Shown here: piece after piece, positions 1-63,390 of the stretch
Layout: the number at the start of each line of letters is the position of its first letter
Position numbering within the stretch: the stretch's first letter is position 1
Translations under genes and position numbers: made by a program
The notes under the pieces: generated by a model
Told to the model about the DNA's origin: nothing
The model's input: only the letters and a program-made list of their open reading frames with translations
Databases searched by the model: none
NCBI GenBank assembly: GCA_029265905.1
Contig: JAJUGR010000012.1
Span: 1 to 63,390, forward strand
Length of the DNA: 63,390 bases
DNA from: Sporomusaceae bacterium
Lineage (GTDB): Bacteria; Bacillota; Negativicutes; Acidaminococcales; JAJUGR01
Direction of reading: 5' to 3'

Positions 1-1
1 G

Positions 2-64
2 CTGAAGGGGCCGAAATCCTTCCTGTTCGAAGCGTTGCAGGGGCTTTCGAGTGCGCTGGCGTAG
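2..64 (+). CDS. C-terminal end of an upstream gene (partial)
   Basis: An open frame enters from the left edge and stops at TAG 62-64, giving about 20 residues that end in ...QGLSSALA. The hydrophobic, alanine-rich end is compatible with a real C-terminus, and the next gene has its own promoter about 95 bases later. Too little is visible to name the protein, and it could be a chance frame. Confidence 0.3.
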   Translation: MKGPKSFLFEALQGLSSALA

Positions 65-157
65 CGGTACGGTACCTTTACTCGTTCTTTGGCGCGGTCG
101 CTTCTTCTTAAAAAAACCACAACAGTGCCTTGACACTATCCGTCCCCTCTGTCACAC

Positions 158-186
158 TTGCCGCGAACGTTTGTTCTTGGTAAAAT
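158..186 (+). promoter_or_regulatory. uvrBAC promoter with LexA (SOS) box
   Basis: TTGCCG (158-163) and TAAAAT (181-186) are 17 bases apart and form a sigma-A-type promoter. The spacer carries CGAACGTTTGTTCT (164-177), which fits the Firmicutes LexA/DinR consensus (CGAAC-N4-GTTCG) at all but the last base. LexA bound there would block RNA polymerase, so the operon should be induced by DNA damage. Leader to the uvrB ATG is about 30 bases. Confidence 0.8.
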
Positions 187-221
187 GATTCTCAGAAGAG
201 AAAAATTTTCGGGGGTGGATC

Positions 222-2246
222 ATGTTTCAGGTCAAAGCGCCGTACGAACCGGCTGGCGACCAGCCGCAGGCGATTGCGGAACTGGTGGCGGGCCTGCAGG
301 CGGGAAAGGACTGCCAGGTGCTGCTCGGTGCGACCGGAACCGGCAAAACCTTCACCGTTGCCAAGGTGGTCGAGGCTGTGCAGCGGCCGACGCTGGTCAT
401 TGCGCACAACAAGACGCTGGCCGCCCAGCTGGCGAGCGAGTTCAAGGCTTTTTTCCCCGACAACGCGGTGGAATATTTTGTCTCGTACTACGACTATTAT
501 CAGCCGGAGGCCTATATCCCTTCGACTGACACGTATATTGAAAAAGATTCGGCGATCAACGACGAGATCGACAAATTGCGCCATTCGGCGACCAGTTCGC
601 TGTTCGAGCGCCGCGACGTGATTATCGTCGCCAGCGTGTCGTGCATCTACGGCCTGGGCTCGCCGGAGGACTACTACAAGCTGGTGCTGTCGCTGCGCAA
701 GGGGCAGATGATTGACCGGCAGGAGGTTTTGCGCAAGCTGGTCGACATCCAGTACACCCGCAACGACGTCAACTTCACGCGCGGCACCTTCCGCGTCCGG
801 GGCGACGTGGTCGAGATTTTTCCGGCCAGCCACAACGAGCGCGCCCTGCGGGTCGAGCTGTTCGGCGATGAAATCGACCGCCTGCTGGAGGTCGACACGC
901 TGACCGGCGAGGTCCTGGCGGAGCGGACGCACATCGCCATTTACCCGGCCTCCCACTATGTCACGAGCCGGGAGAACCTCGAGCGTTCGATCGGCGACAT
1001 CGAAGCGGAGCTTGAGGCCCAGCTGGCTTATTTTAAGCAGCATGACAAGCTGCTGGAAGCGCAGCGCCTGGAGCAGCGGACGTGCTACGACATCGAAATG
1101 ATGCGGGAGATGGGCTATTGTTCCGGCATAGAAAACTATTCGCGCCACCTGACGGGACGCAAGGAGGGAGAACCGCCCTTCACACTGATCGACTACTTCC
1201 CCAAGGACTTCCTCCTGGTCATTGACGAGTCGCATGTGACGCTGCCGCAGCTGAGGGCGATGTATGCCGGCGACCGGTCGCGCAAAAACATGCTGGTCGA
1301 TTATGGCTTCCGCCTGCCGTCGGCCCGTGACAACCGCCCACTGCAATACGACGAGTTTGTGCAGCGGGTCGGCCAGACGATTTACGTCTCGGCGACACCG
1401 GCCCCCTACGAATTGGAGCGGACCGGCGGCGAGATTGTGCAGCAGATCATCCGCCCGACGGGCCTCTTGGATCCGCTGGTCGAGGTGCGCCCGATCAAGG
1501 GTCAGATCGACGACCTCTTGAGTGAGGTCAAGGCGGTCGCGGCCCGCAATGAGCGGGTGCTGGTGACGACGCTGACGAAGAAAATGGCCGAGAACCTGAC
1601 CGATTATTTGAAGGAAATGGGTGTCCGGGTGCGCTACCTGCATTCGGAAGTCGTTACGCTGGAGCGCGCAGCGATCATTGACGCGCTGCGGGCCGGCGAG
1701 TTTGACGTGCTGGTCGGGATCAACCTGCTGCGCGAAGGGCTCGATTTGCCGGAAGTGTCGCTGGTGGCGATTTTGGACGCCGACAAGGAAGGCTTTTTGC
1801 GCTCTGAGACGTCGATGATCCAGACGATCGGCCGGGCCGCCCGCAACGAGCATGGCCGGGTCATCATGTATGCGGACAAGATGACCCGCTCGATGCAGCT
1901 GGCGATTGACGAGACGGCGCGGCGGCGCAGCGTGCAGGAAGCGTTCAACAAGGAGCATGGCATTACGCCCAGGACGATCAAGAAGGAATTGCGCGAATTG
2001 ATCGTGACGACCAAGGTGGCGGAGGAAGCGCCGCGTTATTCGTCGCTGGACCGTGCGCTGATTGACCTGACGCCGCCGGAGCGCGAAGCAATGGCGAAAG
2101 AAGTGGAAAAAGCGATGCAGGAGGCGGCCCGGGCGCTCGACTTTGAGCGGGCGGCCCTGCTGCGCGACCAGTTGATTTTATTAAAAGGACAGCCGGAGCG
2201 CGGCGCCAAAAAGGCCAAAGCGCCGGCGAAGAGGAAACGGACATGA
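222..2246 (+). CDS. uvrB: UvrABC system protein B (excinuclease subunit)
   Basis: UvrB is the damage-verifying, helicase-like subunit of nucleotide excision repair. It is loaded by UvrA and then recruits UvrC. The 674 residues match the usual length. Walker A GATGTGKT lies at residues 36-43, the damage-probing beta-hairpin region rich in tyrosine ([12 protein letters not shown]) at 89-100, the DEAD-like motif around 'VIDESH' near 340, and helicase motif VI in 'QTIGRAARN' near 540. A C-terminal UVR domain (about 622-650, [12 protein letters not shown]) binds UvrC. The start follows a GGGGGTGG ribosome site. It is the first gene of uvrB-uvrA-uvrC and overlaps uvrA by ATGA. Confidence 0.97.
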
Positions 2247-5086
2247 AGGATAGCATTATTGTCAAAGGGGCCAGGCAGCACAATTTGAAGAACATCACGG
2301 TCGAGATCCCCCGCAACAAGCTGGTGGTGATCACCGGCCTGTCCGGCTCGGGCAAGTCGTCCCTGGCCTTCGACACAATTTACGCCGAAGGGCAGCGCCG
2401 CTACGTCGAGTCGCTGTCGGCTTATGCCCGCCAGTTTCTCGGGCAGATGGACAAGCCGGAGGTCGACTACATTGAAGGCCTGTCGCCGGCCATTTCCATC
2501 GACCAAAAGACGACGAGCCGCAACCCGCGCTCGACCGTCGGCACGGTCACGGAGATTTACGACTACCTGCGGCTGTTGTTCGCCCGGGTGGGGCGCCCGC
2601 ATTGCCCGCAGTGCGGCAAGCCGATCGAACGCCAGACGGTGCAGCAGATGACGGACAAGATCAAGGAGCTGGGCGAAGGGACGCGCTTTCTCGTGCTGGC
2701 CCCGGTGGTGCGCGGCAAAAAAGGCGAGCATCAGAAGGTGTTCGAACAGGCGAAGAAAAACGGCTTCGTCCGCGTGCGCGTCGACGGCGAAGTGCGCGAC
2801 TTGGGCGAGCCGATTGAACTGGAGAAGAACAAAAAGCATTCGATCGAGGTCGTCGTCGACCGGCTGGTGATCAGAGAGGACGTCGCACAGCGCCTGACCG
2901 AGTCGCTGGAAATGGCGCTGACGATGGCCGGCGGGATGGCGTCCGTCGCGGTGGTCGGCGGCGAGGAGTATTTGTTCAGCGAAAATTATGCCTGCGTGAC
3001 GTGCGGCATCAGCGTGCCGGAGATCGCGCCGCGCCTGTTTTCGTTCAACAATCCGTTCGGCGCCTGCCCCGTTTGCACCGGCCTAGGCTTCAAGCAGGAG
3101 GTCGACCCGACGCGGGTGATCCCCGACCGCACGAAGCCCTTGATTGACGGCGCGGTGGAGGCGCTGAGCAAAAACGTGAACTCCTACTATATGTGTCAGC
3201 TTGACGCGGTGGTGGAGGCCCACGGCTACAGCATGTCGAACTGCTGGCGTGACTTGCCCAAGGAACTGCAGCAGCTGATCCTGCATGGTTCGGGCGAGCG
3301 GCGCTTCACCTTTTCGTATGAAAACCTGATGGGTGAGACGCGCCAGCACAGCCCGGTGTTTGAAGGGGTGCTGCCGATGCTGGAGCGTCGTTACCGCGAG
3401 GCGTCCTCGGACGCGATGCGCGAAGAGATCGAGCAGTTCATGAGCATCACGCCCTGCACCGCCTGCAAGGGGGCGCGGCTGAAGCCGGAAGCCTTGTCGG
3501 TTCTGGTGGATGGGCGCAATATTTACGAGGTGACGCGGATGCCGGTCCGGCAGTCGCTGGCCTTTTTCGCCAATCTGGCGCTGACGGAGCGGGAGGCGGC
3601 GATCGCCCAGCAGATTATGAAGGAAATCCGCGCCCGCCTGGAGTTTTTGCTGAACGTGGGGCTTGGCTACCTGACGCTCGACCGGGCGGCGGGTACCCTG
3701 TCCGGCGGCGAGGCGCAGCGGATTCGGCTGGCGACGCAAATCGGCTCAGGGCTGGTCGGCGTGCTCTACATTCTGGACGAACCGAGCATCGGCCTGCACC
3801 AGCGGGATAACAACCGCCTGCTGGACACGCTGAAGCACCTGCGCGATCTGGGCAACACGCTGCTCGTCGTCGAGCATGACGAGGACACGATGTACACGGC
3901 CGACCACATCATTGATATCGGACCGGGAGCCGGCGAGCATGGCGGGCGGGTAATCGCGCAGGGCACGGTCGAAGAGATCAAGGCGACGCCGGAGTCGATA
4001 ACCGGCGCGTACCTGAGCGGGGCGAAATTCATCCCTGTGCCGCTCAAGCGGCGCCAGCCGGGCGACAAGTGGCTGACGGTGCGCGGCGCGAAGGAAAACA
4101 ATTTAAAGGACATCGACGTCGCCTTCCCGCTGGGGCTGCTGACGGTCGTGACCGGCGTGTCCGGCTCCGGCAAAAGCACGCTCGTGAACGATATTCTTTA
4201 CGAGGCGCTGGCGGAGCGCCTCTATTCCGCCCGGCACCGCCCCGGCGCACATGACGCGATCGAAGGCCTGGAGTTTGTCGACAAGATCATCAACATCGAC
4301 CAGTCGCCGATCGGCCGCACGCCGCGCTCAAACCCCGCCACCTATACCGGCGTGTTTGACCAGATCCGCGAGCTGTTCAGCCAAACGCCGGAAGCGAAGG
4401 TGCGCGGCTACAAGCCGGGGCGCTTCAGCTTCAACGTCAAGGGCGGGCGCTGCGAGGCCTGCCGGGGCGACGGCGTCAACAAGATTGAAATGCACTTTTT
4501 GCCGGACGTCTATGTGCCGTGCGAGGTCTGCAAGGGGGCCCGCTATAACCGCGAGACGCTCGACGTGCATTATAAGGGCAAAACGATCGCCCAGGTGCTC
4601 GACATGGTGGTCAGCGAGGCCGTGGAGTTCTTTAAAAATATCCCTCGCATCCATCGCCGCCTGGCGGTGCTGGAAGACGTGGGGCTGGGCTACGTGCGGC
4701 TCGGGCAGCCGGCGACGACCCTGTCCGGCGGCGAAGCGCAGCGCGTGAAGCTGGCGGCGGAATTGGCGCGGCGCAGCACGGGCAAGACGCTGTACATCCT
4801 CGACGAGCCGACGACCGGCCTGCATACGGCTGATATCCACCGCCTGCTCGAGGTGCTGCAGCGCCTGGTGGACGGCGGTGATTCGGTCGTGGTGATCGAG
4901 CACAACCTGGACGTGATCAAGACGGCCGATTACCTGATCGACCTGGGGCCGGAAGGCGGCGACGGAGGCGGCACGCTGGTGGCGGCCGGGACGCCGGAAG
5001 CGGTGGCGCAAGTGGAGGCGTCCCATACCGGCTTTTTCGTCAAGCAGGTGCTGGACAAGGCGCAGCGGGAGGGGTGGCTGGCATGA
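2243..5086 (+). CDS. uvrA: UvrABC system protein A (excinuclease ATPase subunit)
   Basis: UvrA is the dimeric damage-sensing ATPase that delivers UvrB to lesions. The 947 residues contain two ABC ATPase modules: Walker [10 protein letters not shown] at about 32-40 and GVSGSGKST in the second half, plus two LSGGEAQR signature motifs. Zinc-binding CxxC clusters lie near residues 250-280 and 736-765. All are hallmarks of the family at its normal length. The ATG overlaps the uvrB stop and the stop overlaps the uvrC ATG, so the three genes should be translationally coupled and share the upstream SOS promoter. Confidence 0.97.
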
Positions 5087-6891
5087 ACGGCGAATGGCCG
5101 TCCGCGGTGACGCAAACGCTGCAGACCCTGCCGGACAAGCCGGGCGTTTACCTGATGCGCGACGCCAAAGGCCACGTCATTTACGTGGGCAAGGCGCTCG
5201 TGCTGAAAAACCGGGTGCGCAGCTATTTTCAGTCCTCCGCGCGCCACAGCCCCAAGGTCAGGGCGCTGGTGGCGAAAATCGCCGCGCTCGAATACATCGT
5301 GACGGCGACGGAATTGGAAGCGCTGATTTTGGAGTGCAACCTGATCAAGGAGTACCACCCCAAGTACAACATCAGCCTGCGCGACGACAAGTCCTATCCC
5401 TACATCAAGGTGACGACGGGCGAGCCTTATCCGCGCGTGTTTGTGACGCGGCGCGTCGTGCACGACGGCTCGCGCTACTTCGGGCCGTTTGCCAACGCGG
5501 GCGCTGTGCATGAGACGATCAAGCTGATCCGCCAGCTGTTTCCGCTGCGCACCTGCCGCACGATGAACAGCGACCGCCCCTGCCTGGAGCATCACATCAA
5601 GCGCTGCCTGGCGCCGTGTGCGGGCTGCGCTGATCCCGGCGAATACAAGCAGATGATCAGCTCGATTCTGCTGCTCCTCGAAGGGCGCAGCCAGGCGCTG
5701 GTCAGGCAGCTTGAACAAGAGATGCGCGAGGCGGCCGAGAACCTGCTGTTTGAGCGGGCGGCGCGTTTGCGCGACCAGCTCAAAAGCGTCCAGCTCCTGC
5801 AGGAAAAGCAGCACGCTGTGTTGGAAGGCGGCGACCTGGACGTGGTCGGCCTGGCCCGCGACGGGACGGACTGCTGCGTGCAGGTGTTTTTCGTGCGCGG
5901 CGGGCGCATGATCGGGCGGGACCATTTCTTTTTGCAGCAGGCGGGCGAGGAAGAGGACGCCGAGGTTTTGTCGGCGTTTTTGCAGCAATACTACAGCCGC
6001 GCGGCGATGCTGCCCAAGCAGATTCTGCTGCCGGCGGCGCCGCCGGATGAAGCGGTTCTGTCCGACTGGCTCAGCGAAAAGCGCGGCAGCAAGGTAACGC
6101 TCGTCGTGCCGCAGCGCGGCGAAAAGCGCCAGCTGCTGGCGATGGCGGCGGACAACGCGCATACTTTGCTGGCGGCGCGGCGCACGGTCGCCGGGCGGCC
6201 TGATCAGGAGACGGGCGTGGCGGAGCTCGGCGAGGCGCTCGGACTGGACGGATCGCCGGAGGTCATGGAGTGCTTCGATATTTCCCATATCCAGGGGGCG
6301 GAAACGGTCGCCTCGATGGTTGTGTTCCGCAACGGCGAGCCGGACAAGCGTTCCTACAAGCGCTTCAAGATTATTTCCACCGAGGGCAAGCCGGATGATT
6401 TCCGGGCGATGCAGGAAGTGGTGCTGCGCCGCTACTCTAAGAAAGAGTGGCCGCTGCCGGACCTCGTCATTATCGACGGAGGCAAGGGGCAGCTCAGCTC
6501 GGCGCTGACGATCATCCGCCAGCTGGGCCATGCGGCCTTGCCGGTCGTGTCGCTGGCCAAGCAGTTTGAGGAGATCTACAAAGAGGGCGAATCGGCGCCC
6601 GTCGTGCTGCCGCGCGGCAGCGCGGCCTTGAAGCTGGTGCAGCGGATCCGCGACGAGGCGCACCGTTTCGCCATCACGTACCATCGCAAGCTGCGCGGCA
6701 AGCGCAACCTCGCCTCCGTGCTCGACCACGTGCCGGGGATCGGCCCGGCCCGGCGCAAAGCCTTGTGGGCGGCGTTCGGTTCGATTGAGAACATCAAAGC
6801 CGCCGGCGTGGATGCATTGGCCGGCGTGCCGGGAATGAGCAAAACGGCGGCGGAGGCGGTGCATCGCTTTTTCCATCAGCGGCCGCTTTGA
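5083..6891 (+). CDS. uvrC: UvrABC system protein C (excinuclease nuclease subunit)
   Basis: UvrC makes the 3' and 5' incisions around UvrB-bound lesions. The N-terminal GIY-YIG nuclease domain (PGVYLMRD...IYVGKA, roughly residues 17-38) is followed by a cysteine-containing segment, a UVR domain near 200-235, an RNase H-like C-terminal nuclease ([10 protein letters not shown]) and a helix-hairpin-helix pair ([17 protein letters not shown]). I chose ATG 5083, which overlaps the uvrA stop and sits 10 bases after GGGAGG. An in-frame GTG at 5074 lies too close to that ribosome site. Length is 602 residues, normal for the family. Confidence 0.96.
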
Positions 6892-6994
6892 GCAGTCCGG
6901 GGCGGTGCTTTTATGCATGGCCGGCGACGCTCGAAGCGGTTGCGGGCCAGCATAACAGCAGGTCAACTTCCTTGCAAGATTTATTATTTATTGC

Positions 6995-7023
6995 ATGACA
7001 GTCTCGTTTGCATATGGTAATAT
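6995..7023 (+). promoter_or_regulatory. Promoter of the rubredoxin gene
   Basis: ATGACA (6995-7000) and TAATAT (7018-7023) are separated by 17 bases and lie about 40 bases before the rubredoxin ATG. The upstream stretch 6892-6994, after uvrC, holds no gene that I can see. Confidence 0.6.
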
Positions 7024-7064
7024 ATGATTTAGAGGGCAGAAAACAACCGGGAGGAGCGACATAA

Positions 7065-7223
7065 ATGGAGAAATGGGTTTGTGTAATTTGCGGCTATGTA
7101 TATGACGAAGCGGTAGGCGATCCCGATAGCGGCATTGCTGCCGGCACGAGGTTTGAGGACATTCCTGAAGAGTGGGTTTGCCCCGTATGCGGCGTAGGCA
7201 AGGATCAATTCGAAAAACAATAA
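7065..7223 (+). CDS. Rubredoxin
   Basis: A 52-residue rubredoxin, the small one-iron electron carrier used by anaerobes for oxygen and superoxide reduction and other redox steps. Two knuckles, CVICG (Cys6, Cys9) and CPVCG (Cys39, Cys42), supply the four iron ligands. The aromatic residues around them (W4, Y11, Y13, W37) and the GDPDSGI...[11 protein letters not shown] segment are typical. A GGGAGGAG ribosome site precedes ATG 7065. It is a single-gene unit with its own promoter and a terminator at 7234. Confidence 0.96.
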
Positions 7224-7233
7224 GCAGGATGCG

Positions 7234-7260
7234 GGCAGTCAATTGACTGCCTTTCCTTTT
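7234..7260 (+). terminator. Rho-independent terminator after rubredoxin
   Basis: GGCAGTC (7234-7240), AATT loop, GACTGCC (7245-7251), then TTTCCTTTT. It is a perfect 7-base stem just after the rubredoxin stop. Confidence 0.75.
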
Positions 7261-7311
7261 GCAACGCGCTGTTGCGGCCGTTGCATGGCGCAGGGTTTGG
7301 CGGAGGTGCGC

Positions 7312-7653
7312 ATGATTGGCTTTTTATTGCGATGGGTGCTGTTGATTATGCTGTCATTTGTCATTGCGCGCGTCAGCAACGCCTGGTTTGTGGATACGCT
7401 GGGCGGTGAGTTTCTTGGCGTGGCGGTGATTGCTTTAGGGGCGGCTTCGGTGCGGAGCGTTTTAAAAAAATGCGGCAGGCTGGCGGAGTTGCCGCTGGCG
7501 GTGGCCAGCACCGTTGTTGTGTTTGTGATGGGCCTGGGAGCGATTAAGCTGCTTCCGAATTGGGAAGTCAACAACGCTCTACGCATTACGCTGGCCTACG
7601 GGCTGCTTGTGCTGACGACGATCGGGATAAATACTTGGATTGAGGACCGCTAA
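7312..7653 (+). CDS. Small integral membrane protein, function unknown
   Basis: 113 residues with about four hydrophobic segments: residues 2-22, 33-50, 62-80 and 89-106, separated by short charged turns (RSVLKKCGR, PNWEVNN). The layout resembles the 'phage holin family 4' type of bacterial membrane protein, but I see no decisive motif. ATG 7312 is chosen because GGAGG lies 6 bases upstream. An earlier in-frame start would run over the rubredoxin terminator. It precedes the HAD phosphatase gene by 21 bases and may be co-transcribed with it. Confidence 0.6.
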   Translation: MIGFLLRWVLLIMLSFVIARVSNAWFVDTLGGEFLGVAVIALGAASVRSVLKKCGRLAELPLAVASTVVVFVMGLGAIKLLPNWEVNNALRITLAYGLLVLTTIGINTWIEDR

Positions 7654-7674
7654 TGCGGTAGAAAGAGGCTGATT

Positions 7675-8481
7675 GTGTCGATTAGATTAGTGGCGACTGA
7701 CTTGGACGACACGCTGCTCAGGCGTGATCTGACGATTAGCGACCGCACCGTGCAGACAGTGCAGGCGGCGGTGAAAAACGGCGTGGTGGTGACGGTGGCG
7801 ACGGGACGGATGTTTTGTTCGGCGTTGCTGCATGCCCGGCGGCTGGGAGTCAACGTCCCGCTGATTACGTATAATGGCGCATTGATTCGCACGGCTGAGT
7901 CAGGGGAAACGCTGTACGAACGGACGCTGGAAGAGGCGACGGCGGCCAAGGTGCTGGCGGTGAGCCGGGAGAAAGGCTGGTTTGTGCAGTCTTATCTGGA
8001 TGACGTGCTGCACGTGCCGGTCATGAACGACTGGGTTGCGCGCTATGCCGCCCGGACGGTCGTGGAGCCGGTTGTCGACGGCGAAGCCTTTTACAGCAAT
8101 CCCGGCCGGCCGCACAAAATGCTGCTGATCGCCACGCCGGAGGAGATCCCCGCGATGCAGGCCGAGGTGCGGCGGCTTTTCGGCGATGAACTTCATGTCA
8201 CGAGCTCCAAACCGCAGTTTTTGGAGCTTGTCCATCCGCGGGCGTCGAAGGGCGCCGCGCTGGCCTACCTGGCCGACTATTACGGCATCAAGCAGGAAGA
8301 GGTCATGGCGATCGGCGACTCGAACAACGATATGGAAATGATCCGCTATGCCGGCTGGGGCGTGGCGGTGGCCAATGCGGTGGAGGAAGTGCGGCTGGCC
8401 GCTCAGGCGATGACGACGAGCCATGAGGAGGATGGGGTGGCGGTGGCCATTGAGCGCTTTGTGCTCAACGCCGGCCGCTGA
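7675..8481 (+). CDS. Cof-type HAD-superfamily phosphatase
   Basis: 268 residues of the Cof/YidA class of haloacid-dehalogenase hydrolases, cytosolic phosphatases acting on sugar phosphates, FMN or other small phosphoesters. Motif I is DLDDT (Asp9, Asp11). Motif II is in 'TVATGRM', motif III uses the lysine in 'HPRASKGAAL', and motif IV is GDSNNDMEMI. The large type II cap lies in the middle. The start is GTG 7675 with AAAGAGG upstream. The exact substrate cannot be read from sequence. Confidence 0.9.
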   Translation: MSIRLVATDLDDTLLRRDLTISDRTVQTVQAAVKNGVVVTVATGRMFCSALLHARRLGVNVPLITYNGALIRTAESGETLYERTLEEATAAKVLAVSREKGWFVQSYLDDVLHVPVMNDWVARYAARTVVEPVVDGEAFYSNPGRPHKMLLIATPEEIPAMQAEVRRLFGDELHVTSSKPQFLELVHPRASKGAALAYLADYYGIKQEEVMAIGDSNNDMEMIRYAGWGVAVANAVEEVRLAAQAMTTSHEEDGVAVAIERFVLNAGR

Positions 8482-8482
8482 A

Positions 8483-8646
8483 ACGGGTCCATCTGCGTTG
8501 TCGCGACTGCGTTTGCTTGCTCGCGTACGCGCTAGTACGCGTCGCGGCGCAAGCCTCGCTGCTCCTAGCATCTAGCCCCGTTTGACCGGCCGGCTGGTGT
8601 CGAGAACGGGCCCATCTGCGTTGTCGCGACTGCGTCTGCTTGCTCG
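8483..8646. repeat. Tandem-arranged noncoding repeat with hairpins
   Basis: A 41-base unit beginning ACGGGTCCATCTGCGTTGTC occurs at 8483-8523 and again at 8606-8646 with only two differences. Between the copies lie self-complementary pieces: GCGTAC/GTACGC around 8524-8540, TGCTTGC/GCAAGCC, and CCCGTT/AACGGG around 8577-8610. It sits between the HAD and MBL genes and looks like a REP/BIME-like dispersed element, not a gene. Confidence 0.7.
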
Positions 8647-8710
8647 TGAGTCGGCGGCTAGCTGCTGTCGTTCTGCCGGTTGGCGGCAAAAACCGAAGGA
8701 GGCGCGCCCA

Positions 8711-9547
8711 ATGAAGATTACGGTGGTAGTGGAAAACTCGGTTTCGACGAAGGTGAAGCAGCCGCTGTTGGGGCAGCACGGCCTGGCGATGCTGATCGAG
8801 TATGCCGGCAGGAAACTGCTGTTTGACACGGCCCAGACTGATATTCTGCTTCACAACCTGTCGCTGCTTGGCGTGCGGCCGGACGATATCGACGCTGTCG
8901 TGTTGAGCCACGGCCACTATGACCATGCCGGCGGCTTGAAGGCGCTGTTAAAACACCGGACGAAGCCGGTTGACGTGTATGTCGGCGAGCATTTTTCCGC
9001 GGAACGTTTCTCAGTGCGCGAGGGGAGCCGGTCTTATATCGGCGTGCCGCATCCTGCCGTGGCGCTGGAAACGGCGGGCGCGTTGTTTCGCCCGGTGACG
9101 GAGCCGCTTGAATTGTGGCCGGGGCTTTGGCTGAGCGGGCCGATTCCGCAAACGCACCCGCTTGAAACCGGGGTGGCGAGCCTGGTCGACGGCAAAGGCC
9201 GTCCGGACCGCTTCGCCGACGAAATTGCTTTGTATGCGGTCGCGAAGACTGGGCTTGTCGCTGTGAGCGGCTGCGCGCATCGCGGCATTATGAATATCGT
9301 GGCTTACGGTTTGCAGGTGACGGGGGCGCAACAGGTCGGCGCCATTGTTGGCGGCACGCACCTGGGGCCGGCGCCGGAGGCGCAAAAGGCGGCGACGATC
9401 GAGCAGTTTTTGCGTTGGCAGCCGGCGCTGGTGGCCGCGAACCATTGCACGGGACTGGAGATGATGGCTGAACTGGCGGCAAAATTGGGCAAGCAGGTGT
9501 TTGTGGCGGCGGCCGCGGGCACGGTGCTGGAAATTCCAGACCGCTGA
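8711..9547 (+). CDS. MBL-fold metallo-hydrolase
   Basis: 278 residues of the metallo-beta-lactamase fold. The metal motif SHGHYDHAGG lies at about residues 65-74, a further histidine is in SGCAHRGIMNI, then GGTHLG and the C-terminal NHCTG. This pattern matches the family related to the methanopterin-pathway RFA-P synthase homologues (COG1237), whose bacterial members mostly lack an assigned role. ATG 8711 follows GAAGGAGG by a normal distance. The upstream in-frame region lies in the noncoding repeat and is excluded. A terminator follows. Confidence 0.88.
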   Translation: MKITVVVENSVSTKVKQPLLGQHGLAMLIEYAGRKLLFDTAQTDILLHNLSLLGVRPDDIDAVVLSHGHYDHAGGLKALLKHRTKPVDVYVGEHFSAERFSVREGSRSYIGVPHPAVALETAGALFRPVTEPLELWPGLWLSGPIPQTHPLETGVASLVDGKGRPDRFADEIALYAVAKTGLVAVSGCAHRGIMNIVAYGLQVTGAQQVGAIVGGTHLGPAPEAQKAATIEQFLRWQPALVAANHCTGLEMMAELAAKLGKQVFVAAAAGTVLEIPDR

Positions 9548-9601
9548 AACGAGACTGTTTGCGCGTGCCGTGGGAATGCGCAAATAAATGTGTGCTTTGA
9601 C

Positions 9602-9627
9602 GAACAGGGAAACCTGTTCTTTTTTTT
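9602..9627 (+). terminator. Rho-independent terminator after the MBL gene
   Basis: GAACAGG (9602-9608), GAAA loop, CCTGTTC (9613-9619), followed by eight T (9620-9627). Confidence 0.88.
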
Positions 9628-9659
9628 GCGCCTTGCGCAAACTAAAAAATAATTTCGTG

Positions 9660-9736
9660 TTTACAAACGTCGTGCGGGAGGGGTATACTACGGGTGTTGG
9701 TTTAGTTTACTCGTAAAAACAAAATGGTTAACGTAA
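9660..9736 (+). promoter_or_regulatory. Biotin operon promoter and BirA-like operator
   Basis: TTTACA (9660-9665) and TATACT (9684-9689) are 18 bases apart. Just downstream is a dyad: left half TTTAGTTTACT (9701-9711), 14-base spacer, right half GGTTAACGTAA (9726-9736). Firmicutes BirA operators have GTTWAC half-sites about 14-15 bases apart, which this matches. BirA with biotinyl-AMP bound there would repress bioB onward. Assignment is by pattern only. Confidence 0.7.
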
Positions 9737-9748
9737 GGGGCGGTTGAA

Positions 9749-10738
9749 TTGATTATTGAGTTGGCGAACAAAGTGATGGCTGGCGGCGAAATTACCCGCC
9801 AGGAGGCGCTGGCGCTGGCGGCGCTGCCTGAATCGGAGACGATGCTGCTGCTGGCCATGGCGGACAAAATCAGGCAGCATTTTGTCGGCGATACGGTCGA
9901 CCTGTGCGCGATTGTCAGCGGGCGGTCAGGGCGCTGCCCGGAAAACTGCGCTTTTTGCGCCCAATCGGCCTATCACAAGACGGATGCGCCGGTGTACGGC
10001 TTGCTGCCGGAGGAGGAACTCTTGGCGGCGGCGCGGCAGGCGAAGGCGCAAGGCGCGGTCCGGTTCTCGATCGTCACCAGCGGCCGCGGCGTCGAACGGG
10101 AAGGTGATTTTGAACGCATTTTAACAGCCTTACACAAAATGCGCGAAGAATGCGGGCTGGAGGTTTGCGCCTCGTTGGGCATCCTGACGCCGGACGCGGC
10201 GCGGGCGCTGAAGGACGCCGGCGTCAGCCGCTATCACGCCAATGTGGAGACGAGCCGCAGCCATTTCGGCAAGATCTGCACAACCCATACCTACGAGGAC
10301 AAGCTGTCGACCATTGAAGCGGCGCGCTCCGCCGGCCTGCAGATTTGCTCCGGCGGCATTTTGGGTTTGGGTGAAACGATCGAGCAGCGCGTGGAAATGG
10401 CCTTCGAGCTAAAAGCGGTTGGGGTAACCTCCGTGCCGCTCAATATCCTCAATCCGATCCCCGGCACGAAACTGGCGGATAATCCGCCGCTGGCGCCGCT
10501 GGAAATCCTGAAAAGCTTTGCCCTGTTCCGCTTTGTTCTGCCGAAAGCGATGATCAGGACGGCCGGCGGACGGGAGAAAAACCTGCGCGACCTGCAGAGC
10601 CTGGCGCTCAGCGGCGGACTGAACGGAATGCTGATAGGCGGCTATTTGACGACGGGCGGCCGCTCCGAGGCGGATGACCGCCAGATGATTGCCGACTTGG
10701 GCCGCGCCATGCCTGGGCAGGAGCAGGTGTCATGGTAA
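9749..10738 (+). CDS. bioB: Biotin synthase
   Basis: BioB is the radical-SAM enzyme that inserts sulfur into dethiobiotin in the last step of biotin synthesis. The cluster motif CPENCAFCAQS near residues 63-73 binds the 4Fe-4S cluster. Conserved SGRGVER, HANVETS, GGILGLGET and NPIPGTKL segments follow. The 329 residues are the normal length. The start is TTG 9749 after AAGGGGCGG; no ATG is available in frame nearby. It is the first gene of the operon and overlaps the next start by 7 bases. Confidence 0.96.
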   Translation: MIIELANKVMAGGEITRQEALALAALPESETMLLLAMADKIRQHFVGDTVDLCAIVSGRSGRCPENCAFCAQSAYHKTDAPVYGLLPEEELLAAARQAKAQGAVRFSIVTSGRGVEREGDFERILTALHKMREECGLEVCASLGILTPDAARALKDAGVSRYHANVETSRSHFGKICTTHTYEDKLSTIEAARSAGLQICSGGILGLGETIEQRVEMAFELKAVGVTSVPLNILNPIPGTKLADNPPLAPLEILKSFALFRFVLPKAMIRTAGGREKNLRDLQSLALSGGLNGMLIGGYLTTGGRSEADDRQMIADLGRAMPGQEQVSW

Positions 10739-11235
10739 AAGGCGGCAAGGCGCGGAATTTGGCGGAAGTCGGTCTGCTGGCGGCGCTCATCACCGTCACG
10801 GGGGCGGTCAAACTGCCTGGCTTGCTGCCAGGAACGGAGTTCCAGCTGTCGGCGCCGCTGGCGGTGGCGATTTGCGTGGCGTTTGGCTTCAAGCGCTATC
10901 TGATGGCGGGTATTTTATCCAGCCTGCTGGGGCTGGCGCTGGGGTCGCAAAACCTGCTGAACGTTTATGTCTCCATGGCTTTTCGCCTGACGGTCGGTTT
11001 GGTGATTGGCCTGGGCGGGCGGCACTGGCTTGTGGTGGCGATGGCCGGGCCGATCGGCTCGGCGGTGGCGCGGCTTGGCTTGGGCGTGGTACTCGGCAAG
11101 GCTGTCTACCCGCTGTTGTTGGCGGCCGCGCCCGGCATGGCCTACACGGCACTGGCGGCTTGGCCGCTGAGCCGGTTGCTGGCGCGGGTGAGGCGCGTAA
11201 ACGGGAGGGAAGCGGAGCATGTACTACAGCGTTAG
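10732..11235 (+). CDS. Unknown membrane protein in the biotin operon
   Basis: 167 residues with about five hydrophobic segments (roughly 12-32, 42-62, 64-82, 87-107, 118-140) and a basic C-terminal tail. A conserved-looking PGTEFQLSAPLAV loop and FGFKRYL lie between the first and second helices. Size and helix number suit an ECF-transporter substrate-binding (S) component or a small vitamin permease, but the glycine pattern of BioY is not evident, so I do not name it BioY. Its start overlaps the end of bioB and its end overlaps the start of bioW, so it must be co-expressed with biotin synthesis. Transport of biotin or pimelate is inference. Confidence 0.75.
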   Translation: MVKGGKARNLAEVGLLAALITVTGAVKLPGLLPGTEFQLSAPLAVAICVAFGFKRYLMAGILSSLLGLALGSQNLLNVYVSMAFRLTVGLVIGLGGRHWLVVAMAGPIGSAVARLGLGVVLGKAVYPLLLAAAPGMAYTALAAWPLSRLLARVRRVNGREAEHVLQR

Positions 11236-11982
11236 AATGCGGGCGGCGGAAGGGGGCCCCCATGAACAGGGCGGCCGGCACATTTCCGGCGCGGAAAGGC
11301 TGGCCAGCGTGGAAGAGGTGGAAGCAGCGGCCGCGGCGATGATTCGCCGCGCGCTTTTCCATCCGCGTGGCGCCGCCGATTTTATCAACGTGCAGATTGA
11401 GTGCGTTGACAAGGCGGCGGTGTCGGAAGTTCCGGCGCTGCCCGTTTCCTCACGGAGCGCCGCTTCCGTGGCGGCGGCGCGGGGGGAGGCGGTGGCTGAA
11501 CTGGCGGCGGCCGGCGTTGCCGAGGCCGCCGCCGTGCGCGGTTTAAACCGCTTGGCGGGGCTGGCGGAAGCGATGCGCGGCGCCATGCTGGTATCGGCCG
11601 CCGACGGGGCGCGGCTTGATTCAAGCGGCCTGCGCGGCGTGCGGGTCAGCCGCATGGACGGCAGCGGCGACCCCGGCTTGCAAGCGTATTTGGCCGAGCG
11701 CGGCCTGTTGAACGATCATGCGCCGGAAGCGCTGGTCCTGGCCACGAAGGTGGCTTCGTGCCCGGGCGTGGTGGCGGAATTATGCTGGTCGGACGACCCG
11801 GGCTACACGACCGGCTATGTGGCCTCGCCAGCCCGCGGCTACTGCCGCATCCCCTGCCTGAAGGAGGCCGGTTCGGACCAAGGGGGGCGCGTGTTCTTTC
11901 TGGCGGAAACGGCTGACGTGTCGGCTGTCTGCCGGTATTTGGAGACCCAGCCGGTCAAAGTGGTGAAGGGGGCGGCAAGCAA

Positions 11983-11986
<4 letters not shown>
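11219..11986 (+). CDS. bioW: 6-carboxyhexanoate-CoA ligase (pimeloyl-CoA synthetase)
   Basis: BioW activates pimelate to pimeloyl-CoA, the entry step of the Bacillus-type biotin pathway. The N-terminal YSVRMRA followed by HISGAER is the signature of the family, and GLRGVRVSRMD and the C-terminal GRVFFL segment also fit. The 255 residues are normal. ATG 11219 overlaps the preceding membrane-protein gene by 17 bases and follows GGGAGGGA. The stop overlaps the bioF start (ATGA). The alanine-rich middle reflects the GC-rich codon use. Confidence 0.93.
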
Positions 11987-15279
<3,293 letters not shown>

Positions 15280-15294
15280 TCAAGAGAGCGGCTG

Positions 15295-15327
15295 CCGGCT
15301 TGCGCAACATGCGCAAGCCGGTTTTTT
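15295..15327 (+). terminator. Rho-independent terminator of the biotin operon
   Basis: CCGGCTTGCGC (15295-15305), AACAT loop, GCGCAAGCCGG (15311-15321), then six T. It is a perfect 11-base GC-rich stem. Confidence 0.93.
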
Positions 15328-15407
15328 GCAGGAAATGACCGCTTGTTGTCGAAGTTTGTTTAATACACGTGCAAGGCACGCGTTTTTACTGAAAGGATGG
15401 TTTTAAC

Positions 15408-16139
15408 ATGTGGTTGGCGGCTGATCTTCACGTACACAGTATGGCGAGCGGACACGCCTACAGTACGATTGCCGAAAACGCCCGGGCGGGCAAGGAAAGA
15501 GGATTGTCTGCCATTGCCATTACTGATCATGGGCCGGCCATGCCGGGGGCGCCGCACCTGTACCATTTCGGCAACATGAAAGTGCTGCCGCCGGAAATCG
15601 AGGGGCTGCGTGTGCTGCACGGCGTGGAGGCCAATGTCCTGGATGCGGAGGGACGGCTGGACGTTCCGGAATTGTATTTGGCGCGGCTGGATATTGTCTT
15701 GGCGGGGCTGCATACGCTCTGCTCCCCGAATGGGTCGGTGGCGGAAAATACGCGGATGCTGGTGAAGGCGATTGAAAACCCCTGGATAGATGTCATTGTC
15801 CATCCCGGCAACCCCGAATACGCGGTCGATTTGGAGCAGGTTGTTCAGGCGGCCGCCGCTTGCGGCACAGCGCTGGAGATCAACAACAGTTCCCTTACGA
15901 CGTCGCGCATGGGCAGCGCCTGCAACTGCCAGACGGTCGCCCGGCTAGCGGTTCGCTACGGCGCTCGGCTGATAGTTGGCACGGACAGCCATTATCACGT
16001 CCACGTCGGTGACTTTTCCCAGGCCGTGGCCTTGCTGGCGGAAGCCGGCGTGCCGGAGGAACTGGTTGTCAACACCAGCCTGGAAAAAGTGGCAGACTAT
16101 TTGCAATGCCGGCATGCGGCAAGGAGGAGCAACCGATGA
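15408..16139 (+). CDS. PHP-domain phosphatase (YcdX family)
   Basis: 243 residues of the polymerase-and-histidinol-phosphatase fold. Metal ligands appear in DLHVHS (residues 6-11), ITDHGP, HGVEANV, VHPGNP and the C-terminal GTDSHYHVHVGDF. This matches the trinuclear-zinc YcdX subgroup of phosphoesterases. The substrate is unknown. ATG 15408 has GAAAGGATGG upstream. Its stop overlaps the rapZ start (ATGA). A small hairpin CGTGC-AAG-GCACG lies at 15368-15380 in the leader. Confidence 0.9.
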   Translation: MWLAADLHVHSMASGHAYSTIAENARAGKERGLSAIAITDHGPAMPGAPHLYHFGNMKVLPPEIEGLRVLHGVEANVLDAEGRLDVPELYLARLDIVLAGLHTLCSPNGSVAENTRMLVKAIENPWIDVIVHPGNPEYAVDLEQVVQAAAACGTALEINNSSLTTSRMGSACNCQTVARLAVRYGARLIVGTDSHYHVHVGDFSQAVALLAEAGVPEELVVNTSLEKVADYLQCRHAARRSNR

Positions 16140-17020
16140 AAGACCCCCGTATCGTCATTATTACCGGCATGTCCGGCGCCGGGAAAACGCAAGTCATTCG
16201 CGCGCTGGAAGACATTGGCTATTTCTGCGTCGACAACCTGCCCCCGACCTTCATTCCCAAATTTGCTGAATTGTGCCGGCAGGCGGAGGGGCGGGTCGAT
16301 CGCGTCGGCCTCGTGGTCGATATCCGGGGCGGCGAGTTTTTCGATGACTTTTTGTCGGTGCTGGAAGAAATGGAGTCAGACAGCCTCCCGTATGAAATGC
16401 TGTTTTTGGAGGCCAGCGAGGAAGTGCTGATCCGCCGCTACAAGGAAACGCGGCGCCGGCATCCCTTGGCGCCTTCCGGACGGATCAGCGACGGGATTGC
16501 GGCTGAGCAGCAGCGGCTGGAAACAGTGCGCGGCCGGGCGACGCATATTCTGGACACGACCGACATGCGCACCGCCGACTTGAAGCAGCGGATCAACGAG
16601 TGGTACGGCGGCAGCGAAACGGAGCAGAAAATGAGCATCACGCTGCTTTCGTTCGGCTTCAAATACGGGCTGCCGCTTGACGCCGACCTTGTCTTTGACG
16701 TACGGTTTTTGCCCAACCCCTTTTATGTGCCGACGCTGCGCAAAAAAAGCGGCGAAACGCCGGCGGTGGCCGATTACATTTGGAAATGGCCGATCAGCCA
16801 TCAGTACATGGAGAAGCTGTGCGGCCTGCTGGAATTTTTGATGCCGAATTTTGTCAAGGAAGGCAAGTCGCAACTGGTGATCGCAGTTGGCTGCACGGGC
16901 GGGCTGCACCGCTCCGTTTTTATCGCCCGCCGGCTGCAGGAATGGCTCAAGACGCAGGGTTACAGCGCGTCAATCGAACACCGCGACTTGCATAAAAACG
17001 AAGTGGATGAAAAAGTGTAG
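16136..17020 (+). CDS. rapZ: RNase adapter / nucleotide-binding protein RapZ (YvcJ)
   Basis: RapZ is a P-loop protein; in E. coli it guides RNase E to the GlmZ small RNA, and in Bacillus (YvcJ) it is a nucleotide-binding protein linked to competence. Walker A GMSGAGKT lies at about residues 10-17, followed by FCVDNLPP and the C-terminal signature GCTGGLHRSVFIA. 294 residues from ATG 16136, which follows AAGGAGGAG and overlaps the previous stop. rapZ-yvcK-whiA is a classic Firmicutes/Actinobacteria gene trio. Confidence 0.95.
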   Translation: MKDPRIVIITGMSGAGKTQVIRALEDIGYFCVDNLPPTFIPKFAELCRQAEGRVDRVGLVVDIRGGEFFDDFLSVLEEMESDSLPYEMLFLEASEEVLIRRYKETRRRHPLAPSGRISDGIAAEQQRLETVRGRATHILDTTDMRTADLKQRINEWYGGSETEQKMSITLLSFGFKYGLPLDADLVFDVRFLPNPFYVPTLRKKSGETPAVADYIWKWPISHQYMEKLCGLLEFLMPNFVKEGKSQLVIAVGCTGGLHRSVFIARRLQEWLKTQGYSASIEHRDLHKNEVDEKV

Positions 17021-17032
17021 AGGAGGAACGCA

Positions 17033-18412
17033 ATGGACTGGGTTAAATGGCTTTATCCCGGCATGAAGCTCAAGCGCTGGCTGTTTCTCTTTTCAGTCGG
17101 CGTGATCGTTTCCGCCTTGGGGTTGGCCATGCTGTTTAATTATCAGATCATCAGCGTGCTGGAAGAAGCCATTTTCCGTTTCCTCTTCCAATTGACGGGC
17201 AGCTACTCCACGACGACCCTGGTCCTGGCGGGCGTCGTCATTTTGGCTTCCGGCCTGCTGTCGATGGTTTACGCGATGCGCCGCCTGGTTCAGTCTATGG
17301 TGCAGGCTTTGATTCCGGATAGCCAGGAAAAGCTGGTGGAGCGCTTGTTTGCGATGCGCAAACGGGACAAGGGCCCGGCGGTCGTGGTCGTGGGCGGTGG
17401 AACCGGCTTGTCGGTGCTGCTGCGCGGTATGAAGTATTTGACGGCCAACTGCACGGCCGTGGTGACAACGGCCGATGACGGGGGATCCTCCGGGCGTCTG
17501 CGCGAAGAACTGGGCATCATCCCGCCGGGCGACCTGCGCAACTGCCTGGTGGCGCTGGCCGACACCGAACCGCTGATGGAAAAGCTGATGCAGTACCGCT
17601 TTGGCGGCAGCAGCTCGCTGGGCGGACATAGCCTCGGCAATCTTTTTATTGCCGCGATGGCGCAGGTGGCGGGCGATATGGAAAAAGGCCTGCAGGCGAC
17701 GAGCAAGGTCCTGAAGGTGCGCGGGCAAGTGCTGCCCTCAACCTTGGCGCCGGTTCAGCTGAAGGCGACCTTGGATGACGGCAGCATCATTGTCGGCGAA
17801 TCGACAATCCCCAGCTCCGGGAAAAAAATTGTCAGGGTTGAACTGCTGCCGACCGATCCGCCCGCTGTCGCCAGTTCGGTCGCCGCGATTGAGAAGGCCG
17901 ATTTGCTGGTCTTCGGTCCGGGCAGCCTCTATACCAGCATTATTCCAAACCTGCTGGTGCCGGGGATCCGCGAAGCGGTTTTGGCGTCGAAGGCGATTCG
18001 CATCTATATTTGCAACGTCATGACCCAGCCGGGTGAAACGGACGGCTACACGGCCGCCGATCATTTGCAAGCCATTATTGACCATGTGGGTAGTAATCCG
18101 ATAGACTATGTACTGGTGAACCATCAGCTTGTTACCTCCAGTCTGCTGGAAAAATACGCCGGCCAGGCGGCTTTCCCGGTCGTGCCGGACGTGGAGCGGA
18201 TTGAAGCGCTGGGCAGCCGCGTGCTGGAAGCTGATCTGATCAGCCAGACCGATCTGGTTCGCCATGATCCGGTTAAATTGGCGCAGGCAGTGTGGGGCTT
18301 GGTTTACCGGCTTGGCCTGAAAAGCGGCATCAAGCTGTTTGATTATTATTACATTCGTCAGGCGATGCGCAATATGCGGCTGATGTGCAAACAAGATTCT
18401 GAGGGGGATTAG
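17033..18412 (+). CDS. yvcK: Gluconeogenesis factor YvcK/MgfK family
   Basis: 459 residues. Two N-terminal membrane segments (about 18-38 and 60-82) anchor a cytosolic CofD-like domain that begins at VVVVGGGTGLSVLLRG. Further signatures are TTADDGGSSGRLR, PPGDLRNCL and FGPGSLYTSI. In Bacillus YvcK binds UDP-sugars and is needed for growth on gluconeogenic carbon and for normal cell shape. The membrane-anchored form is common in clostridia-like groups. It starts 12 bases after rapZ and ends one base before whiA. Confidence 0.93.
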   Translation: MDWVKWLYPGMKLKRWLFLFSVGVIVSALGLAMLFNYQIISVLEEAIFRFLFQLTGSYSTTTLVLAGVVILASGLLSMVYAMRRLVQSMVQALIPDSQEKLVERLFAMRKRDKGPAVVVVGGGTGLSVLLRGMKYLTANCTAVVTTADDGGSSGRLREELGIIPPGDLRNCLVALADTEPLMEKLMQYRFGGSSSLGGHSLGNLFIAAMAQVAGDMEKGLQATSKVLKVRGQVLPSTLAPVQLKATLDDGSIIVGESTIPSSGKKIVRVELLPTDPPAVASSVAAIEKADLLVFGPGSLYTSIIPNLLVPGIREAVLASKAIRIYICNVMTQPGETDGYTAADHLQAIIDHVGSNPIDYVLVNHQLVTSSLLEKYAGQAAFPVVPDVERIEALGSRVLEADLISQTDLVRHDPVKLAQAVWGLVYRLGLKSGIKLFDYYYIRQAMRNMRLMCKQDSEGD

Positions 18413-18413
18413 C

Positions 18414-19346
18414 GTGTCTTTTTCCAGCGAGGTGAAAAATGAATTGGCTCGCCTACCGCAGGAGGGGGACTGTTGCACGCGGGCGGAGCTGTCGGCTTTG
18501 CTGCGGATGGGCGGCTCGCTTGTGCTGCGCGGCCGGAATTTCGGCGTTTCCTTCATGACGGAAAACGCCGCCTTGGCCCGCCGCCTGCTTTCGATGACGA
18601 AAATGCGCTTCGCCGTGCAGACGGAAGTCGTCATCAAGCGTTCCGTGCGGCTGAAGAAAAACAACCTGTACCAAATCCGGCTGCTGCCCTCGGCGGAAAC
18701 GGCGCGGATGCTGCGGGAGTTGGAGTTGCTGCCAGGCGGCGAAGGGCACGGCAAGGAGATGCTGCGTTCCCATTGCTGCCGCCGGGCTTTTTTGCGCGGG
18801 GCGTTTTTGGCCGGCGGGTCGGTCAGCCGGCCGGCCAGCGACTACCATCTGGAGCTCGTGACGGAGAGCGAGCAGTTCGCTCAACTGCTGCAAAAAACGA
18901 TGCGCGGCTTGTCGCTGTCCGCCCGCTTGACGGACCGGAAGAAAGATTTCATCGTTTACATGAAGGAAGGGGACGCAATCATCCGCTTTTTGTCGTTGAT
19001 CGGCGCGCACCAGGCCTTGCTGGACTTTGAAAACGTGCGCGTCGTCAAGGAAATGCGCAACCAGGTGAACCGCGTCGTCAACTGCGAGACGGCCAACCTG
19101 GAGAAAACCGTTCAGGCGGCGGTGCGGCAGTTGGAGAGCATCCGCCTGATTCAAAGCCGGGTTGGTTTGGAGAAACTGCCGCGCACGCTGCGCGAGGCGG
19201 CGGAGTTGCGGCTGAACCATCCGGAGGCGGCATTGCGGGAACTGGTGGAGATGGTGGACGGCCGGATCGGCAAGTCCGGCATGAACCACCGCTTGCGCAA
19301 GCTGGAGGAGATGGCGGATTCGCTGAGAAGGGACGACCTGACTTGA
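18414..19346 (+). CDS. whiA: DNA-binding protein WhiA
   Basis: 310 residues. The N-terminal part resembles a LAGLIDADG homing-endonuclease fold without catalytic function (FLRGAFLAGGSVSRP). The C-terminal part is a helix-turn-helix (LREAAELRLNHPEAALRELVEMV) with a family-specific tail KSGMNHRLRKLEEMA. WhiA controls sporulation genes in Streptomyces and influences division in Bacillus. GTG 18414 follows GAGGGGG. The end overlaps the next gene by 4 bases. Confidence 0.94.
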   Translation: MSFSSEVKNELARLPQEGDCCTRAELSALLRMGGSLVLRGRNFGVSFMTENAALARRLLSMTKMRFAVQTEVVIKRSVRLKKNNLYQIRLLPSAETARMLRELELLPGGEGHGKEMLRSHCCRRAFLRGAFLAGGSVSRPASDYHLELVTESEQFAQLLQKTMRGLSLSARLTDRKKDFIVYMKEGDAIIRFLSLIGAHQALLDFENVRVVKEMRNQVNRVVNCETANLEKTVQAAVRQLESIRLIQSRVGLEKLPRTLREAAELRLNHPEAALRELVEMVDGRIGKSGMNHRLRKLEEMADSLRRDDLT

Positions 19347-20110
19347 AGAAAACAACGTTGCGCCGCGGGCTGCTGGCGCTGTGCCTGCTGGCGCTTGCGC
19401 TCAGCTGGCATTTTCAGACCTACGTCAAGCAGCAGGTGGGGGTGCTGGCCTACCATGCTGTCAACGGGGAAAAAGACAAGTACACGATGGACCCGGTGCT
19501 GTTTGAAGCCCAGGTGAAGGAGCTGGCCGACCGCGGCTATCACGGCATTACGCTCGCGCAGGCGGTCGCCGCCTGGCGCGGGGAGGCAGAACTGCCGCCC
19601 TATCCGGTTGTCTTTACCTTCGATGACGGCTACCGCGACAACCTCACTGTCGCCCTGCCGATCTTGCAAAAATATGGTTTTTCCGCCACTGTGTATGTGG
19701 CGACGGATTTGATGGGCACGCGAAACTACCTGACGTGGGACGAGGTGCGGGAGTTGCAGCGCCGGGGCGTGGAAATCGGTTCGCATACGGCCGGCCATGT
19801 GGCGCTGGCCAAGCTAACGCCGGAGGAGATCGGACAGCAGCTGATGCGCTCAAAGGAAGCAATCCGCCTTCAGACGGGCAAGCCGCCGGTGACGCTGGCG
19901 TATCCGTTTGGCAGCCGCTCGCCGGAAGTCGAAGCGCAACTCGGGCAAACCGGTTATCTGGCCGCCTGCACCGGCAAGCCCGGCTGGAACGGGGCGCAGA
20001 TGAATCCTTATCAACTGCGCCGAGTCAACTTGCCGGCGCCTAAATTTGGAATATGGGAATTCAGGGTACGCATTTTGCGCAGCCAACTTTTTGGATGGGT
20101 GGGACTATGA
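19343..20110 (+). CDS. Polysaccharide deacetylase, membrane-anchored or secreted
   Basis: 255 residues. Basic start (MKKTTLRRG) then a hydrophobic stretch at 9-21 acts as signal or anchor. NodB domain: FTFDDGYRDN near residue 92 supplies the catalytic and metal-binding aspartates, SHTAGH near 147 supplies the metal histidines, and LAYPFGSRS is the third motif. It likely removes acetyl groups from peptidoglycan or another envelope glycan outside the membrane. TTG 19343 overlaps the whiA stop. The chain ends relatively soon after the last motif. Confidence 0.88.
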   Translation: MKKTTLRRGLLALCLLALALSWHFQTYVKQQVGVLAYHAVNGEKDKYTMDPVLFEAQVKELADRGYHGITLAQAVAAWRGEAELPPYPVVFTFDDGYRDNLTVALPILQKYGFSATVYVATDLMGTRNYLTWDEVRELQRRGVEIGSHTAGHVALAKLTPEEIGQQLMRSKEAIRLQTGKPPVTLAYPFGSRSPEVEAQLGQTGYLAACTGKPGWNGAQMNPYQLRRVNLPAPKFGIWEFRVRILRSQLFGWVGL

Positions 20111-21075
20111 TGACAATTCGCCGCTGCCTGGTAGGCAGCTTTTTCATGCTATTTTGCTTCTTACTCGGCACGCCGCTGGCGTCGGCCGGCAACCGGACCC
20201 TGCTTTTTTCCGACAGCCCGGAAATGGTTTCTCAGACGGGCGTTTTGTACCGCGACCAAGTGAACGGTTCGGCCCGCATTTTCTTTCACCATGTCAATGA
20301 CAGCAAACGGGTGCGCTACCTGTCCGTGCAGGTAACAAATCCTGGCGCAAAGGATGTCACGTTGTGGCAGGAACGGACGGGGCTGGGCATCAGCGCCGAT
20401 TATCTGGCCGCGGGCAAGCAGGCGCAAAACACGTACTGGCCGGAGGAGGTCGTTACGACAACGCTGGCGCCGGGCGAGAAAAAATGGCTTTACCGGCCGC
20501 TGCGGCTGCAGCCCGGCCAGCTGGCGACCGGCATGGCGGACTGGCTGACGGACGGGCCGGTGGTCGTGAGCGTGGCGATGACAGACGACCGGCACGCCGG
20601 CCGCAAGCACTTGCCCGACTTGGCGACGACTGATCTGCCGCTGCGCGGGACGTATCGCGCGGCCGACCTGGTGGCCTTGCCTGACTTCAGCGAACAGGGC
20701 ATGCCCGAGTCGATGCTGCTGGCGGACGGCAAGCAGGACAAGTTCATAACCGGCTGGGACGCGCTGGCTGCGCGCGAGTCGGCCGATTTGGGCAATTACG
20801 GCGTCGTGTACCGGATCTGGCTGCCGCCGGCGCCAAAACCCTACACGGTCAGCCTCAATCCGCGCGGCGGCGTCTTTGCCGGGGTCGTGGCGGCCAAACA
20901 AGGTGATCTGAAAACGACGCATCCCGTTCCGGCGGGCCGGGTGTTTTTTGGCGAAGGCACGGTTCATGACGAGGCAAAGCTGCTGACGATGCCGGCGGGA
21001 AAATCCGGCTGGCTGTTTTTCTCGCCGCCCGGCGCCTCCAACCTGCCGGTCGTGATCCGCTTTGTTGAAGGGTGA
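20107..21075 (+). CDS. Exported protein of unknown function
   Basis: 322 residues with a clear signal peptide: MMTIRRC, a hydrophobic core to about residue 22, and an ALA-type cleavage site near TPLASAG. The rest looks like an all-beta extracellular protein. It contains two similar segments, each a short strand followed by 'YWPEEVVTTTLAPGEKKW' or 'HPVPAGRVFFGEGTVHDEAKL', that could be beta-sandwich domains. I do not recognise a family. It overlaps the deacetylase gene (ATGA), which suggests a shared role in the envelope. ATG 20110 is an equally possible start. Confidence 0.7.
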   Translation: MMTIRRCLVGSFFMLFCFLLGTPLASAGNRTLLFSDSPEMVSQTGVLYRDQVNGSARIFFHHVNDSKRVRYLSVQVTNPGAKDVTLWQERTGLGISADYLAAGKQAQNTYWPEEVVTTTLAPGEKKWLYRPLRLQPGQLATGMADWLTDGPVVVSVAMTDDRHAGRKHLPDLATTDLPLRGTYRAADLVALPDFSEQGMPESMLLADGKQDKFITGWDALAARESADLGNYGVVYRIWLPPAPKPYTVSLNPRGGVFAGVVAAKQGDLKTTHPVPAGRVFFGEGTVHDEAKLLTMPAGKSGWLFFSPPGASNLPVVIRFVEG

Positions 21076-21150
21076 TTGCGCTTGCGCAGCCGGGAGAAAC
21101 AAGGTACAATGGTAATGTATTGTGATGATCGGAAGGAGGAGTGATTGACA

Positions 21151-21291
21151 ATGGCAAAGCATATTCAGACAGTGAATAAAGCCGCGCTGACGGAAACGGC
21201 TCATAAGGGCGGTTGTGGAGAATGCCCGGCCTCCTGCCAGTCTGCCTGCAAAACATCCTGCACGGTGGGAAACCAAGTCTGCGAGCGCTAA
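21151..21291 (+). CDS. scfA: Six-cysteine SCIFF ribosomal peptide precursor
   Basis: A 46-residue peptide with six cysteines (22, 25, 29, 33, 37, 44) after the leader AKHIQTVNKAALTETAHKGG. This is the SCIFF ('six cysteines in forty-five') family, present across Clostridia and relatives. The neighbouring radical-SAM enzyme forms a thioether bond in it; the final biological role is not established. ATG 21151 has GGAAGGAGGAG upstream. An attenuating terminator separates it from the maturase gene. Confidence 0.95.
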   Translation: MAKHIQTVNKAALTETAHKGGCGECPASCQSACKTSCTVGNQVCER

Positions 21292-21327
21292 GCGTTCGCC
21301 TCATACACGCCAACAACCAATCTACTA

Positions 21328-21365
21328 CTCAGCTCCTTGTGGCGTGCAGGGGGCTGAGCTTTTTT
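21328..21365 (+). terminator. Terminator/attenuator between SCIFF and its maturase
   Basis: CTCAGCTCC (21328-21336) pairs with GGGGCTGAG (21350-21358) through a 13-base loop, then CTTTTTT. It lies 34 bases before the maturase start, so most transcripts should stop after the peptide gene and leave precursor in excess over enzyme. Confidence 0.7.
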
Positions 21366-21399
21366 GTGGGGTGCAGCGAAAGAAAGGTGGATAACAAGT

Positions 21400-22791
21400 T
21401 TGCAAATTCATAAATACGAGCTTTTCGGACAGCATCTGCTGCTTGATGTGAACAGCGGCACGGTGCACCTGATTGATAAAATGACGAGCGACGTTCTCGA
21501 CCACTATAAGGGCGGCAACGAGGCGGAAGTGCTGGCGGCGCTCGGCGGCCGCTACGACGAGCAGGAATTGGCGGAGGTCCTGGCGGAGCTTGCGGAACTG
21601 GTGGCGGGCGGCCTGCTGTTTGCCCCGGAAGTGAGCGTGCCGGACACGCTGCGGGCGGAGCCGATCGTTAAATCGATCTGCCTGCACGTGGCCCACGACT
21701 GCAACCTGCGCTGCAAATACTGCTTTGCCGAAACGGGCGACTTCGGCGCCGGACGAACGCTGATGAGCCGCGAGGTCGGCGAACAGGCGATTGAGTTCGT
21801 GATTGCCGGCAGTAAAAACCGGCGCAACCTGGAAATTGACTTCTTCGGCGGCGAACCGCTGGTCAACAAGGACGTCACCTGGGACTTGATCCGCTACGCG
21901 CGCCGCCGCGAGCAGGAGACGGGCAAGCATTTCAAGCTGACCTTGACGACGAACGGGATGCTGCTTGACGACGAAGCGATCCAATTTTTGAATGAGCAGC
22001 GCGTGCTGCTCGTGCTCAGCCTGGACGGACGCAAGGAAGTGCATGACAAGATGCGCCCCGATGCGGGCGCCAATGGCAGCTATGTCCGGGTGGTCAGCAA
22101 TTTCCGCAAGCTGATCGACAGCCGCGGCGATAAAAATTACTTCCTGCGCGGCACCTATACCCGCTGGAACCTGGACTTTTCCGCAGACGTGCTGCACATG
22201 GCGGAGCTCGGCACGCAATTGTCGGTTGAACCGGTTGTTTCCACGACCGGCGATTATGCGCTGCAAGAAGAAGACCTGCCGGCGCTGTACGCGGAGTACG
22301 AGAAGCTGGCGAAGATCTATTTTGAAGCGCGGCACAGCGACAAGCCGTTTGAGTTTTTCCACTTCAATTTGGACCTCAACCACGGACCCTGCGTGTCCAA
22401 GCGCTTGGCGGGCTGCGGCGCCGGTCACGAGTATTTTGCCGTGACGCCGGAGGGCGACCTGTACCCGTGCCATCAGTTTGTCGGGCGGGAAGCATACAAG
22501 CTGGGGTCGGTTTTTGCGGGCGTGGTCAACACGGCCTTGCCGAGCGAATTTCGCGAGGCGCATGTCCTGAACAAGCCGGCTTGCCGCGACTGCTGGGCGC
22601 GCTACTATTGCAGCGGCGGCTGTCATGCCAATGCCGAACAATTCACCGGCGACATCAAGAAACCCTATGCCTTGGGCTGCGAGTTGCAGAAGAAACGCCT
22701 GGAATGCGCGATTTGGGTGCAGGCGCTGCTGCTGGCCGAGTCGTACCAGTGGGAAGAAGAAAAGAAATTTCATAACTTTGACTATAAATAA
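21400..22791 (+). CDS. scfB: SCIFF thioether maturase, radical SAM/SPASM enzyme
   Basis: 463 residues. An N-terminal RiPP-recognition-like region (about 1-85, HLIDKMTSDVLDHY) is followed by the radical-SAM core with CNLRCKYCFA near residues 104-113 and FFGGEPL. The C-terminal SPASM domain carries CGAGHEYFAVTPEGDLYPCHQF, CRDCWARYYCSGGCHANA and a final cysteine. This is the SCIFF maturase family, which cross-links cysteine sulfur to a backbone alpha carbon. TTG 21400 is chosen: AAGGTGG lies about 9 bases upstream and family homology begins there. Confidence 0.93.
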   Translation: MQIHKYELFGQHLLLDVNSGTVHLIDKMTSDVLDHYKGGNEAEVLAALGGRYDEQELAEVLAELAELVAGGLLFAPEVSVPDTLRAEPIVKSICLHVAHDCNLRCKYCFAETGDFGAGRTLMSREVGEQAIEFVIAGSKNRRNLEIDFFGGEPLVNKDVTWDLIRYARRREQETGKHFKLTLTTNGMLLDDEAIQFLNEQRVLLVLSLDGRKEVHDKMRPDAGANGSYVRVVSNFRKLIDSRGDKNYFLRGTYTRWNLDFSADVLHMAELGTQLSVEPVVSTTGDYALQEEDLPALYAEYEKLAKIYFEARHSDKPFEFFHFNLDLNHGPCVSKRLAGCGAGHEYFAVTPEGDLYPCHQFVGREAYKLGSVFAGVVNTALPSEFREAHVLNKPACRDCWARYYCSGGCHANAEQFTGDIKKPYALGCELQKKRLECAIWVQALLLAESYQWEEEKKFHNFDYK

Positions 22792-22815
22792 GCTGTTGAG
22801 AGAGGGGGAGCCTGG

Positions 22816-24156
22816 ATGAGGACGGGAGCAGAAATCAGACTGGACTTGGACCAGAAACTGACCATGACGCCGGAATTGCGCCAGGCTCTTTTTCTGTTGA
22901 CGCTGCCGCAGCAAGAATTGCTGGCCAAGGTGGAGGCCGAATGCCTGGAGAATCCATTTTTGGAGCGCGACGAGGAACATCCGGAGGCGTCCTTGACGGC
23001 CGCCGTGCGCTCGATTACGGAGCGGCTGCCCGAGGAGCGGAGCAATGAGGCCGGAACCGAGGAGCAGGAGATGCTGGAGCCTCGCCCGCAGGAAGGCGTG
23101 ACGCTGTCCGAGCACTTGCGCGAGCAGCTGTTCGGCCTGGAACTGACGGGTGAACTGGCGTTGGCCTGCGACCAACTGGTTGATTACTTGAACGGCGATG
23201 GCTATCTGAAGGAGTCGGACGAGGTCCTGGCGGTGTGCCTCAACCAGCCGGTGTCGCTGGTGGCAGAAGCGCGGCGCGTCCTGCAGGGGTTGGAACCGGC
23301 CGGCGTGGCAGCGCAGACGATCGAAGCGTGCTTGCTGATGCAGGTGTCCGGGCACAATGAAGTTGCGGCGCTGGCCCGCGAAATTATCGCCCACTCCCTG
23401 GCGGACGTAGCCTCCGGGCGCTGGCGGGAACTGGCGCGTCAGCATCGCACGACCCCGGTGGCGGTGCAGGCGGCGGTTGACCTCATCCGTTCGCTCAACC
23501 CAAGGCCGGGTCGCGGTTTTGCCGGTTCTGATCCTGTGCAGTATTTGTACCCCGATGCTTTTGTCCGCAAGGCGGAGGGCAAGTGGGTGGTCATGCTGCG
23601 CGACCGCCTGCCGACGCTGCGGATCAATCCCAACTACCTGCCGTTGCTTTCCGACGGCGAAGGGGAAGTGAAACGGTATCTCGGCGAGTATTACAAGCGC
23701 GCTCTCTTTTTCATGCAGAGCCTGGAGAAGCGGCGCCAGTCGATGCTGCTGGTGGCGGAAGCGATTGTTGCGGCGCAGCAGCCCTTTTTGGAGCGGGGGC
23801 GGGTTTGCCTGCAGCCCTTGACGCTGCAGATGGTGGCGGATGCGACCGGCCTGTCGATCTCCACGGTGAGCCGCGTCGTGTCCGGCAAATACATGAGCAC
23901 GCCGCACGGCCTGCTGCCGTTCAAAGCCTTTTTCAGCAACGCCGCCCAGTGCGGCACAGGCAAAGAGGTTTCGACGCAGGTGGTCAAAGACCAGATTGCC
24001 CGCCTGATTGCTGAAGAGGATGCGAAAAAACCGCTCAGCGACCAAGTGCTGGTGGAAAAACTGGCGGACCAGGGCCTGGTGGTGGCCCGGCGGACCGTAG
24101 CCAAATATCGCGAACAATTAGGGCTGCCGGCAGCAAGTGCCAGGCGGCGGGTTTAG
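22816..24156 (+). CDS. rpoN: RNA polymerase sigma-54 factor
   Basis: 446 residues. Region I at the N-terminus (LDQKLTMTPELRQALFLLTLPQQEL) binds activators and blocks open-complex formation. The core-binding part ends near NPRPGRGF. The helix-turn-helix includes MVADATGLSISTVSRVVSGKY. The C-terminal RpoN box ARRTVAKYRE near residue 430 recognises the -24 element. Sigma-54 requires bacterial enhancer-binding activators; none is in the window. It begins 24 bases after the maturase stop and has GAGGGGGAG before ATG 22816. Confidence 0.95.
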   Translation: MRTGAEIRLDLDQKLTMTPELRQALFLLTLPQQELLAKVEAECLENPFLERDEEHPEASLTAAVRSITERLPEERSNEAGTEEQEMLEPRPQEGVTLSEHLREQLFGLELTGELALACDQLVDYLNGDGYLKESDEVLAVCLNQPVSLVAEARRVLQGLEPAGVAAQTIEACLLMQVSGHNEVAALAREIIAHSLADVASGRWRELARQHRTTPVAVQAAVDLIRSLNPRPGRGFAGSDPVQYLYPDAFVRKAEGKWVVMLRDRLPTLRINPNYLPLLSDGEGEVKRYLGEYYKRALFFMQSLEKRRQSMLLVAEAIVAAQQPFLERGRVCLQPLTLQMVADATGLSISTVSRVVSGKYMSTPHGLLPFKAFFSNAAQCGTGKEVSTQVVKDQIARLIAEEDAKKPLSDQVLVEKLADQGLVVARRTVAKYREQLGLPAASARRRV

Positions 24157-24186
24157 TTTTGTTAAAATTTCTAAACCGGCAGGATT

Positions 24187-24271
24187 TATGTTATACTAGG
24201 TCGAAGAGAAAAAAATCAAGGGGCTTTTTTTATCATGGTGGGACAAAAAATGTTCCGCCGGGACGAAAGCG
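24187..24271 (+). promoter_or_regulatory. Glycolytic operon promoter and CggR operator
   Basis: An extended -10 promoter TGTTATACT (24189-24197) is followed by a CggR-type operator. At 24237-24257 GGTGGGACAAAAAATGTTCC matches the downstream half of the Bacillus subtilis gapA operon operator (GGGACAtataATGTCC), and a further CGGGACG half-like site lies at 24259-24265. CggR bound here would block elongation until fructose-1,6-bisphosphate releases it. TATAAT at 24273-24278, touching the cggR start, may be a second -10 element. Confidence 0.75.
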
Positions 24272-24278
24272 GTATAAT

Positions 24279-25316
24279 ATGCGAAATGTGATTGAACTAC
24301 AACGCAAAATTGCTCCGGAACTTGCGGAGATCATCGAATGCCGTTACGAGGTGCTGCGCCATATTCGCTATGCCCAGCCGGTTGGACGCCGCGCGTTGGC
24401 GGCGCAGCTGGCGATGAGCGAACGGACGCTGCGGGCGCAGGTCGAGTTTCTGCGCGAAGCCGGCTTGGTTCATTTCTCCCCGCTCGGCATGGAAGTGTCG
24501 GAGGCGGGCGCGGCCTTGCTGCCGGATCTGACCGAGTACGTCAAGGCGCTGCGCGGCATTGCCGTGCAGGAAGAGGAGCTGGCCAAACGGCTGGGGCTCA
24601 AGCGCGTGCTGATTTTGCCCGGCGATGCGGATTGCGACGAAACGGCGAAACGCGAGCTTGGCCGGGCGGCGGCGAACTTCTTGGGCGAGTTTTTGGTGGA
24701 TGAAAAAATCGTGGCCGTCAGCGGCGGTTCAATGATGGCAGCGGTTGCTGACCAAATGGCGGTCAAAGCCCCTGGAGTGCTGGTGGTGCCGGCGCGCGGC
24801 GGTTTGGGCGACCGGCTGGAGTATCAGGCCAACAGCGTGGCGGCCGTCATGGCGCAGCGGGTTGGCGGCAGCTACCGTCAGCTGTATGTGCCGGACAGCC
24901 TCAGCGAGGAAACCCTGGCCGGCATTTTGGCCGAAGACGATCAGGTGAAGGCGGTCGTGAACATCCTGCAGCGGGCCGATATCGTTGTCCATGGGGTCGG
25001 CGAGATGACAAAAATGGCCCAGCGGCGCAGAATGAAGGAAAGCCAGTTTAAGAAACTGACTGACAGCGGCGCCGTCGGCGAGGCGCTGGGGCAGTACTGC
25101 GCGCTGGACGGGCGCGTTGTTTATGTGACGAAGAGCGTCGGTTTGCTGCTGCATGATTTAAGCGGCATTTCGCTGGTGATCGCCGTGGCGGGGGGAGCCT
25201 CCAAGGCCGAGGCGATTTTGGCCGTCATGCGGGCCGGCCGCCAGCATGTGCTGGTGACAGACGAGGCGGCTGCGCGCGGCATGCTGCAGAAGCTCGATGA
25301 ATTGGATGCTGGCTGA
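24279..25316 (+). CDS. cggR: Central glycolytic genes regulator (SorC family)
   Basis: 345 residues. An N-terminal winged helix ([42 protein letters not shown]) is followed by a SorC-type sugar-phosphate binding domain (VAVSGGSMMAAVADQM, LVVPARGGLGDRLEYQAN, HGVGEMTKMAQRRRM). CggR represses the gap operon and is inactivated by fructose-1,6-bisphosphate. ATG 24279 matches the family N-terminus (VIELQRKIAPEL). The longer in-frame opening upstream covers the promoter and operator and is rejected. It precedes gap by 66 bases, as in Bacillus. Confidence 0.94.
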   Translation: MRNVIELQRKIAPELAEIIECRYEVLRHIRYAQPVGRRALAAQLAMSERTLRAQVEFLREAGLVHFSPLGMEVSEAGAALLPDLTEYVKALRGIAVQEEELAKRLGLKRVLILPGDADCDETAKRELGRAAANFLGEFLVDEKIVAVSGGSMMAAVADQMAVKAPGVLVVPARGGLGDRLEYQANSVAAVMAQRVGGSYRQLYVPDSLSEETLAGILAEDDQVKAVVNILQRADIVVHGVGEMTKMAQRRRMKESQFKKLTDSGAVGEALGQYCALDGRVVYVTKSVGLLLHDLSGISLVIAVAGGASKAEAILAVMRAGRQHVLVTDEAAARGMLQKLDELDAG

Positions 25317-26390
<1,074 letters not shown>

Positions 26391-26411
26391 GAACGGGAGG
26401 CCTTGAACGAG

Positions 26412-28334
26412 ATGGATAAAAAAACAATCAGGGACCTGGACGTGCGCAATAAAAAAGTGCTGGTGCGGGTTGATTACAACGTGCCGATGGATGACAATGG
26501 CGTGATCACCGATGATACGCGCGTGCAGGCGTCTTTGGCGACGGTCCGCTATCTGCTGGAGCAGGGGGCGGCGGTTATTTTAATGGCGCACCTGGGCCGA
26601 CCAAAAGGCAAGCCGAACCCCAAGTACTCCCTGCGCCCGGTGGCGGCGCACCTGTCCGGCCTGTTGGGACAGCCGGTGCTGTTCGCCGAGGATTGCGTCG
26701 GAGCGGCGGCAACCGAGGCGGCGGAGAAGCTTGAATGCGGCCAGGTGCTGATGCTGGAAAACCTGCGCTACCATGCCGAGGAGGAAGAGAACGACGATGC
26801 GTTCGCCGAGCAGCTTGCCTCCCTGGCGGATTGCTATGTGAATGACGGGTTCGGCGTCTCGCACCGCGCCCACGCTTCGGTAGACGGCGTGACGCACTAC
26901 CTGCCGAGCGCGGCCGGCTTTCTCCTGGAAAAGGAGATCGCCTTTTTGGGCAAGGCGGTTACGGCGCCGGTGCGCCCGTTTGCGGCGATCATCGGCGGCG
27001 CCAAGGTTTCGGACAAGATCGGCGTGATCGAAAACCTGTTGGACAAGGTCGACGTCCTCTTGATCGGCGGCGGCATGGCCAATACGTTTTTGGCGGCGGA
27101 AGGCTTCCGGATGGGCTCATCCTTGGTGGAGACCGACAAACTGGACTTGGCCAAGGAACTGATTAAAAAAGCGGAAGCGCGCCACGTGCGCCTCTTGCTG
27201 CCGGTCGACGTGGTCGAGGCCGACTCGTTCTCGCCAAGCGCGGCGCACCGCGTCGTCGACATCAACGCGATTGACCAGGATTGGATGGCGCTTGACATCG
27301 GCACGCGCTCGCAGGAGCTGTTTGCCGCGGCGCTGGCGGATGCCAAGACGATCGTCTGGAACGGGCCAATGGGCGTGTTTGAAATGGATGCTTTCTGCGG
27401 CGGCACGGAAGCAGTCGCCAAGGCCGTGGCGGCCAGCAGTGCGATCAGCATTGTCGGCGGCGGCGATTCGGTGGCGGCGATTGAAAAGCTGGGTTTGGCG
27501 GATAAGATCAGCCACATTTCGACGGGCGGCGGCGCTTCCCTCGAATACCTCGAAGGCAAAGTGCTGCCGGGGATTGCCGCGTTGGACGATTTGCGCCTGC
27601 CGATGATTGCCGGCAACTGGAAAATGCACAAGACGGTCGCCGAGGCGCTTGACTTGGCGAAGGACGTTGTCGCCCAGACGAACGGCGCGCTGCCGGAAGT
27701 CGTTATTTTCCCGCCGTTCACGGCGCTGGAGAGCGTCGCGGCCGCGATTGACGGCCGTCACGTCGGCTACGGCGGGCAAAACCTGCATTGGGAGGCGCAA
27801 GGGCCGTTCACCGGCGAGATATCCGGCCTGATGCTGGCGGATATCGGCTGCCAGTACGTGCTGGTCGGCCATTCGGAACGGCGGCACATCTTGGGCGAGA
27901 CGGACGAAATTGTCGCCAAGAAGATCCATGCGGCGCTGCGCGCCGACCTCGTCCCGGTGCTGTGCGTGGGTGAAACGCTGGCGGAACGGGAAGCCGGCGC
28001 AACGGACGCCGTCATTACGCGCCAGGTCCAAACGGCGCTGGCGGGCGTGGCCGCGCACCAACTGGCTTCCATGGTGATCGCTTACGAACCGGTTTGGGCG
28101 ATCGGCACGGGCAAGACGGCCCAGGTGGCGGACGCAGCCGCCGTCAGCGCCTTGATCCGCGGGCTGGTGGCGAAAATCGATCCTGATGCGGCCAGAACCG
28201 TGCGCATTTTGTACGGCGGCAGCGTGAAGCCGGAGAACATCGGGCCCTTCATGGCCGAGCCGGACATCGACGGCGCGCTGGTTGGCGGCGCGAGCCTCGA
28301 AGCGGAGACCTTCGCACGCATCGTGCGGTACTGA
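26412..28334 (+). CDS. pgk-tpiA: Phosphoglycerate kinase-triosephosphate isomerase fusion
   Basis: One uninterrupted reading frame of 640 residues carries two glycolytic enzymes. Phosphoglycerate kinase covers about residues 1-397 (VRVDYNVPM, the [13 protein letters not shown] active-site region, GGAKVSDKI, the nucleotide site [11 protein letters not shown], and the usual C-terminal [12 protein letters not shown]). Triosephosphate isomerase follows at about 400-640 ([15 protein letters not shown] with the catalytic His, [12 protein letters not shown] with the catalytic Glu, and the phosphate loops [10 protein letters not shown] and LVGGASL). The joint is only a few residues (DDLRLP). Thermotoga is a known precedent. 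ATG 26412 is preferred over TTG 26403, which is too near GGGAGG. Confidence 0.96.
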
Positions 28335-28348
28335 TAGGAGGGAAACCC

Positions 28349-29881
28349 TTGCTGCAGACAAGGCCGGTTGTATTGATGATTCTCGATGGCTGGGGCATCG
28401 GCGATGCCAATGATCCCTGCAACGCCGTCGCCCAAGCGCGGACGCCGCACCTGGATTTGCTGGAGGAGCTGTATCCTGCCACGCGCCTGGCTTGTTCCGG
28501 CGAAGCCGTCGGTTTGCCGGCCGGGCAAATGGGCAATTCGGAGGTCGGCCATCTGAACATTGGCGCCGGACGCATCGTGTATCAAGAGCTGACCCGCATT
28601 TCCAAGTCGATTCGCGATGGTGACTTTTTCACCAACGCCGTGTTGAAAGAAGTTATGCAAAAAACAGTCGCGGACGGCGGCCGGCTGCATTTGCTGGGGC
28701 TGCTGTCGGACGGCGGCGTACACAGCCACATTGAACACCTGTATGCCCTGCTGGCAATGGCGAAGCAAAACGGCGTCAAGGACGTGCTGGTGCACGCCTT
28801 CCTGGACGGGCGCGACGTTCCCCCGTCCAGCGCCGCCGGGTACCTGGCGGCGCTGGAGGAGAAAATGGCGGAGCTGGGCGTCGGCCGCATTGCGACGATC
28901 ATCGGGCGCTATTATGCCTTGGACCGCGACAAGCGCTGGGACAGGGTCGAGAAGGCCTACCGGGCGATGGCGCTGGGCGAAGGGGTAAAAGCCGCTTCTG
29001 CGCAGGCGGCGATTCAAGCGGCTTACGCGCGGGGCGAGACGGACGAGTTTGTAGTCCCGGTCGTGTTGGGCGAAGCCGGCGCCTTGCAGGCGGGCGACGG
29101 GGCGATTTTCTTTGACTTCCGCCCCGACCGGGCCCGGGAAATGACGCGGGCGCTGGTGGATGAGACGTTCGACGGCTTTGAGCGCCCCAACGGGCGCATT
29201 CCGCTCCATTTCGCCAGCCTTACCCAGTATGATGAGACGATCGACGCGCCGGTGGCTTTTCCGCCTGACTACCTGCGCGACACGTTCGGCGAAACGATTG
29301 CCCGCGCCGGGCTCCGGCAACTGCGGATTGCGGAAACGGAAAAATACGCGCACGTCACCTTTTTCTTCAACGGCGGCGATGAAAAGCCCAATCCCGGTGA
29401 GGATCGGATTTTAATCCCTTCGCCGAAGGTTGCGACGTATGACCTGCAGCCGGAAATGAGCGCGGTCCTGTTAACGGACCGGCTGCTGCAGGAAATTGAT
29501 TCGGGCAAATACGACGTGATTGTCGTAAACTACGCCAATCCGGACATGGTCGGACACACGGGCGTTTTTTCCGCCGCCGTCAAGGCGATGGAAACAGTCG
29601 ACGCGTGCGTGGGCCGCATTGTGGAGGCGGTCAACAGCCGCGGCGGCATCACCTGCATCACGGCCGACCACGGCAATTCAGAAAAAATGTGCGATGAAAC
29701 GACCGGCGGACCTTATACGGCGCACACCGTCAACGATGTGCGCTTCCTGCTGGTCGGCGAGGCTTACCGCGGCTGCCGGCTGCAGCCGGGCAGCCTGGCG
29801 GACATCGCTCCGACCCTCTTGGCGCTGGTGGGCGTTAGTCAGCCGGCGGCGATGACCGGACACTCATTATTGGTGAAATAG
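28349..29881 (+). CDS. gpmI: 2,3-bisphosphoglycerate-independent phosphoglycerate mutase
   Basis: 510 residues of the alkaline-phosphatase-superfamily mutase that interconverts 3- and 2-phosphoglycerate with two Mn ions. The N-terminal [10 protein letters not shown] carries a metal aspartate. The phosphoserine site is in [15 protein letters not shown] near residue 62. Metal ligands follow in the late motifs [12 protein letters not shown] and [10 protein letters not shown]. The start is TTG 28349, 6 bases after GGAGGG, with homology directly from it. Confidence 0.96.
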
Positions 29882-31183
<1,302 letters not shown>

Positions 31184-31205
31184 GGCAACAGCCCGGGCCG
31201 ATCCT

Positions 31206-31235
31206 GCACCCCTGCCAAACGGCGGGGGTGCTTTT
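31206..31235 (+). terminator. Rho-independent terminator of the glycolytic operon
   Basis: GCACCCCTGCC (31206-31216), AAAC loop, GGCGGGGGTGC (31221-31231), then TTTT. It is an 11-base stem with one G-T pair, 23 bases after eno. Confidence 0.85.
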
Positions 31236-31299
31236 GCCTGTTGTGGCCCTTGACCGGGTGTGATAGAATATAACAGTATTAGTCTGTAGAGGAGGGAAA

Positions 31300-31533
31300 A
31301 TGTTGATAACGGCATTGATGATCCTTGAAGCGGTGCTGGCCATCGTTTTGATTGGCGCAGTTGTGATGCAATCCGGCAAGAGCGGCGGTTTGTCAGGCTC
31401 TTTCGGTGGCGGCGGGGAAACCTTCTTCGGCGGCAAGGCGCGAGGCCTTGACGAGTTTTTGGCTAGAGTGACCATAATCGTCGGCATTATTTTCGGCATG
31501 GTGACGCTGGCGTTGGTAAAGTTGACGAACTAA
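31300..31533 (+). CDS. secG: Preprotein translocase subunit SecG
   Basis: 77 residues with two membrane helices (about 3-22 and 53-73) joined by a glycine-rich cytosolic loop, SGKSGGLSGSFGGGGETFFGGKARGLDEFLAR, the SecG signature. It is an accessory subunit of the SecYEG export channel. GGAGGG precedes ATG 31300. A possible weak promoter is TTGTGG (31241-31246) with TAGAAT (31264-31269), spacing 17. secG next to eno and rnr is usual in Firmicutes. Confidence 0.94.
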   Translation: MLITALMILEAVLAIVLIGAVVMQSGKSGGLSGSFGGGGETFFGGKARGLDEFLARVTIIVGIIFGMVTLALVKLTN

Positions 31534-31560
31534 ACGCGCACAGCGGCCTTGAACCGCGCA

Positions 31561-31595
31561 AAACCGAGTCCCGTCCGGGGTTCGGTTTTTTTCTT
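31561..31595 (+). terminator. Rho-independent terminator after secG
   Basis: AAACCGA (31561-31567) pairs with TCGGTTT (31582-31588), with further pairing inside (CCC with GGG), followed by a T-rich run. Confidence 0.8.
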
Positions 31596-31608
31596 TTTAG
31601 CGCGGGTA

Positions 31609-31617
31609 TGGTATAAT
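31609..31617 (+). promoter_or_regulatory. Extended -10 promoter of the esterase-rnr-smpB run
   Basis: TGGTATAAT is an extended -10 element (TGn then TATAAT at 31612-31617), placed just after the secG terminator and 44 bases before the esterase ATG. No good -35 box is visible, as expected for this promoter type. Confidence 0.6.
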
Positions 31618-31661
31618 CAAGTTGTTATAATTTGCGCGGCAAATCAAACAACGGAGGTATC

Positions 31662-32411
31662 ATGTTGACCATTACCAAAGGGGCTGAGCCCTACTTATTG
31701 CCGGCGGGGAAAAAAGGCGTGCTGCTCGTGCACGGATTCACCGGTTCTCCTGCCGAAATGCGTTTGCTAGGTGAATACTTGCACGAGCAAAATTTTACCG
31801 TCCTGGGCATCCGGTTGCCGGGACACGGGACGTCGGTGGAGGATATGGCCAAGACGCGCTGGAAAAACTGGTACGGCGCCGTGTTGGACGGCTTTCATCT
31901 GCTGAAGGACATTTGTCCGGAAGTATCCGTCGTCGGCCTCTCGATGGGCGGGCTGCTGGCGCTCAAACTGGCGGCGGAAGAACCCGTCGACCGCGTCGTG
32001 GCGATGAGCACTCCGATCACCATTGCCGACAAGCGCATTGGCTGGCTGCCGTTTTATAAATATTTGCGCGAATATATGCCGAAGCGGCGCAAACAGTATG
32101 ACGTGGACCCTGAATACACGATCGGCTATGACAAAACGCCGCTGAAGCCGTTGGACAGCTTGATCAAATTGATCAAAAAGACGCTGGACGTGCTGCCGAA
32201 GGTTCAGGCGCCGGCGCTGATCATCCAGTCGCGCAGCGAGCATACGGTGCGCCCGGAAAGCGCGCAGGTAATCTACGATGCGCTGGGCAGCAAGCACAAA
32301 AAACTGCTGTGGCTGGAAAAATCGGGCCACATGATTACGCTGGACGAGGAACGCGAGCAGGTGTTTCAAGCTGTCGAGCAATTTTTATTGGAGCGGGAAG
32401 AAGATGAGTGA
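31662..32411 (+). CDS. Alpha/beta-hydrolase carboxylesterase (Est30-like)
   Basis: 249 residues. The oxyanion loop LVHGFTGSP lies near residue 26, the nucleophile elbow GLSMGG near residue 94, an aspartate candidate is in the 'QSRSEHTVRPES' segment, and the catalytic histidine is in KSGHMI near the C-terminus. This matches the cytosolic Geobacillus Est30 type, which hydrolyses short and medium acyl esters. The family is commonly the neighbour of secG and rnr in Firmicutes. ATG 31662 has ACGGAGG before it. It overlaps the thioesterase by 8 bases. Confidence 0.93.
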   Translation: MLTITKGAEPYLLPAGKKGVLLVHGFTGSPAEMRLLGEYLHEQNFTVLGIRLPGHGTSVEDMAKTRWKNWYGAVLDGFHLLKDICPEVSVVGLSMGGLLALKLAAEEPVDRVVAMSTPITIADKRIGWLPFYKYLREYMPKRRKQYDVDPEYTIGYDKTPLKPLDSLIKLIKKTLDVLPKVQAPALIIQSRSEHTVRPESAQVIYDALGSKHKKLLWLEKSGHMITLDEEREQVFQAVEQFLLEREEDE

Positions 32412-32805
32412 TCGATATACATGGTGTTTTGCCTGCGGCAAGGACAACCCCAGGGGATTGCACCTGCAGTTTGAATGGATCGGCGACAATTGCTACCAGA
32501 CGGTTTTTACCGCCGGGCGGGAGCAGCAAAGCTATGACGGCCTTGTTCATGGCGGGATTGTCAGCACCCTGCTGGATGAAGTCATGGGCGGCTACGTATA
32601 TGAAAAAACAGGCCAGCCGGCCTTTACGGCGCGGCTTGAGGTGCGCTACCGCCAGCCGACTCCGATTGGCGTACCCTTGACGGTGTCGGCCGTGGTGGAA
32701 AAGCAGCGCGGCCGGCTGTATGAAATGAAAAGCTCAGTCAAACTGCCGGACGGAACGGTTACTGCGGAGGGGCAGGCAAGGGTGCTGTTAGCGGAAGGAG
32801 CGTGA
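32404..32805 (+). CDS. Hotdog-fold thioesterase (PaaI-like)
   Basis: 133 residues. The N-terminal CFACGKDNPRGL motif and the central HGGIVSTLLDEVMG with the hotdog-helix aspartate or glutamate mark a PaaI-type acyl-CoA thioesterase. The substrate is unknown. It overlaps the esterase gene upstream and ends a few bases before rnr, so the genes are read as one unit. Confidence 0.88.
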   Translation: MSDRYTWCFACGKDNPRGLHLQFEWIGDNCYQTVFTAGREQQSYDGLVHGGIVSTLLDEVMGGYVYEKTGQPAFTARLEVRYRQPTPIGVPLTVSAVVEKQRGRLYEMKSSVKLPDGTVTAEGQARVLLAEGA

Positions 32806-32810
32806 GCGGT

Positions 32811-35150
32811 ATGGCTTGGCAAGAAAAAATCATTGCGTTTTTGCGCGGGGACGAGTGTTGCCGGCCGTTGTCGGCGGATGACCTGGCGGAGGCGATGCAG
32901 GTTAAAAAACGCGAGCGGGCCGCTTTTCAAAAGGCCTTAGACGAGCTGGAAGCGACCGCCGTCGTCATCAAGACGCGGTTTGACCTGTATGGGCTGCCTG
33001 ACCGCATGAACCTCATCGTCGGCCGCTTCGATTACAGCGGCCGGGGGTTTGGCTTTGTCGTGCCGCAGAACCCGGAAGAGCCGGACATCTTTATTCCGGG
33101 GGCGGCGATTGCGACCGCCATGCACGGCGACAAGGTGGCGGCGCGGGTCAACCGCCGCCAGCCGGGGAAGAGCCCGGAGGGCGAAATCATCCGGATTATC
33201 GAACGGGCCAATGTGAACATCGTCGGCACGTTCTACCGCCGGCGCGAATTCGGCTACGTGGAGCCGGACGACAAGCGGATCGGCCTGGACCTGCTGATCG
33301 CCCGCAAGCACTTCGGCGAGGCTAAAGACGGGCAAAAAGTCGTGGCGGAAATCATCACCTGGCCGGACGGGCGCAAATCGCCGGAAGGGCGCATTGCGGA
33401 AGTGCTGGGTACGCCGGGTGACCCGGGACTGGAGATTTTATCGATCATCCGCCGGCACGGCTTGCCGGACCAATTTTCACCGGCGGTGCAAAAAGCGGCC
33501 GGCAAAATTCCTTACGCCATCGCTCCGGACGAACTGGAAGGGCGCGACGATTTGCGCGAGCTGCCCATTGTCACGATCGACTCGGAGGACGCCAAGGATT
33601 TGGACGACGCCGTTCACGTGGTGAAGCTGGAGAACGGCCACTACCGCTTGGGCGTGCACATTGCCGACGTCAGTTGGTACGTCAAGGAAGGCTCGACGAT
33701 CGACGCGGAGGCCAACAACCGCGGCACGAGTGTGTACCTGGTGGACCGTGTGATTCCGATGCTGCCCGAGCGGCTGTCAAACGGGATTTGCAGCTTGAAT
33801 CCGCGCGTGGATCGGCTGACGATGTCCTGCGAAATGGTCATCAATACGCGCGGACGCGTCGTTTCCTACCGCATTTTCCCGAGCGTGATCCGCACCCACA
33901 CGCGGTTGAGCTACAACATCGTGCGCCGCATTTTGGCGGAGGGCGACCAGGAGCTGGCGCTCACGCACGCGGAACTGGTGCCGCAGCTAAAAGACATGGA
34001 AAAGCTGTCGAAAATTCTGCGGCAGCGTCGAATGGGGCGCGGCGCGATCGATTTTGACTTCCCCGAACTGAAGGTCAAGCTGGATGAAACGGGCAAGCCG
34101 ATTGAAATCGTCCAGCGGATCAGGAGCATTGCCGAATCGATCATCGAAGAGTTCATGCTGATCGCCAATGAAACGGTGGCGCAGCACATGAGCAAGCTGA
34201 AATGGCCGTTCATTTTCCGCATCCATGAAGAACCGGACGCGGAGAAAATCGCCAAGCTGGCGCAGCTGTTGCACAACGCCGGCTGGAACCTGCCCAACGT
34301 GGAGTCGGTGGAGCCGATGATGCTGCAAAAGGCCCTGAAGGCGATGGACGGGCGGCCGGAGGAACGCATGATCGCGACGGTCATGCTCCGCTCGCTCAAG
34401 CAGGCGCGCTATGCCGCCGACAACGAGGGCCATTTCGGCCTGGCGGCCACCTTTTATACTCACTTCACCTCGCCGATCCGCCGCTATCCGGACTTGATCG
34501 TCCACCGCCTGCTGCGCGAATCATGGCAGCAGAAGAAGCTGGCGGAAAAACGCCGGGAAATCCTGGCCAGCCGCCTGCCGGAGATCGCCAAGCACTCCTC
34601 GGAACGGGAGCGGGCGGCGGCCGAGGCGGAACGCGACACGGTCGATTTAAAGAAAGCCGAATACATGGCGGCCTTCATTGGCGAACGCTTCCCCGGCCAC
34701 ATTTCCGGCGTGACGGCGTTCGGACTGTTCGTGGAGCTGGAAAACGGCATTGAAGGGCTCGTCCATGTGTCGAGCCTGATCGACGACTATTACCAATTTC
34801 AAGAAGAACAATATTCGCTGATCGGCGAGCGGACCGGCAAAACGTTCCGGTTGGGCGACGAGCTGACGGTCGAGGTCCTGAAGGTGGACCTCATCATGCG
34901 GGCGATCGACTTTGTCCTGCCGGAGCAGGGGGACGCGGTGCGGGGCAGGGCGCTTGCCCGTCCGGAGCGTTTTGCTGCTGGCGAAAAAAAGCCGACGGCT
35001 GCCGCTAAAAAGGCGGGCAAACGCTTCGGCGCGGCAAAAGGACCGGGCAAGGAAAAGCCGGCCGCTGCTGCCCCGAAGGCAGGCAAGGCCAAAGTGAAAC
35101 GCGACAAGCGACGCAAACGGAAACGGAGAGACACGCAGTATGGCGACTGA
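32811..35150 (+). CDS. rnr: Ribonuclease R (3'-5' exoribonuclease)
   Basis: 779 residues. An N-terminal winged helix precedes cold-shock domains ([11 protein letters not shown]...; [10 protein letters not shown]). The RNB catalytic domain has the aspartate cluster [14 protein letters not shown]. The C-terminal S1 domain ([20 protein letters not shown]) is followed by a lysine/alanine-rich basic tail of about 60 residues. RNase R degrades structured RNA and works with SmpB and tmRNA in trans-translation, both encoded nearby. ATG 32811 is chosen over GTG 32802, which is only 2 bases from GGAAGGAG. Confidence 0.95.
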
Positions 35151-35610
35151 AAAGGCGATCAAGGTGCTGGCGGAAAACCGCAAAGCCCGCCATGATTACC
35201 ATGTTCATGAAACGTTTGAAGCCGGGATTGCTTTGGTCGGAACGGAAGTGAAATCGCTTCGGGCCGGCAAGGCGAATCTCAAAGACAGCTATGCCCAGAT
35301 CGACAAGAATGCCGAGGTGTACCTGTACAACCTCCACATCAGTCCGTACGATCCGGGCAACCGCTTTAACCATGATCCGTTGCGCGTGCGAAAGCTGCTG
35401 CTGCACCGGGCTGAGATCAACAAACTGCTGGGCAAGGTCAGAGAAAAAGGCTACACCTTGGTGCCGCTGAAGCTGTACCTGAGCCGCGGCAAGGTAAAGG
35501 TTGACCTGGCACTGGTGACCGGCAAGAAGGATTATGACAAGCGAGACGACATGGCCGCTCGCGATGCGAAACGCGAAATCGACCGGGCGATGAAGGAACG
35601 GAACCGATAA
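35140..35610 (+). CDS. smpB: SsrA-binding protein SmpB
   Basis: 156 residues. SmpB binds the tRNA-like part of tmRNA and brings it to stalled ribosomes. Conserved [23 protein letters not shown], the DSYAQI segment, HISPY and the C-terminal basic tail [24 protein letters not shown] are all present. It overlaps rnr by 11 bases. The tmRNA gene lies about 1.8 kb downstream, beyond two minus-strand genes. Confidence 0.96.
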
Positions 35611-35655
35611 AAAAGCGCGAGTTAGGAAGAAAAATTCCTAACCCGCGCTTTTTTA
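35609..35655. terminator. Bidirectional terminator between smpB and the minus-strand genes
   Basis: AAAAAAGCGCG...GTTAGGAA pairs with TTCCTAAC...CGCGCTTTTTT. The long stem has A and T runs on its two sides, so it can stop transcription from both directions at this convergent junction. Confidence 0.9.
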
Positions 35656-35668
35656 TGCGGAGCAGCTG

Positions 35669-36268
35669 TCAGGGCAGATCCTGCAGCGCTTCGGACAAGT
35701 CAACGTGGTGGACGAGCAGCAGGCCAAGAGAAACGGCATGCTCGATCAACTCATGCGTGGAGGCTTCCGGCTGAAGCCAAACGTACTCAATCTCGGAGGC
35801 CGCCAGGCTTGTCAGCTGCGCTTCGGTTTCCACCGTCGCGGACTGGATGACGGCGAAGGCCGGCTTGTTTTTCAAAATCGCCAACTGGTTTGACTCCACC
35901 ATGACGCAGGTATAGTCGATGACCTCCAAGTCAAGCGAGCGGGCCAAAGCGACAACTTCCGGCGTGTTGACGCCCGGCTGGAGCCAGACGCGCTTGATGC
36001 CGAGCGCCTTGCAGGCGGGCAGGGCCGTTAAAGCAACCGCCGGCGGAACGACGAAATCAACGACATCAGGTACGACCGGCAGGTCGGCGAGCGATGAATA
36101 GCAGGGCGCACCGGCAATTTCGGTTTCCTTCGGATTGACGGCATAGACTTCATGTCCATAGCGCAGCAGCAGCTTGTAAATCTTATGGCCGAACTTTCTT
36201 TCATTGGCCGAGGCGCCAAAAACGGCCCAGTTTTTTTGCCGTAAAAATTCGAGTACCTGTTGATCCAT
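35669..36268 (-). CDS. CoA-binding-domain protein with C-terminal extension
   Basis: 199 residues from the ATG at 36268. An ATG two codons earlier (36274) is possible, but the AGGAGG site is better spaced for 36268. The first 130 residues form a YccU-type Rossmann CoA-binding domain (WAVFGASANERKFGHKIYKLLLRYGHEVYAVNP, DFVVPP, VWLQPG). Most family members end around 135-145 residues. Here a tail of about 60 residues repeats the last motif: VWLQPGVNTPEVV...DLEVIDYTCVM is echoed by VWLQPEASTHELI...GLLLVHHVDLS. Function is unknown; the duplication is seen directly. Confidence 0.85.
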   Translation of the reverse strand: MDQQVLEFLRQKNWAVFGASANERKFGHKIYKLLLRYGHEVYAVNPKETEIAGAPCYSSLADLPVVPDVVDFVVPPAVALTALPACKALGIKRVWLQPGVNTPEVVALARSLDLEVIDYTCVMVESNQLAILKNKPAFAVIQSATVETEAQLTSLAASEIEYVWLQPEASTHELIEHAVSLGLLLVHHVDLSEALQDLP

Positions 36269-36336
36269 GTGCATTCGCCTCCTATCGGACTGCTATGGCG
36301 CAATCTTCGACACGAGCGGGCGAAATTCCTTGCGGT

Positions 36337-37212
36337 TTACTCCGCTTCTGACGCCGAACGCCATTCCAGCAGCAAGATGCCGGCAAGAATCAGGCCGCCG
36401 CCGGCAAATTGCAGGGGCAGCAGCGTTTCGGACAAAAAGAGCATGGCCAGCAGCACGGTTGCCAGCGGTTCCAGCGTGCTGACCACCGAGGTGCGCGCCG
36501 CGCCAATTGCGCGCATGGCGGAGAATAGGAGGAGCATGGCGGCGAAGGTCGGGAAGACTGCCATGCCGCCGATGGCAAGCCAAGCCGGCAGCGGCAGCGC
36601 CGTTTGCAGCGAGCCGCTGATTAGGCCGTACAACAAGTAGGCGCCGGCCGCCGCCGTGCAGATAACCGCCGTACTGACGAGCGGGTCAATGTTTTTCAGC
36701 ACCTGGGCGGAACACAGAAGATACAGCGAATAAATCACGGCGGCGCCAAGGCCAAAACCAACCCCGGCCCACGAAAAATCGCCCTGCACGCCGATCGTCA
36801 GCAGCAGACCGGCCAGCGACAGCAAAAGGGCGAGCACTTTGTCGTGCGAATAGCGGACGTGGCCCAGCCAAAAGGAGAGCAGCGTGACGATGGACGGATA
36901 AAGATAAAGCAGCAACGCGGCCAGGGCCGCTGACAAGTAGTGTACCGATTGCGCAAAGCAAGCCGACATCAGGCCGTAGCCGAGGACGCCAAGCAGTGAC
37001 AGCGGCAGGAAATCTTTTTTGCGGACGAGCGGAAGCTTGCCGGTTGCGATGACGGCGAGCCAAAGCAACAGCGCGGCAAAGAAAAAGCGAAAGCCAAGGA
37101 TGGTGGCAGTTGTCGCACCGGCATCATAAGCGATGTGGATAAAAATAGACAAAGTGGCGAAGCAGCAGGCCGACAAGGCCGCCTGGCCGACGCCGCGGTA
37201 AGAAAGCGCCAT
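36337..37212 (-). CDS. EamA-family transporter (DMT superfamily)
   Basis: 291 residues with ten hydrophobic segments in two repeated halves of five, the EamA arrangement (first half from 'AALSACCFATLSIFIHIAYDAGATTATILGF', second from about residue 148). Such proteins export amino acids or other metabolites; the substrate is unknown. The start MALSYRG at 37212 is preferred to the longer MKGCTA version because the family begins there and a GGATG ribosome site precedes it. It reads toward the CoA-binding gene, with 68 bases between them. Confidence 0.9.
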   Translation of the reverse strand: MALSYRGVGQAALSACCFATLSIFIHIAYDAGATTATILGFRFFFAALLLWLAVIATGKLPLVRKKDFLPLSLLGVLGYGLMSACFAQSVHYLSAALAALLLYLYPSIVTLLSFWLGHVRYSHDKVLALLLSLAGLLLTIGVQGDFSWAGVGFGLGAAVIYSLYLLCSAQVLKNIDPLVSTAVICTAAAGAYLLYGLISGSLQTALPLPAWLAIGGMAVFPTFAAMLLLFSAMRAIGAARTSVVSTLEPLATVLLAMLFLSETLLPLQFAGGGLILAGILLLEWRSASEAE

Positions 37213-37355
37213 GGCAGTACATCCTTTCAAGTTCGATCCTTCGTATTATAACATGGATTCTTCGCTGGCTGTTACCGGCAATCATAGGACGAAAAAAGCT
37301 TGCGCAAACATCATTTTCGGGCGCGAAAAAACTTGAGTGAATTACAAGGAATTGC

Positions 37356-37384
37356 TTGAAGTCCTGATTTCCCTGTGCTATACT
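37356..37384 (+). promoter_or_regulatory. Promoter of the tmRNA gene
   Basis: TTGAAG (37356-37361) and TATACT (37379-37384) with a 17-base spacer, starting transcription about 30 bases before the mature 5' end of tmRNA. Confidence 0.78.
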
Positions 37385-37420
37385 TATATTCAAGCAGGTA
37401 AACTGCTGTCAGTACGATAT

Positions 37421-37767
37421 GGGGGCGTACTGGTTTCGACAGGGGTCAGTGTGGCAAGATAAGCGAGCTGGGGTTCCATCAGCCCGTTAAACGGTGGGTT
37501 TTAAAGTAAACGCAAACAACGAATACGCTTTAGCAGCTTAATGCTAACGTCTTACCTCTCCTCTTCCTGCGGGCGGGGATAAGGCGACACTTAGCGGGAT
37601 ACCTGAGGCCTGACTCCCGGAGGGCCGACTGGGAAACTTTTCGGGATAGCGGTGCGGCAGCTTGTCAGCCGGCGGCCAAATCGCGAAATCTAAATGACTG
37701 AATGCGCTCGGAGAAAGTTTTGTGGCAGGGCTTCTGGACAGGGGTTCGACTCCCCTCGCCTCCACCA
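37421..37767 (+). ncRNA. ssrA: Transfer-messenger RNA (ssrA)
   Basis: 347 bases. The 5' end GGGGGCG pairs with CGCCTCC before the encoded ACCA, closing the tRNA-like acceptor. GGTTCGACTCCCC near 37743 is the T-arm. The tag reading frame starts at the resume codon GCA (37512) and reads ANNEYALAA before TAA (37539-37541), ending in the ALAA degron for ClpXP. It rescues stalled ribosomes together with SmpB (encoded upstream). It has its own promoter and terminator. Confidence 0.97.
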
Positions 37768-37802
37768 TATGTAACCACACGGTTGCAGATGGTGGTTTTT
37801 TA
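37762..37802 (+). terminator. tmRNA terminator overlapping the mature 3' end
   Basis: CCACCAT (37762-37768) through TGTAACC pairs with GGTTGCA through ATGGTGG (ending 37795), loop ACAC, then six T. The left arm includes the CCACCA of mature tmRNA, so terminator folding competes with the tRNA-like end until processing. Confidence 0.82.
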
Positions 37803-38160
37803 TTTTTGTTGATAACTGCAATCGAAGCGTGCGGGAGAGTGGTGGAAATAAATTCCTAAATTGCAAGTGCAAGTTGAACACTTTGGTAAAATGGTAGTCC
37901 ATAGTGCTTGCCTCCTCTTTGTGATGGTTGTGTGGGAACTCCATTTTACCATCTGAGGAAAAGTCACTATGGACTTTTTTTAGGTTTTCAACTTCATTTT
38001 ACAATCAGCCTTTTTACAGAAACGCCTCTGGATATCGATTATGCCAGCGATTATATCGCTGCTGTGTCTGCCTGCGTTTACCAGCGCCTTTCCAGGAAAG
38101 CGACGAATTGGCGAGGGTGACTGTGTTTGTCGTGAGCTAGATCCACATAAAGCCGTGAAA
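37803..38160. other. Gene-poor gap with interleaved inverted repeats
   Basis: No convincing gene. GGTAAAATGG (37885-37894) is complementary to CCATTTTACC (37941-37950), and AGTCCATAGTG (37896-37906) to CACTATGGACT (37965-37975), which is followed by seven T. The order A-B-A'-B' permits a pseudoknot or two competing hairpins. A 44-codon frame at 38041-38175 has no ribosome site. The AT-rich bases around 37850-37890 could be the worn end of an insertion sequence. Confidence 0.5.
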
Positions 38161-38161
38161 G

Positions 38162-38199
38162 AAACCGGTGGTTGAAATAAATCGACCTACCGGTTTTTT
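38162..38199 (+). terminator. Possible terminator before the arsenic cluster
   Basis: AAACCGGT near 38162-38169 pairs with ACCGGTTT near 38188-38195 (inner pairs GGTTGA with TCGACC), followed by a run of T. It ends whatever is read through the gap upstream. Confidence 0.6.
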
Positions 38200-38313
38200 G
38201 TTTAGGTGGGAATTTATTTTGTCGAGGCATTGCATTTTTAACGAAATGAGCATATTATAATCATATAATCGCTTAAACGAATATTGGGATTCGGCGCAAA
38301 AGAAGGTGAGGAA

Positions 38314-38655
38314 ATGGAAAAACTGGTCGATGTATTAAAGGCGTTGTCGGACGAAACGCGCTTGCGGATCGTTAATCTGCTGTATGAGCAGGAGCTTTGC
38401 GTCTGCGATGTGATGGCAGCTTTGCAGATACCCCAGGCGAAGGCGTCAAGGCATTTGATCTATTTGAAAAACGCCGGACTCGTGAAGGATCGCAAGCAGG
38501 CGCAATGGGCGTATTATTCACTCGTAAAAGAGAATAAGATGCCGTTTGTTGACAGTCTGGTGCATGACACCATGAGAAAGCAAGCGGCCTACAAAAGCGA
38601 TTTGCAGCAGTTAAACGAGTGGCTGGCGCAAAAAAACGGCAAATGGGATCGCTGA
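38314..38655 (+). CDS. arsR: ArsR-family metalloregulator
   Basis: 113 residues. Winged helix with LSDETRLRIVNLLYEQELCVCDVMAALQIPQAKASRHLIYLKNAGLV. The ELCVCD motif holds the As(III)-binding cysteines of classical ArsR repressors. It should release the operon when arsenite binds. ATG 38314 follows AGAAGGTGAGG. Upstream, two TATAAT elements (38256-38261, 38264-38269) overlap AT-rich half-sites at 38263-38286 that may be the operator. It is the first gene of the arsenic cluster. Confidence 0.92.
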   Translation: MEKLVDVLKALSDETRLRIVNLLYEQELCVCDVMAALQIPQAKASRHLIYLKNAGLVKDRKQAQWAYYSLVKENKMPFVDSLVHDTMRKQAAYKSDLQQLNEWLAQKNGKWDR

Positions 38656-38687
38656 TAATGCGATGAACATAGTTAGGGGATGACGTT

Positions 38688-39692
38688 TTGTTTATATTAG
38701 AATGGCTTAACAATCAATTGCTCAAAATGGAGTGGCTTTCCAATCTGGTCCGCTATCTGGTGGAGCAAGTGCTCGGCCTGAGCGTTCAAGACCGGCTGGG
38801 CGGCAGTATTCACTTTTTCATCTACGACGTTGTGAAGATCTTTATCCTGTTGTCGGTGCTGATTTTCATGATATCGTATGTGCAAAGCTTTTTTCCGCCG
38901 GAACGGACGAGGAAAATTCTCGGCAATTTTAAAGGCCTGTCGGCCAATATCCTTGCCGCTCTATTGGGAACAGTAACGCCTTTTTGCTCGTGCTCTTCGA
39001 TACCGCTGTTTATAGGCTTTACGAGCGCCGGTTTGCCGATCGGGGTTACCTTTTCCTTTCTAATTTCTTCGCCGTTGGTTGATCTGGCCTCCGTGATTTT
39101 GTTGGCCAGCATATTCAACTGGAAAATCGCGATTGCCTATGTGCTCGTCGGACTTGTTCTGGCCGTTATCGGCGGCACGACCATTAGCAAGGCGCAGATG
39201 GAAGAGTATGTGGAGTCATTTGTTTTCAACAGTCCGATGGTTGAAATTGAGCAGGAGGACTTGACAACTGCTGATAGAATTGATTTTGCAAAAAATCAGG
39301 TGCTGGACATTGTTCGGAAAGTTTGGGCGTACGTATTGATCGGTGTCGGCATAGGCGCTGCAATTCATAACTGGATACCGGAAAATGTGATTTCCGCCGT
39401 GCTGGGGCAGGACAAGTGGTACTCGGTGCTCGTGGCGACAGTCGTAGGCGTGCCGATGTATGCCGATATTTTTGGCACGTTGCCTATCGCTGAGGCGTTG
39501 GTGTTGAAAGGCGTAGGGATTGGCACGGCACTGTCGTTCATGATGGCGGTCACGGCGCTCTCTTTGCCCTCGATGATTATGCTGAACAAGGTGATCAAGC
39601 TTAAATTGCTGATGGTGTTTGTCGGGGTTGTCACCATCGGCATCATGATCATAGGCTATGCGTTCAATGCGTTCGGCTATCTGCTGCTGTAA
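38688..39692 (+). CDS. Permease of the ArsP/DUF318 family
   Basis: 334 residues with about eight membrane helices. The GTVTPFCSCSSIPLFIGF motif near residue 96 carries the conserved cysteines of the family, and a second half-motif VVGVPMYADIFGTLPIAEAL appears near 248. ArsP members export organoarsenicals such as roxarsone and methylarsenite; other members are uncharacterised permeases. Co-location with arsR, ACR3 and arsC supports an arsenic role. The start is TTG 38688 with AGGGGATG upstream. Confidence 0.85.
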   Translation: MFILEWLNNQLLKMEWLSNLVRYLVEQVLGLSVQDRLGGSIHFFIYDVVKIFILLSVLIFMISYVQSFFPPERTRKILGNFKGLSANILAALLGTVTPFCSCSSIPLFIGFTSAGLPIGVTFSFLISSPLVDLASVILLASIFNWKIAIAYVLVGLVLAVIGGTTISKAQMEEYVESFVFNSPMVEIEQEDLTTADRIDFAKNQVLDIVRKVWAYVLIGVGIGAAIHNWIPENVISAVLGQDKWYSVLVATVVGVPMYADIFGTLPIAEALVLKGVGIGTALSFMMAVTALSLPSMIMLNKVIKLKLLMVFVGVVTIGIMIIGYAFNAFGYLLL

Positions 39693-39718
39693 GCCTGGTG
39701 AAGATGAGGAGGGGAAAT

Positions 39719-40579
39719 ATGTTTAGAAGAATGCTGATTGCTTCGGAATTGTCGCCGGTCGCCCTCGATATGCTGAAATGCCTTGAGGGGCTGCGCAAGA
39801 TTGGCGCAACGGAATGCCTGCTGGTGCAGTGCTTAAATCCGCAAGACGCGAGCCCCAAGATATCGACTTTCTTAACTTCGATATTGGCCGAAAACCTCAA
39901 GCAGCAAAAAGCAATTCTAGAGGATATGGGGTATGCGGTTGAGACGCGGGTTGTCTCCGGGCTTGCCCGGCAAGAAACGAACCGTATCGCGGTGGAAGAA
40001 GATTTTTCGCTCATTGTAGTCGGCGCCGCCGAACAATCATTGATGGGCGAGGCGGTTTTGGGCGGGATGGCGTATGAGGTGATTCATCATGCCAACCGCC
40101 CTGTATTGCTGGTGCGGACCGCTGACAAACCGATTGCAACAGGCGGCTGCGACATAACCGGTCACTTGTTGTTTCCGACAGACTTTTCGCAAAATGCGGA
40201 AGAGGCGTTTGCGTATGTAAAAAAGATGGTGGCGGACGGCGCGAAAAAAGTCACTTTGGTGCATGTTCAAGATCAGTCGCGCATCAAGCCCGAACAACTG
40301 GAGGCGGCCAACGATGTTGACGGAAAAAGACTGGAACAGCTGCGGCAAGCGCTGCTGGAACTGGGGGGAGCGGAGGTTGACTTGCATTTGCGGTACGGTT
40401 CGCCATCGGTTGAAATAACGAAATTGGTTCGCGAGCAGAATATCTCTTTGGTCGTCATGGGCAGCCAGGGCCGCGGCTTTGTCCAAGAGCTTTATCTGGG
40501 CAGCGTTAGCCACAATGTTGCCAGACACGCGGCGTCGTCTGTGCTGCTCATTCCTGCAAAAAGAGAAACGGCTGAATGA
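39719..40579 (+). CDS. Tandem universal stress protein (UspA family)
   Basis: 286 residues made of two Usp domains: residues about 1-140 (MFRRMLIASELSPVALDML ... LVVGAAEQSLMGEAVLGGMAYEVIHHANRPVLLV) and about 148-286 (HLLFPTDFSQNAEEAF ... VVMGSQGRGFVQELYLGSVSHNVARHAASSVLLIP). The GSxGxG-type nucleotide loop is present in the second. It may bind ATP and sense stress. AGGAGGGG lies before ATG 39719. Sitting between the permease and the DUF2703 gene, it is transcribed with the arsenic genes, though a direct arsenic role is not established. Confidence 0.88.
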   Translation: MFRRMLIASELSPVALDMLKCLEGLRKIGATECLLVQCLNPQDASPKISTFLTSILAENLKQQKAILEDMGYAVETRVVSGLARQETNRIAVEEDFSLIVVGAAEQSLMGEAVLGGMAYEVIHHANRPVLLVRTADKPIATGGCDITGHLLFPTDFSQNAEEAFAYVKKMVADGAKKVTLVHVQDQSRIKPEQLEAANDVDGKRLEQLRQALLELGGAEVDLHLRYGSPSVEITKLVREQNISLVVMGSQGRGFVQELYLGSVSHNVARHAASSVLLIPAKRETAE

Positions 40580-40594
40580 ATGGAGTGAAGCGTG

Positions 40595-41125
40595 ATGAAT
40601 AATAGCAACACATCAGGTTGTTCCTGCAGCGGCGGGTGCTGCCCGCAACCCGAGAAAAGGCTAGTGAAAATTGAGTTCCTGTATCTGGATTTGAGCGTCT
40701 GCGAGCGCTGTCAGGGGGCGGAAAGCAACCTGGACGCAGCTTTGCGCGAGGTTGCGTCTGTGCTCGGGGCCGCTGGCTATGCGGTCCAGGTCGACAAGAT
40801 TAACGTCACAACGCCGGAACTCGCCATCCGGCATGAGTTTGAAAGCTCGCCGACGATTCGCGTCAACGGGAAAGACATTGCCTTGGAAGTCCATGAAACG
40901 CTGTGCCAGGAGTGCGGCGATTTGTGCGGTACTGAGACGCAATGCCGGTCCTGGGTTTATGAGGGCGAGGAGTACGCCGAACCGCCCAAGGCGATGATTA
41001 TCAGCGCCATTTTGAAAGAAGTGTTTGGCGGCGGACAACCGACGGCAACAGAAAAGAAGCCGTACGTCTTGCCGGAAAACCTGGCCGCTTTCTTCGCCGG
41101 TTTGCAAAGCAGACAGGAGCAATAA
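40595..41125 (+). CDS. DUF2703 cysteine-rich protein in the arsenic operon
   Basis: 176 residues with a thioredoxin-like glutaredoxin-size core. An N-terminal cluster CSCSGGCC (about residues 9-15) is followed by VKIEFLYLDLSVCERCQGAESNLDAAL, SSPTIRVNGKDIALEV and ECGDLCGTETQCRSW. Ten cysteines in this short protein suggest thiol chemistry or As(III) binding and handover. The DUF2703 domain recurs in arsenic clusters of anaerobes, but its function is not established. ATG 40595 is preferred to the adjacent GTG. It lies 15 bases after the Usp gene. Confidence 0.85.
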   Translation: MNNSNTSGCSCSGGCCPQPEKRLVKIEFLYLDLSVCERCQGAESNLDAALREVASVLGAAGYAVQVDKINVTTPELAIRHEFESSPTIRVNGKDIALEVHETLCQECGDLCGTETQCRSWVYEGEEYAEPPKAMIISAILKEVFGGGQPTATEKKPYVLPENLAAFFAGLQSRQEQ

Positions 41126-41151
41126 TGAAGCGTTTTTAGGAGGCTGTTATT

Positions 41152-42240
41152 ATGGCAAATGAGCAAACCGCGCGTTTATCTTTTTTAGACCGATATTTGA
41201 CCCTGTGGATTTTTATCGCCATGGCTGTTGGCGTGCTGGGTGGATATGCTTTCCCGGCCACGGCAAAAGCGCTCAGCTCTTTCAGCACGGGGACGATCTC
41301 GTGGCCGATTGCAGTTGGCCTTATCGTGATGATGTACCCGCCGCTGGCGAAAGTGAAGTACGAAGAAATCGGCAAAGTTGCGCAGAATAAAAAGGTTTTC
41401 GCCTTTTCCCTTGTCCAAAACTGGATTATCGGGCCGATTTTAATGTTTGTCTTGGCGGTGCTGTTTTTAAGCGATATGCCCGGCTTTGCCGTAGGCCTAA
41501 TCATCATTGGCTTGGCGCGCTGCATTGCCATGGTTATTGTCTGGAACACGCTGGCTAAGGGTGACAATGAGTATTGCGCCGCATTGGTGGCTCTGAACTC
41601 CATCTTTCAGATTCTGCTGTATACGGGCTACATTTACTTATTTGTGACGATCGCCCCCAAGTGGCTAGGCCTGTCCTGGGGTGGCCAAGTCGTCAACGTG
41701 TCCATGGCGGAAGTGGCCAAAAGCGTGCTGATTTATCTGGGCATCCCGTTTGCGGCTGGTTTCGTCACGCGCTTTAGCCTGATCCGGGCCAAGACGAAGG
41801 AATGGTATGAGCAGGTGTTTATCCCGAAGATTTCGCCGTGGGCCTTGATTGCGCTTCTTTATACGATCGTCATCATGTTCGCCACCAAGGGCGAGGAGAT
41901 CATCAATAATCCGGGCAATGTCGTCCGAATCGCCGTTCCGCTCTTGATTTACTTTGCGGTCATGTTTTTTGTCAGCTTCTACATGTCCCATAAAGGCGGC
42001 TTCCCTTACGAGCAGACGGTCACGCTGGCCTTTACGGCGGCCAGCAACAATTTCGAATTGGCAATTGCCGTAGCCGTTGCGGTATTCGGCATTGCATCTG
42101 ACGCCGCCTTCACTGCGGTCATCGGACCATTGGTTGAGGTTCCGGTGATGATTGCGCTGGTCAATGCCGCCCTGCATTTCAAGAAGAAATGGTATGATCA
42201 TAAAGGTCATCCTATAGATTTTGCGAGGGAGGGAAACTAA
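41152..42240 (+). CDS. acr3: ACR3-family arsenite efflux pump
   Basis: 362 residues with ten membrane helices. The catalytic cysteine motif [12 protein letters not shown] near residue 124 and the second broken-helix motif [20 protein letters not shown] near residue 300 define ACR3 (ArsB type 2) arsenite exporters. Energy comes from the proton gradient. It is the main resistance pump of the cluster. The stop overlaps the arsC start (TAATG). Ribosome site TAGGAGG precedes ATG 41152. Confidence 0.94.
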
Positions 42241-42647
42241 TGGGCAACCCCAAAGTCGCTTTTGTGTGCATTCACAATTCGTGCCGTTCGCAGATGGCGG
42301 AGGCGATTGCCAAAGTGCTTGCGGCCGATGTTTTTGAAGCTTACTCGGCCGGAACAGAAACTAAGCCGCAGATCAACCAGGACGCCGTGGCTGTTATCAA
42401 GGAATTGTATGGCGTCGATATGAATGAAACGCAGCGCTCGAAGTTGCTGCACGAACTGCCGGCGATAGACATTCTGGTTACGATGGGCTGCGGCGTGTCA
42501 TGCCCATATCTGCCCTGCCGGCATCGGGAGGACTGGGGCCTGGAAGATCCGACCGGGAAAGACAAGGCGGCGTTTTTGCGGACGGCCGCGATCATTCGGG
42601 AGAAGGTTTTGGATTTGAAGAATAGAATTGAAAACGGATTGCTGTAA
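42240..42647 (+). CDS. arsC: Arsenate reductase, low-molecular-weight phosphatase type
   Basis: 135 residues of the LMW protein-tyrosine-phosphatase fold. The phosphate loop CIHNSCRSQMAEA starts at about residue 10. Further cysteines lie in MGCGVSCPYLPC near residues 81-92, the redox pair used to pass electrons to thioredoxin. The C-terminal general-acid aspartate is in DWGLEDPTGKD. It reduces arsenate to arsenite for export by ACR3. A long hairpin follows the gene. Confidence 0.92.
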   Translation: MGNPKVAFVCIHNSCRSQMAEAIAKVLAADVFEAYSAGTETKPQINQDAVAVIKELYGVDMNETQRSKLLHELPAIDILVTMGCGVSCPYLPCRHREDWGLEDPTGKDKAAFLRTAAIIREKVLDLKNRIENGLL

Positions 42648-42652
42648 GAGCG

Positions 42653-42683
42653 GAAGCCTTGGGAGAAATGCTCTCAAGGCTTC
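42653..42683 (+). terminator. Hairpin after arsC (probable terminator)
   Basis: GAAGCCTTGGGAG (42653-42665), AAATG, CTCTCAAGGCTTC (42671-42683). The stem is 13 pairs with one G-T, but only a weak T tract follows (TGTTCTC). Confidence 0.6.
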
Positions 42684-42808
42684 TGTTCTCTGGCAAGGGA
42701 GGACATATGATCGTGAAGTCAATTCGTCATCCAGCTCAGTCGTACGCATCATGTAGCGAAATTCCATATTCTACCGAATTGTTTTTACACACAATATTGG
42801 ACTTGACT

Positions 42809-42846
42809 GCGAAACGGCATGTTGTGCGATGCCGTTTCGCTTTTTT
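42809..42846 (+). terminator. Strong rho-independent terminator
   Basis: GCGAAACGGCAT (42809-42820), loop GTTGTGCG, ATGCCGTTTCGC (42829-42840), then six T. Between 42684 and this point there is a ribosome site AAGGGAGG and an ATG at 42707 that opens a 62-codon frame, but that frame runs through the terminator, so it is not called as a gene. Confidence 0.88.
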
Positions 42847-42913
42847 ATTTCTCGAGCCCGCTGGCTACAGGATTGAACAATGTTTTCACGAATAATAAAA
42901 GAAAGAAGAGTCG

Positions 42914-44758
42914 TTGAATCTCGGGACAGGTGATAGGGGGGATACGGTTGTGATAGCGTCGCATGATCAGGGAAGCCGCCAGTCCGATCGCCCGGTCAGC
43001 AATACAAACCGGAATGGCTTATGGCATCAGACGTTAGTGGGGCAGGAAATACTGAACAAGAAATATTTTCACCGCCAGGAGGATTTTTCTAGCTTCGTTG
43101 CGCGCGTGTCCGGCATTTTCCAGGATGGGTCCCTGCGGTCAGCCATAGCCGAAGCGCTCGAGAACGCCGACTTTTTTCTCGGCGGACGAAGCCTGTATGG
43201 CGCCGGGTCGAAAGGACTATTTAAATCGACGATGTCAAACTGCTATATCCAGCCCTGTCCCGAAGACAACCTCGAGTCGATATACGACGTTGCCAAGCAG
43301 ACGGCGCGCATCTTCTCGCGCGGCGGCGGTTGCGGCGTCAACCTGTCCAAGTTGCGCCCCCGCGGCGCCAGGGTCAATAACGCAGCCGGCGCCTCGACCG
43401 GCGCCGTGTCGTTCATCACGCTGTTTGATGCCACCGGCAACATCATCGGCGCGCATGGCCGCCGGGCGGCGCTGCTTATCGGCCTCAACTGCGATCATCC
43501 CGACGTGGAAGAATTCATGGCGGCGAAGCAGAACAACACCTCGCTCCGCTCCGCCAACTTGTCGATCCTGTTTACCGACGCATTTATGCGAGCGGTCAAG
43601 GATGGCGAGGCGTTCACGCTTCGCTTTGATGTCGAGGCGACCGGCGAGCATATTGAAAAAGTGCTCGACGCCCGCGCGTTCTTTAGGCGATTCTGCCAGT
43701 CTAATTATGACTACGCGGAGCCGGGCGCGCTGTTTATCGACCGGATTCGCAGCTACAGCCTGCTGGCCGGCTATCCGGACGAACTTTATCACATCGATAT
43801 TGCCAACCCCTGCGCCGAGTATCACGGCGCTGCATACAACGCCTGCACACTGGGCAGCATCAACCTCTACAACTGCGTCAAAGCGCCGTTCACCCGGGAG
43901 GCTTGCCTTGACAGGGAAAGACTGAGGCGCATGGCGGACGTTGGCGTGCGCGCCTTGGACGAGGTGCTTGACTACGGCTATGACATGCAGCCGCTGCCGG
44001 AAAACAAGGCCGCCGTCAGAGACTGGCGGGCAATCGGCCTGGGGGTGTTCGGCCTGGCCGACATGCTGATTGCGCTTGGCTTGCGGTACGGCGAGCCCGC
44101 GTCGTTCACGCTGCTTGAAGACGCCCTGCGGCTGATCTTTTCGCAGGCGGTCAAGACCTCCGTTGAACTGGCCAAAACGAAGGGGCCGTTCGGCAAATAC
44201 GATGCGCAATACGTGCTCAGGTCGCCGCTGCTTAAGCTGCTTGACGACGAGACGGTCGAATCGGTCCGGAGACATGGCCTGCGCAACGGCTCTTTGCTGG
44301 CGATTGCCCCCACGGGCACCATCGCCACAATGGCCGGACTGAGCGGCGGGGCGGAGCCGCTGTTTCAAATCCGCTACCGGCGCACGACCCATGCGCTGAG
44401 CGAGCAAAAACAGTACTTTACTGTATACGGCAAAGCGGTTTACGATTTGCTCGTTCATAACGGCCTTGATCCAGATTCGATCAGCGACGCGGAAATTCAA
44501 GAGCGGTTTCCCTTTGTCGTGACTGCGCACGACATTGCGCCGGCGGACCGCATCCGGCTGCAAAGCACGCTGCAGCGCTACGTCGACAATGCGATCTCGT
44601 CCACCGTCAATTTGCGGCGCGATGCCACAGTCGACGATGTCTACGCCCTGTACATGCTGGCCTGGGAAGCCGGCTGCAAAGGCGTAACGATCTTCCGCAG
44701 CGGCTGCCGGCGCGAGGCAATACTGATGGCGGAATCAGGTGCAAAAGGCCGCCGTTGA
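42914..44758 (+). CDS. nrdJ: Adenosylcobalamin-dependent ribonucleotide reductase (class II)
   Basis: 614 residues from TTG 42914; GTG 42950, nine bases after GGGGGG, is a good alternative start, since homology begins near NGLWHQTLVGQEILNKKYF. Conserved SMSNCYI-type (TMSNCYIQP), FSRGGGCGVNLSKLRPRGA, NPCAEYHGAAYNACTLGSINLY and APTGTIATMAGLSGGAEPLF segments define a class II NrdJ that makes deoxynucleotides without oxygen dependence. The chain stops soon after GCKGVTIFR, so it is the short form. It stands alone, just after a strong terminator. No B12 riboswitch is visible in the short leader. Confidence 0.92.
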   Translation: MNLGTGDRGDTVVIASHDQGSRQSDRPVSNTNRNGLWHQTLVGQEILNKKYFHRQEDFSSFVARVSGIFQDGSLRSAIAEALENADFFLGGRSLYGAGSKGLFKSTMSNCYIQPCPEDNLESIYDVAKQTARIFSRGGGCGVNLSKLRPRGARVNNAAGASTGAVSFITLFDATGNIIGAHGRRAALLIGLNCDHPDVEEFMAAKQNNTSLRSANLSILFTDAFMRAVKDGEAFTLRFDVEATGEHIEKVLDARAFFRRFCQSNYDYAEPGALFIDRIRSYSLLAGYPDELYHIDIANPCAEYHGAAYNACTLGSINLYNCVKAPFTREACLDRERLRRMADVGVRALDEVLDYGYDMQPLPENKAAVRDWRAIGLGVFGLADMLIALGLRYGEPASFTLLEDALRLIFSQAVKTSVELAKTKGPFGKYDAQYVLRSPLLKLLDDETVESVRRHGLRNGSLLAIAPTGTIATMAGLSGGAEPLFQIRYRRTTHALSEQKQYFTVYGKAVYDLLVHNGLDPDSISDAEIQERFPFVVTAHDIAPADRIRLQSTLQRYVDNAISSTVNLRRDATVDDVYALYMLAWEAGCKGVTIFRSGCRREAILMAESGAKGRR

Positions 44759-44861
44759 TGCTAATGGGAAAAATGCACCGGCTACGCTAAACTGGACAGT
44801 TTTGAAAGCGAAATCTTCGGAACGGCCCAATTGGTTGTTTTTGCGTGAAGGAGGGGTGGGC

Positions 44862-46721
44862 ATGTGGCTGGGGAAAAAGGTCGGACGCGTGGCGAGCAAG
44901 AAAATGGTCTTGGACGGCGGCGGGCTTATTGCTTTTCTGCTGCTGGCCGCTTGGGCGATTCAGGGATTGCTGTTGGGGTCGACGCAGGTTGCGCAGCCAT
45001 TGCCGCTTCCTGAGCTCCGCCAAGGCGATCATAAGGCTTTGGAGCAATACGCTTCTGAATTGATACTAGATGAGATGGACCGCAACAATATTGTTGGCCT
45101 TAGCGCCGCGATCATAGTTGGTGACCGCATTGCGTGGTCTAAAGGATATGGGTATGCGGATCGGGAAAATAAGAAGCTTGCAACGCCGGAGACGGTTTAT
45201 CGTGTTGGCTCGATCTCCAAGATCCCTAACGCGATTGCAGTTTTGAAATTCAAAGCGGATGGAAAGGTGGCGCTTGACGCACCGATCAAGCAGTATATTC
45301 CCGAACTGAAGGTAAAGTCGCGCTTTGCGACAGAGCCGGCCTTTACTCCGCGGCAACTGCTGACCCATCATTCCGGATTGCCGAGTGATATCGTCAAAGG
45401 GATGTGGGGAGAGCAGCCCGCACCTTTTCAGAGCGTGGTACCTTTGCTGGCTGAAGAATATCTTTCCTATCCGCCGGGGACGATTCATGCGTACAGTGAT
45501 CTAGGCGCGGGTTTATTGGGGGTCATGCTGGAACGCGTCAGCGGCAGGGAATACGAGGCTGTCATGCAAAAATCGGTATTGCAGCCGTTGGAAATGGCGA
45601 GTTCATCCTACTCTCTTCAGCCGCATATTGCGCAACAGTTGTCCCAGGGCTATAACAAAAAGGGGCAGCTGGAACGGGATGTTGCGGTGCGGGATGTGCC
45701 AGCCGGGAATTTTTATACCAGTGTGAATGATTTTGGCAAGATGATGATCATGCTGCTAAATGACGGCGCCTACGGTGGCACGGAGGTCTTGCCGTCGGCT
45801 TTGGTAAGGGAAATGTTTACGGCCCAAAATGATGCGGTGCCTTTAGATGGAAACTTCAAGATCGGTTACGAGTTTTTCCTTAAAAATCCTTCGATGGCGT
45901 ATGCTGGCGACGATTTTCGGCACAGCGGGCACATGTATTTGTTTCATGGGACTGTCATGGGGGTTAAAAAGGAAAAAATTGCGGTTGTGGTGTTAGCCAA
46001 TTCAGCGGGCGCGTCGGAACGGGTGAACGTCATCGCCGAGCAATTGCTCAAAGGGGCGATCGCGGTCAATCGCGGCCTCTTGCCGCCCGCGTCAAAACCG
46101 GCGTATGAAGTTGCTGCTCTGCCGCCTGGCTTGCCGGAACCGGCCAGTTATGCCGGCAACTACGGAACGATTATCGGGCTTTTGGAAGTGCATGAGCCTC
46201 GGAAGGGCTCATATGTGGCCAAACTGCAAGGCAAGAAAGTCAAGCTGGTTCCGGATAAAGGGGGGTGGCTTCGACCGGAGTACCGGCTTTGGGGGATATT
46301 GCCGCTCTCTTCTCCGAAGTTGAAAGAGACGCGCATTGCCTTTCGGACCGTGCAGGGGGAGGACGTTGTATTTGTCCAGCTTGGGAAAGACGTAGCCGCA
46401 GTCGGCAAACGTATTGCCGATTATAAGTTGCCTGAGGCTTGGCGCAACCGACAGGGTATTTATCGCACCAATGATGAAGAAAACCGACTGCTGGAACTGG
46501 ATTATCTGGAATTGAAGGTCAACAAACAAGGCTTTCTGATGATCAGTCTGAAAACCGATACGAAGGAGGCTCAGTTGGGGGAACTGGTGTTGTTTCCGGT
46601 TTCGGATCGGGAGGCCGTGCTTTATGCGTTAGGTTGGCGGATGATGGAAACGATCTCGTTTCGGCAGGAGGCTGATGGTGAAAAACTGATTTTTTCCGGG
46701 ATCAGCTTCAAGAAGCAGTAA
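44862..46721 (+). CDS. Membrane-anchored serine hydrolase (class C beta-lactamase/PBP fold)
   Basis: 619 residues. An N-terminal anchor (about 22-40, LIAFLLLAAWAIQGLLLG) precedes a penicillin-binding-type domain: the nucleophile motif S-I-S-K near residue 117, YSD in HAYSDLGAGLLG, and the third motif region HSGHMYLFHG. The last 190 residues form two beta-rich lipocalin-like repeats (SYAGNYGTI..., RQGIYRTNDEEN...). It probably acts on D-amino-acid esters, peptides or other esters outside the cell. Resistance to beta-lactams cannot be claimed. ATG 44862 follows AAGGAGGGG; the in-frame stretch upstream lacks any such site. Confidence 0.88.
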   Translation: MWLGKKVGRVASKKMVLDGGGLIAFLLLAAWAIQGLLLGSTQVAQPLPLPELRQGDHKALEQYASELILDEMDRNNIVGLSAAIIVGDRIAWSKGYGYADRENKKLATPETVYRVGSISKIPNAIAVLKFKADGKVALDAPIKQYIPELKVKSRFATEPAFTPRQLLTHHSGLPSDIVKGMWGEQPAPFQSVVPLLAEEYLSYPPGTIHAYSDLGAGLLGVMLERVSGREYEAVMQKSVLQPLEMASSSYSLQPHIAQQLSQGYNKKGQLERDVAVRDVPAGNFYTSVNDFGKMMIMLLNDGAYGGTEVLPSALVREMFTAQNDAVPLDGNFKIGYEFFLKNPSMAYAGDDFRHSGHMYLFHGTVMGVKKEKIAVVVLANSAGASERVNVIAEQLLKGAIAVNRGLLPPASKPAYEVAALPPGLPEPASYAGNYGTIIGLLEVHEPRKGSYVAKLQGKKVKLVPDKGGWLRPEYRLWGILPLSSPKLKETRIAFRTVQGEDVVFVQLGKDVAAVGKRIADYKLPEAWRNRQGIYRTNDEENRLLELDYLELKVNKQGFLMISLKTDTKEAQLGELVLFPVSDREAVLYALGWRMMETISFRQEADGEKLIFSGISFKKQ

Positions 46722-46859
46722 TTGAGAAGTCAGTGCTAATTCGCTTGTCGGCAGTTGGCTGTATTGCGGCAGGATTATTCCCGGCGAGGGCGAAAGGACT
46801 CAATAAGCCGCAGGGCGTTTGCATGTGCGCGAGATCACAACTGTAAGGGAGTGAAGGTA

Positions 46860-47078
46860 ATGGCTGCAAATTTGCCTTTCAAGATCGGGGACACTGTTTA
46901 TGACCGCGATAATAAAAAAGGGACGGTTATTGATTTTCGGCAAGTGGATGTTTCTGACCCGAGCAACGGCGTGTTTTCGTATCGGGTGTCCTGGGAGGCC
47001 GGCGGGATAGAATGGATGGCGGAGGACGCTATTCACAAAGAAGGGTTTTTCCACGCCTTGCTGCACAAACTCAAATAA
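46860..47078 (+). CDS. Small conserved-looking protein, unknown function
   Basis: 72 residues, mixed charge, no signal or membrane segment. It begins FKIGDTVYDRDNKKGTVIDF and continues with YRVSWEAGGIEWMAEDAIHKEGFF, which looks like a small SH3-like or KOW-type beta barrel. ATG 46860 follows GGGAGTGAAGG. It sits alone between the serine hydrolase and the defence operon, and an inverted repeat follows it. Function is unknown. Confidence 0.6.
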   Translation: MAANLPFKIGDTVYDRDNKKGTVIDFRQVDVSDPSNGVFSYRVSWEAGGIEWMAEDAIHKEGFFHALLHKLK

Positions 47079-47160
47079 GGCGGCTAGCGCGGGCGTGTCG
47101 CGTGAAAAAGGCACAAGTTTAAGCGGCGTTAACCTCGCATGGTAATAGCTTGCATGCAAC

Positions 47161-47214
47161 ATGAACAAACCGGCACCTGCGATTGCATACGATAGCGGAT
47201 GCCGGTTTGTTCAT
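47161..47214. repeat. Long inverted repeat before the Wadjet operon
   Basis: ATGAACAAACCGGCA (47161-47175) is the exact complement of TGCCGGTTTGTTCAT (47200-47214), a 15-base stem with 24 bases inside. No T-run follows on the plus strand. It may be a terminator, a small mobile-element scar or a recombination site. The rest of 47079-47373 has no gene. Confidence 0.65.
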
Positions 47215-47274
47215 TCAGCAAAGTGTTCGATTTGCCCTTGCAATTTAGGGCTAAATGATTTTGATGAAATGTCG

Positions 47275-47280
47275 TATAAT
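47275..47280 (+). promoter_or_regulatory. Probable -10 element of the Wadjet operon
   Basis: TATAAT (47275-47280) lies 94 bases before the jetA ATG. The -35 region (CTAAAT/TAAATG near 47251-47257) is poor, so an activator or weak expression is possible. Confidence 0.4.
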
Positions 47281-47373
47281 TAGGAAATGTGGGATATGTT
47301 TAAGCGCGGCTGAAACGATAGTGAGGAACGTTTCTGCAAGCGGATAAATGAAATTCAGACAAGGGGACGTAAA

Positions 47374-48849
47374 ATGTTGGATGCGAGAGATTTGCGGCCG
47401 ATTACCGAGGTTAGCTATTTGACAACGGAAAACGCTTGGCGCTACCGGGCGATCCTGCGCTATTTTTACACCCAGCACGAGAGGTTGCGGCATTATCTTT
47501 ATCCGGAAGAAATTTTTAGCCACTTGAAGCAAAACCCGTATTTTGCGCAATACCAGGAGGAACAGCTGCAGGCGGACTTGAAGCAGCTGAGCGAGTGGAA
47601 GAACCTTATCCCCCGCCAGGAAACAGGCAGAGTGGCGACGATCGAGGATTTTAAGAAAAAGAAGTTCCGCTACCAGTGTACGCCGTATACGGTCGAAATC
47701 GAGCGGATGGTGGAACGACTCGGCGATCTGGGGCAGTCTTTTGGCGGCTCGCTAGAAGCGACGCTGTTCGACCGGCTGCTTGGCGCCTTGCAAAAATTTG
47801 CGGCTGAACTGGACGGAAAGGACAACGCCCAGTTGAACCAGGCCTGGGAGGATGTCTACGGCTATTTTCGCAAAATCGTCGAAAATGCCTCTGACTATAT
47901 TGCCTACCTAAAAAGTGAAAAAGTTGAAGAGCGGATGATGAGCGAGGCATTCCTGGCGTATAAGGAAGCGTTTGCCGACTATATCCGGCGGTTCATTCTT
48001 GATTTGCAAAAGACGTCTTACAACATCGAGCTGGTGCTGCAGCAAGTGAGCCCGGCGAGTTTCCAAGCTGCGGCCGGCCGCCTGGCCGATTACCAGCTCA
48101 GCATTCCGCGGATGGACGAGCGGCTGGATCATAGCAACTTGTCGGGCAAGTACCTGGATCAATGGACGAGCCTTCGTGAATGGTTTTTGGGCTCGGTCGG
48201 ACGGGAAAGCGAGCTGGTATCGCTGGAGCGGGAAACGACGGAAACGATCCGCCGCATTACCCGGTTTGCCCAGCGGCTGGGAGAAAAGCGCCAGGTGATG
48301 AGAAGCCGGCGCCGTGATTATTTGTATCTTGCCGATTGGTTCGGCCGGCTGGAATCAATTGACGAAGCGCATCAATTGGCGGCGGTGCTGTTTGGCGCCT
48401 CCGGCGTCCGACATCTCTATGCGGAGACCGCTGCCAGCGATGATATGTATGCCTCGTTGTGGGAGGCGGAACCGACTGTCGTCACGGTGAAGCCCAGTGT
48501 TGTCGGGTACCGGGAGAAGACCCGCCCGGGGGCGATCGTTGATCTGTCGGTTCAGCAGGCGGCGACTCGGGCTGAATATTTCAAGGCTCGCGCCTTGGAG
48601 GAAACGATATTGGCTGGCTTGGTGGCGGATAACCGGATTGTTGTTTCTCAGCTTGACAGCCAACCGCCTTTTGTCCGCAAGACGCTGTTAAATTGGATTG
48701 GACGCTGCATGGCAAATGCTGAGCGGATCACGAAAACGGAAGCTGGGCGCAAGGTCCGGCTGATCACCGTAAGTGACCGCCAAATAACGCTGGACTGCAT
48801 GGATGGCCGGATCACGATGCCTGATTTTGCCTTTGAGTTTTTGACATGA
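47374..48849 (+). CDS. jetA: Wadjet defence protein JetA (TIGR02677 family)
   Basis: 491 residues. JetA is the kleisin-like (MukF-like) subunit of the Wadjet complex, a structural-maintenance-of-chromosomes system that cuts foreign circular plasmids. The N-terminal region (EVSYLTTENAWRYRAILRYFYTQHERLRHYLYPEEIF) is the family's winged-helix start. The middle is helical, and the C-terminal segment AERITKTEAGRKVRLI is typical. ATG 47374 is preceded by AAGGGGACG. First gene of jetABCD, 19 bases before jetB. Confidence 0.93.
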   Translation: MLDARDLRPITEVSYLTTENAWRYRAILRYFYTQHERLRHYLYPEEIFSHLKQNPYFAQYQEEQLQADLKQLSEWKNLIPRQETGRVATIEDFKKKKFRYQCTPYTVEIERMVERLGDLGQSFGGSLEATLFDRLLGALQKFAAELDGKDNAQLNQAWEDVYGYFRKIVENASDYIAYLKSEKVEERMMSEAFLAYKEAFADYIRRFILDLQKTSYNIELVLQQVSPASFQAAAGRLADYQLSIPRMDERLDHSNLSGKYLDQWTSLREWFLGSVGRESELVSLERETTETIRRITRFAQRLGEKRQVMRSRRRDYLYLADWFGRLESIDEAHQLAAVLFGASGVRHLYAETAASDDMYASLWEAEPTVVTVKPSVVGYREKTRPGAIVDLSVQQAATRAEYFKARALEETILAGLVADNRIVVSQLDSQPPFVRKTLLNWIGRCMANAERITKTEAGRKVRLITVSDRQITLDCMDGRITMPDFAFEFLT

Positions 48850-48868
48850 TGGGTGCGGAGGATAAAAC

Positions 48869-50083
48869 ATGGCCAGTTTAATCGAAAAATTTGAAGATGA
48901 CGATCGCGAGGCCGCCTGTCAGCTGCTGGAAAATTTTTGGGTGTTGCGCGACCGTCAGCCAGAAATCTACCAACTGATTCGAGAGCGGGAACAAAAGCTG
49001 CGCAACTACTTTTCCGACAAGTGCGGCTTTCAGCTGCTTGTTAACCGGCAATTTATCAAGCTGGAGAAGATACCGGACAGGCCGCAAAGCTGGATGGGCG
49101 TGGCGTCGTTTCAACAGTGCCGCGACTACAGCCTGCTTTGCTGTCTGTTGGCTTTTTTAGAGGAGAAGAGCGTTGACGACCAGTTTTTGCTCAGCGAGCT
49201 GTGCGAGACGCTGTTAACCCTGTACCCGCCGGATCGGGAAACGGGTGAACCGATCATTAGCTGGGAAAGCTATGAATGGAGAAAGTCGCTCGTGCGGGTG
49301 CTGACGGCGGCGGTTGATTATGGCGTCGTGGTCAATGTGGATGGCGATATTGCCGGGTTCACCGGCAGCGCTGCAAGTGAAGCGCTGTTTGAGGTGCCAA
49401 TTATGGCACGGTATTTTCTGCGGTCGTACCCAAAAGATTTTCACCAATACGACAGTCTGGACGCCCTGATCGGCGCCGGCGGGCCGATGGAAGATGAATT
49501 GACGGGACGAATCCGAAAACAGCGGGTGTACAAGCAGTTGCTTCTGACGCCGGGCTTTGCGCGGCATGAGGCCAAAGAGGAGGATTTTCTCTACCTTCGG
49601 AATATGCGCAATCGGCTGCGGGAAGATATTGAGGACCACACCGGGCTTCGATTCGAACTGTACAAAGATGATGCACTGCTGACAGTGCCGGCTGAAAAAC
49701 GCTTTCAGATGACGACTTTTCCGGATCGGAGCGGGGCGAGCGCCGTAATGCTGCACTTTGCCGTTACCGTTCGCGAGCATGTCCGGTCTTTGGAAAAGAT
49801 GCCTAGTGAGCAGGGGCTGGCGCTGACCCCGATCGAATTTGACCGGCTCTTGGACGTTTGCCGGCAGTCATACGCTGCGGGCTGGACGAAAGAATACAGG
49901 GAAATGAGCCAGGGCAAGCTGGCTCAGGCGTTGATCCGCCAGTTGGCTGACTGGAAGATGGCCAGGCGGGACTTAGAGCTTGATCTGATCGTGATCAGCC
50001 CGCTGTTGGTGCGGACAGTCGGCGTTTATCCGGGCGACTACGGGCAATCCAAGGTGAGGGAGACAATGGCGAATGAGCGATAA
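48869..50083 (+). CDS. jetB: Wadjet defence protein JetB (TIGR02678 family)
   Basis: 404 residues. JetB is the MukE/KITE-like accessory subunit that bridges JetA and the JetC motor heads. Family-like segments: LLENFWVLRDRQPEIYQLIREREQKLRNYFSDKCGFQLLVNRQFIKLEKIP near the start, and ILTAAVDYG- and EWRKSLVRVLTAAVDYGVVVNVDGD-type sequence in the middle. It overlaps jetC by 11 bases. The start at ATG 48869 has a modest site (GGAGGATAAAAC). Confidence 0.93.
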   Translation: MASLIEKFEDDDREAACQLLENFWVLRDRQPEIYQLIREREQKLRNYFSDKCGFQLLVNRQFIKLEKIPDRPQSWMGVASFQQCRDYSLLCCLLAFLEEKSVDDQFLLSELCETLLTLYPPDRETGEPIISWESYEWRKSLVRVLTAAVDYGVVVNVDGDIAGFTGSAASEALFEVPIMARYFLRSYPKDFHQYDSLDALIGAGGPMEDELTGRIRKQRVYKQLLLTPGFARHEAKEEDFLYLRNMRNRLREDIEDHTGLRFELYKDDALLTVPAEKRFQMTTFPDRSGASAVMLHFAVTVREHVRSLEKMPSEQGLALTPIEFDRLLDVCRQSYAAGWTKEYREMSQGKLAQALIRQLADWKMARRDLELDLIVISPLLVRTVGVYPGDYGQSKVRETMANER

Positions 50084-53000
50084 CAAATGGGTGATGAACC
50101 GGGCCGGCCTGGTTAACTTTTGGTATTACAGCGATGAGGAATATGAATTCGCCAACGGCAAGCTGCTGCTGCGCGGGCTCAACGGGTCAGGGAAATCCGT
50201 GACAATGCAGAGTTTGATTACGGTATTGCTGGACGGCAAGATAACGGCCAACCGGCTGGACCCGTTCGGCTCAAGGGACCGGCGCATGGAGGACTATTTG
50301 CTTGGTGAAAAGGACGTTGTCGACCGGGACGAGCGCACCGGATATCTGTACTTGGAATATAAGCGCGAAAACAGCGACCAATTCCTTACGACCGGCATCG
50401 GCCTGAAGGCGCGGCGCGGCGCCGGACTTGATTTTTGGGGTTTTGTCCTTACGGACAACAGGCGTGTCAAGCGTGATTTTCAGTTGCTGAAAACGGAGTT
50501 CAGTGCTGATGATGGACGAGAAGAAAAAATTCCCCTCACCCGGCCGGAGCTTGAGCGCCAGATTGGCCCGCAGGGCGGCTTTGTCGTGCGCAGCCAAGGT
50601 GAATATGCCGCGCTAGTGAACAAGTATGTTTTTGGTTTTGCCAGCCTGGACGCGTATAAGGATTTGATGGAGCTGCTGATTCAGTTGAGAAGCCCTAAAT
50701 TGTCCAAAGATTTCAAGCCGAGCGTTATTCATGAAATACTCACTGAGTCCTTGCCCTCTCTGTCTGACGAAGAACTGCGTCCGCTTTCGGACACGATTGA
50801 AAACATGGAGCAGACGAAAGCGCAGATTGAAGAGCTGCTGCGTGACCAGACGGCGTTGACCAGGCTTGACCGCCAGTACCGCGACTACCGCGTAGCGGCA
50901 CTGGCGGAAAAGGCGCGCGAATTGGTTCAGGCGGAAAACGTAATGAATAAAGTCGCGCAGTTGCAGCGCGAGAAAACCAAGGAGCAGGAACGTAAAAAGC
51001 AGGAATTGGCGCTGGAAAAGGAACAGAGCAGCGCGTTTGAACGGGAGCAAGAAGTCCTCGTCGCCCAGAAAGCAGAGTTGGAAAGCCACGACGTATTCAA
51101 GGCTGAGGCGAAAAAGCAAGCGCTAGAGGCGCTCATTCACAGCAACAAACAAAAGCGCCAAGATAAGCAAACCGCTTTGCAAGCCAAGCGGCAAAGTGAG
51201 CAAAGGGAGAAAACGTTGCTTGCCGATGAAGAAGCGCAGCTTGATCGCGCGGAGACGGCGATGCTTGAAGTGCTCGACGAACTTGGCTTGCTGGCCGAGG
51301 AAACGGGCTTTGCCGCGCATCCGGCTCTGGCGGGGGCCTTTGAAAAGAATTACGCCGGGGAGTTTTCCTTTACGCACTGGCGGCAGGAACAGCAGGGCTA
51401 CCAACGCCGGGTGAACGACGTCTTAGCTCAAATCCGCGCCCACCTGTCCGCTAAAAGAGAGCAGATGGCGGCGGCGCAGGATGCGGAAAAGGCGCAGATG
51501 GCCTTTGATGCCGTGCGGGCGGAAGTGCGGCGCAGCGAGCAGGTCTTTTTTGACCGCCGCCAGGAGGCAGTGGAACAACTGTATCGCTGGCTCGCTGGCT
51601 GCAAGGAGGTTCTGCCGTTGGCTGCCGACGTGATCAGCCGCGCGGCCGGTGCCGCCCAGCAATTGCACGAGAACACCGATTGGCAGGACGTTAGGGAACC
51701 GGTTGAAGAGGTGTACAAGCGGCAGGAAGATTGTTTGCGGCGGCAGGTCGTGCAGATTGAGGCCGAAGCGGAGCAGTGGCAAGACAAACGGCGGGAATTG
51801 GATAAACAGCTCGCGGAGTGGAAAAGCCAGAAAGACCCGGAACCGCCCCGACATGCTGCCCTGGCGGAAACGCGCCGAAGTCTGGCGGACGCAGGGATTC
51901 CGTTTGTTCCTCTGTATGCCGCAGCGGAATTCAAAGCCGGTGTATCCGACGGGGAGCGTGAGCGGATCGAAACCGTCCTAATGGAGCTTGGCCTGCTGGA
52001 TGCGCTGGTCGTACCAAGCCAGAGTCTGCACAAGCTGCCAGTTGATGCCGTGGACCGGGTCATCTGCCCGCAGCCGGCTATTTTGTGCGCCACGCTGGCG
52101 GATTACCTGGAGCCGACACAGTCGGAAGGGCGAGGCGTACAGGCGAGCGATATTGATGAAGTCCTTCGCAGCATCATTGTCAACGAGACGCCCGGAATCG
52201 GGATCGGCGCAACCGGCACGGCCGCGCCGGAGCTGTCTGTCCAATACGGCACCTATCACAGTGGGATTCTAGCCGGTCGGGCGCCGGCGCGTGACCAGGC
52301 GCTCTATATTGGCCGGGAAGCGCGCCGCCGGCATCGCGAGTTGGAAATCGCCAGGCTGGAGAGGGAAATTGCTGACGTCGATGCGCTGCTGGCGGCGCTG
52401 GCGGGCAGAAAACAGGCAGTCAGGGGACAACTGGCCGAACTGGCGGAGGCGCTGGCGCAGTTCCCGTCAGGTCAGCCGGTCAAAGAGGCCTATGACGGCT
52501 GGCAGGGCAAGTTGCGCGAAGCCGCCATTGAAGAAGAAAACGCCAACCGGAAAAACGAGCTGCTGCGGGAAGCTATCAATAAGGTTCAAGGGCTTTTGCA
52601 TCAACTGCGCCGGCTGGCGGAGGGCTTGCCGACGGCCTTGACGGAAGAGGCGTACGAAGCGGTCTGCCGCCAGACGGCAGAATACAGGGATGGGATTCAC
52701 CAGTTAGAGCTTGCCCGCCAGTCCTACTTGCATAGCCTGGGAAATGTCAAGCAATCAAGACAGCGCTTAACGGAACTGATGGCGGATGTCGATGAATTGC
52801 GCGGCGAGTGCCTGGTTTTGGACGGCGACGTGAAAAAGCAGGAACTGGAACTGCAATGTTTATTGGACCAGTTGGCCGCGATGGGGGCTGAAGAGCTTCG
52901 CCGCCGGAGCAACGCGATTATCGAGCGGCTAAGCAAGCTGCCGGAATTGCAGAAGAAGGCAATCGAAAAAACTGTTCAGCTTGAGATCGAAATCAAACAA

Positions 53001-54245
53001 CTGGAGCAGCAATTGATAGGGTTAGCGGACGAAGCCGTCTTCGCTACCCAGGTGCATGCGTGCTGGCGAACTGTTTACGATAAGGAAGCGGGACTCTGGC
53101 TGGCTGACGGATGGGACAAGGGGGCGGGAAAACCGGCTGACCCGCGCGAAGTGATAGCGAAATATGACAACGCTGCGGAACTGGATCGGGCCAAAACGGT
53201 GGAACGTTTGACTGAAAGTTACTACCGCGAGCAGGCGGTGTTGGTGGAATACCGGATGGAACTGGATGATCTGCCGGCTGACGATCTTTCTGGCGTGAAA
53301 GTCCCGCCGAGCGGCGAGGTCGAAACGCATTTGCGCCGGCTCAGCGACTTGAAGCGGCTCAGCCGCTGCAAACGACTGACGGTGGAGTACGATGGTCGGC
53401 GCGCCAGCCCGCAGGCGGCGCTCGCCTTGATCGAACAGCACATCATCGAGCAGCAGGCGGTGCTGTCCGAGCAGGACCGGGCGCTGTACGAAGAGGTCAT
53501 CATGAACAGCATCGGCCGAGTGATCAGCCGCCGCATCAACAGTGCGGAAAAATGGGTGTCGCAAATGAATGAACTCATGGAGAGCCTGGACACGTCGAGC
53601 GGACTCGCGTTTTCTTTGCAGTGGAAGCCGCATACGGCCGACAACGACGACCAACTCGATACGCAGGAACTCGTTGGCCTGCTCAGGGCGGATCATCGCC
53701 TGCTAAAAGAGGAAGATATCAAGCGCGTGGTGCGGCACTTTCAGTCCAGGATTGCCCAGGCAAAGGCGCTTGCCGCCTCCAAAGCAGTTTCTTTCCAGTT
53801 GATCGTAAAAGAAATGCTGGATTTTCGCCAATGGTTTGCTTTTACCCTGTATTACCGGCGGGAAGGCATGCCGAAAAAGGAGCTTACCAACAGTGTTTTT
53901 GGCAAATTCAGCGGCGGGGAAAAAGCGATGGCTATGTACACCCCGTTATTTTCCGCCGCCTATTCACGGTACGAGGAAGCGAAACCGGATGCGCCGCGCG
54001 TCATTTCGCTAGACGAGGCTTTTGCCGGGGTTGACGAGAACAACATCCGGGAAATGTTCGATTTGGTGGAGAAAATGGGCTTCAATTACATTATCAACTC
54101 GCAATCGCTGTGGGGCGATTACGATACCGTTCGCCGCTTGTCGATCTGCGAATTGGTTCGGCCGAAGAACGCTCCATTCGTCACGGTAGTCCGCTATTTG
54201 TGGGATGGAAATTCCCGCCATGTGCTTTGCGATGAGGTGCTGTGA
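50073..54245 (+). CDS. jetC: Wadjet defence protein JetC, MukB-like SMC ATPase
   Basis: 1390 residues, the normal size for TIGR02680. Walker A GLNGSGKSVTMQ lies at about residues 35-46. A long coiled coil (about 240-520) leads to a hinge region and returns as a second coil (about 760-1090). The C-terminal head carries the signature KFSGGEKAMAMY near 1278 and Walker B VISLDEAFAGVDENN near 1309. ATP-driven loop extrusion on plasmid DNA is the established role. The ATG overlaps jetB and the stop overlaps the jetD start. Confidence 0.96.
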   Translation: MSDNKWVMNRAGLVNFWYYSDEEYEFANGKLLLRGLNGSGKSVTMQSLITVLLDGKITANRLDPFGSRDRRMEDYLLGEKDVVDRDERTGYLYLEYKRENSDQFLTTGIGLKARRGAGLDFWGFVLTDNRRVKRDFQLLKTEFSADDGREEKIPLTRPELERQIGPQGGFVVRSQGEYAALVNKYVFGFASLDAYKDLMELLIQLRSPKLSKDFKPSVIHEILTESLPSLSDEELRPLSDTIENMEQTKAQIEELLRDQTALTRLDRQYRDYRVAALAEKARELVQAENVMNKVAQLQREKTKEQERKKQELALEKEQSSAFEREQEVLVAQKAELESHDVFKAEAKKQALEALIHSNKQKRQDKQTALQAKRQSEQREKTLLADEEAQLDRAETAMLEVLDELGLLAEETGFAAHPALAGAFEKNYAGEFSFTHWRQEQQGYQRRVNDVLAQIRAHLSAKREQMAAAQDAEKAQMAFDAVRAEVRRSEQVFFDRRQEAVEQLYRWLAGCKEVLPLAADVISRAAGAAQQLHENTDWQDVREPVEEVYKRQEDCLRRQVVQIEAEAEQWQDKRRELDKQLAEWKSQKDPEPPRHAALAETRRSLADAGIPFVPLYAAAEFKAGVSDGERERIETVLMELGLLDALVVPSQSLHKLPVDAVDRVICPQPAILCATLADYLEPTQSEGRGVQASDIDEVLRSIIVNETPGIGIGATGTAAPELSVQYGTYHSGILAGRAPARDQALYIGREARRRHRELEIARLEREIADVDALLAALAGRKQAVRGQLAELAEALAQFPSGQPVKEAYDGWQGKLREAAIEEENANRKNELLREAINKVQGLLHQLRRLAEGLPTALTEEAYEAVCRQTAEYRDGIHQLELARQSYLHSLGNVKQSRQRLTELMADVDELRGECLVLDGDVKKQELELQCLLDQLAAMGAEELRRRSNAIIERLSKLPELQKKAIEKTVQLEIEIKQLEQQLIGLADEAVFATQVHACWRTVYDKEAGLWLADGWDKGAGKPADPREVIAKYDNAAELDRAKTVERLTESYYREQAVLVEYRMELDDLPADDLSGVKVPPSGEVETHLRRLSDLKRLSRCKRLTVEYDGRRASPQAALALIEQHIIEQQAVLSEQDRALYEEVIMNSIGRVISRRINSAEKWVSQMNELMESLDTSSGLAFSLQWKPHTADNDDQLDTQELVGLLRADHRLLKEEDIKRVVRHFQSRIAQAKALAASKAVSFQLIVKEMLDFRQWFAFTLYYRREGMPKKELTNSVFGKFSGGEKAMAMYTPLFSAAYSRYEEAKPDAPRVISLDEAFAGVDENNIREMFDLVEKMGFNYIINSQSLWGDYDTVRRLSICELVRPKNAPFVTVVRYLWDGNSRHVLCDEVL

Positions 54246-55636
54246 TGGATGCGGTTTTAACGGTAAAGGCTGCTCAGGCGGCAGCGTTTTTTCGCAGCCA
54301 GCCTGGCTTTTCCCGTCTCTTTGCCGCGCTTGCACAAAAGTACCGGAGCCTTGGGAAGATTGGCGGCAGCATCAAACTGGAAGGCTTGGAAGAAGAAGAG
54401 ATTCAGGCGCTGGCCTCTTTTTTTCGCATCAACTTGAAGGGGGGCAGGACGGTCCGCATTTCCTTTGACCAGTTCGCGGCGGCGTTGCAGGAAACCCGGT
54501 TTGGCGATGTTGACGTGGTTGCGCTGCTGCAGGCCTATTTGGGCGGGGCGCTGATTACGAATCGGCAGCGAAAAGATGCGGCTAGGAGAGCCAGAGAGAT
54601 GTTTTTTTCTGATCTGCGGGCCGGAGAACAAGGGTCGCGGGGGCGGCAGTGGCTGTCAAAGGTGGAGGCAAGGTGCGCTGGCGCTAGACGAGCCCAAGCC
54701 ATGTATGAGCAGGGGCACCCGAATAACCTGGTTGCCTTCAAAACTATACTTGCCGCTTTAAACAACCTGCCGGCTGACTATTTGCGTCTGCCGTTTTTCG
54801 CGCAGCAGATTGCAGGCCATCCTCATGCGTTCGACGGCAACACAAGCCTAGGAAGAATGTTTTTGGAGGCTCTGCGTCTGACTCAACCAGATGCGGCGAA
54901 CGGCTTTGAAGAAAACGCGCGAGAAGGGGTCACCGCTGTCGAACTGGAAGCGGAGCTGCTATATGAGGTTAAGCTGCTGCGGGATGATTTGCTGAATTTT
55001 GTCACCTGCACTGGCCTTTTGGGCGACAAGCGGGCGCGCGATTCCCAGGCGGCGTCCGCCTACTGGCGGCAGGCGTGGGAAGATGACGCGGTTTTAAATG
55101 TTCCATTGCGGGAACTGGTCAAATACGCTTCTTTTTCCCCGCTGCGCAGCGCTGATGAGCGACAGGAGCGCAAGGTGTTTATCGTTGAGAACTCCGGCGT
55201 ATTTTCGGCCATTACAGATTACGCCATGGGACAAGGCGGCCGGTTGCCGCCGCTGGTTTGCCTGCACGGCCAATTTAAATTGGCCTCCTGGGCTCTCTTG
55301 GACCGACTTGCGGCTGGCGGGTGCTCCTTGTACTATTCCGGAGACTTTGATCCGGAAGGGCTGCTGATGGCGGAGCGGCTGGTCAAGAGGTATCCCGGCT
55401 CTGCCAAGCTGTGGCGTTACGGCAGGGAAGAATGTATGCGCAGCCTGGCTGTTGGTGACAGCTTGCGGGCAGACGTGCTCAGCGCCAGCCGGTTGAAACA
55501 GTTGGATAAGCTTAGCCTGCCGGAGCTTTGCGATGTTGCGGAACTTTTGAAAGAAACAAACCGCGTCGGGTACCAAGAAGCCCTGGTGGATCAGCTTGTG
55601 GCGGACTGCGTGCCACTAGCAGGACAATCAAGATAG
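54245..55636 (+). CDS. jetD: Wadjet defence nuclease JetD (TIGR02679 family)
   Basis: 463 residues. JetD is the topoisomerase-VI-A-like nuclease that cleaves the plasmid after the motor stalls. Its TOPRIM domain is visible: the acidic residue in IVENSGVFSAI near 313 and the D-x-D in YYSGDFDPEGLLMAERL near 363-375. The N-terminal half (helical, HTH-like) contacts DNA. ATG 54245 overlaps the jetC stop; a GTG at 54242 is also possible. The catalytic residues are intact, so the system appears functional. Confidence 0.94.
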   Translation: MDAVLTVKAAQAAAFFRSQPGFSRLFAALAQKYRSLGKIGGSIKLEGLEEEEIQALASFFRINLKGGRTVRISFDQFAAALQETRFGDVDVVALLQAYLGGALITNRQRKDAARRAREMFFSDLRAGEQGSRGRQWLSKVEARCAGARRAQAMYEQGHPNNLVAFKTILAALNNLPADYLRLPFFAQQIAGHPHAFDGNTSLGRMFLEALRLTQPDAANGFEENAREGVTAVELEAELLYEVKLLRDDLLNFVTCTGLLGDKRARDSQAASAYWRQAWEDDAVLNVPLRELVKYASFSPLRSADERQERKVFIVENSGVFSAITDYAMGQGGRLPPLVCLHGQFKLASWALLDRLAAGGCSLYYSGDFDPEGLLMAERLVKRYPGSAKLWRYGREECMRSLAVGDSLRADVLSASRLKQLDKLSLPELCDVAELLKETNRVGYQEALVDQLVADCVPLAGQSR

Positions 55637-55714
55637 CCGCGACTTCCTTTGCGGAAACGATGCGTGTTTGAAGGCAACTAGTGTCGGCTGTGGTCGACGG
55701 AGGGGAGGCATAAT

Positions 55715-56788
55715 GTGCAACCAGTGCTGGACATTATCGGGATCGGATCGCTTAACCTGGACCTTGCCGTCACGGCCGACAAAATGAAGGCATTGCCTGC
55801 TGACAAAGTCAATGCGGCCATGGCGATCCTGGAGCGCGGTGCGGAGCGCTTGATGGCACGCAATGACTTGCAGCAGATCGTGTCATTGCTTAATCCTGCA
55901 TCCTTTCGAGCAACGCTAGGCGGCTCCGCCTTCAATACGATATGCGCCATGGCCGCGCTTAAGGACGGGATAAAGACCGGCTATGTCGGGGTTGCCGGCC
56001 GCACTGAGAACAGCGGGCTGGATTTTGTAAGGGCGATGCAGGAACTGTCTGTCGATCATCGTTATGTGGGCGTTTGTTCTGAAAAAGGCAGCGGCTTATG
56101 CCTTTCGATCAATCATGGCGGCGTCAGGTCGTTTTTGTTTCATCCGGGCGCCAATAATGAAATGGCCGGGTACCTCAAGAGAAACTACCAGGATATCTTG
56201 CAATACTTGCTTAAGGCGAAAATCCTGCATGTAACCCAATTTGCCGAGACCGGGGTTTCAGCAATCCTGGCCCAACTGCTGCGCGAGGCGAAGCAAGGCA
56301 ACCCGGCGCTTAAAATTAGCTGCGACCCGGGATACTGCTGGCTGAAAAACATGACGCCCGCTGTCGGCGACATTGTTAGCCTGGCGAATTTTCTCTTTTT
56401 GAATACGCTTGAGTTTAATTTGCTGTACGGCGGCAGGGACAGCGCAGCGGATGACGAGAAGGCCAAAACGATTTTTGGCCGATACGGGTGGCAAGAAACC
56501 TGCCTAATCATAAAGAATGAGTCTGAGATTAAGTTGTTTTGCGGCGGTAACCACAAACTCGGTGAGCAGTGCTATAAAATAAACGTCTTGCGAGAAGAGG
56601 AAATCATTGATGCCACTGGCGCCGGCGACGCTTTTGCGGCCGGGTTCCTGGCGGTTTGGCTTTTATGCGGGATGAAAACGCCGGAAGCAGTTGAACTCGG
56701 CATGCGTTTCATGCGGGCCAAGCTTATTGTGCCTCCAGAACAGCTCTATCGCGAACTGGTCGCGATTTTCTCGCGGTATAGCAGTTGA
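55715..56788 (+). CDS. PfkB-family carbohydrate/nucleoside kinase
   Basis: 357 residues of the ribokinase fold. GIGSLNLDLAVT at the N-terminus, GGSAFNTICAMAALKDG as the substrate-side glycine motif, and IDATGAGDAFAAGFL near residue 296 with the catalytic aspartate. The N-terminal region is longer than in ribokinase (an insert at about 25-60), and the sugar or nucleoside substrate cannot be read from sequence. The start is GTG 55715 after GGAGGGGAGG; an out-of-frame ATG overlaps it. It follows jetD by 78 bases but belongs to no known Wadjet core. Confidence 0.86.
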   Translation: MQPVLDIIGIGSLNLDLAVTADKMKALPADKVNAAMAILERGAERLMARNDLQQIVSLLNPASFRATLGGSAFNTICAMAALKDGIKTGYVGVAGRTENSGLDFVRAMQELSVDHRYVGVCSEKGSGLCLSINHGGVRSFLFHPGANNEMAGYLKRNYQDILQYLLKAKILHVTQFAETGVSAILAQLLREAKQGNPALKISCDPGYCWLKNMTPAVGDIVSLANFLFLNTLEFNLLYGGRDSAADDEKAKTIFGRYGWQETCLIIKNESEIKLFCGGNHKLGEQCYKINVLREEEIIDATGAGDAFAAGFLAVWLLCGMKTPEAVELGMRFMRAKLIVPPEQLYRELVAIFSRYSS

Positions 56789-56791
56789 CGC

Positions 56792-56842
56792 AAAGAGAGT
56801 GTCTCAAATAGGTTTTGAAAACCTATTTGAGACACTCTCTTT
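56792..56842. repeat. Perfect 25-base-arm inverted repeat
   Basis: Positions 56792-56816 (starting AAAGAGAGTGTCTCAAATAG) are the exact reverse complement of 56818-56842, with a single G in the middle. It starts 4 bases after the kinase stop. It can fold into a nearly loopless long hairpin and then reaches TTTGATTTTAG. It may be a terminator for the kinase unit or a palindromic mobile-element remnant. Confidence 0.85.
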
Positions 56843-56925
56843 GATTTTAGGATATGATGACGGTTGGACAAGGCAATTTGTTCCGATGGCTATCAATCGC
56901 GTTTTGGAATGAAAGGATGCCGCAT

Positions 56926-56959
56926 CTGAATTGATTGGTCAATTCAGACTACATATAAT
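56926..56959 (+). promoter_or_regulatory. lpdC promoter with palindromic operator
   Basis: TTGATT (56931-56936) and TATAAT (56954-56959) with a 17-base spacer form a strong promoter. Over the -35 box lies the palindrome CTGAATTGA-TTGG-TCAATTCAG (56926-56947), which has the T-N11-A spacing expected for a LysR-type site. The LysR gene at 60208-61092 is a candidate partner. Confidence 0.78.
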
Positions 56960-56992
56960 TGAGCTATCAAATTATACAAGGAGGCTTCCTGC

Positions 56993-58495
56993 ATGAACAC
57001 TATTTTAACCACACAAGTAAATGACCTGCGCTCGGCTCTTGAATTGCTGAAAAAGATACCGGGGCAGTACATTGAAACGAATGAGTTGGTTGACCCTAAC
57101 GCCGAATTGGCGGGGATATATCGTCACGTTGGCGCTGGAGGAACGGTACAGCGCCCGACCCAAATTGGTCCGGCGATGGTGTTCAATCATGTGAAAGGTC
57201 ATCCTGATGCCAAAGTGGCTATCGGCGTGTTGGCTAGCCGCGAGCGTGTCGCCTTGATGCTGGGGGCGGAGCCGAAGCGCCTTGGTTTTTTGCTCCAGGA
57301 AGCGGTAGAAAAGGCGGTTGCGCCAATAGTCATTCCGCAGGAAAAAGCGGTCTGTCAGGAGGTCAAACACTTTGCCGACGATCCTGATTTTGATTTGCGC
57401 AAGCTGGTTCCGGCACCGACGAACACCCCAGAAGACGCAGGGCCCTATATCACATTCGGCATGTGCTATGCTTCGGATCCCGAAACGCATGAATCAGATG
57501 TGACGATTCATCGCCTGTGTATCCAGAACAGAGATACCTTGTCAATGTGGATCACACCGGGCGCCCGTCATATTGGCGCGTTCTTTGATAAAGCGGAAAA
57601 AATGGGGCAGCCGCTGCCGATTTCTATCAGCATCGGCGTCGATCCTGCCATTGCCGTTGCGGCTGGTTTTGAACCGCCGACGACGCCACAGGGTTTTAAC
57701 GAATTGAGCATTGCGGGTGCGCTCCGCAACCGAGCGGTTGAACTGGTGCCTTGCCTAACAATTGCTGAAAAAGCGATCGCCAATGCGGAGTATGTCATCG
57801 AAGGCGAGTTGATGCCGAATATGCGGATGCGCGAGGACGTTAACTCGAACACCGGCAAAGCTATGCCGGAATTCCCCGGTTATACGGGTCCGGCTGCGCA
57901 AGCTCTCAACGTGATCAAGGTCAAGGCCGTGACGCATCGTCGGAACCCGATTATGCAAACGTGCATCGGACCAAGCGAAGAGCATGTCAGTATGGCGGGC
58001 ATCCCGACGGAGGCCAGTATTCTAGGCATGGTGGAACGGGCGATGCCCGGACGATTGCTGAATGTGTACGCCCATGCCTCCGGCGGCGGCAAGATGATGG
58101 CGGTTCTTCAGTTCAAAAAGAGCGTGCCTAGCGACGAAGGCCGCCAGCGGCAGGCCGCCCTTTTGGCCTTCTCGGCGTTCAACGAACTCAAAAATGTCGT
58201 TTTGGTTGATGAGGATGTCGATCCGTTTGACAGCAACGACGTTCTGTGGGCGTTGAACACGCGTTACCAAGGCGACGTCGATACGCTGTTCATTCCGGGC
58301 GTCCGATGCCATCCGCTTGATCCGTCGCAAACGCCGGAATTTAACCCCGCGTTGCGCGACCGCGGTTTATCGTGCAAGACGATTTTTGATTGCACGGTTC
58401 CGTTCAATCTCAAACATAAATTTGTTCGTTCGCAGTTTATGGCGGTAGACCCTTCGCGGTTCGTCCCGACATTATTTCCGAAGGCGGTTGAGTAA
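56993..58495 (+). CDS. lpdC: UbiD-family decarboxylase, gallate/hydroxyarene type (LpdC-like)
   Basis: 500 residues. UbiD enzymes use prenylated FMN to decarboxylate aromatic or unsaturated acids. The sequence follows the Lactobacillus gallate decarboxylase LpdC closely in recognised blocks: DPNAELAGIYRHVGAGGTVQRPTQ, APTNTPEDAGPYITFG, DVTIHR, PGARHIGAF, FEPPTTPQGFNEL, GKAMPEFPGY, GPSEEHVSMAGIPTEASIL and ILVDEDVD-type VLVDEDVDPFD. ATG 56993 follows AAGGAGG. The substrate is probably a hydroxybenzoate or gallate; this is inference from family. Confidence 0.92.
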   Translation: MNTILTTQVNDLRSALELLKKIPGQYIETNELVDPNAELAGIYRHVGAGGTVQRPTQIGPAMVFNHVKGHPDAKVAIGVLASRERVALMLGAEPKRLGFLLQEAVEKAVAPIVIPQEKAVCQEVKHFADDPDFDLRKLVPAPTNTPEDAGPYITFGMCYASDPETHESDVTIHRLCIQNRDTLSMWITPGARHIGAFFDKAEKMGQPLPISISIGVDPAIAVAAGFEPPTTPQGFNELSIAGALRNRAVELVPCLTIAEKAIANAEYVIEGELMPNMRMREDVNSNTGKAMPEFPGYTGPAAQALNVIKVKAVTHRRNPIMQTCIGPSEEHVSMAGIPTEASILGMVERAMPGRLLNVYAHASGGGKMMAVLQFKKSVPSDEGRQRQAALLAFSAFNELKNVVLVDEDVDPFDSNDVLWALNTRYQGDVDTLFIPGVRCHPLDPSQTPEFNPALRDRGLSCKTIFDCTVPFNLKHKFVRSQFMAVDPSRFVPTLFPKAVE

Positions 58496-58497
58496 TT

Positions 58498-59226
58498 ATG
58501 CAGAACATACCGACTGGAGTTATCGTTAATAGTGCTTCTGTTCTGTTTGGCGGATTGTTGGGCGCCCTTCTTGGCAATTCGATTCCAGAAAGATTGCGCA
58601 CGGCTTTGCCGCTGACCTTCGGGATGGCCTCCATGGCGATGGGGGCTTCCATGATCGTGAAAATGCATGCGCTGCCGCCGGTGATTTTGGCGCTCATTCT
58701 TGGCAGCGCGATGGGCGAGCTTATCCGTCTGGAGAAGGCGATCGAACATTGCGCCCGCGCTGTGCAAAAGCCGCTGGAGAAGATTTTCAGCGGCGGCAAT
58801 ATTCAAGATCAACAAGAATTCATGGAGAAGTTTGTTGGGATATTGGTGCTGTTTTGCGCTAGCGGGACGGGGATTTTCGGCGCCTTGAACGAAGGAATGA
58901 CCGGCGATTCCTCAATTTTGATGACAAAGTCGTTTCTTGACTTCTTCACCGGCGGGATTTTTGCCACGGCGCTTGGCTATATGGTGATGACGATCTGCGT
59001 TCCTCAGTTCATCGTGCTCTTTGCCTTGTACATGAGCGCCTCGCTTATTCTGCCTTTGACGGACGCGCATATGATTGCTGACTTTACGGCTTGCGGGGGC
59101 ATCCTCATGCTGGCAACGGGCCTGCGCATTTGCGGGATCAAGCCGTTTCCGATCGCAAACATGATCCCGGCGTTATTTTTAGTCATGCCGATATCGTATT
59201 TTTGGACGGCGTTCGTCGCCCGTTAA
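58498..59226 (+). CDS. DUF554 membrane protein
   Basis: 242 residues with about seven hydrophobic segments. The start IPTGVIVNSASVLFGGLLGALLG and the LASMAMG-type GMASMAMGASMIVK region are typical of the DUF554 family (YdfK of Bacillus), putative transporters of unknown substrate. It starts 2 bases after lpdC and precedes the UbiX-like gene, so it may move the aromatic substrate or product across the membrane. That role is inference. Confidence 0.87.
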   Translation: MQNIPTGVIVNSASVLFGGLLGALLGNSIPERLRTALPLTFGMASMAMGASMIVKMHALPPVILALILGSAMGELIRLEKAIEHCARAVQKPLEKIFSGGNIQDQQEFMEKFVGILVLFCASGTGIFGALNEGMTGDSSILMTKSFLDFFTGGIFATALGYMVMTICVPQFIVLFALYMSASLILPLTDAHMIADFTACGGILMLATGLRICGIKPFPIANMIPALFLVMPISYFWTAFVAR

Positions 59227-59256
59227 AAGGATTGCATAGGAAAGGGGGGGGAACGG

Positions 59257-59835
59257 TTGCACCGGAGAGAAGAGTTGGTTAAACGGCTGGTCATTGGTAT
59301 AAGCGGGGCAAGCGGCATCCCGATCGCGGTTGGCTTGTTAAAGGAAATGAAGAAAAGGCCGGAGTGGGAGACTCATCTGGTGATCACGCAAGGCGCGCAA
59401 AAAACGATTGCGCAGGAGTCGCGGTTTTCTTGCCGGGATATTGAAGCCATGGCGACAAAATGCTATGCGATCAACGACATCGGCGCGAGTATTGCCAGCG
59501 GCACCTTTCACACGGAGGGAATGGTCGTTGTTCCGTGCAGCATGAAAACCGTGGCCGGGATTGCCAACGGCTTCTCGGAAAACCTGCTGCTGCGGGCGGC
59601 CGACGTCACGCTCAAGGAGGGCCGCAAGCTGGTCTTAGTGGCGCGCGAGTCGCCCCTTGGCTCGGTACACCTTTCCAATATGCTGTCGCTTGCGCAGCAA
59701 GGTGTTAAAATCTTGCCGCCCATGCTGACCTTTTACAATAAGCCGGAGAGCATTGAGGATATGACACGGCATATCATTGGGAAAATAACGGATGTTTTTC
59801 AGGTCGAGACGATGGGGTTCCGGCGATGGGCGTAA
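59257..59835 (+). CDS. lpdB: UbiX-like flavin prenyltransferase (LpdB-like)
   Basis: 192 residues from TTG 59257; TTG 59275 with GGAGAGAAGAG upstream is an alternative that starts nearer KRLVIGISGASG. It binds FMN through GISGASG at residues 14-20 and has the conserved EGMVVVPCSMKTVAGIANGF, the RKLVLVARESPLG loop and an MLTFYNKP segment. UbiX makes the prenylated FMN cofactor needed by UbiD, so its place in the cluster with lpdC is functional. It overlaps the next gene by 10 bases. Confidence 0.92.
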   Translation: MHRREELVKRLVIGISGASGIPIAVGLLKEMKKRPEWETHLVITQGAQKTIAQESRFSCRDIEAMATKCYAINDIGASIASGTFHTEGMVVVPCSMKTVAGIANGFSENLLLRAADVTLKEGRKLVLVARESPLGSVHLSNMLSLAQQGVKILPPMLTFYNKPESIEDMTRHIIGKITDVFQVETMGFRRWA

Positions 59836-60218
59836 TCGGGCAAAAAACAATCCTGCCCACAGTGAAAACTGCGGGCAGGATAACGATTAACTTTGCGGCT
59901 GTCGAAATGGGAAAGGATTTATGCGTGGTGGTCTGCGGCGGCGACCGCCCGCATTTAGGGGCGGCGGCGCTGGCGCAATGCCGGTCGAGTCTCGCTGAGA
60001 CGCAGGCGATGAGCGCCTCAGTGTCTGTGTTGACGCTGTTAGGCCACAAGGAGGATCGGCTCGCGGCCAAAGTGGCGAAGCGGCTGGCAAAAAGTCTAGG
60101 GGCGAACGTGGCGGTATTGTGCGGAATACACGTGGATGATATTGCTGAGCGCGAGATCGAAGCGGTTCTGCGCATGGTCGATGAGTGGTGCGAAGCATAT
60201 CTGCAGTCTACTTTTTAA
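59826..60218 (+). CDS. lpdD: LpdD-like partner of the gallate decarboxylase
   Basis: 130 residues. The VVCGGDRPHLGAAALAQ block and the compact alpha/beta pattern match the small LpdD subunit found next to gallate decarboxylases, reported as a prenylated-flavin-handling partner. Its role here is taken from family. ATG 59826 lies inside the end of lpdB, and the 3' end overlaps the end of the oppositely directed LysR gene by 11 bases. Confidence 0.8.
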   Translation: MGVIGQKTILPTVKTAGRITINFAAVEMGKDLCVVVCGGDRPHLGAAALAQCRSSLAETQAMSASVSVLTLLGHKEDRLAAKVAKRLAKSLGANVAVLCGIHVDDIAEREIEAVLRMVDEWCEAYLQSTF

Positions 60219-61092
60219 ACCACTTGATCAGGAAGTTACGGAAAAGGTTGGCGTTAGGCGAGAGTTTCCTGCCATGGGGGAACACCAGGGCAACCGTGCT
60301 GACAGCCGGCTCCTGCAATTCTACGAGTGCAATATCAGGATGGTTGAAAAAGGCGATTACTTTTTTCATGAGTAGCGACACGCCGATCTTCTCTGTGACA
60401 AAACCGATGATGGTTTCAATGCGTGTATGTTGATAACGGATCAAGGGGTTAAAGCCTGCTCTGGCGCAAACGGACAGGCATTGGTCGTATAGGCCAATGC
60501 CTGAATCTAAAAAGACAAAGGTTTCATTGGCCGCTTCCTTAAGGGACAACGGCCCTTTGTGTGCCAGCGGATGGTCTTTAGATGTTACCAGTACCAATTC
60601 ATCTTCTGCTAGCGGCATTGTTTTATAGGCGTTCGTTTTTAGTGTGGTAGTTCGCACAATCGCCAATTCAATCAGTTCGTCGTCGAGCATTTTAACGATT
60701 TGTTCGCCTTTTTCTTCGAAAATTTGAATTGCAATATCTGGATATTGCTGCTCAAAAGCGTGTATGGCACGATGGAAACCATATTGGCTCATAATCGGGA
60801 TCGAACCGATGATTAGGCGGCCTTCCTGCGGCTGGCGGTATTGCTGCATTTTCAGCAGCATTAGCTCATGCTTGGCGACGATTTCTTCGGCAAAGAGGAG
60901 AAACTCCTGACCGGCGGAGGTCAGCCGGATCGTGCGCGAAGCCCGGTCAAACAGCTTCAGGCCCAACCCATCTTCTAATTGGCGGATGTGTTTTGATAGG
61001 GAGGATTGGGAGATACATAGCTGGTCGGCGGCCAACGTCACATGTTGATATTTGGCTATGGTCAAGAAGTACTTCAGTTGCGTAATGTCCAT
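60208..61092 (-). CDS. LysR-family transcriptional regulator
   Basis: 294 residues. The N-terminal winged helix is MDITQLKYFLTIAKYQHVTLAADQLCISQSSLSKHIRQLEDGLGLKLFDR. The C-terminal periplasmic-binding-like effector domain starts near residue 90 (GRLIIGSIPIMSQYGF). It resembles the CynR/HcaR-like subgroup by length; the effector is unknown. It reads toward the lpd cluster and converges with lpdD. It is the likely controller of the palindrome before lpdC, though LysR genes usually diverge from their targets. Confidence 0.92.
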   Translation of the reverse strand: MDITQLKYFLTIAKYQHVTLAADQLCISQSSLSKHIRQLEDGLGLKLFDRASRTIRLTSAGQEFLLFAEEIVAKHELMLLKMQQYRQPQEGRLIIGSIPIMSQYGFHRAIHAFEQQYPDIAIQIFEEKGEQIVKMLDDELIELAIVRTTTLKTNAYKTMPLAEDELVLVTSKDHPLAHKGPLSLKEAANETFVFLDSGIGLYDQCLSVCARAGFNPLIRYQHTRIETIIGFVTEKIGVSLLMKKVIAFFNHPDIALVELQEPAVSTVALVFPHGRKLSPNANLFRNFLIKWFKK

Positions 61093-61181
61093 AATTTAAC
61101 AAAACACCTCCGCCTGTTGCGCGCAGATTCACATGCTGCTATGTTAGGCGTCCGCCTGGAAGCGCCTTGGCATTCCTGTTC

Positions 61182-61210
61182 ATTCTAACATTATCGGGTT
61201 GTTGCTGCAA
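61182..61210 (-). promoter_or_regulatory. Promoter of the LysR gene
   Basis: On the minus strand TTGCAG (61205-61210) and TAGAAT (61182-61187) are 17 bases apart, giving a leader of about 80 bases. Confidence 0.6.
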
Positions 61211-61268
61211 ACTTTTTAATGTGACAAGGTTCCAGCGGTTTTTTGCGGGCATGGGCGTGCCGCAGGGT

Positions 61269-63032
61269 CTAGTGTTTGCAAATCAGCTCGGATTCTTCCT
61301 CCATCTCTTCGTTGTGGGAATTGCGTATAATCGCCGGGGCGCACTCAATGGCGACCCAAATGGCCAGGACGATGTAAATCAGGCACAGCGCCGGGACAAC
61401 GATGTTCGTTCCAACCGGCATCACAAAGACGCCGTTTTTAATCGTATAGGAAGCGAAGGTGCTGGCCAAAGCCCACGTGCTCATAACAAACATAAAGATT
61501 GCCGGGATCAGCGTCACTAACCAGGCTTTCTTGTTTTTGGCGGTTCGTTGCAGCCAGACGGTAATGCCGACGAGAGCCAGCGCCGCCAGCAATTGATTGG
61601 AGGAGCCAAACGTTTTCCAGAACAAGCTCCAGATGGCCACCGGTTTGCCGGCCGGATCCGTCAGGTTGATCGTCATGAGACCGAGCGGGATGCCGCCGAT
61701 CAGCATGGTTGAGACAATCCGCCCGGACCAGCCTTTCCACCCGGTAAGCTCCTGGATGATGAAGCGGCCGAGACGGGTGCAGATGTCCAAGGTGTCATAG
61801 ACGAACGTTGTGAACGCCATCAGGCCGAAGGAAATGCCGAACGCCTTGCTTATGCCGATCAGCTCCATGAACGAGCCAAGGCCGTTGGCGTAAATGAAGT
61901 TTGGCGACTTGCCCAGCAGGGCGTCGCCCTTCGGCAGAATCATAACCGTCGACAAAGCGATCAGGGCGACGATCGATTCGGCCAGCATCATGCCGTAGCC
62001 GATCGGCTTGGCGCTTGTTTCGTTCGCCAGCTGCTTGGAGGTCGTTCCGGAACTGACGAGACTGTGAAAACCAGAGCAGGCGCCGCAGGCGACCGTGATA
62101 AAGAGCATCGGGAACATCGGGGACCAGAAGTTATCGGACCCGATTGCATTTTTCCAGGCCGGGTATTGCGTTTCAAACCCGCCAAAGAGAATGCCGATGA
62201 AAGCCACGACTAATGTTGCGTACAGGAAATAGCCGCCTAAATGTCCGCGCGGCTGCAAAAGCGCCCACACGGGCACAATGCCGGCGACGAAACAGTAGGC
62301 GATGATGACGAAATTCCAGACCTTTTGCGCCGCTTGCGGCGTTGCGAGCCCCAGCATCTCCTGCAGGTTGAAGGGGATATATTGGCCGACCCAAATTGAA
62401 ACGCCGACCAACGGGAGGAAGATCGCAGTGGCCACATTAAGCGACATGTTGGTGTATTTGAGCAAAAAGCCCATCATAACAGGTAAAATCAAATATAAAA
62501 TGGAGGAAGTGGCGGTTGCGCCGCCGCCGACCACCGAGTCGTCGTCCAAGTTGACGGTGTTGACAAAAGAAGCAGTGGTGATATCCGTGAATGCAACGAT
62601 AATCATGACGAGGGTGAAGAAAATAAAAACATTGAAAAGGATCCAAACACGATTGGAAACGTAGTTTCTCATCGTATCGGCAATGCCAGCCGCTTTATGG
62701 CGAATCGAAGCGACAAGTGAGCCCATGTCGTGAATGCCGCCGATGAAAATGGTGCCCAGAATGATCCAGATGAAGGTAGGAACCCAGCCGAACGTGATGC
62801 CGGCAATGACCGGACCCGTTACCGGACCTGCCGCGGCGATGGCTGAGAAATGCTGGCCGGCCAAATATTTTGCCTCTGTCGGCACGTAGTCTACGCCGTC
62901 TTCCATTTCAACCGAAGGTACTTTTCTTGAATCATCCAGTTCAAAAACCTTGCGGGCGACGAACTTGCCATAGGTGAAATAAGCCAAAAGAAGGACAAGT
63001 GTGCCAATCCCAATAACGACCAGAATGTTCAT
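61269..63032 (-). CDS. cstA: Carbon starvation protein CstA family transporter
   Basis: 587 residues and about 16 membrane helices. The CstA start YFTYGKFVARKVFELDDSRKVPS and the HFSAIAAAGPVTGPVIAG, GGIHDMGSLVAS and ACGACSGFHSLVSSGTTSKQL blocks are highly characteristic. Members import pyruvate or peptides and are induced by starvation; which of these it carries is not clear. It has AGGAGGTATATA before its ATG and its own promoter. It ends 176 bases upstream of the LysR gene, and a shared transcript is possible. Confidence 0.94.
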   Translation of the reverse strand: MNILVVIGIGTLVLLLAYFTYGKFVARKVFELDDSRKVPSVEMEDGVDYVPTEAKYLAGQHFSAIAAAGPVTGPVIAGITFGWVPTFIWIILGTIFIGGIHDMGSLVASIRHKAAGIADTMRNYVSNRVWILFNVFIFFTLVMIIVAFTDITTASFVNTVNLDDDSVVGGGATATSSILYLILPVMMGFLLKYTNMSLNVATAIFLPLVGVSIWVGQYIPFNLQEMLGLATPQAAQKVWNFVIIAYCFVAGIVPVWALLQPRGHLGGYFLYATLVVAFIGILFGGFETQYPAWKNAIGSDNFWSPMFPMLFITVACGACSGFHSLVSSGTTSKQLANETSAKPIGYGMMLAESIVALIALSTVMILPKGDALLGKSPNFIYANGLGSFMELIGISKAFGISFGLMAFTTFVYDTLDICTRLGRFIIQELTGWKGWSGRIVSTMLIGGIPLGLMTINLTDPAGKPVAIWSLFWKTFGSSNQLLAALALVGITVWLQRTAKNKKAWLVTLIPAIFMFVMSTWALASTFASYTIKNGVFVMPVGTNIVVPALCLIYIVLAIWVAIECAPAIIRNSHNEEMEEESELICKH

Positions 63033-63173
63033 TATATACCTCCTCGCGCGCTCTTTTGCGCAACATTATGCTGTTCCCCGCAAATCAACCCTCCTTTCAA
63101 AACGTCATGCAGAGCAATTGGCGTCTTAGTGGTGCGGAGCAAGTTCCGTTCCGGGAGTACTCGCCTCACCTCA

Positions 63174-63202
63174 ACTATACATACATTAAATGGAATAGTC
63201 AA
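63174..63202 (-). promoter_or_regulatory. Promoter of cstA
   Basis: On the minus strand TTGACT (63197-63202) and TATAGT (63174-63179) are separated by 17 bases, a near-consensus sigma-A promoter. It leaves a leader of about 135 bases to the cstA ATG, which holds a second Shine-Dalgarno, AAAGGAGGG, followed by a possible five-codon ORF (63066-63083). Confidence 0.8.
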
Positions 63203-63294
63203 ATTATTTAAATATTTTTTGCGGGCGCAATAGTGAGCGCGGACGAGAAAAGTTAGTGTAAAATTATTGTAGGGGTTTTTGAGGGGGAAATAGA

Positions 63295-63356
63295 AGAAGA
63301 CAACACCGTCCGCCAGGACGAGTAACCAAAATGATTACTCAGAGGTGATGTCTTCT
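63295..63356 (+). other. Three-way-junction RNA leader before an ORF
   Basis: AGAAGACA-A-CACC (63295-63307) pairs with GGTG-A-TGTCTTCT (63344-63356). Two hairpins sit inside: GTCC-GCCA-GGAC (63308-63319) and AGTAA-N9-TTACT (63321-63339). The ribosome site AGAGGTGA (63341-63348) lies at the closing stem. The outer stem ends exactly one base before ATG 63357. This looks like translation control of the kind used in insertion-sequence leaders, but the element is cut by the edge of the window. Confidence 0.5.
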
Positions 63357-63390
63357 ATGAAATTAATTCGCTCTCTTATGCCAATATTCC
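63357..63390 (+). CDS. Start of an unidentified ORF, cut by the window edge
   Basis: ATG 63357 opens a frame reading MKLIRSLMPIF to the end of the window, after a good ribosome site. Eleven residues are not enough to name it. A transposase is one possibility given the structured leader. Confidence 0.4.
   Translation, partial: MKLIRSLMPIF

Follow-up and report, generated by a model that had tools for sequence, protein, structure and literature searches.

The window, a stretch of 63,390 nucleotides from a Sporomusaceae bacterium, harbors a complete type II Wadjet operon, jetABCD, which is predicted to encode a circular-DNA-cleaving machine composed of an SMC motor and the JetD nuclease and which was probably gained horizontally. 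We assign this reading a probability of about 0.92. The four genes are adjacent and co-directional, and their products belong to the JetA2, JetB2, JetC2 and JetD2 families, the set that defines type II. With the PADLOC models, JetA matched PDLC00540 (JetA2, E 8e-182), JetB PDLC00542 (JetB2, E 5e-130) and JetD PDLC00556 (JetD2, E 7e-132), each over nearly the full length, and JetC matched PDLC00551 (JetC2, E 0, 1535 bits) over residues 2-1386. The Pfam families PF09660 (DUF2397) for JetA (E 6e-141), PF09661 (DUF2398) for JetB (E 1e-97) and both PF11796 (DUF3323, E 2e-45) and PF09664 (DUF2399, E 3e-27) for JetD were also recovered, and JetC carries PF13558 (SbcC_Walker_B). All four proteins exceeded the cut-offs of TIGR02677 (JetA, 377 bits, cut-off 166), TIGR02678 (JetB, 268 bits, cut-off 125), TIGR02680 (JetC, 912 bits, cut-off 463) and TIGR02679 (JetD, 220 bits, cut-off 196), which are named in NCBIfam as hypothetical families only. 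A preceding sequence-only reading had described the locus as a complete type I system; its completeness holds, as four full-length genes are present, whereas the type has to be corrected, since all four proteins fit the type II models.

The four open reading frames were located on the forward strand exactly where this reading had placed them and in the canonical order (Table 1). They had been called overlapping or nearly so, and the measured spacing agrees with this: 19 bp separate jetA from jetB, and jetB/jetC and jetC/jetD overlap by 11 bp and 4 bp. The jetD start is a GTG that overlaps the stop codon of jetC and is immediately followed by an ATG. Internal stops are absent from all four frames, so that 8.3 kb are entirely open, consistent with the earlier statement that no frameshift is present. 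Shuffling the mononucleotides of the region 200 times gave a longest open run of 266 codons, versus 1390 for JetC, which excludes chance as the origin of these frames. Each of jetA, jetB and jetC is preceded by a purine-rich stretch resembling a ribosome binding site (judged by eye, unscored). Transcription from the upstream gene probably ends at the hairpin that precedes jetA; jetABCD would therefore be expected to have a promoter of its own within positions 47215-47373. One weak sigma-70-like match was found in the promoter search, and the total of matches was not above chance expectation. Before the hairpin, a 72-aa open reading frame (46860-47078) precedes the operon and showed no match in Pfam, NCBIfam or PADLOC.

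Table 1. Features of the jetABCD locus, in coordinates of the window.
Feature	Position	Strand	Description or basis
hairpin	47161..47214		23-nt arms, 87% complementary, 8-nt loop; between upstream gene and jetA
jetA	47374..48849	+	491 aa; kleisin-like subunit, JetA2; DUF2397; TIGR02677
jetB	48869..50083	+	404 aa; KITE-like subunit, JetB2; DUF2398; TIGR02678
jetC	50073..54245	+	1390 aa; SMC/MukB-like motor ATPase, JetC2; TIGR02680
JetC Walker A RGLNGSGKS, residues 34-42	50172..50198	+	alignment of JetC rows
JetC hinge-containing segment, residues 581-781	51813..52415	+	alone matches 9qe0 JetC 575-747, E 4e-23
JetC ABC signature SGGEK, residues 1280-1284	53910..53924	+	identical in 85/85 JetC rows
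JetC Walker B LDE, residues 1313-1315	54009..54017	+	identical in 85/85 JetC rows
jetD	54242..55636	+	464 aa; TOPRIM nuclease, JetD2; DUF3323 + DUF2399; TIGR02679
JetD TOPRIM glutamate E316	55187..55189	+	79/79 JetD rows
JetD TOPRIM D368-x-D370	55343..55351	+	D at both sites in 79/79 JetD rows

The proteins were also analyzed for conservation of their catalytic residues, based on alignments of 85 JetC and 79 JetD proteins. The ATPase motifs of JetC and the TOPRIM acids of JetD, which the sequence-only reading had regarded as intact, are present and invariant or nearly so across these alignments. Within the Walker A motif, positions 34, 35, 37, 38 and 40-42 are identical in all 84 rows that have letters there, and position 39 in 82 of them. 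At columns conserved to at least 95%, the window departs from its relatives twice in JetA, three times in JetB, five times in JetC and once in JetD. Several of these substitutions are conservative (K for R, I for L, F for Y) and others, such as R273 for N and C1099 for R in JetC, are not; no catalytic motif residue is among the deviating positions. In JetD, C398 replaces an otherwise invariant tyrosine and sits in a local insertion of uncertain alignment. As the catalytic residues that were checked are present and invariant or nearly so, the operon is very probably functional; its expression and activity in the host are inferred. A locus that looks intact yet is silent or inactive, retained for now after horizontal gain, would agree with the lack of a clear promoter, with the deviation at position 398 of JetD and with the existence of an interrupted relative in another genome (G269). 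This alternative is considered unlikely, since the 8.3 kb are open throughout and the catalytic residues, together with nearly all of the columns conserved to at least 95%, are kept in all four proteins.

The operon lies among metabolic genes, which encode a cobalamin-dependent ribonucleotide reductase, a beta-lactamase-fold protein, a PfkB-type sugar kinase and a UbiD/UbiX-type decarboxylase set. A location within a defence island was rejected, as ten neighboring proteins had no PADLOC match. The window represents contig 34 of a 42-contig genome of 2.42 Mb, with an estimated completeness of 98.8% and an estimated contamination of 1.6%. No 16S rRNA gene was found in this genome by an Rfam search, and the assembly is hence probably a metagenome bin. 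The plasmid markers Rep_3 (PF01051) and relaxase (PF03432) had no match in the genome, a draft bin of a kind that often loses plasmids. Elsewhere in the window, a tmRNA gene (37421-37767) is positioned exactly at a drop in G+C content from ~61% to ~54%. A genomic island at this ssrA gene was considered and rejected: no second ssrA 3' end is present in the window, no integrase was found among the adjacent open reading frames examined, and 54% G+C lies inside the normal range of the genome. To the right of the tmRNA gene, positions 38284-42647 harbor an arsenic-resistance-like cluster with an ArsR-type regulator, a SaoE-like permease (below the curated cut-off), a Usp-like protein, a DUF2703 protein, an SBF/ACR3-like exporter and an LMW-phosphatase/ArsC-like protein. 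The genes uvrB, uvrA and uvrC are located together in one operon at 222-6891.

The evolutionary origin of the operon was assessed by comparison with a genome of the same class and another order (G312), which carries a type II jetABCD of the same gene order in different genomic surroundings. The Jet proteins of the window and of this genome share 77% (JetA), 74% (JetB), 69% (JetC) and 60% (JetD) identical residues, compared with 41% for the chromosomal SMC and 58% for Rnr, which is encoded on the same contig as jetABCD. In three genome pairs within the family of G312, the identities of SMC and JetC are 69/64, 68/64 and 72/82. SMC and JetC thus diverge about equally within this family, and JetC is not simply a slowly evolving protein. 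The JetC tree groups the window and G312 as sisters with a support of 100/100. A topology that unites the three rows of the G312 family and excludes the window was rejected with a p-AU of 0.0008, the clade for this constraint having been picked after the first tree was seen. For SMC, joining the host with G312 was rejected (p-AU 4e-61). The simplest reading of these data is that the host lineage probably acquired jetABCD by horizontal transfer from a source close to that of G312, in another lineage of the class. This direction is suggested by the finding that jet genes are absent from the other genomes sampled in the order of the host.

Marks of the transfer itself were searched for and not found: the flanks are not shared, the base composition is not unusual, and neither repeats at the flanks nor a duplicated ssrA were seen. 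The G+C content of jetABCD is 56.5%, with a genome sample mean of 56.3%, and within ~6 kb on either side the jet loci of the window and of G312 have no flanking gene in common. Tentatively, the jet cassette may have passed between the orders without a trace of a mobile element, and an anti-plasmid system would then spread without a small circular intermediate; at present this is rather doubtful. A contig mis-binned from another organism would mean that there was no horizontal gain at all, and the draft state of the genome, which is probably a metagenome bin with no 16S gene found, and its 1.6% estimated contamination would be compatible with this. Such an error is improbable. Rnr is 51-62% identical to that of all 13 comparison genomes and is not specially close to G312 (58%), which argues against a contig that merely strayed in from a G312-like genome. 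In addition, the genes adjoining jetABCD are not common to related jet loci, and the G+C content of the operon equals the genome sample mean.

The distribution of related loci was analyzed by scanning genome contigs for JetC. A scan with the single sequence gave no match, and an alignment-based scan identified 484 relatives, of which the best 80 were retained. Nearly all of these 80 loci show the gene order A-B-C-D. The sole locus among them with the order D-A-B-C belongs to Sulfidibacter corallicola (Acidobacteriota; L077:3645-12278). The named relatives are from Bacillota (Bacillaceae, Sporomusaceae, Selenomonadaceae, Clostridia and others) and from one member of the Acidobacteriota. A jetC above the TIGR02680 cut-off occurs in 32 of 380 genomes of the class and, within the host's order as sampled, in no genome other than the host. 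In G269, a type II jetC on contig 5 (~206757-210900) is split into three matches and interrupted by three TGA and one TAA stop codons; it apparently represents a decayed system. The host genome encodes one Wadjet system, an SbcC-like protein and a chromosomal SMC.

JetA, JetB and JetC are homologues of the SMC-kleisin-KITE complex MukBEF, and the locus could on these grounds be regarded as a chromosome-organizing condensin of the MukBEF or MksBEF kind that has no role in defence. This is very improbable. The jetC gene overlaps a gene for a TOPRIM nuclease that is syntenic in nearly all of the best 80 relatives, and the genome already encodes a chromosomal SMC. The patchy distribution within the class and the probable horizontal history also speak against a condensin.

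The assignment to type II was examined further with the models of the other types. A type I Wadjet, built from the type I JetA-JetD families, would have the identical four-part architecture and gene order and draws weak, partial matches of JetC to JetC1 (E 1e-16, residues 1213-1341 of the head region) and of JetD to JetD1 (E 3e-4), but is extremely improbable and was rejected by profile searches under PADLOC's definitions, since JetA and JetB had no match to the PADLOC models JetA1 and JetB1 at E <= 0.001 and the type II models score far better and at full length for all four proteins. The matches to type III models are marginal (JetC3, E 2e-4; JetD3, E 6e-6), and JetA and JetB do not match the PADLOC models JetA3 and JetB3. 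The type I systems of Bacillus cereus Q1, E. coli GF4-3 and Pseudomonas aeruginosa PA14 share the kleisin-KITE-SMC-TOPRIM architecture and the mechanism (PMC10586767), whereas their JetA and JetB come from other domain families and the similarity of JetC and JetD is weak and partial.

Type II membership is also reflected in structural comparisons. JetA, JetB and JetC match chains E, D and A of PDB entry 9qe0 end to end (E 5e-132, 1e-87 and 2e-276, respectively). For JetA and JetB, no PDB entries other than 9qe0 and 9qe1 were related in sequence, and for JetC these two scored far better than any other entry. Going by how their molecules are named and by published work, we take both entries to be nvJET, the type II complex of Neobacillus vireti LMG 21834; a structure of the N. 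vireti type II complex is cited in reference 30 of PMC12647877 as Roisne-Hamelin et al., Structure 2025. nvJET shares with the window system the type, the end-to-end match of JetA, JetB and JetC and an alignable hinge segment, and differs from it by sequence divergence only, the window system being known from its sequence. The hinge of nvJET has no channel, which makes bypass of obstacles impossible (PMC12647877). Such a hinge is known from this one member and may not be a defining trait of type II. The alignment of the hinge-containing segment to 9qe0 predicts a similar behavior for JetC of the window.

JetD did not match any PDB entry by sequence, neither as a single sequence nor as a profile. 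An AlphaFold model, computed from the window protein and 73 relatives, reached a pLDDT of 93 and a pTM of 0.86. In a Foldseek search it matched the topoisomerase VI A subunit 1d3y (E 2.8e-5, probability 1.00), and all four matches below E 0.001 were topoisomerase VI. The modelled fold of JetD thus matches that of topoisomerase VI A, with CAP and TOPRIM parts. The metal-binding acids of topoisomerase VI A consist of a glutamate followed 52 residues on by a D-x-D motif, and the spacing between E316 and D368-x-D370 of JetD is the same. JetD differs from topoisomerase VI A in being encoded in an SMC operon without a topoisomerase partner subunit, and in type I JetD the catalytic tyrosine is missing (PMC10586767).

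A mechanism can be proposed in which the extrusion and cleavage steps are drawn from published type I and type II complexes. JetA, JetB and JetC would together form an SMC motor dimer, which would load onto DNA and extrude loops with the use of ATP. On a small circle extrusion would go to completion, and the stalled motor would switch on the JetD dimer, whose topoisomerase VI A-like CAP and TOPRIM domains would cut the DNA regardless of sequence. This cutting would lead to the loss of small circular plasmids. The type II complex nvJET cleaves naked circular DNA in vitro (PMC12647877), and circles larger than ~100 kb escape Wadjet (PMC10586767, PMC12647877). Plasmid-borne relatives of type II jetC number 24; the 20 that were listed are all located on plasmids of at least 149 kb, mostly from Streptomyces, and most of these relatives are distant ones. 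No relative was found in viral contigs or phages. The size of the plasmids carrying the listed relatives and the lack of a phage relative fit the published escape of large circles.

The resistance of the host to circular plasmids, which the sequence-only reading had expected, would follow from membership in the Wadjet family. In Clostridium cellulovorans, deletion of the native Wadjet genes jetABCD raised conjugation ~10^5-fold (PMC12287153). That Wadjet explains why such organisms are hard to modify, as also suggested, is plausible, although a culture of the present host may not exist. Should the host or a relative be brought into culture, deletion of jetD would be the obvious first move toward transformability.

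The jetABCD operon of the window is one more case of a well-described system, and the corrected subtype and the probable horizontal gain are the results that are added. An intact type II operon is thereby placed in an order in which no other sampled genome has one. The correction of the subtype alters the predictions, because type II has a subunit composition different from that of type I, and the single type II complex studied is unable to step over DNA obstacles owing to its closed hinge. With its probable acquisition from another lineage of the class, the operon would provide a clear case of a system that blocks small plasmids and has itself spread horizontally.
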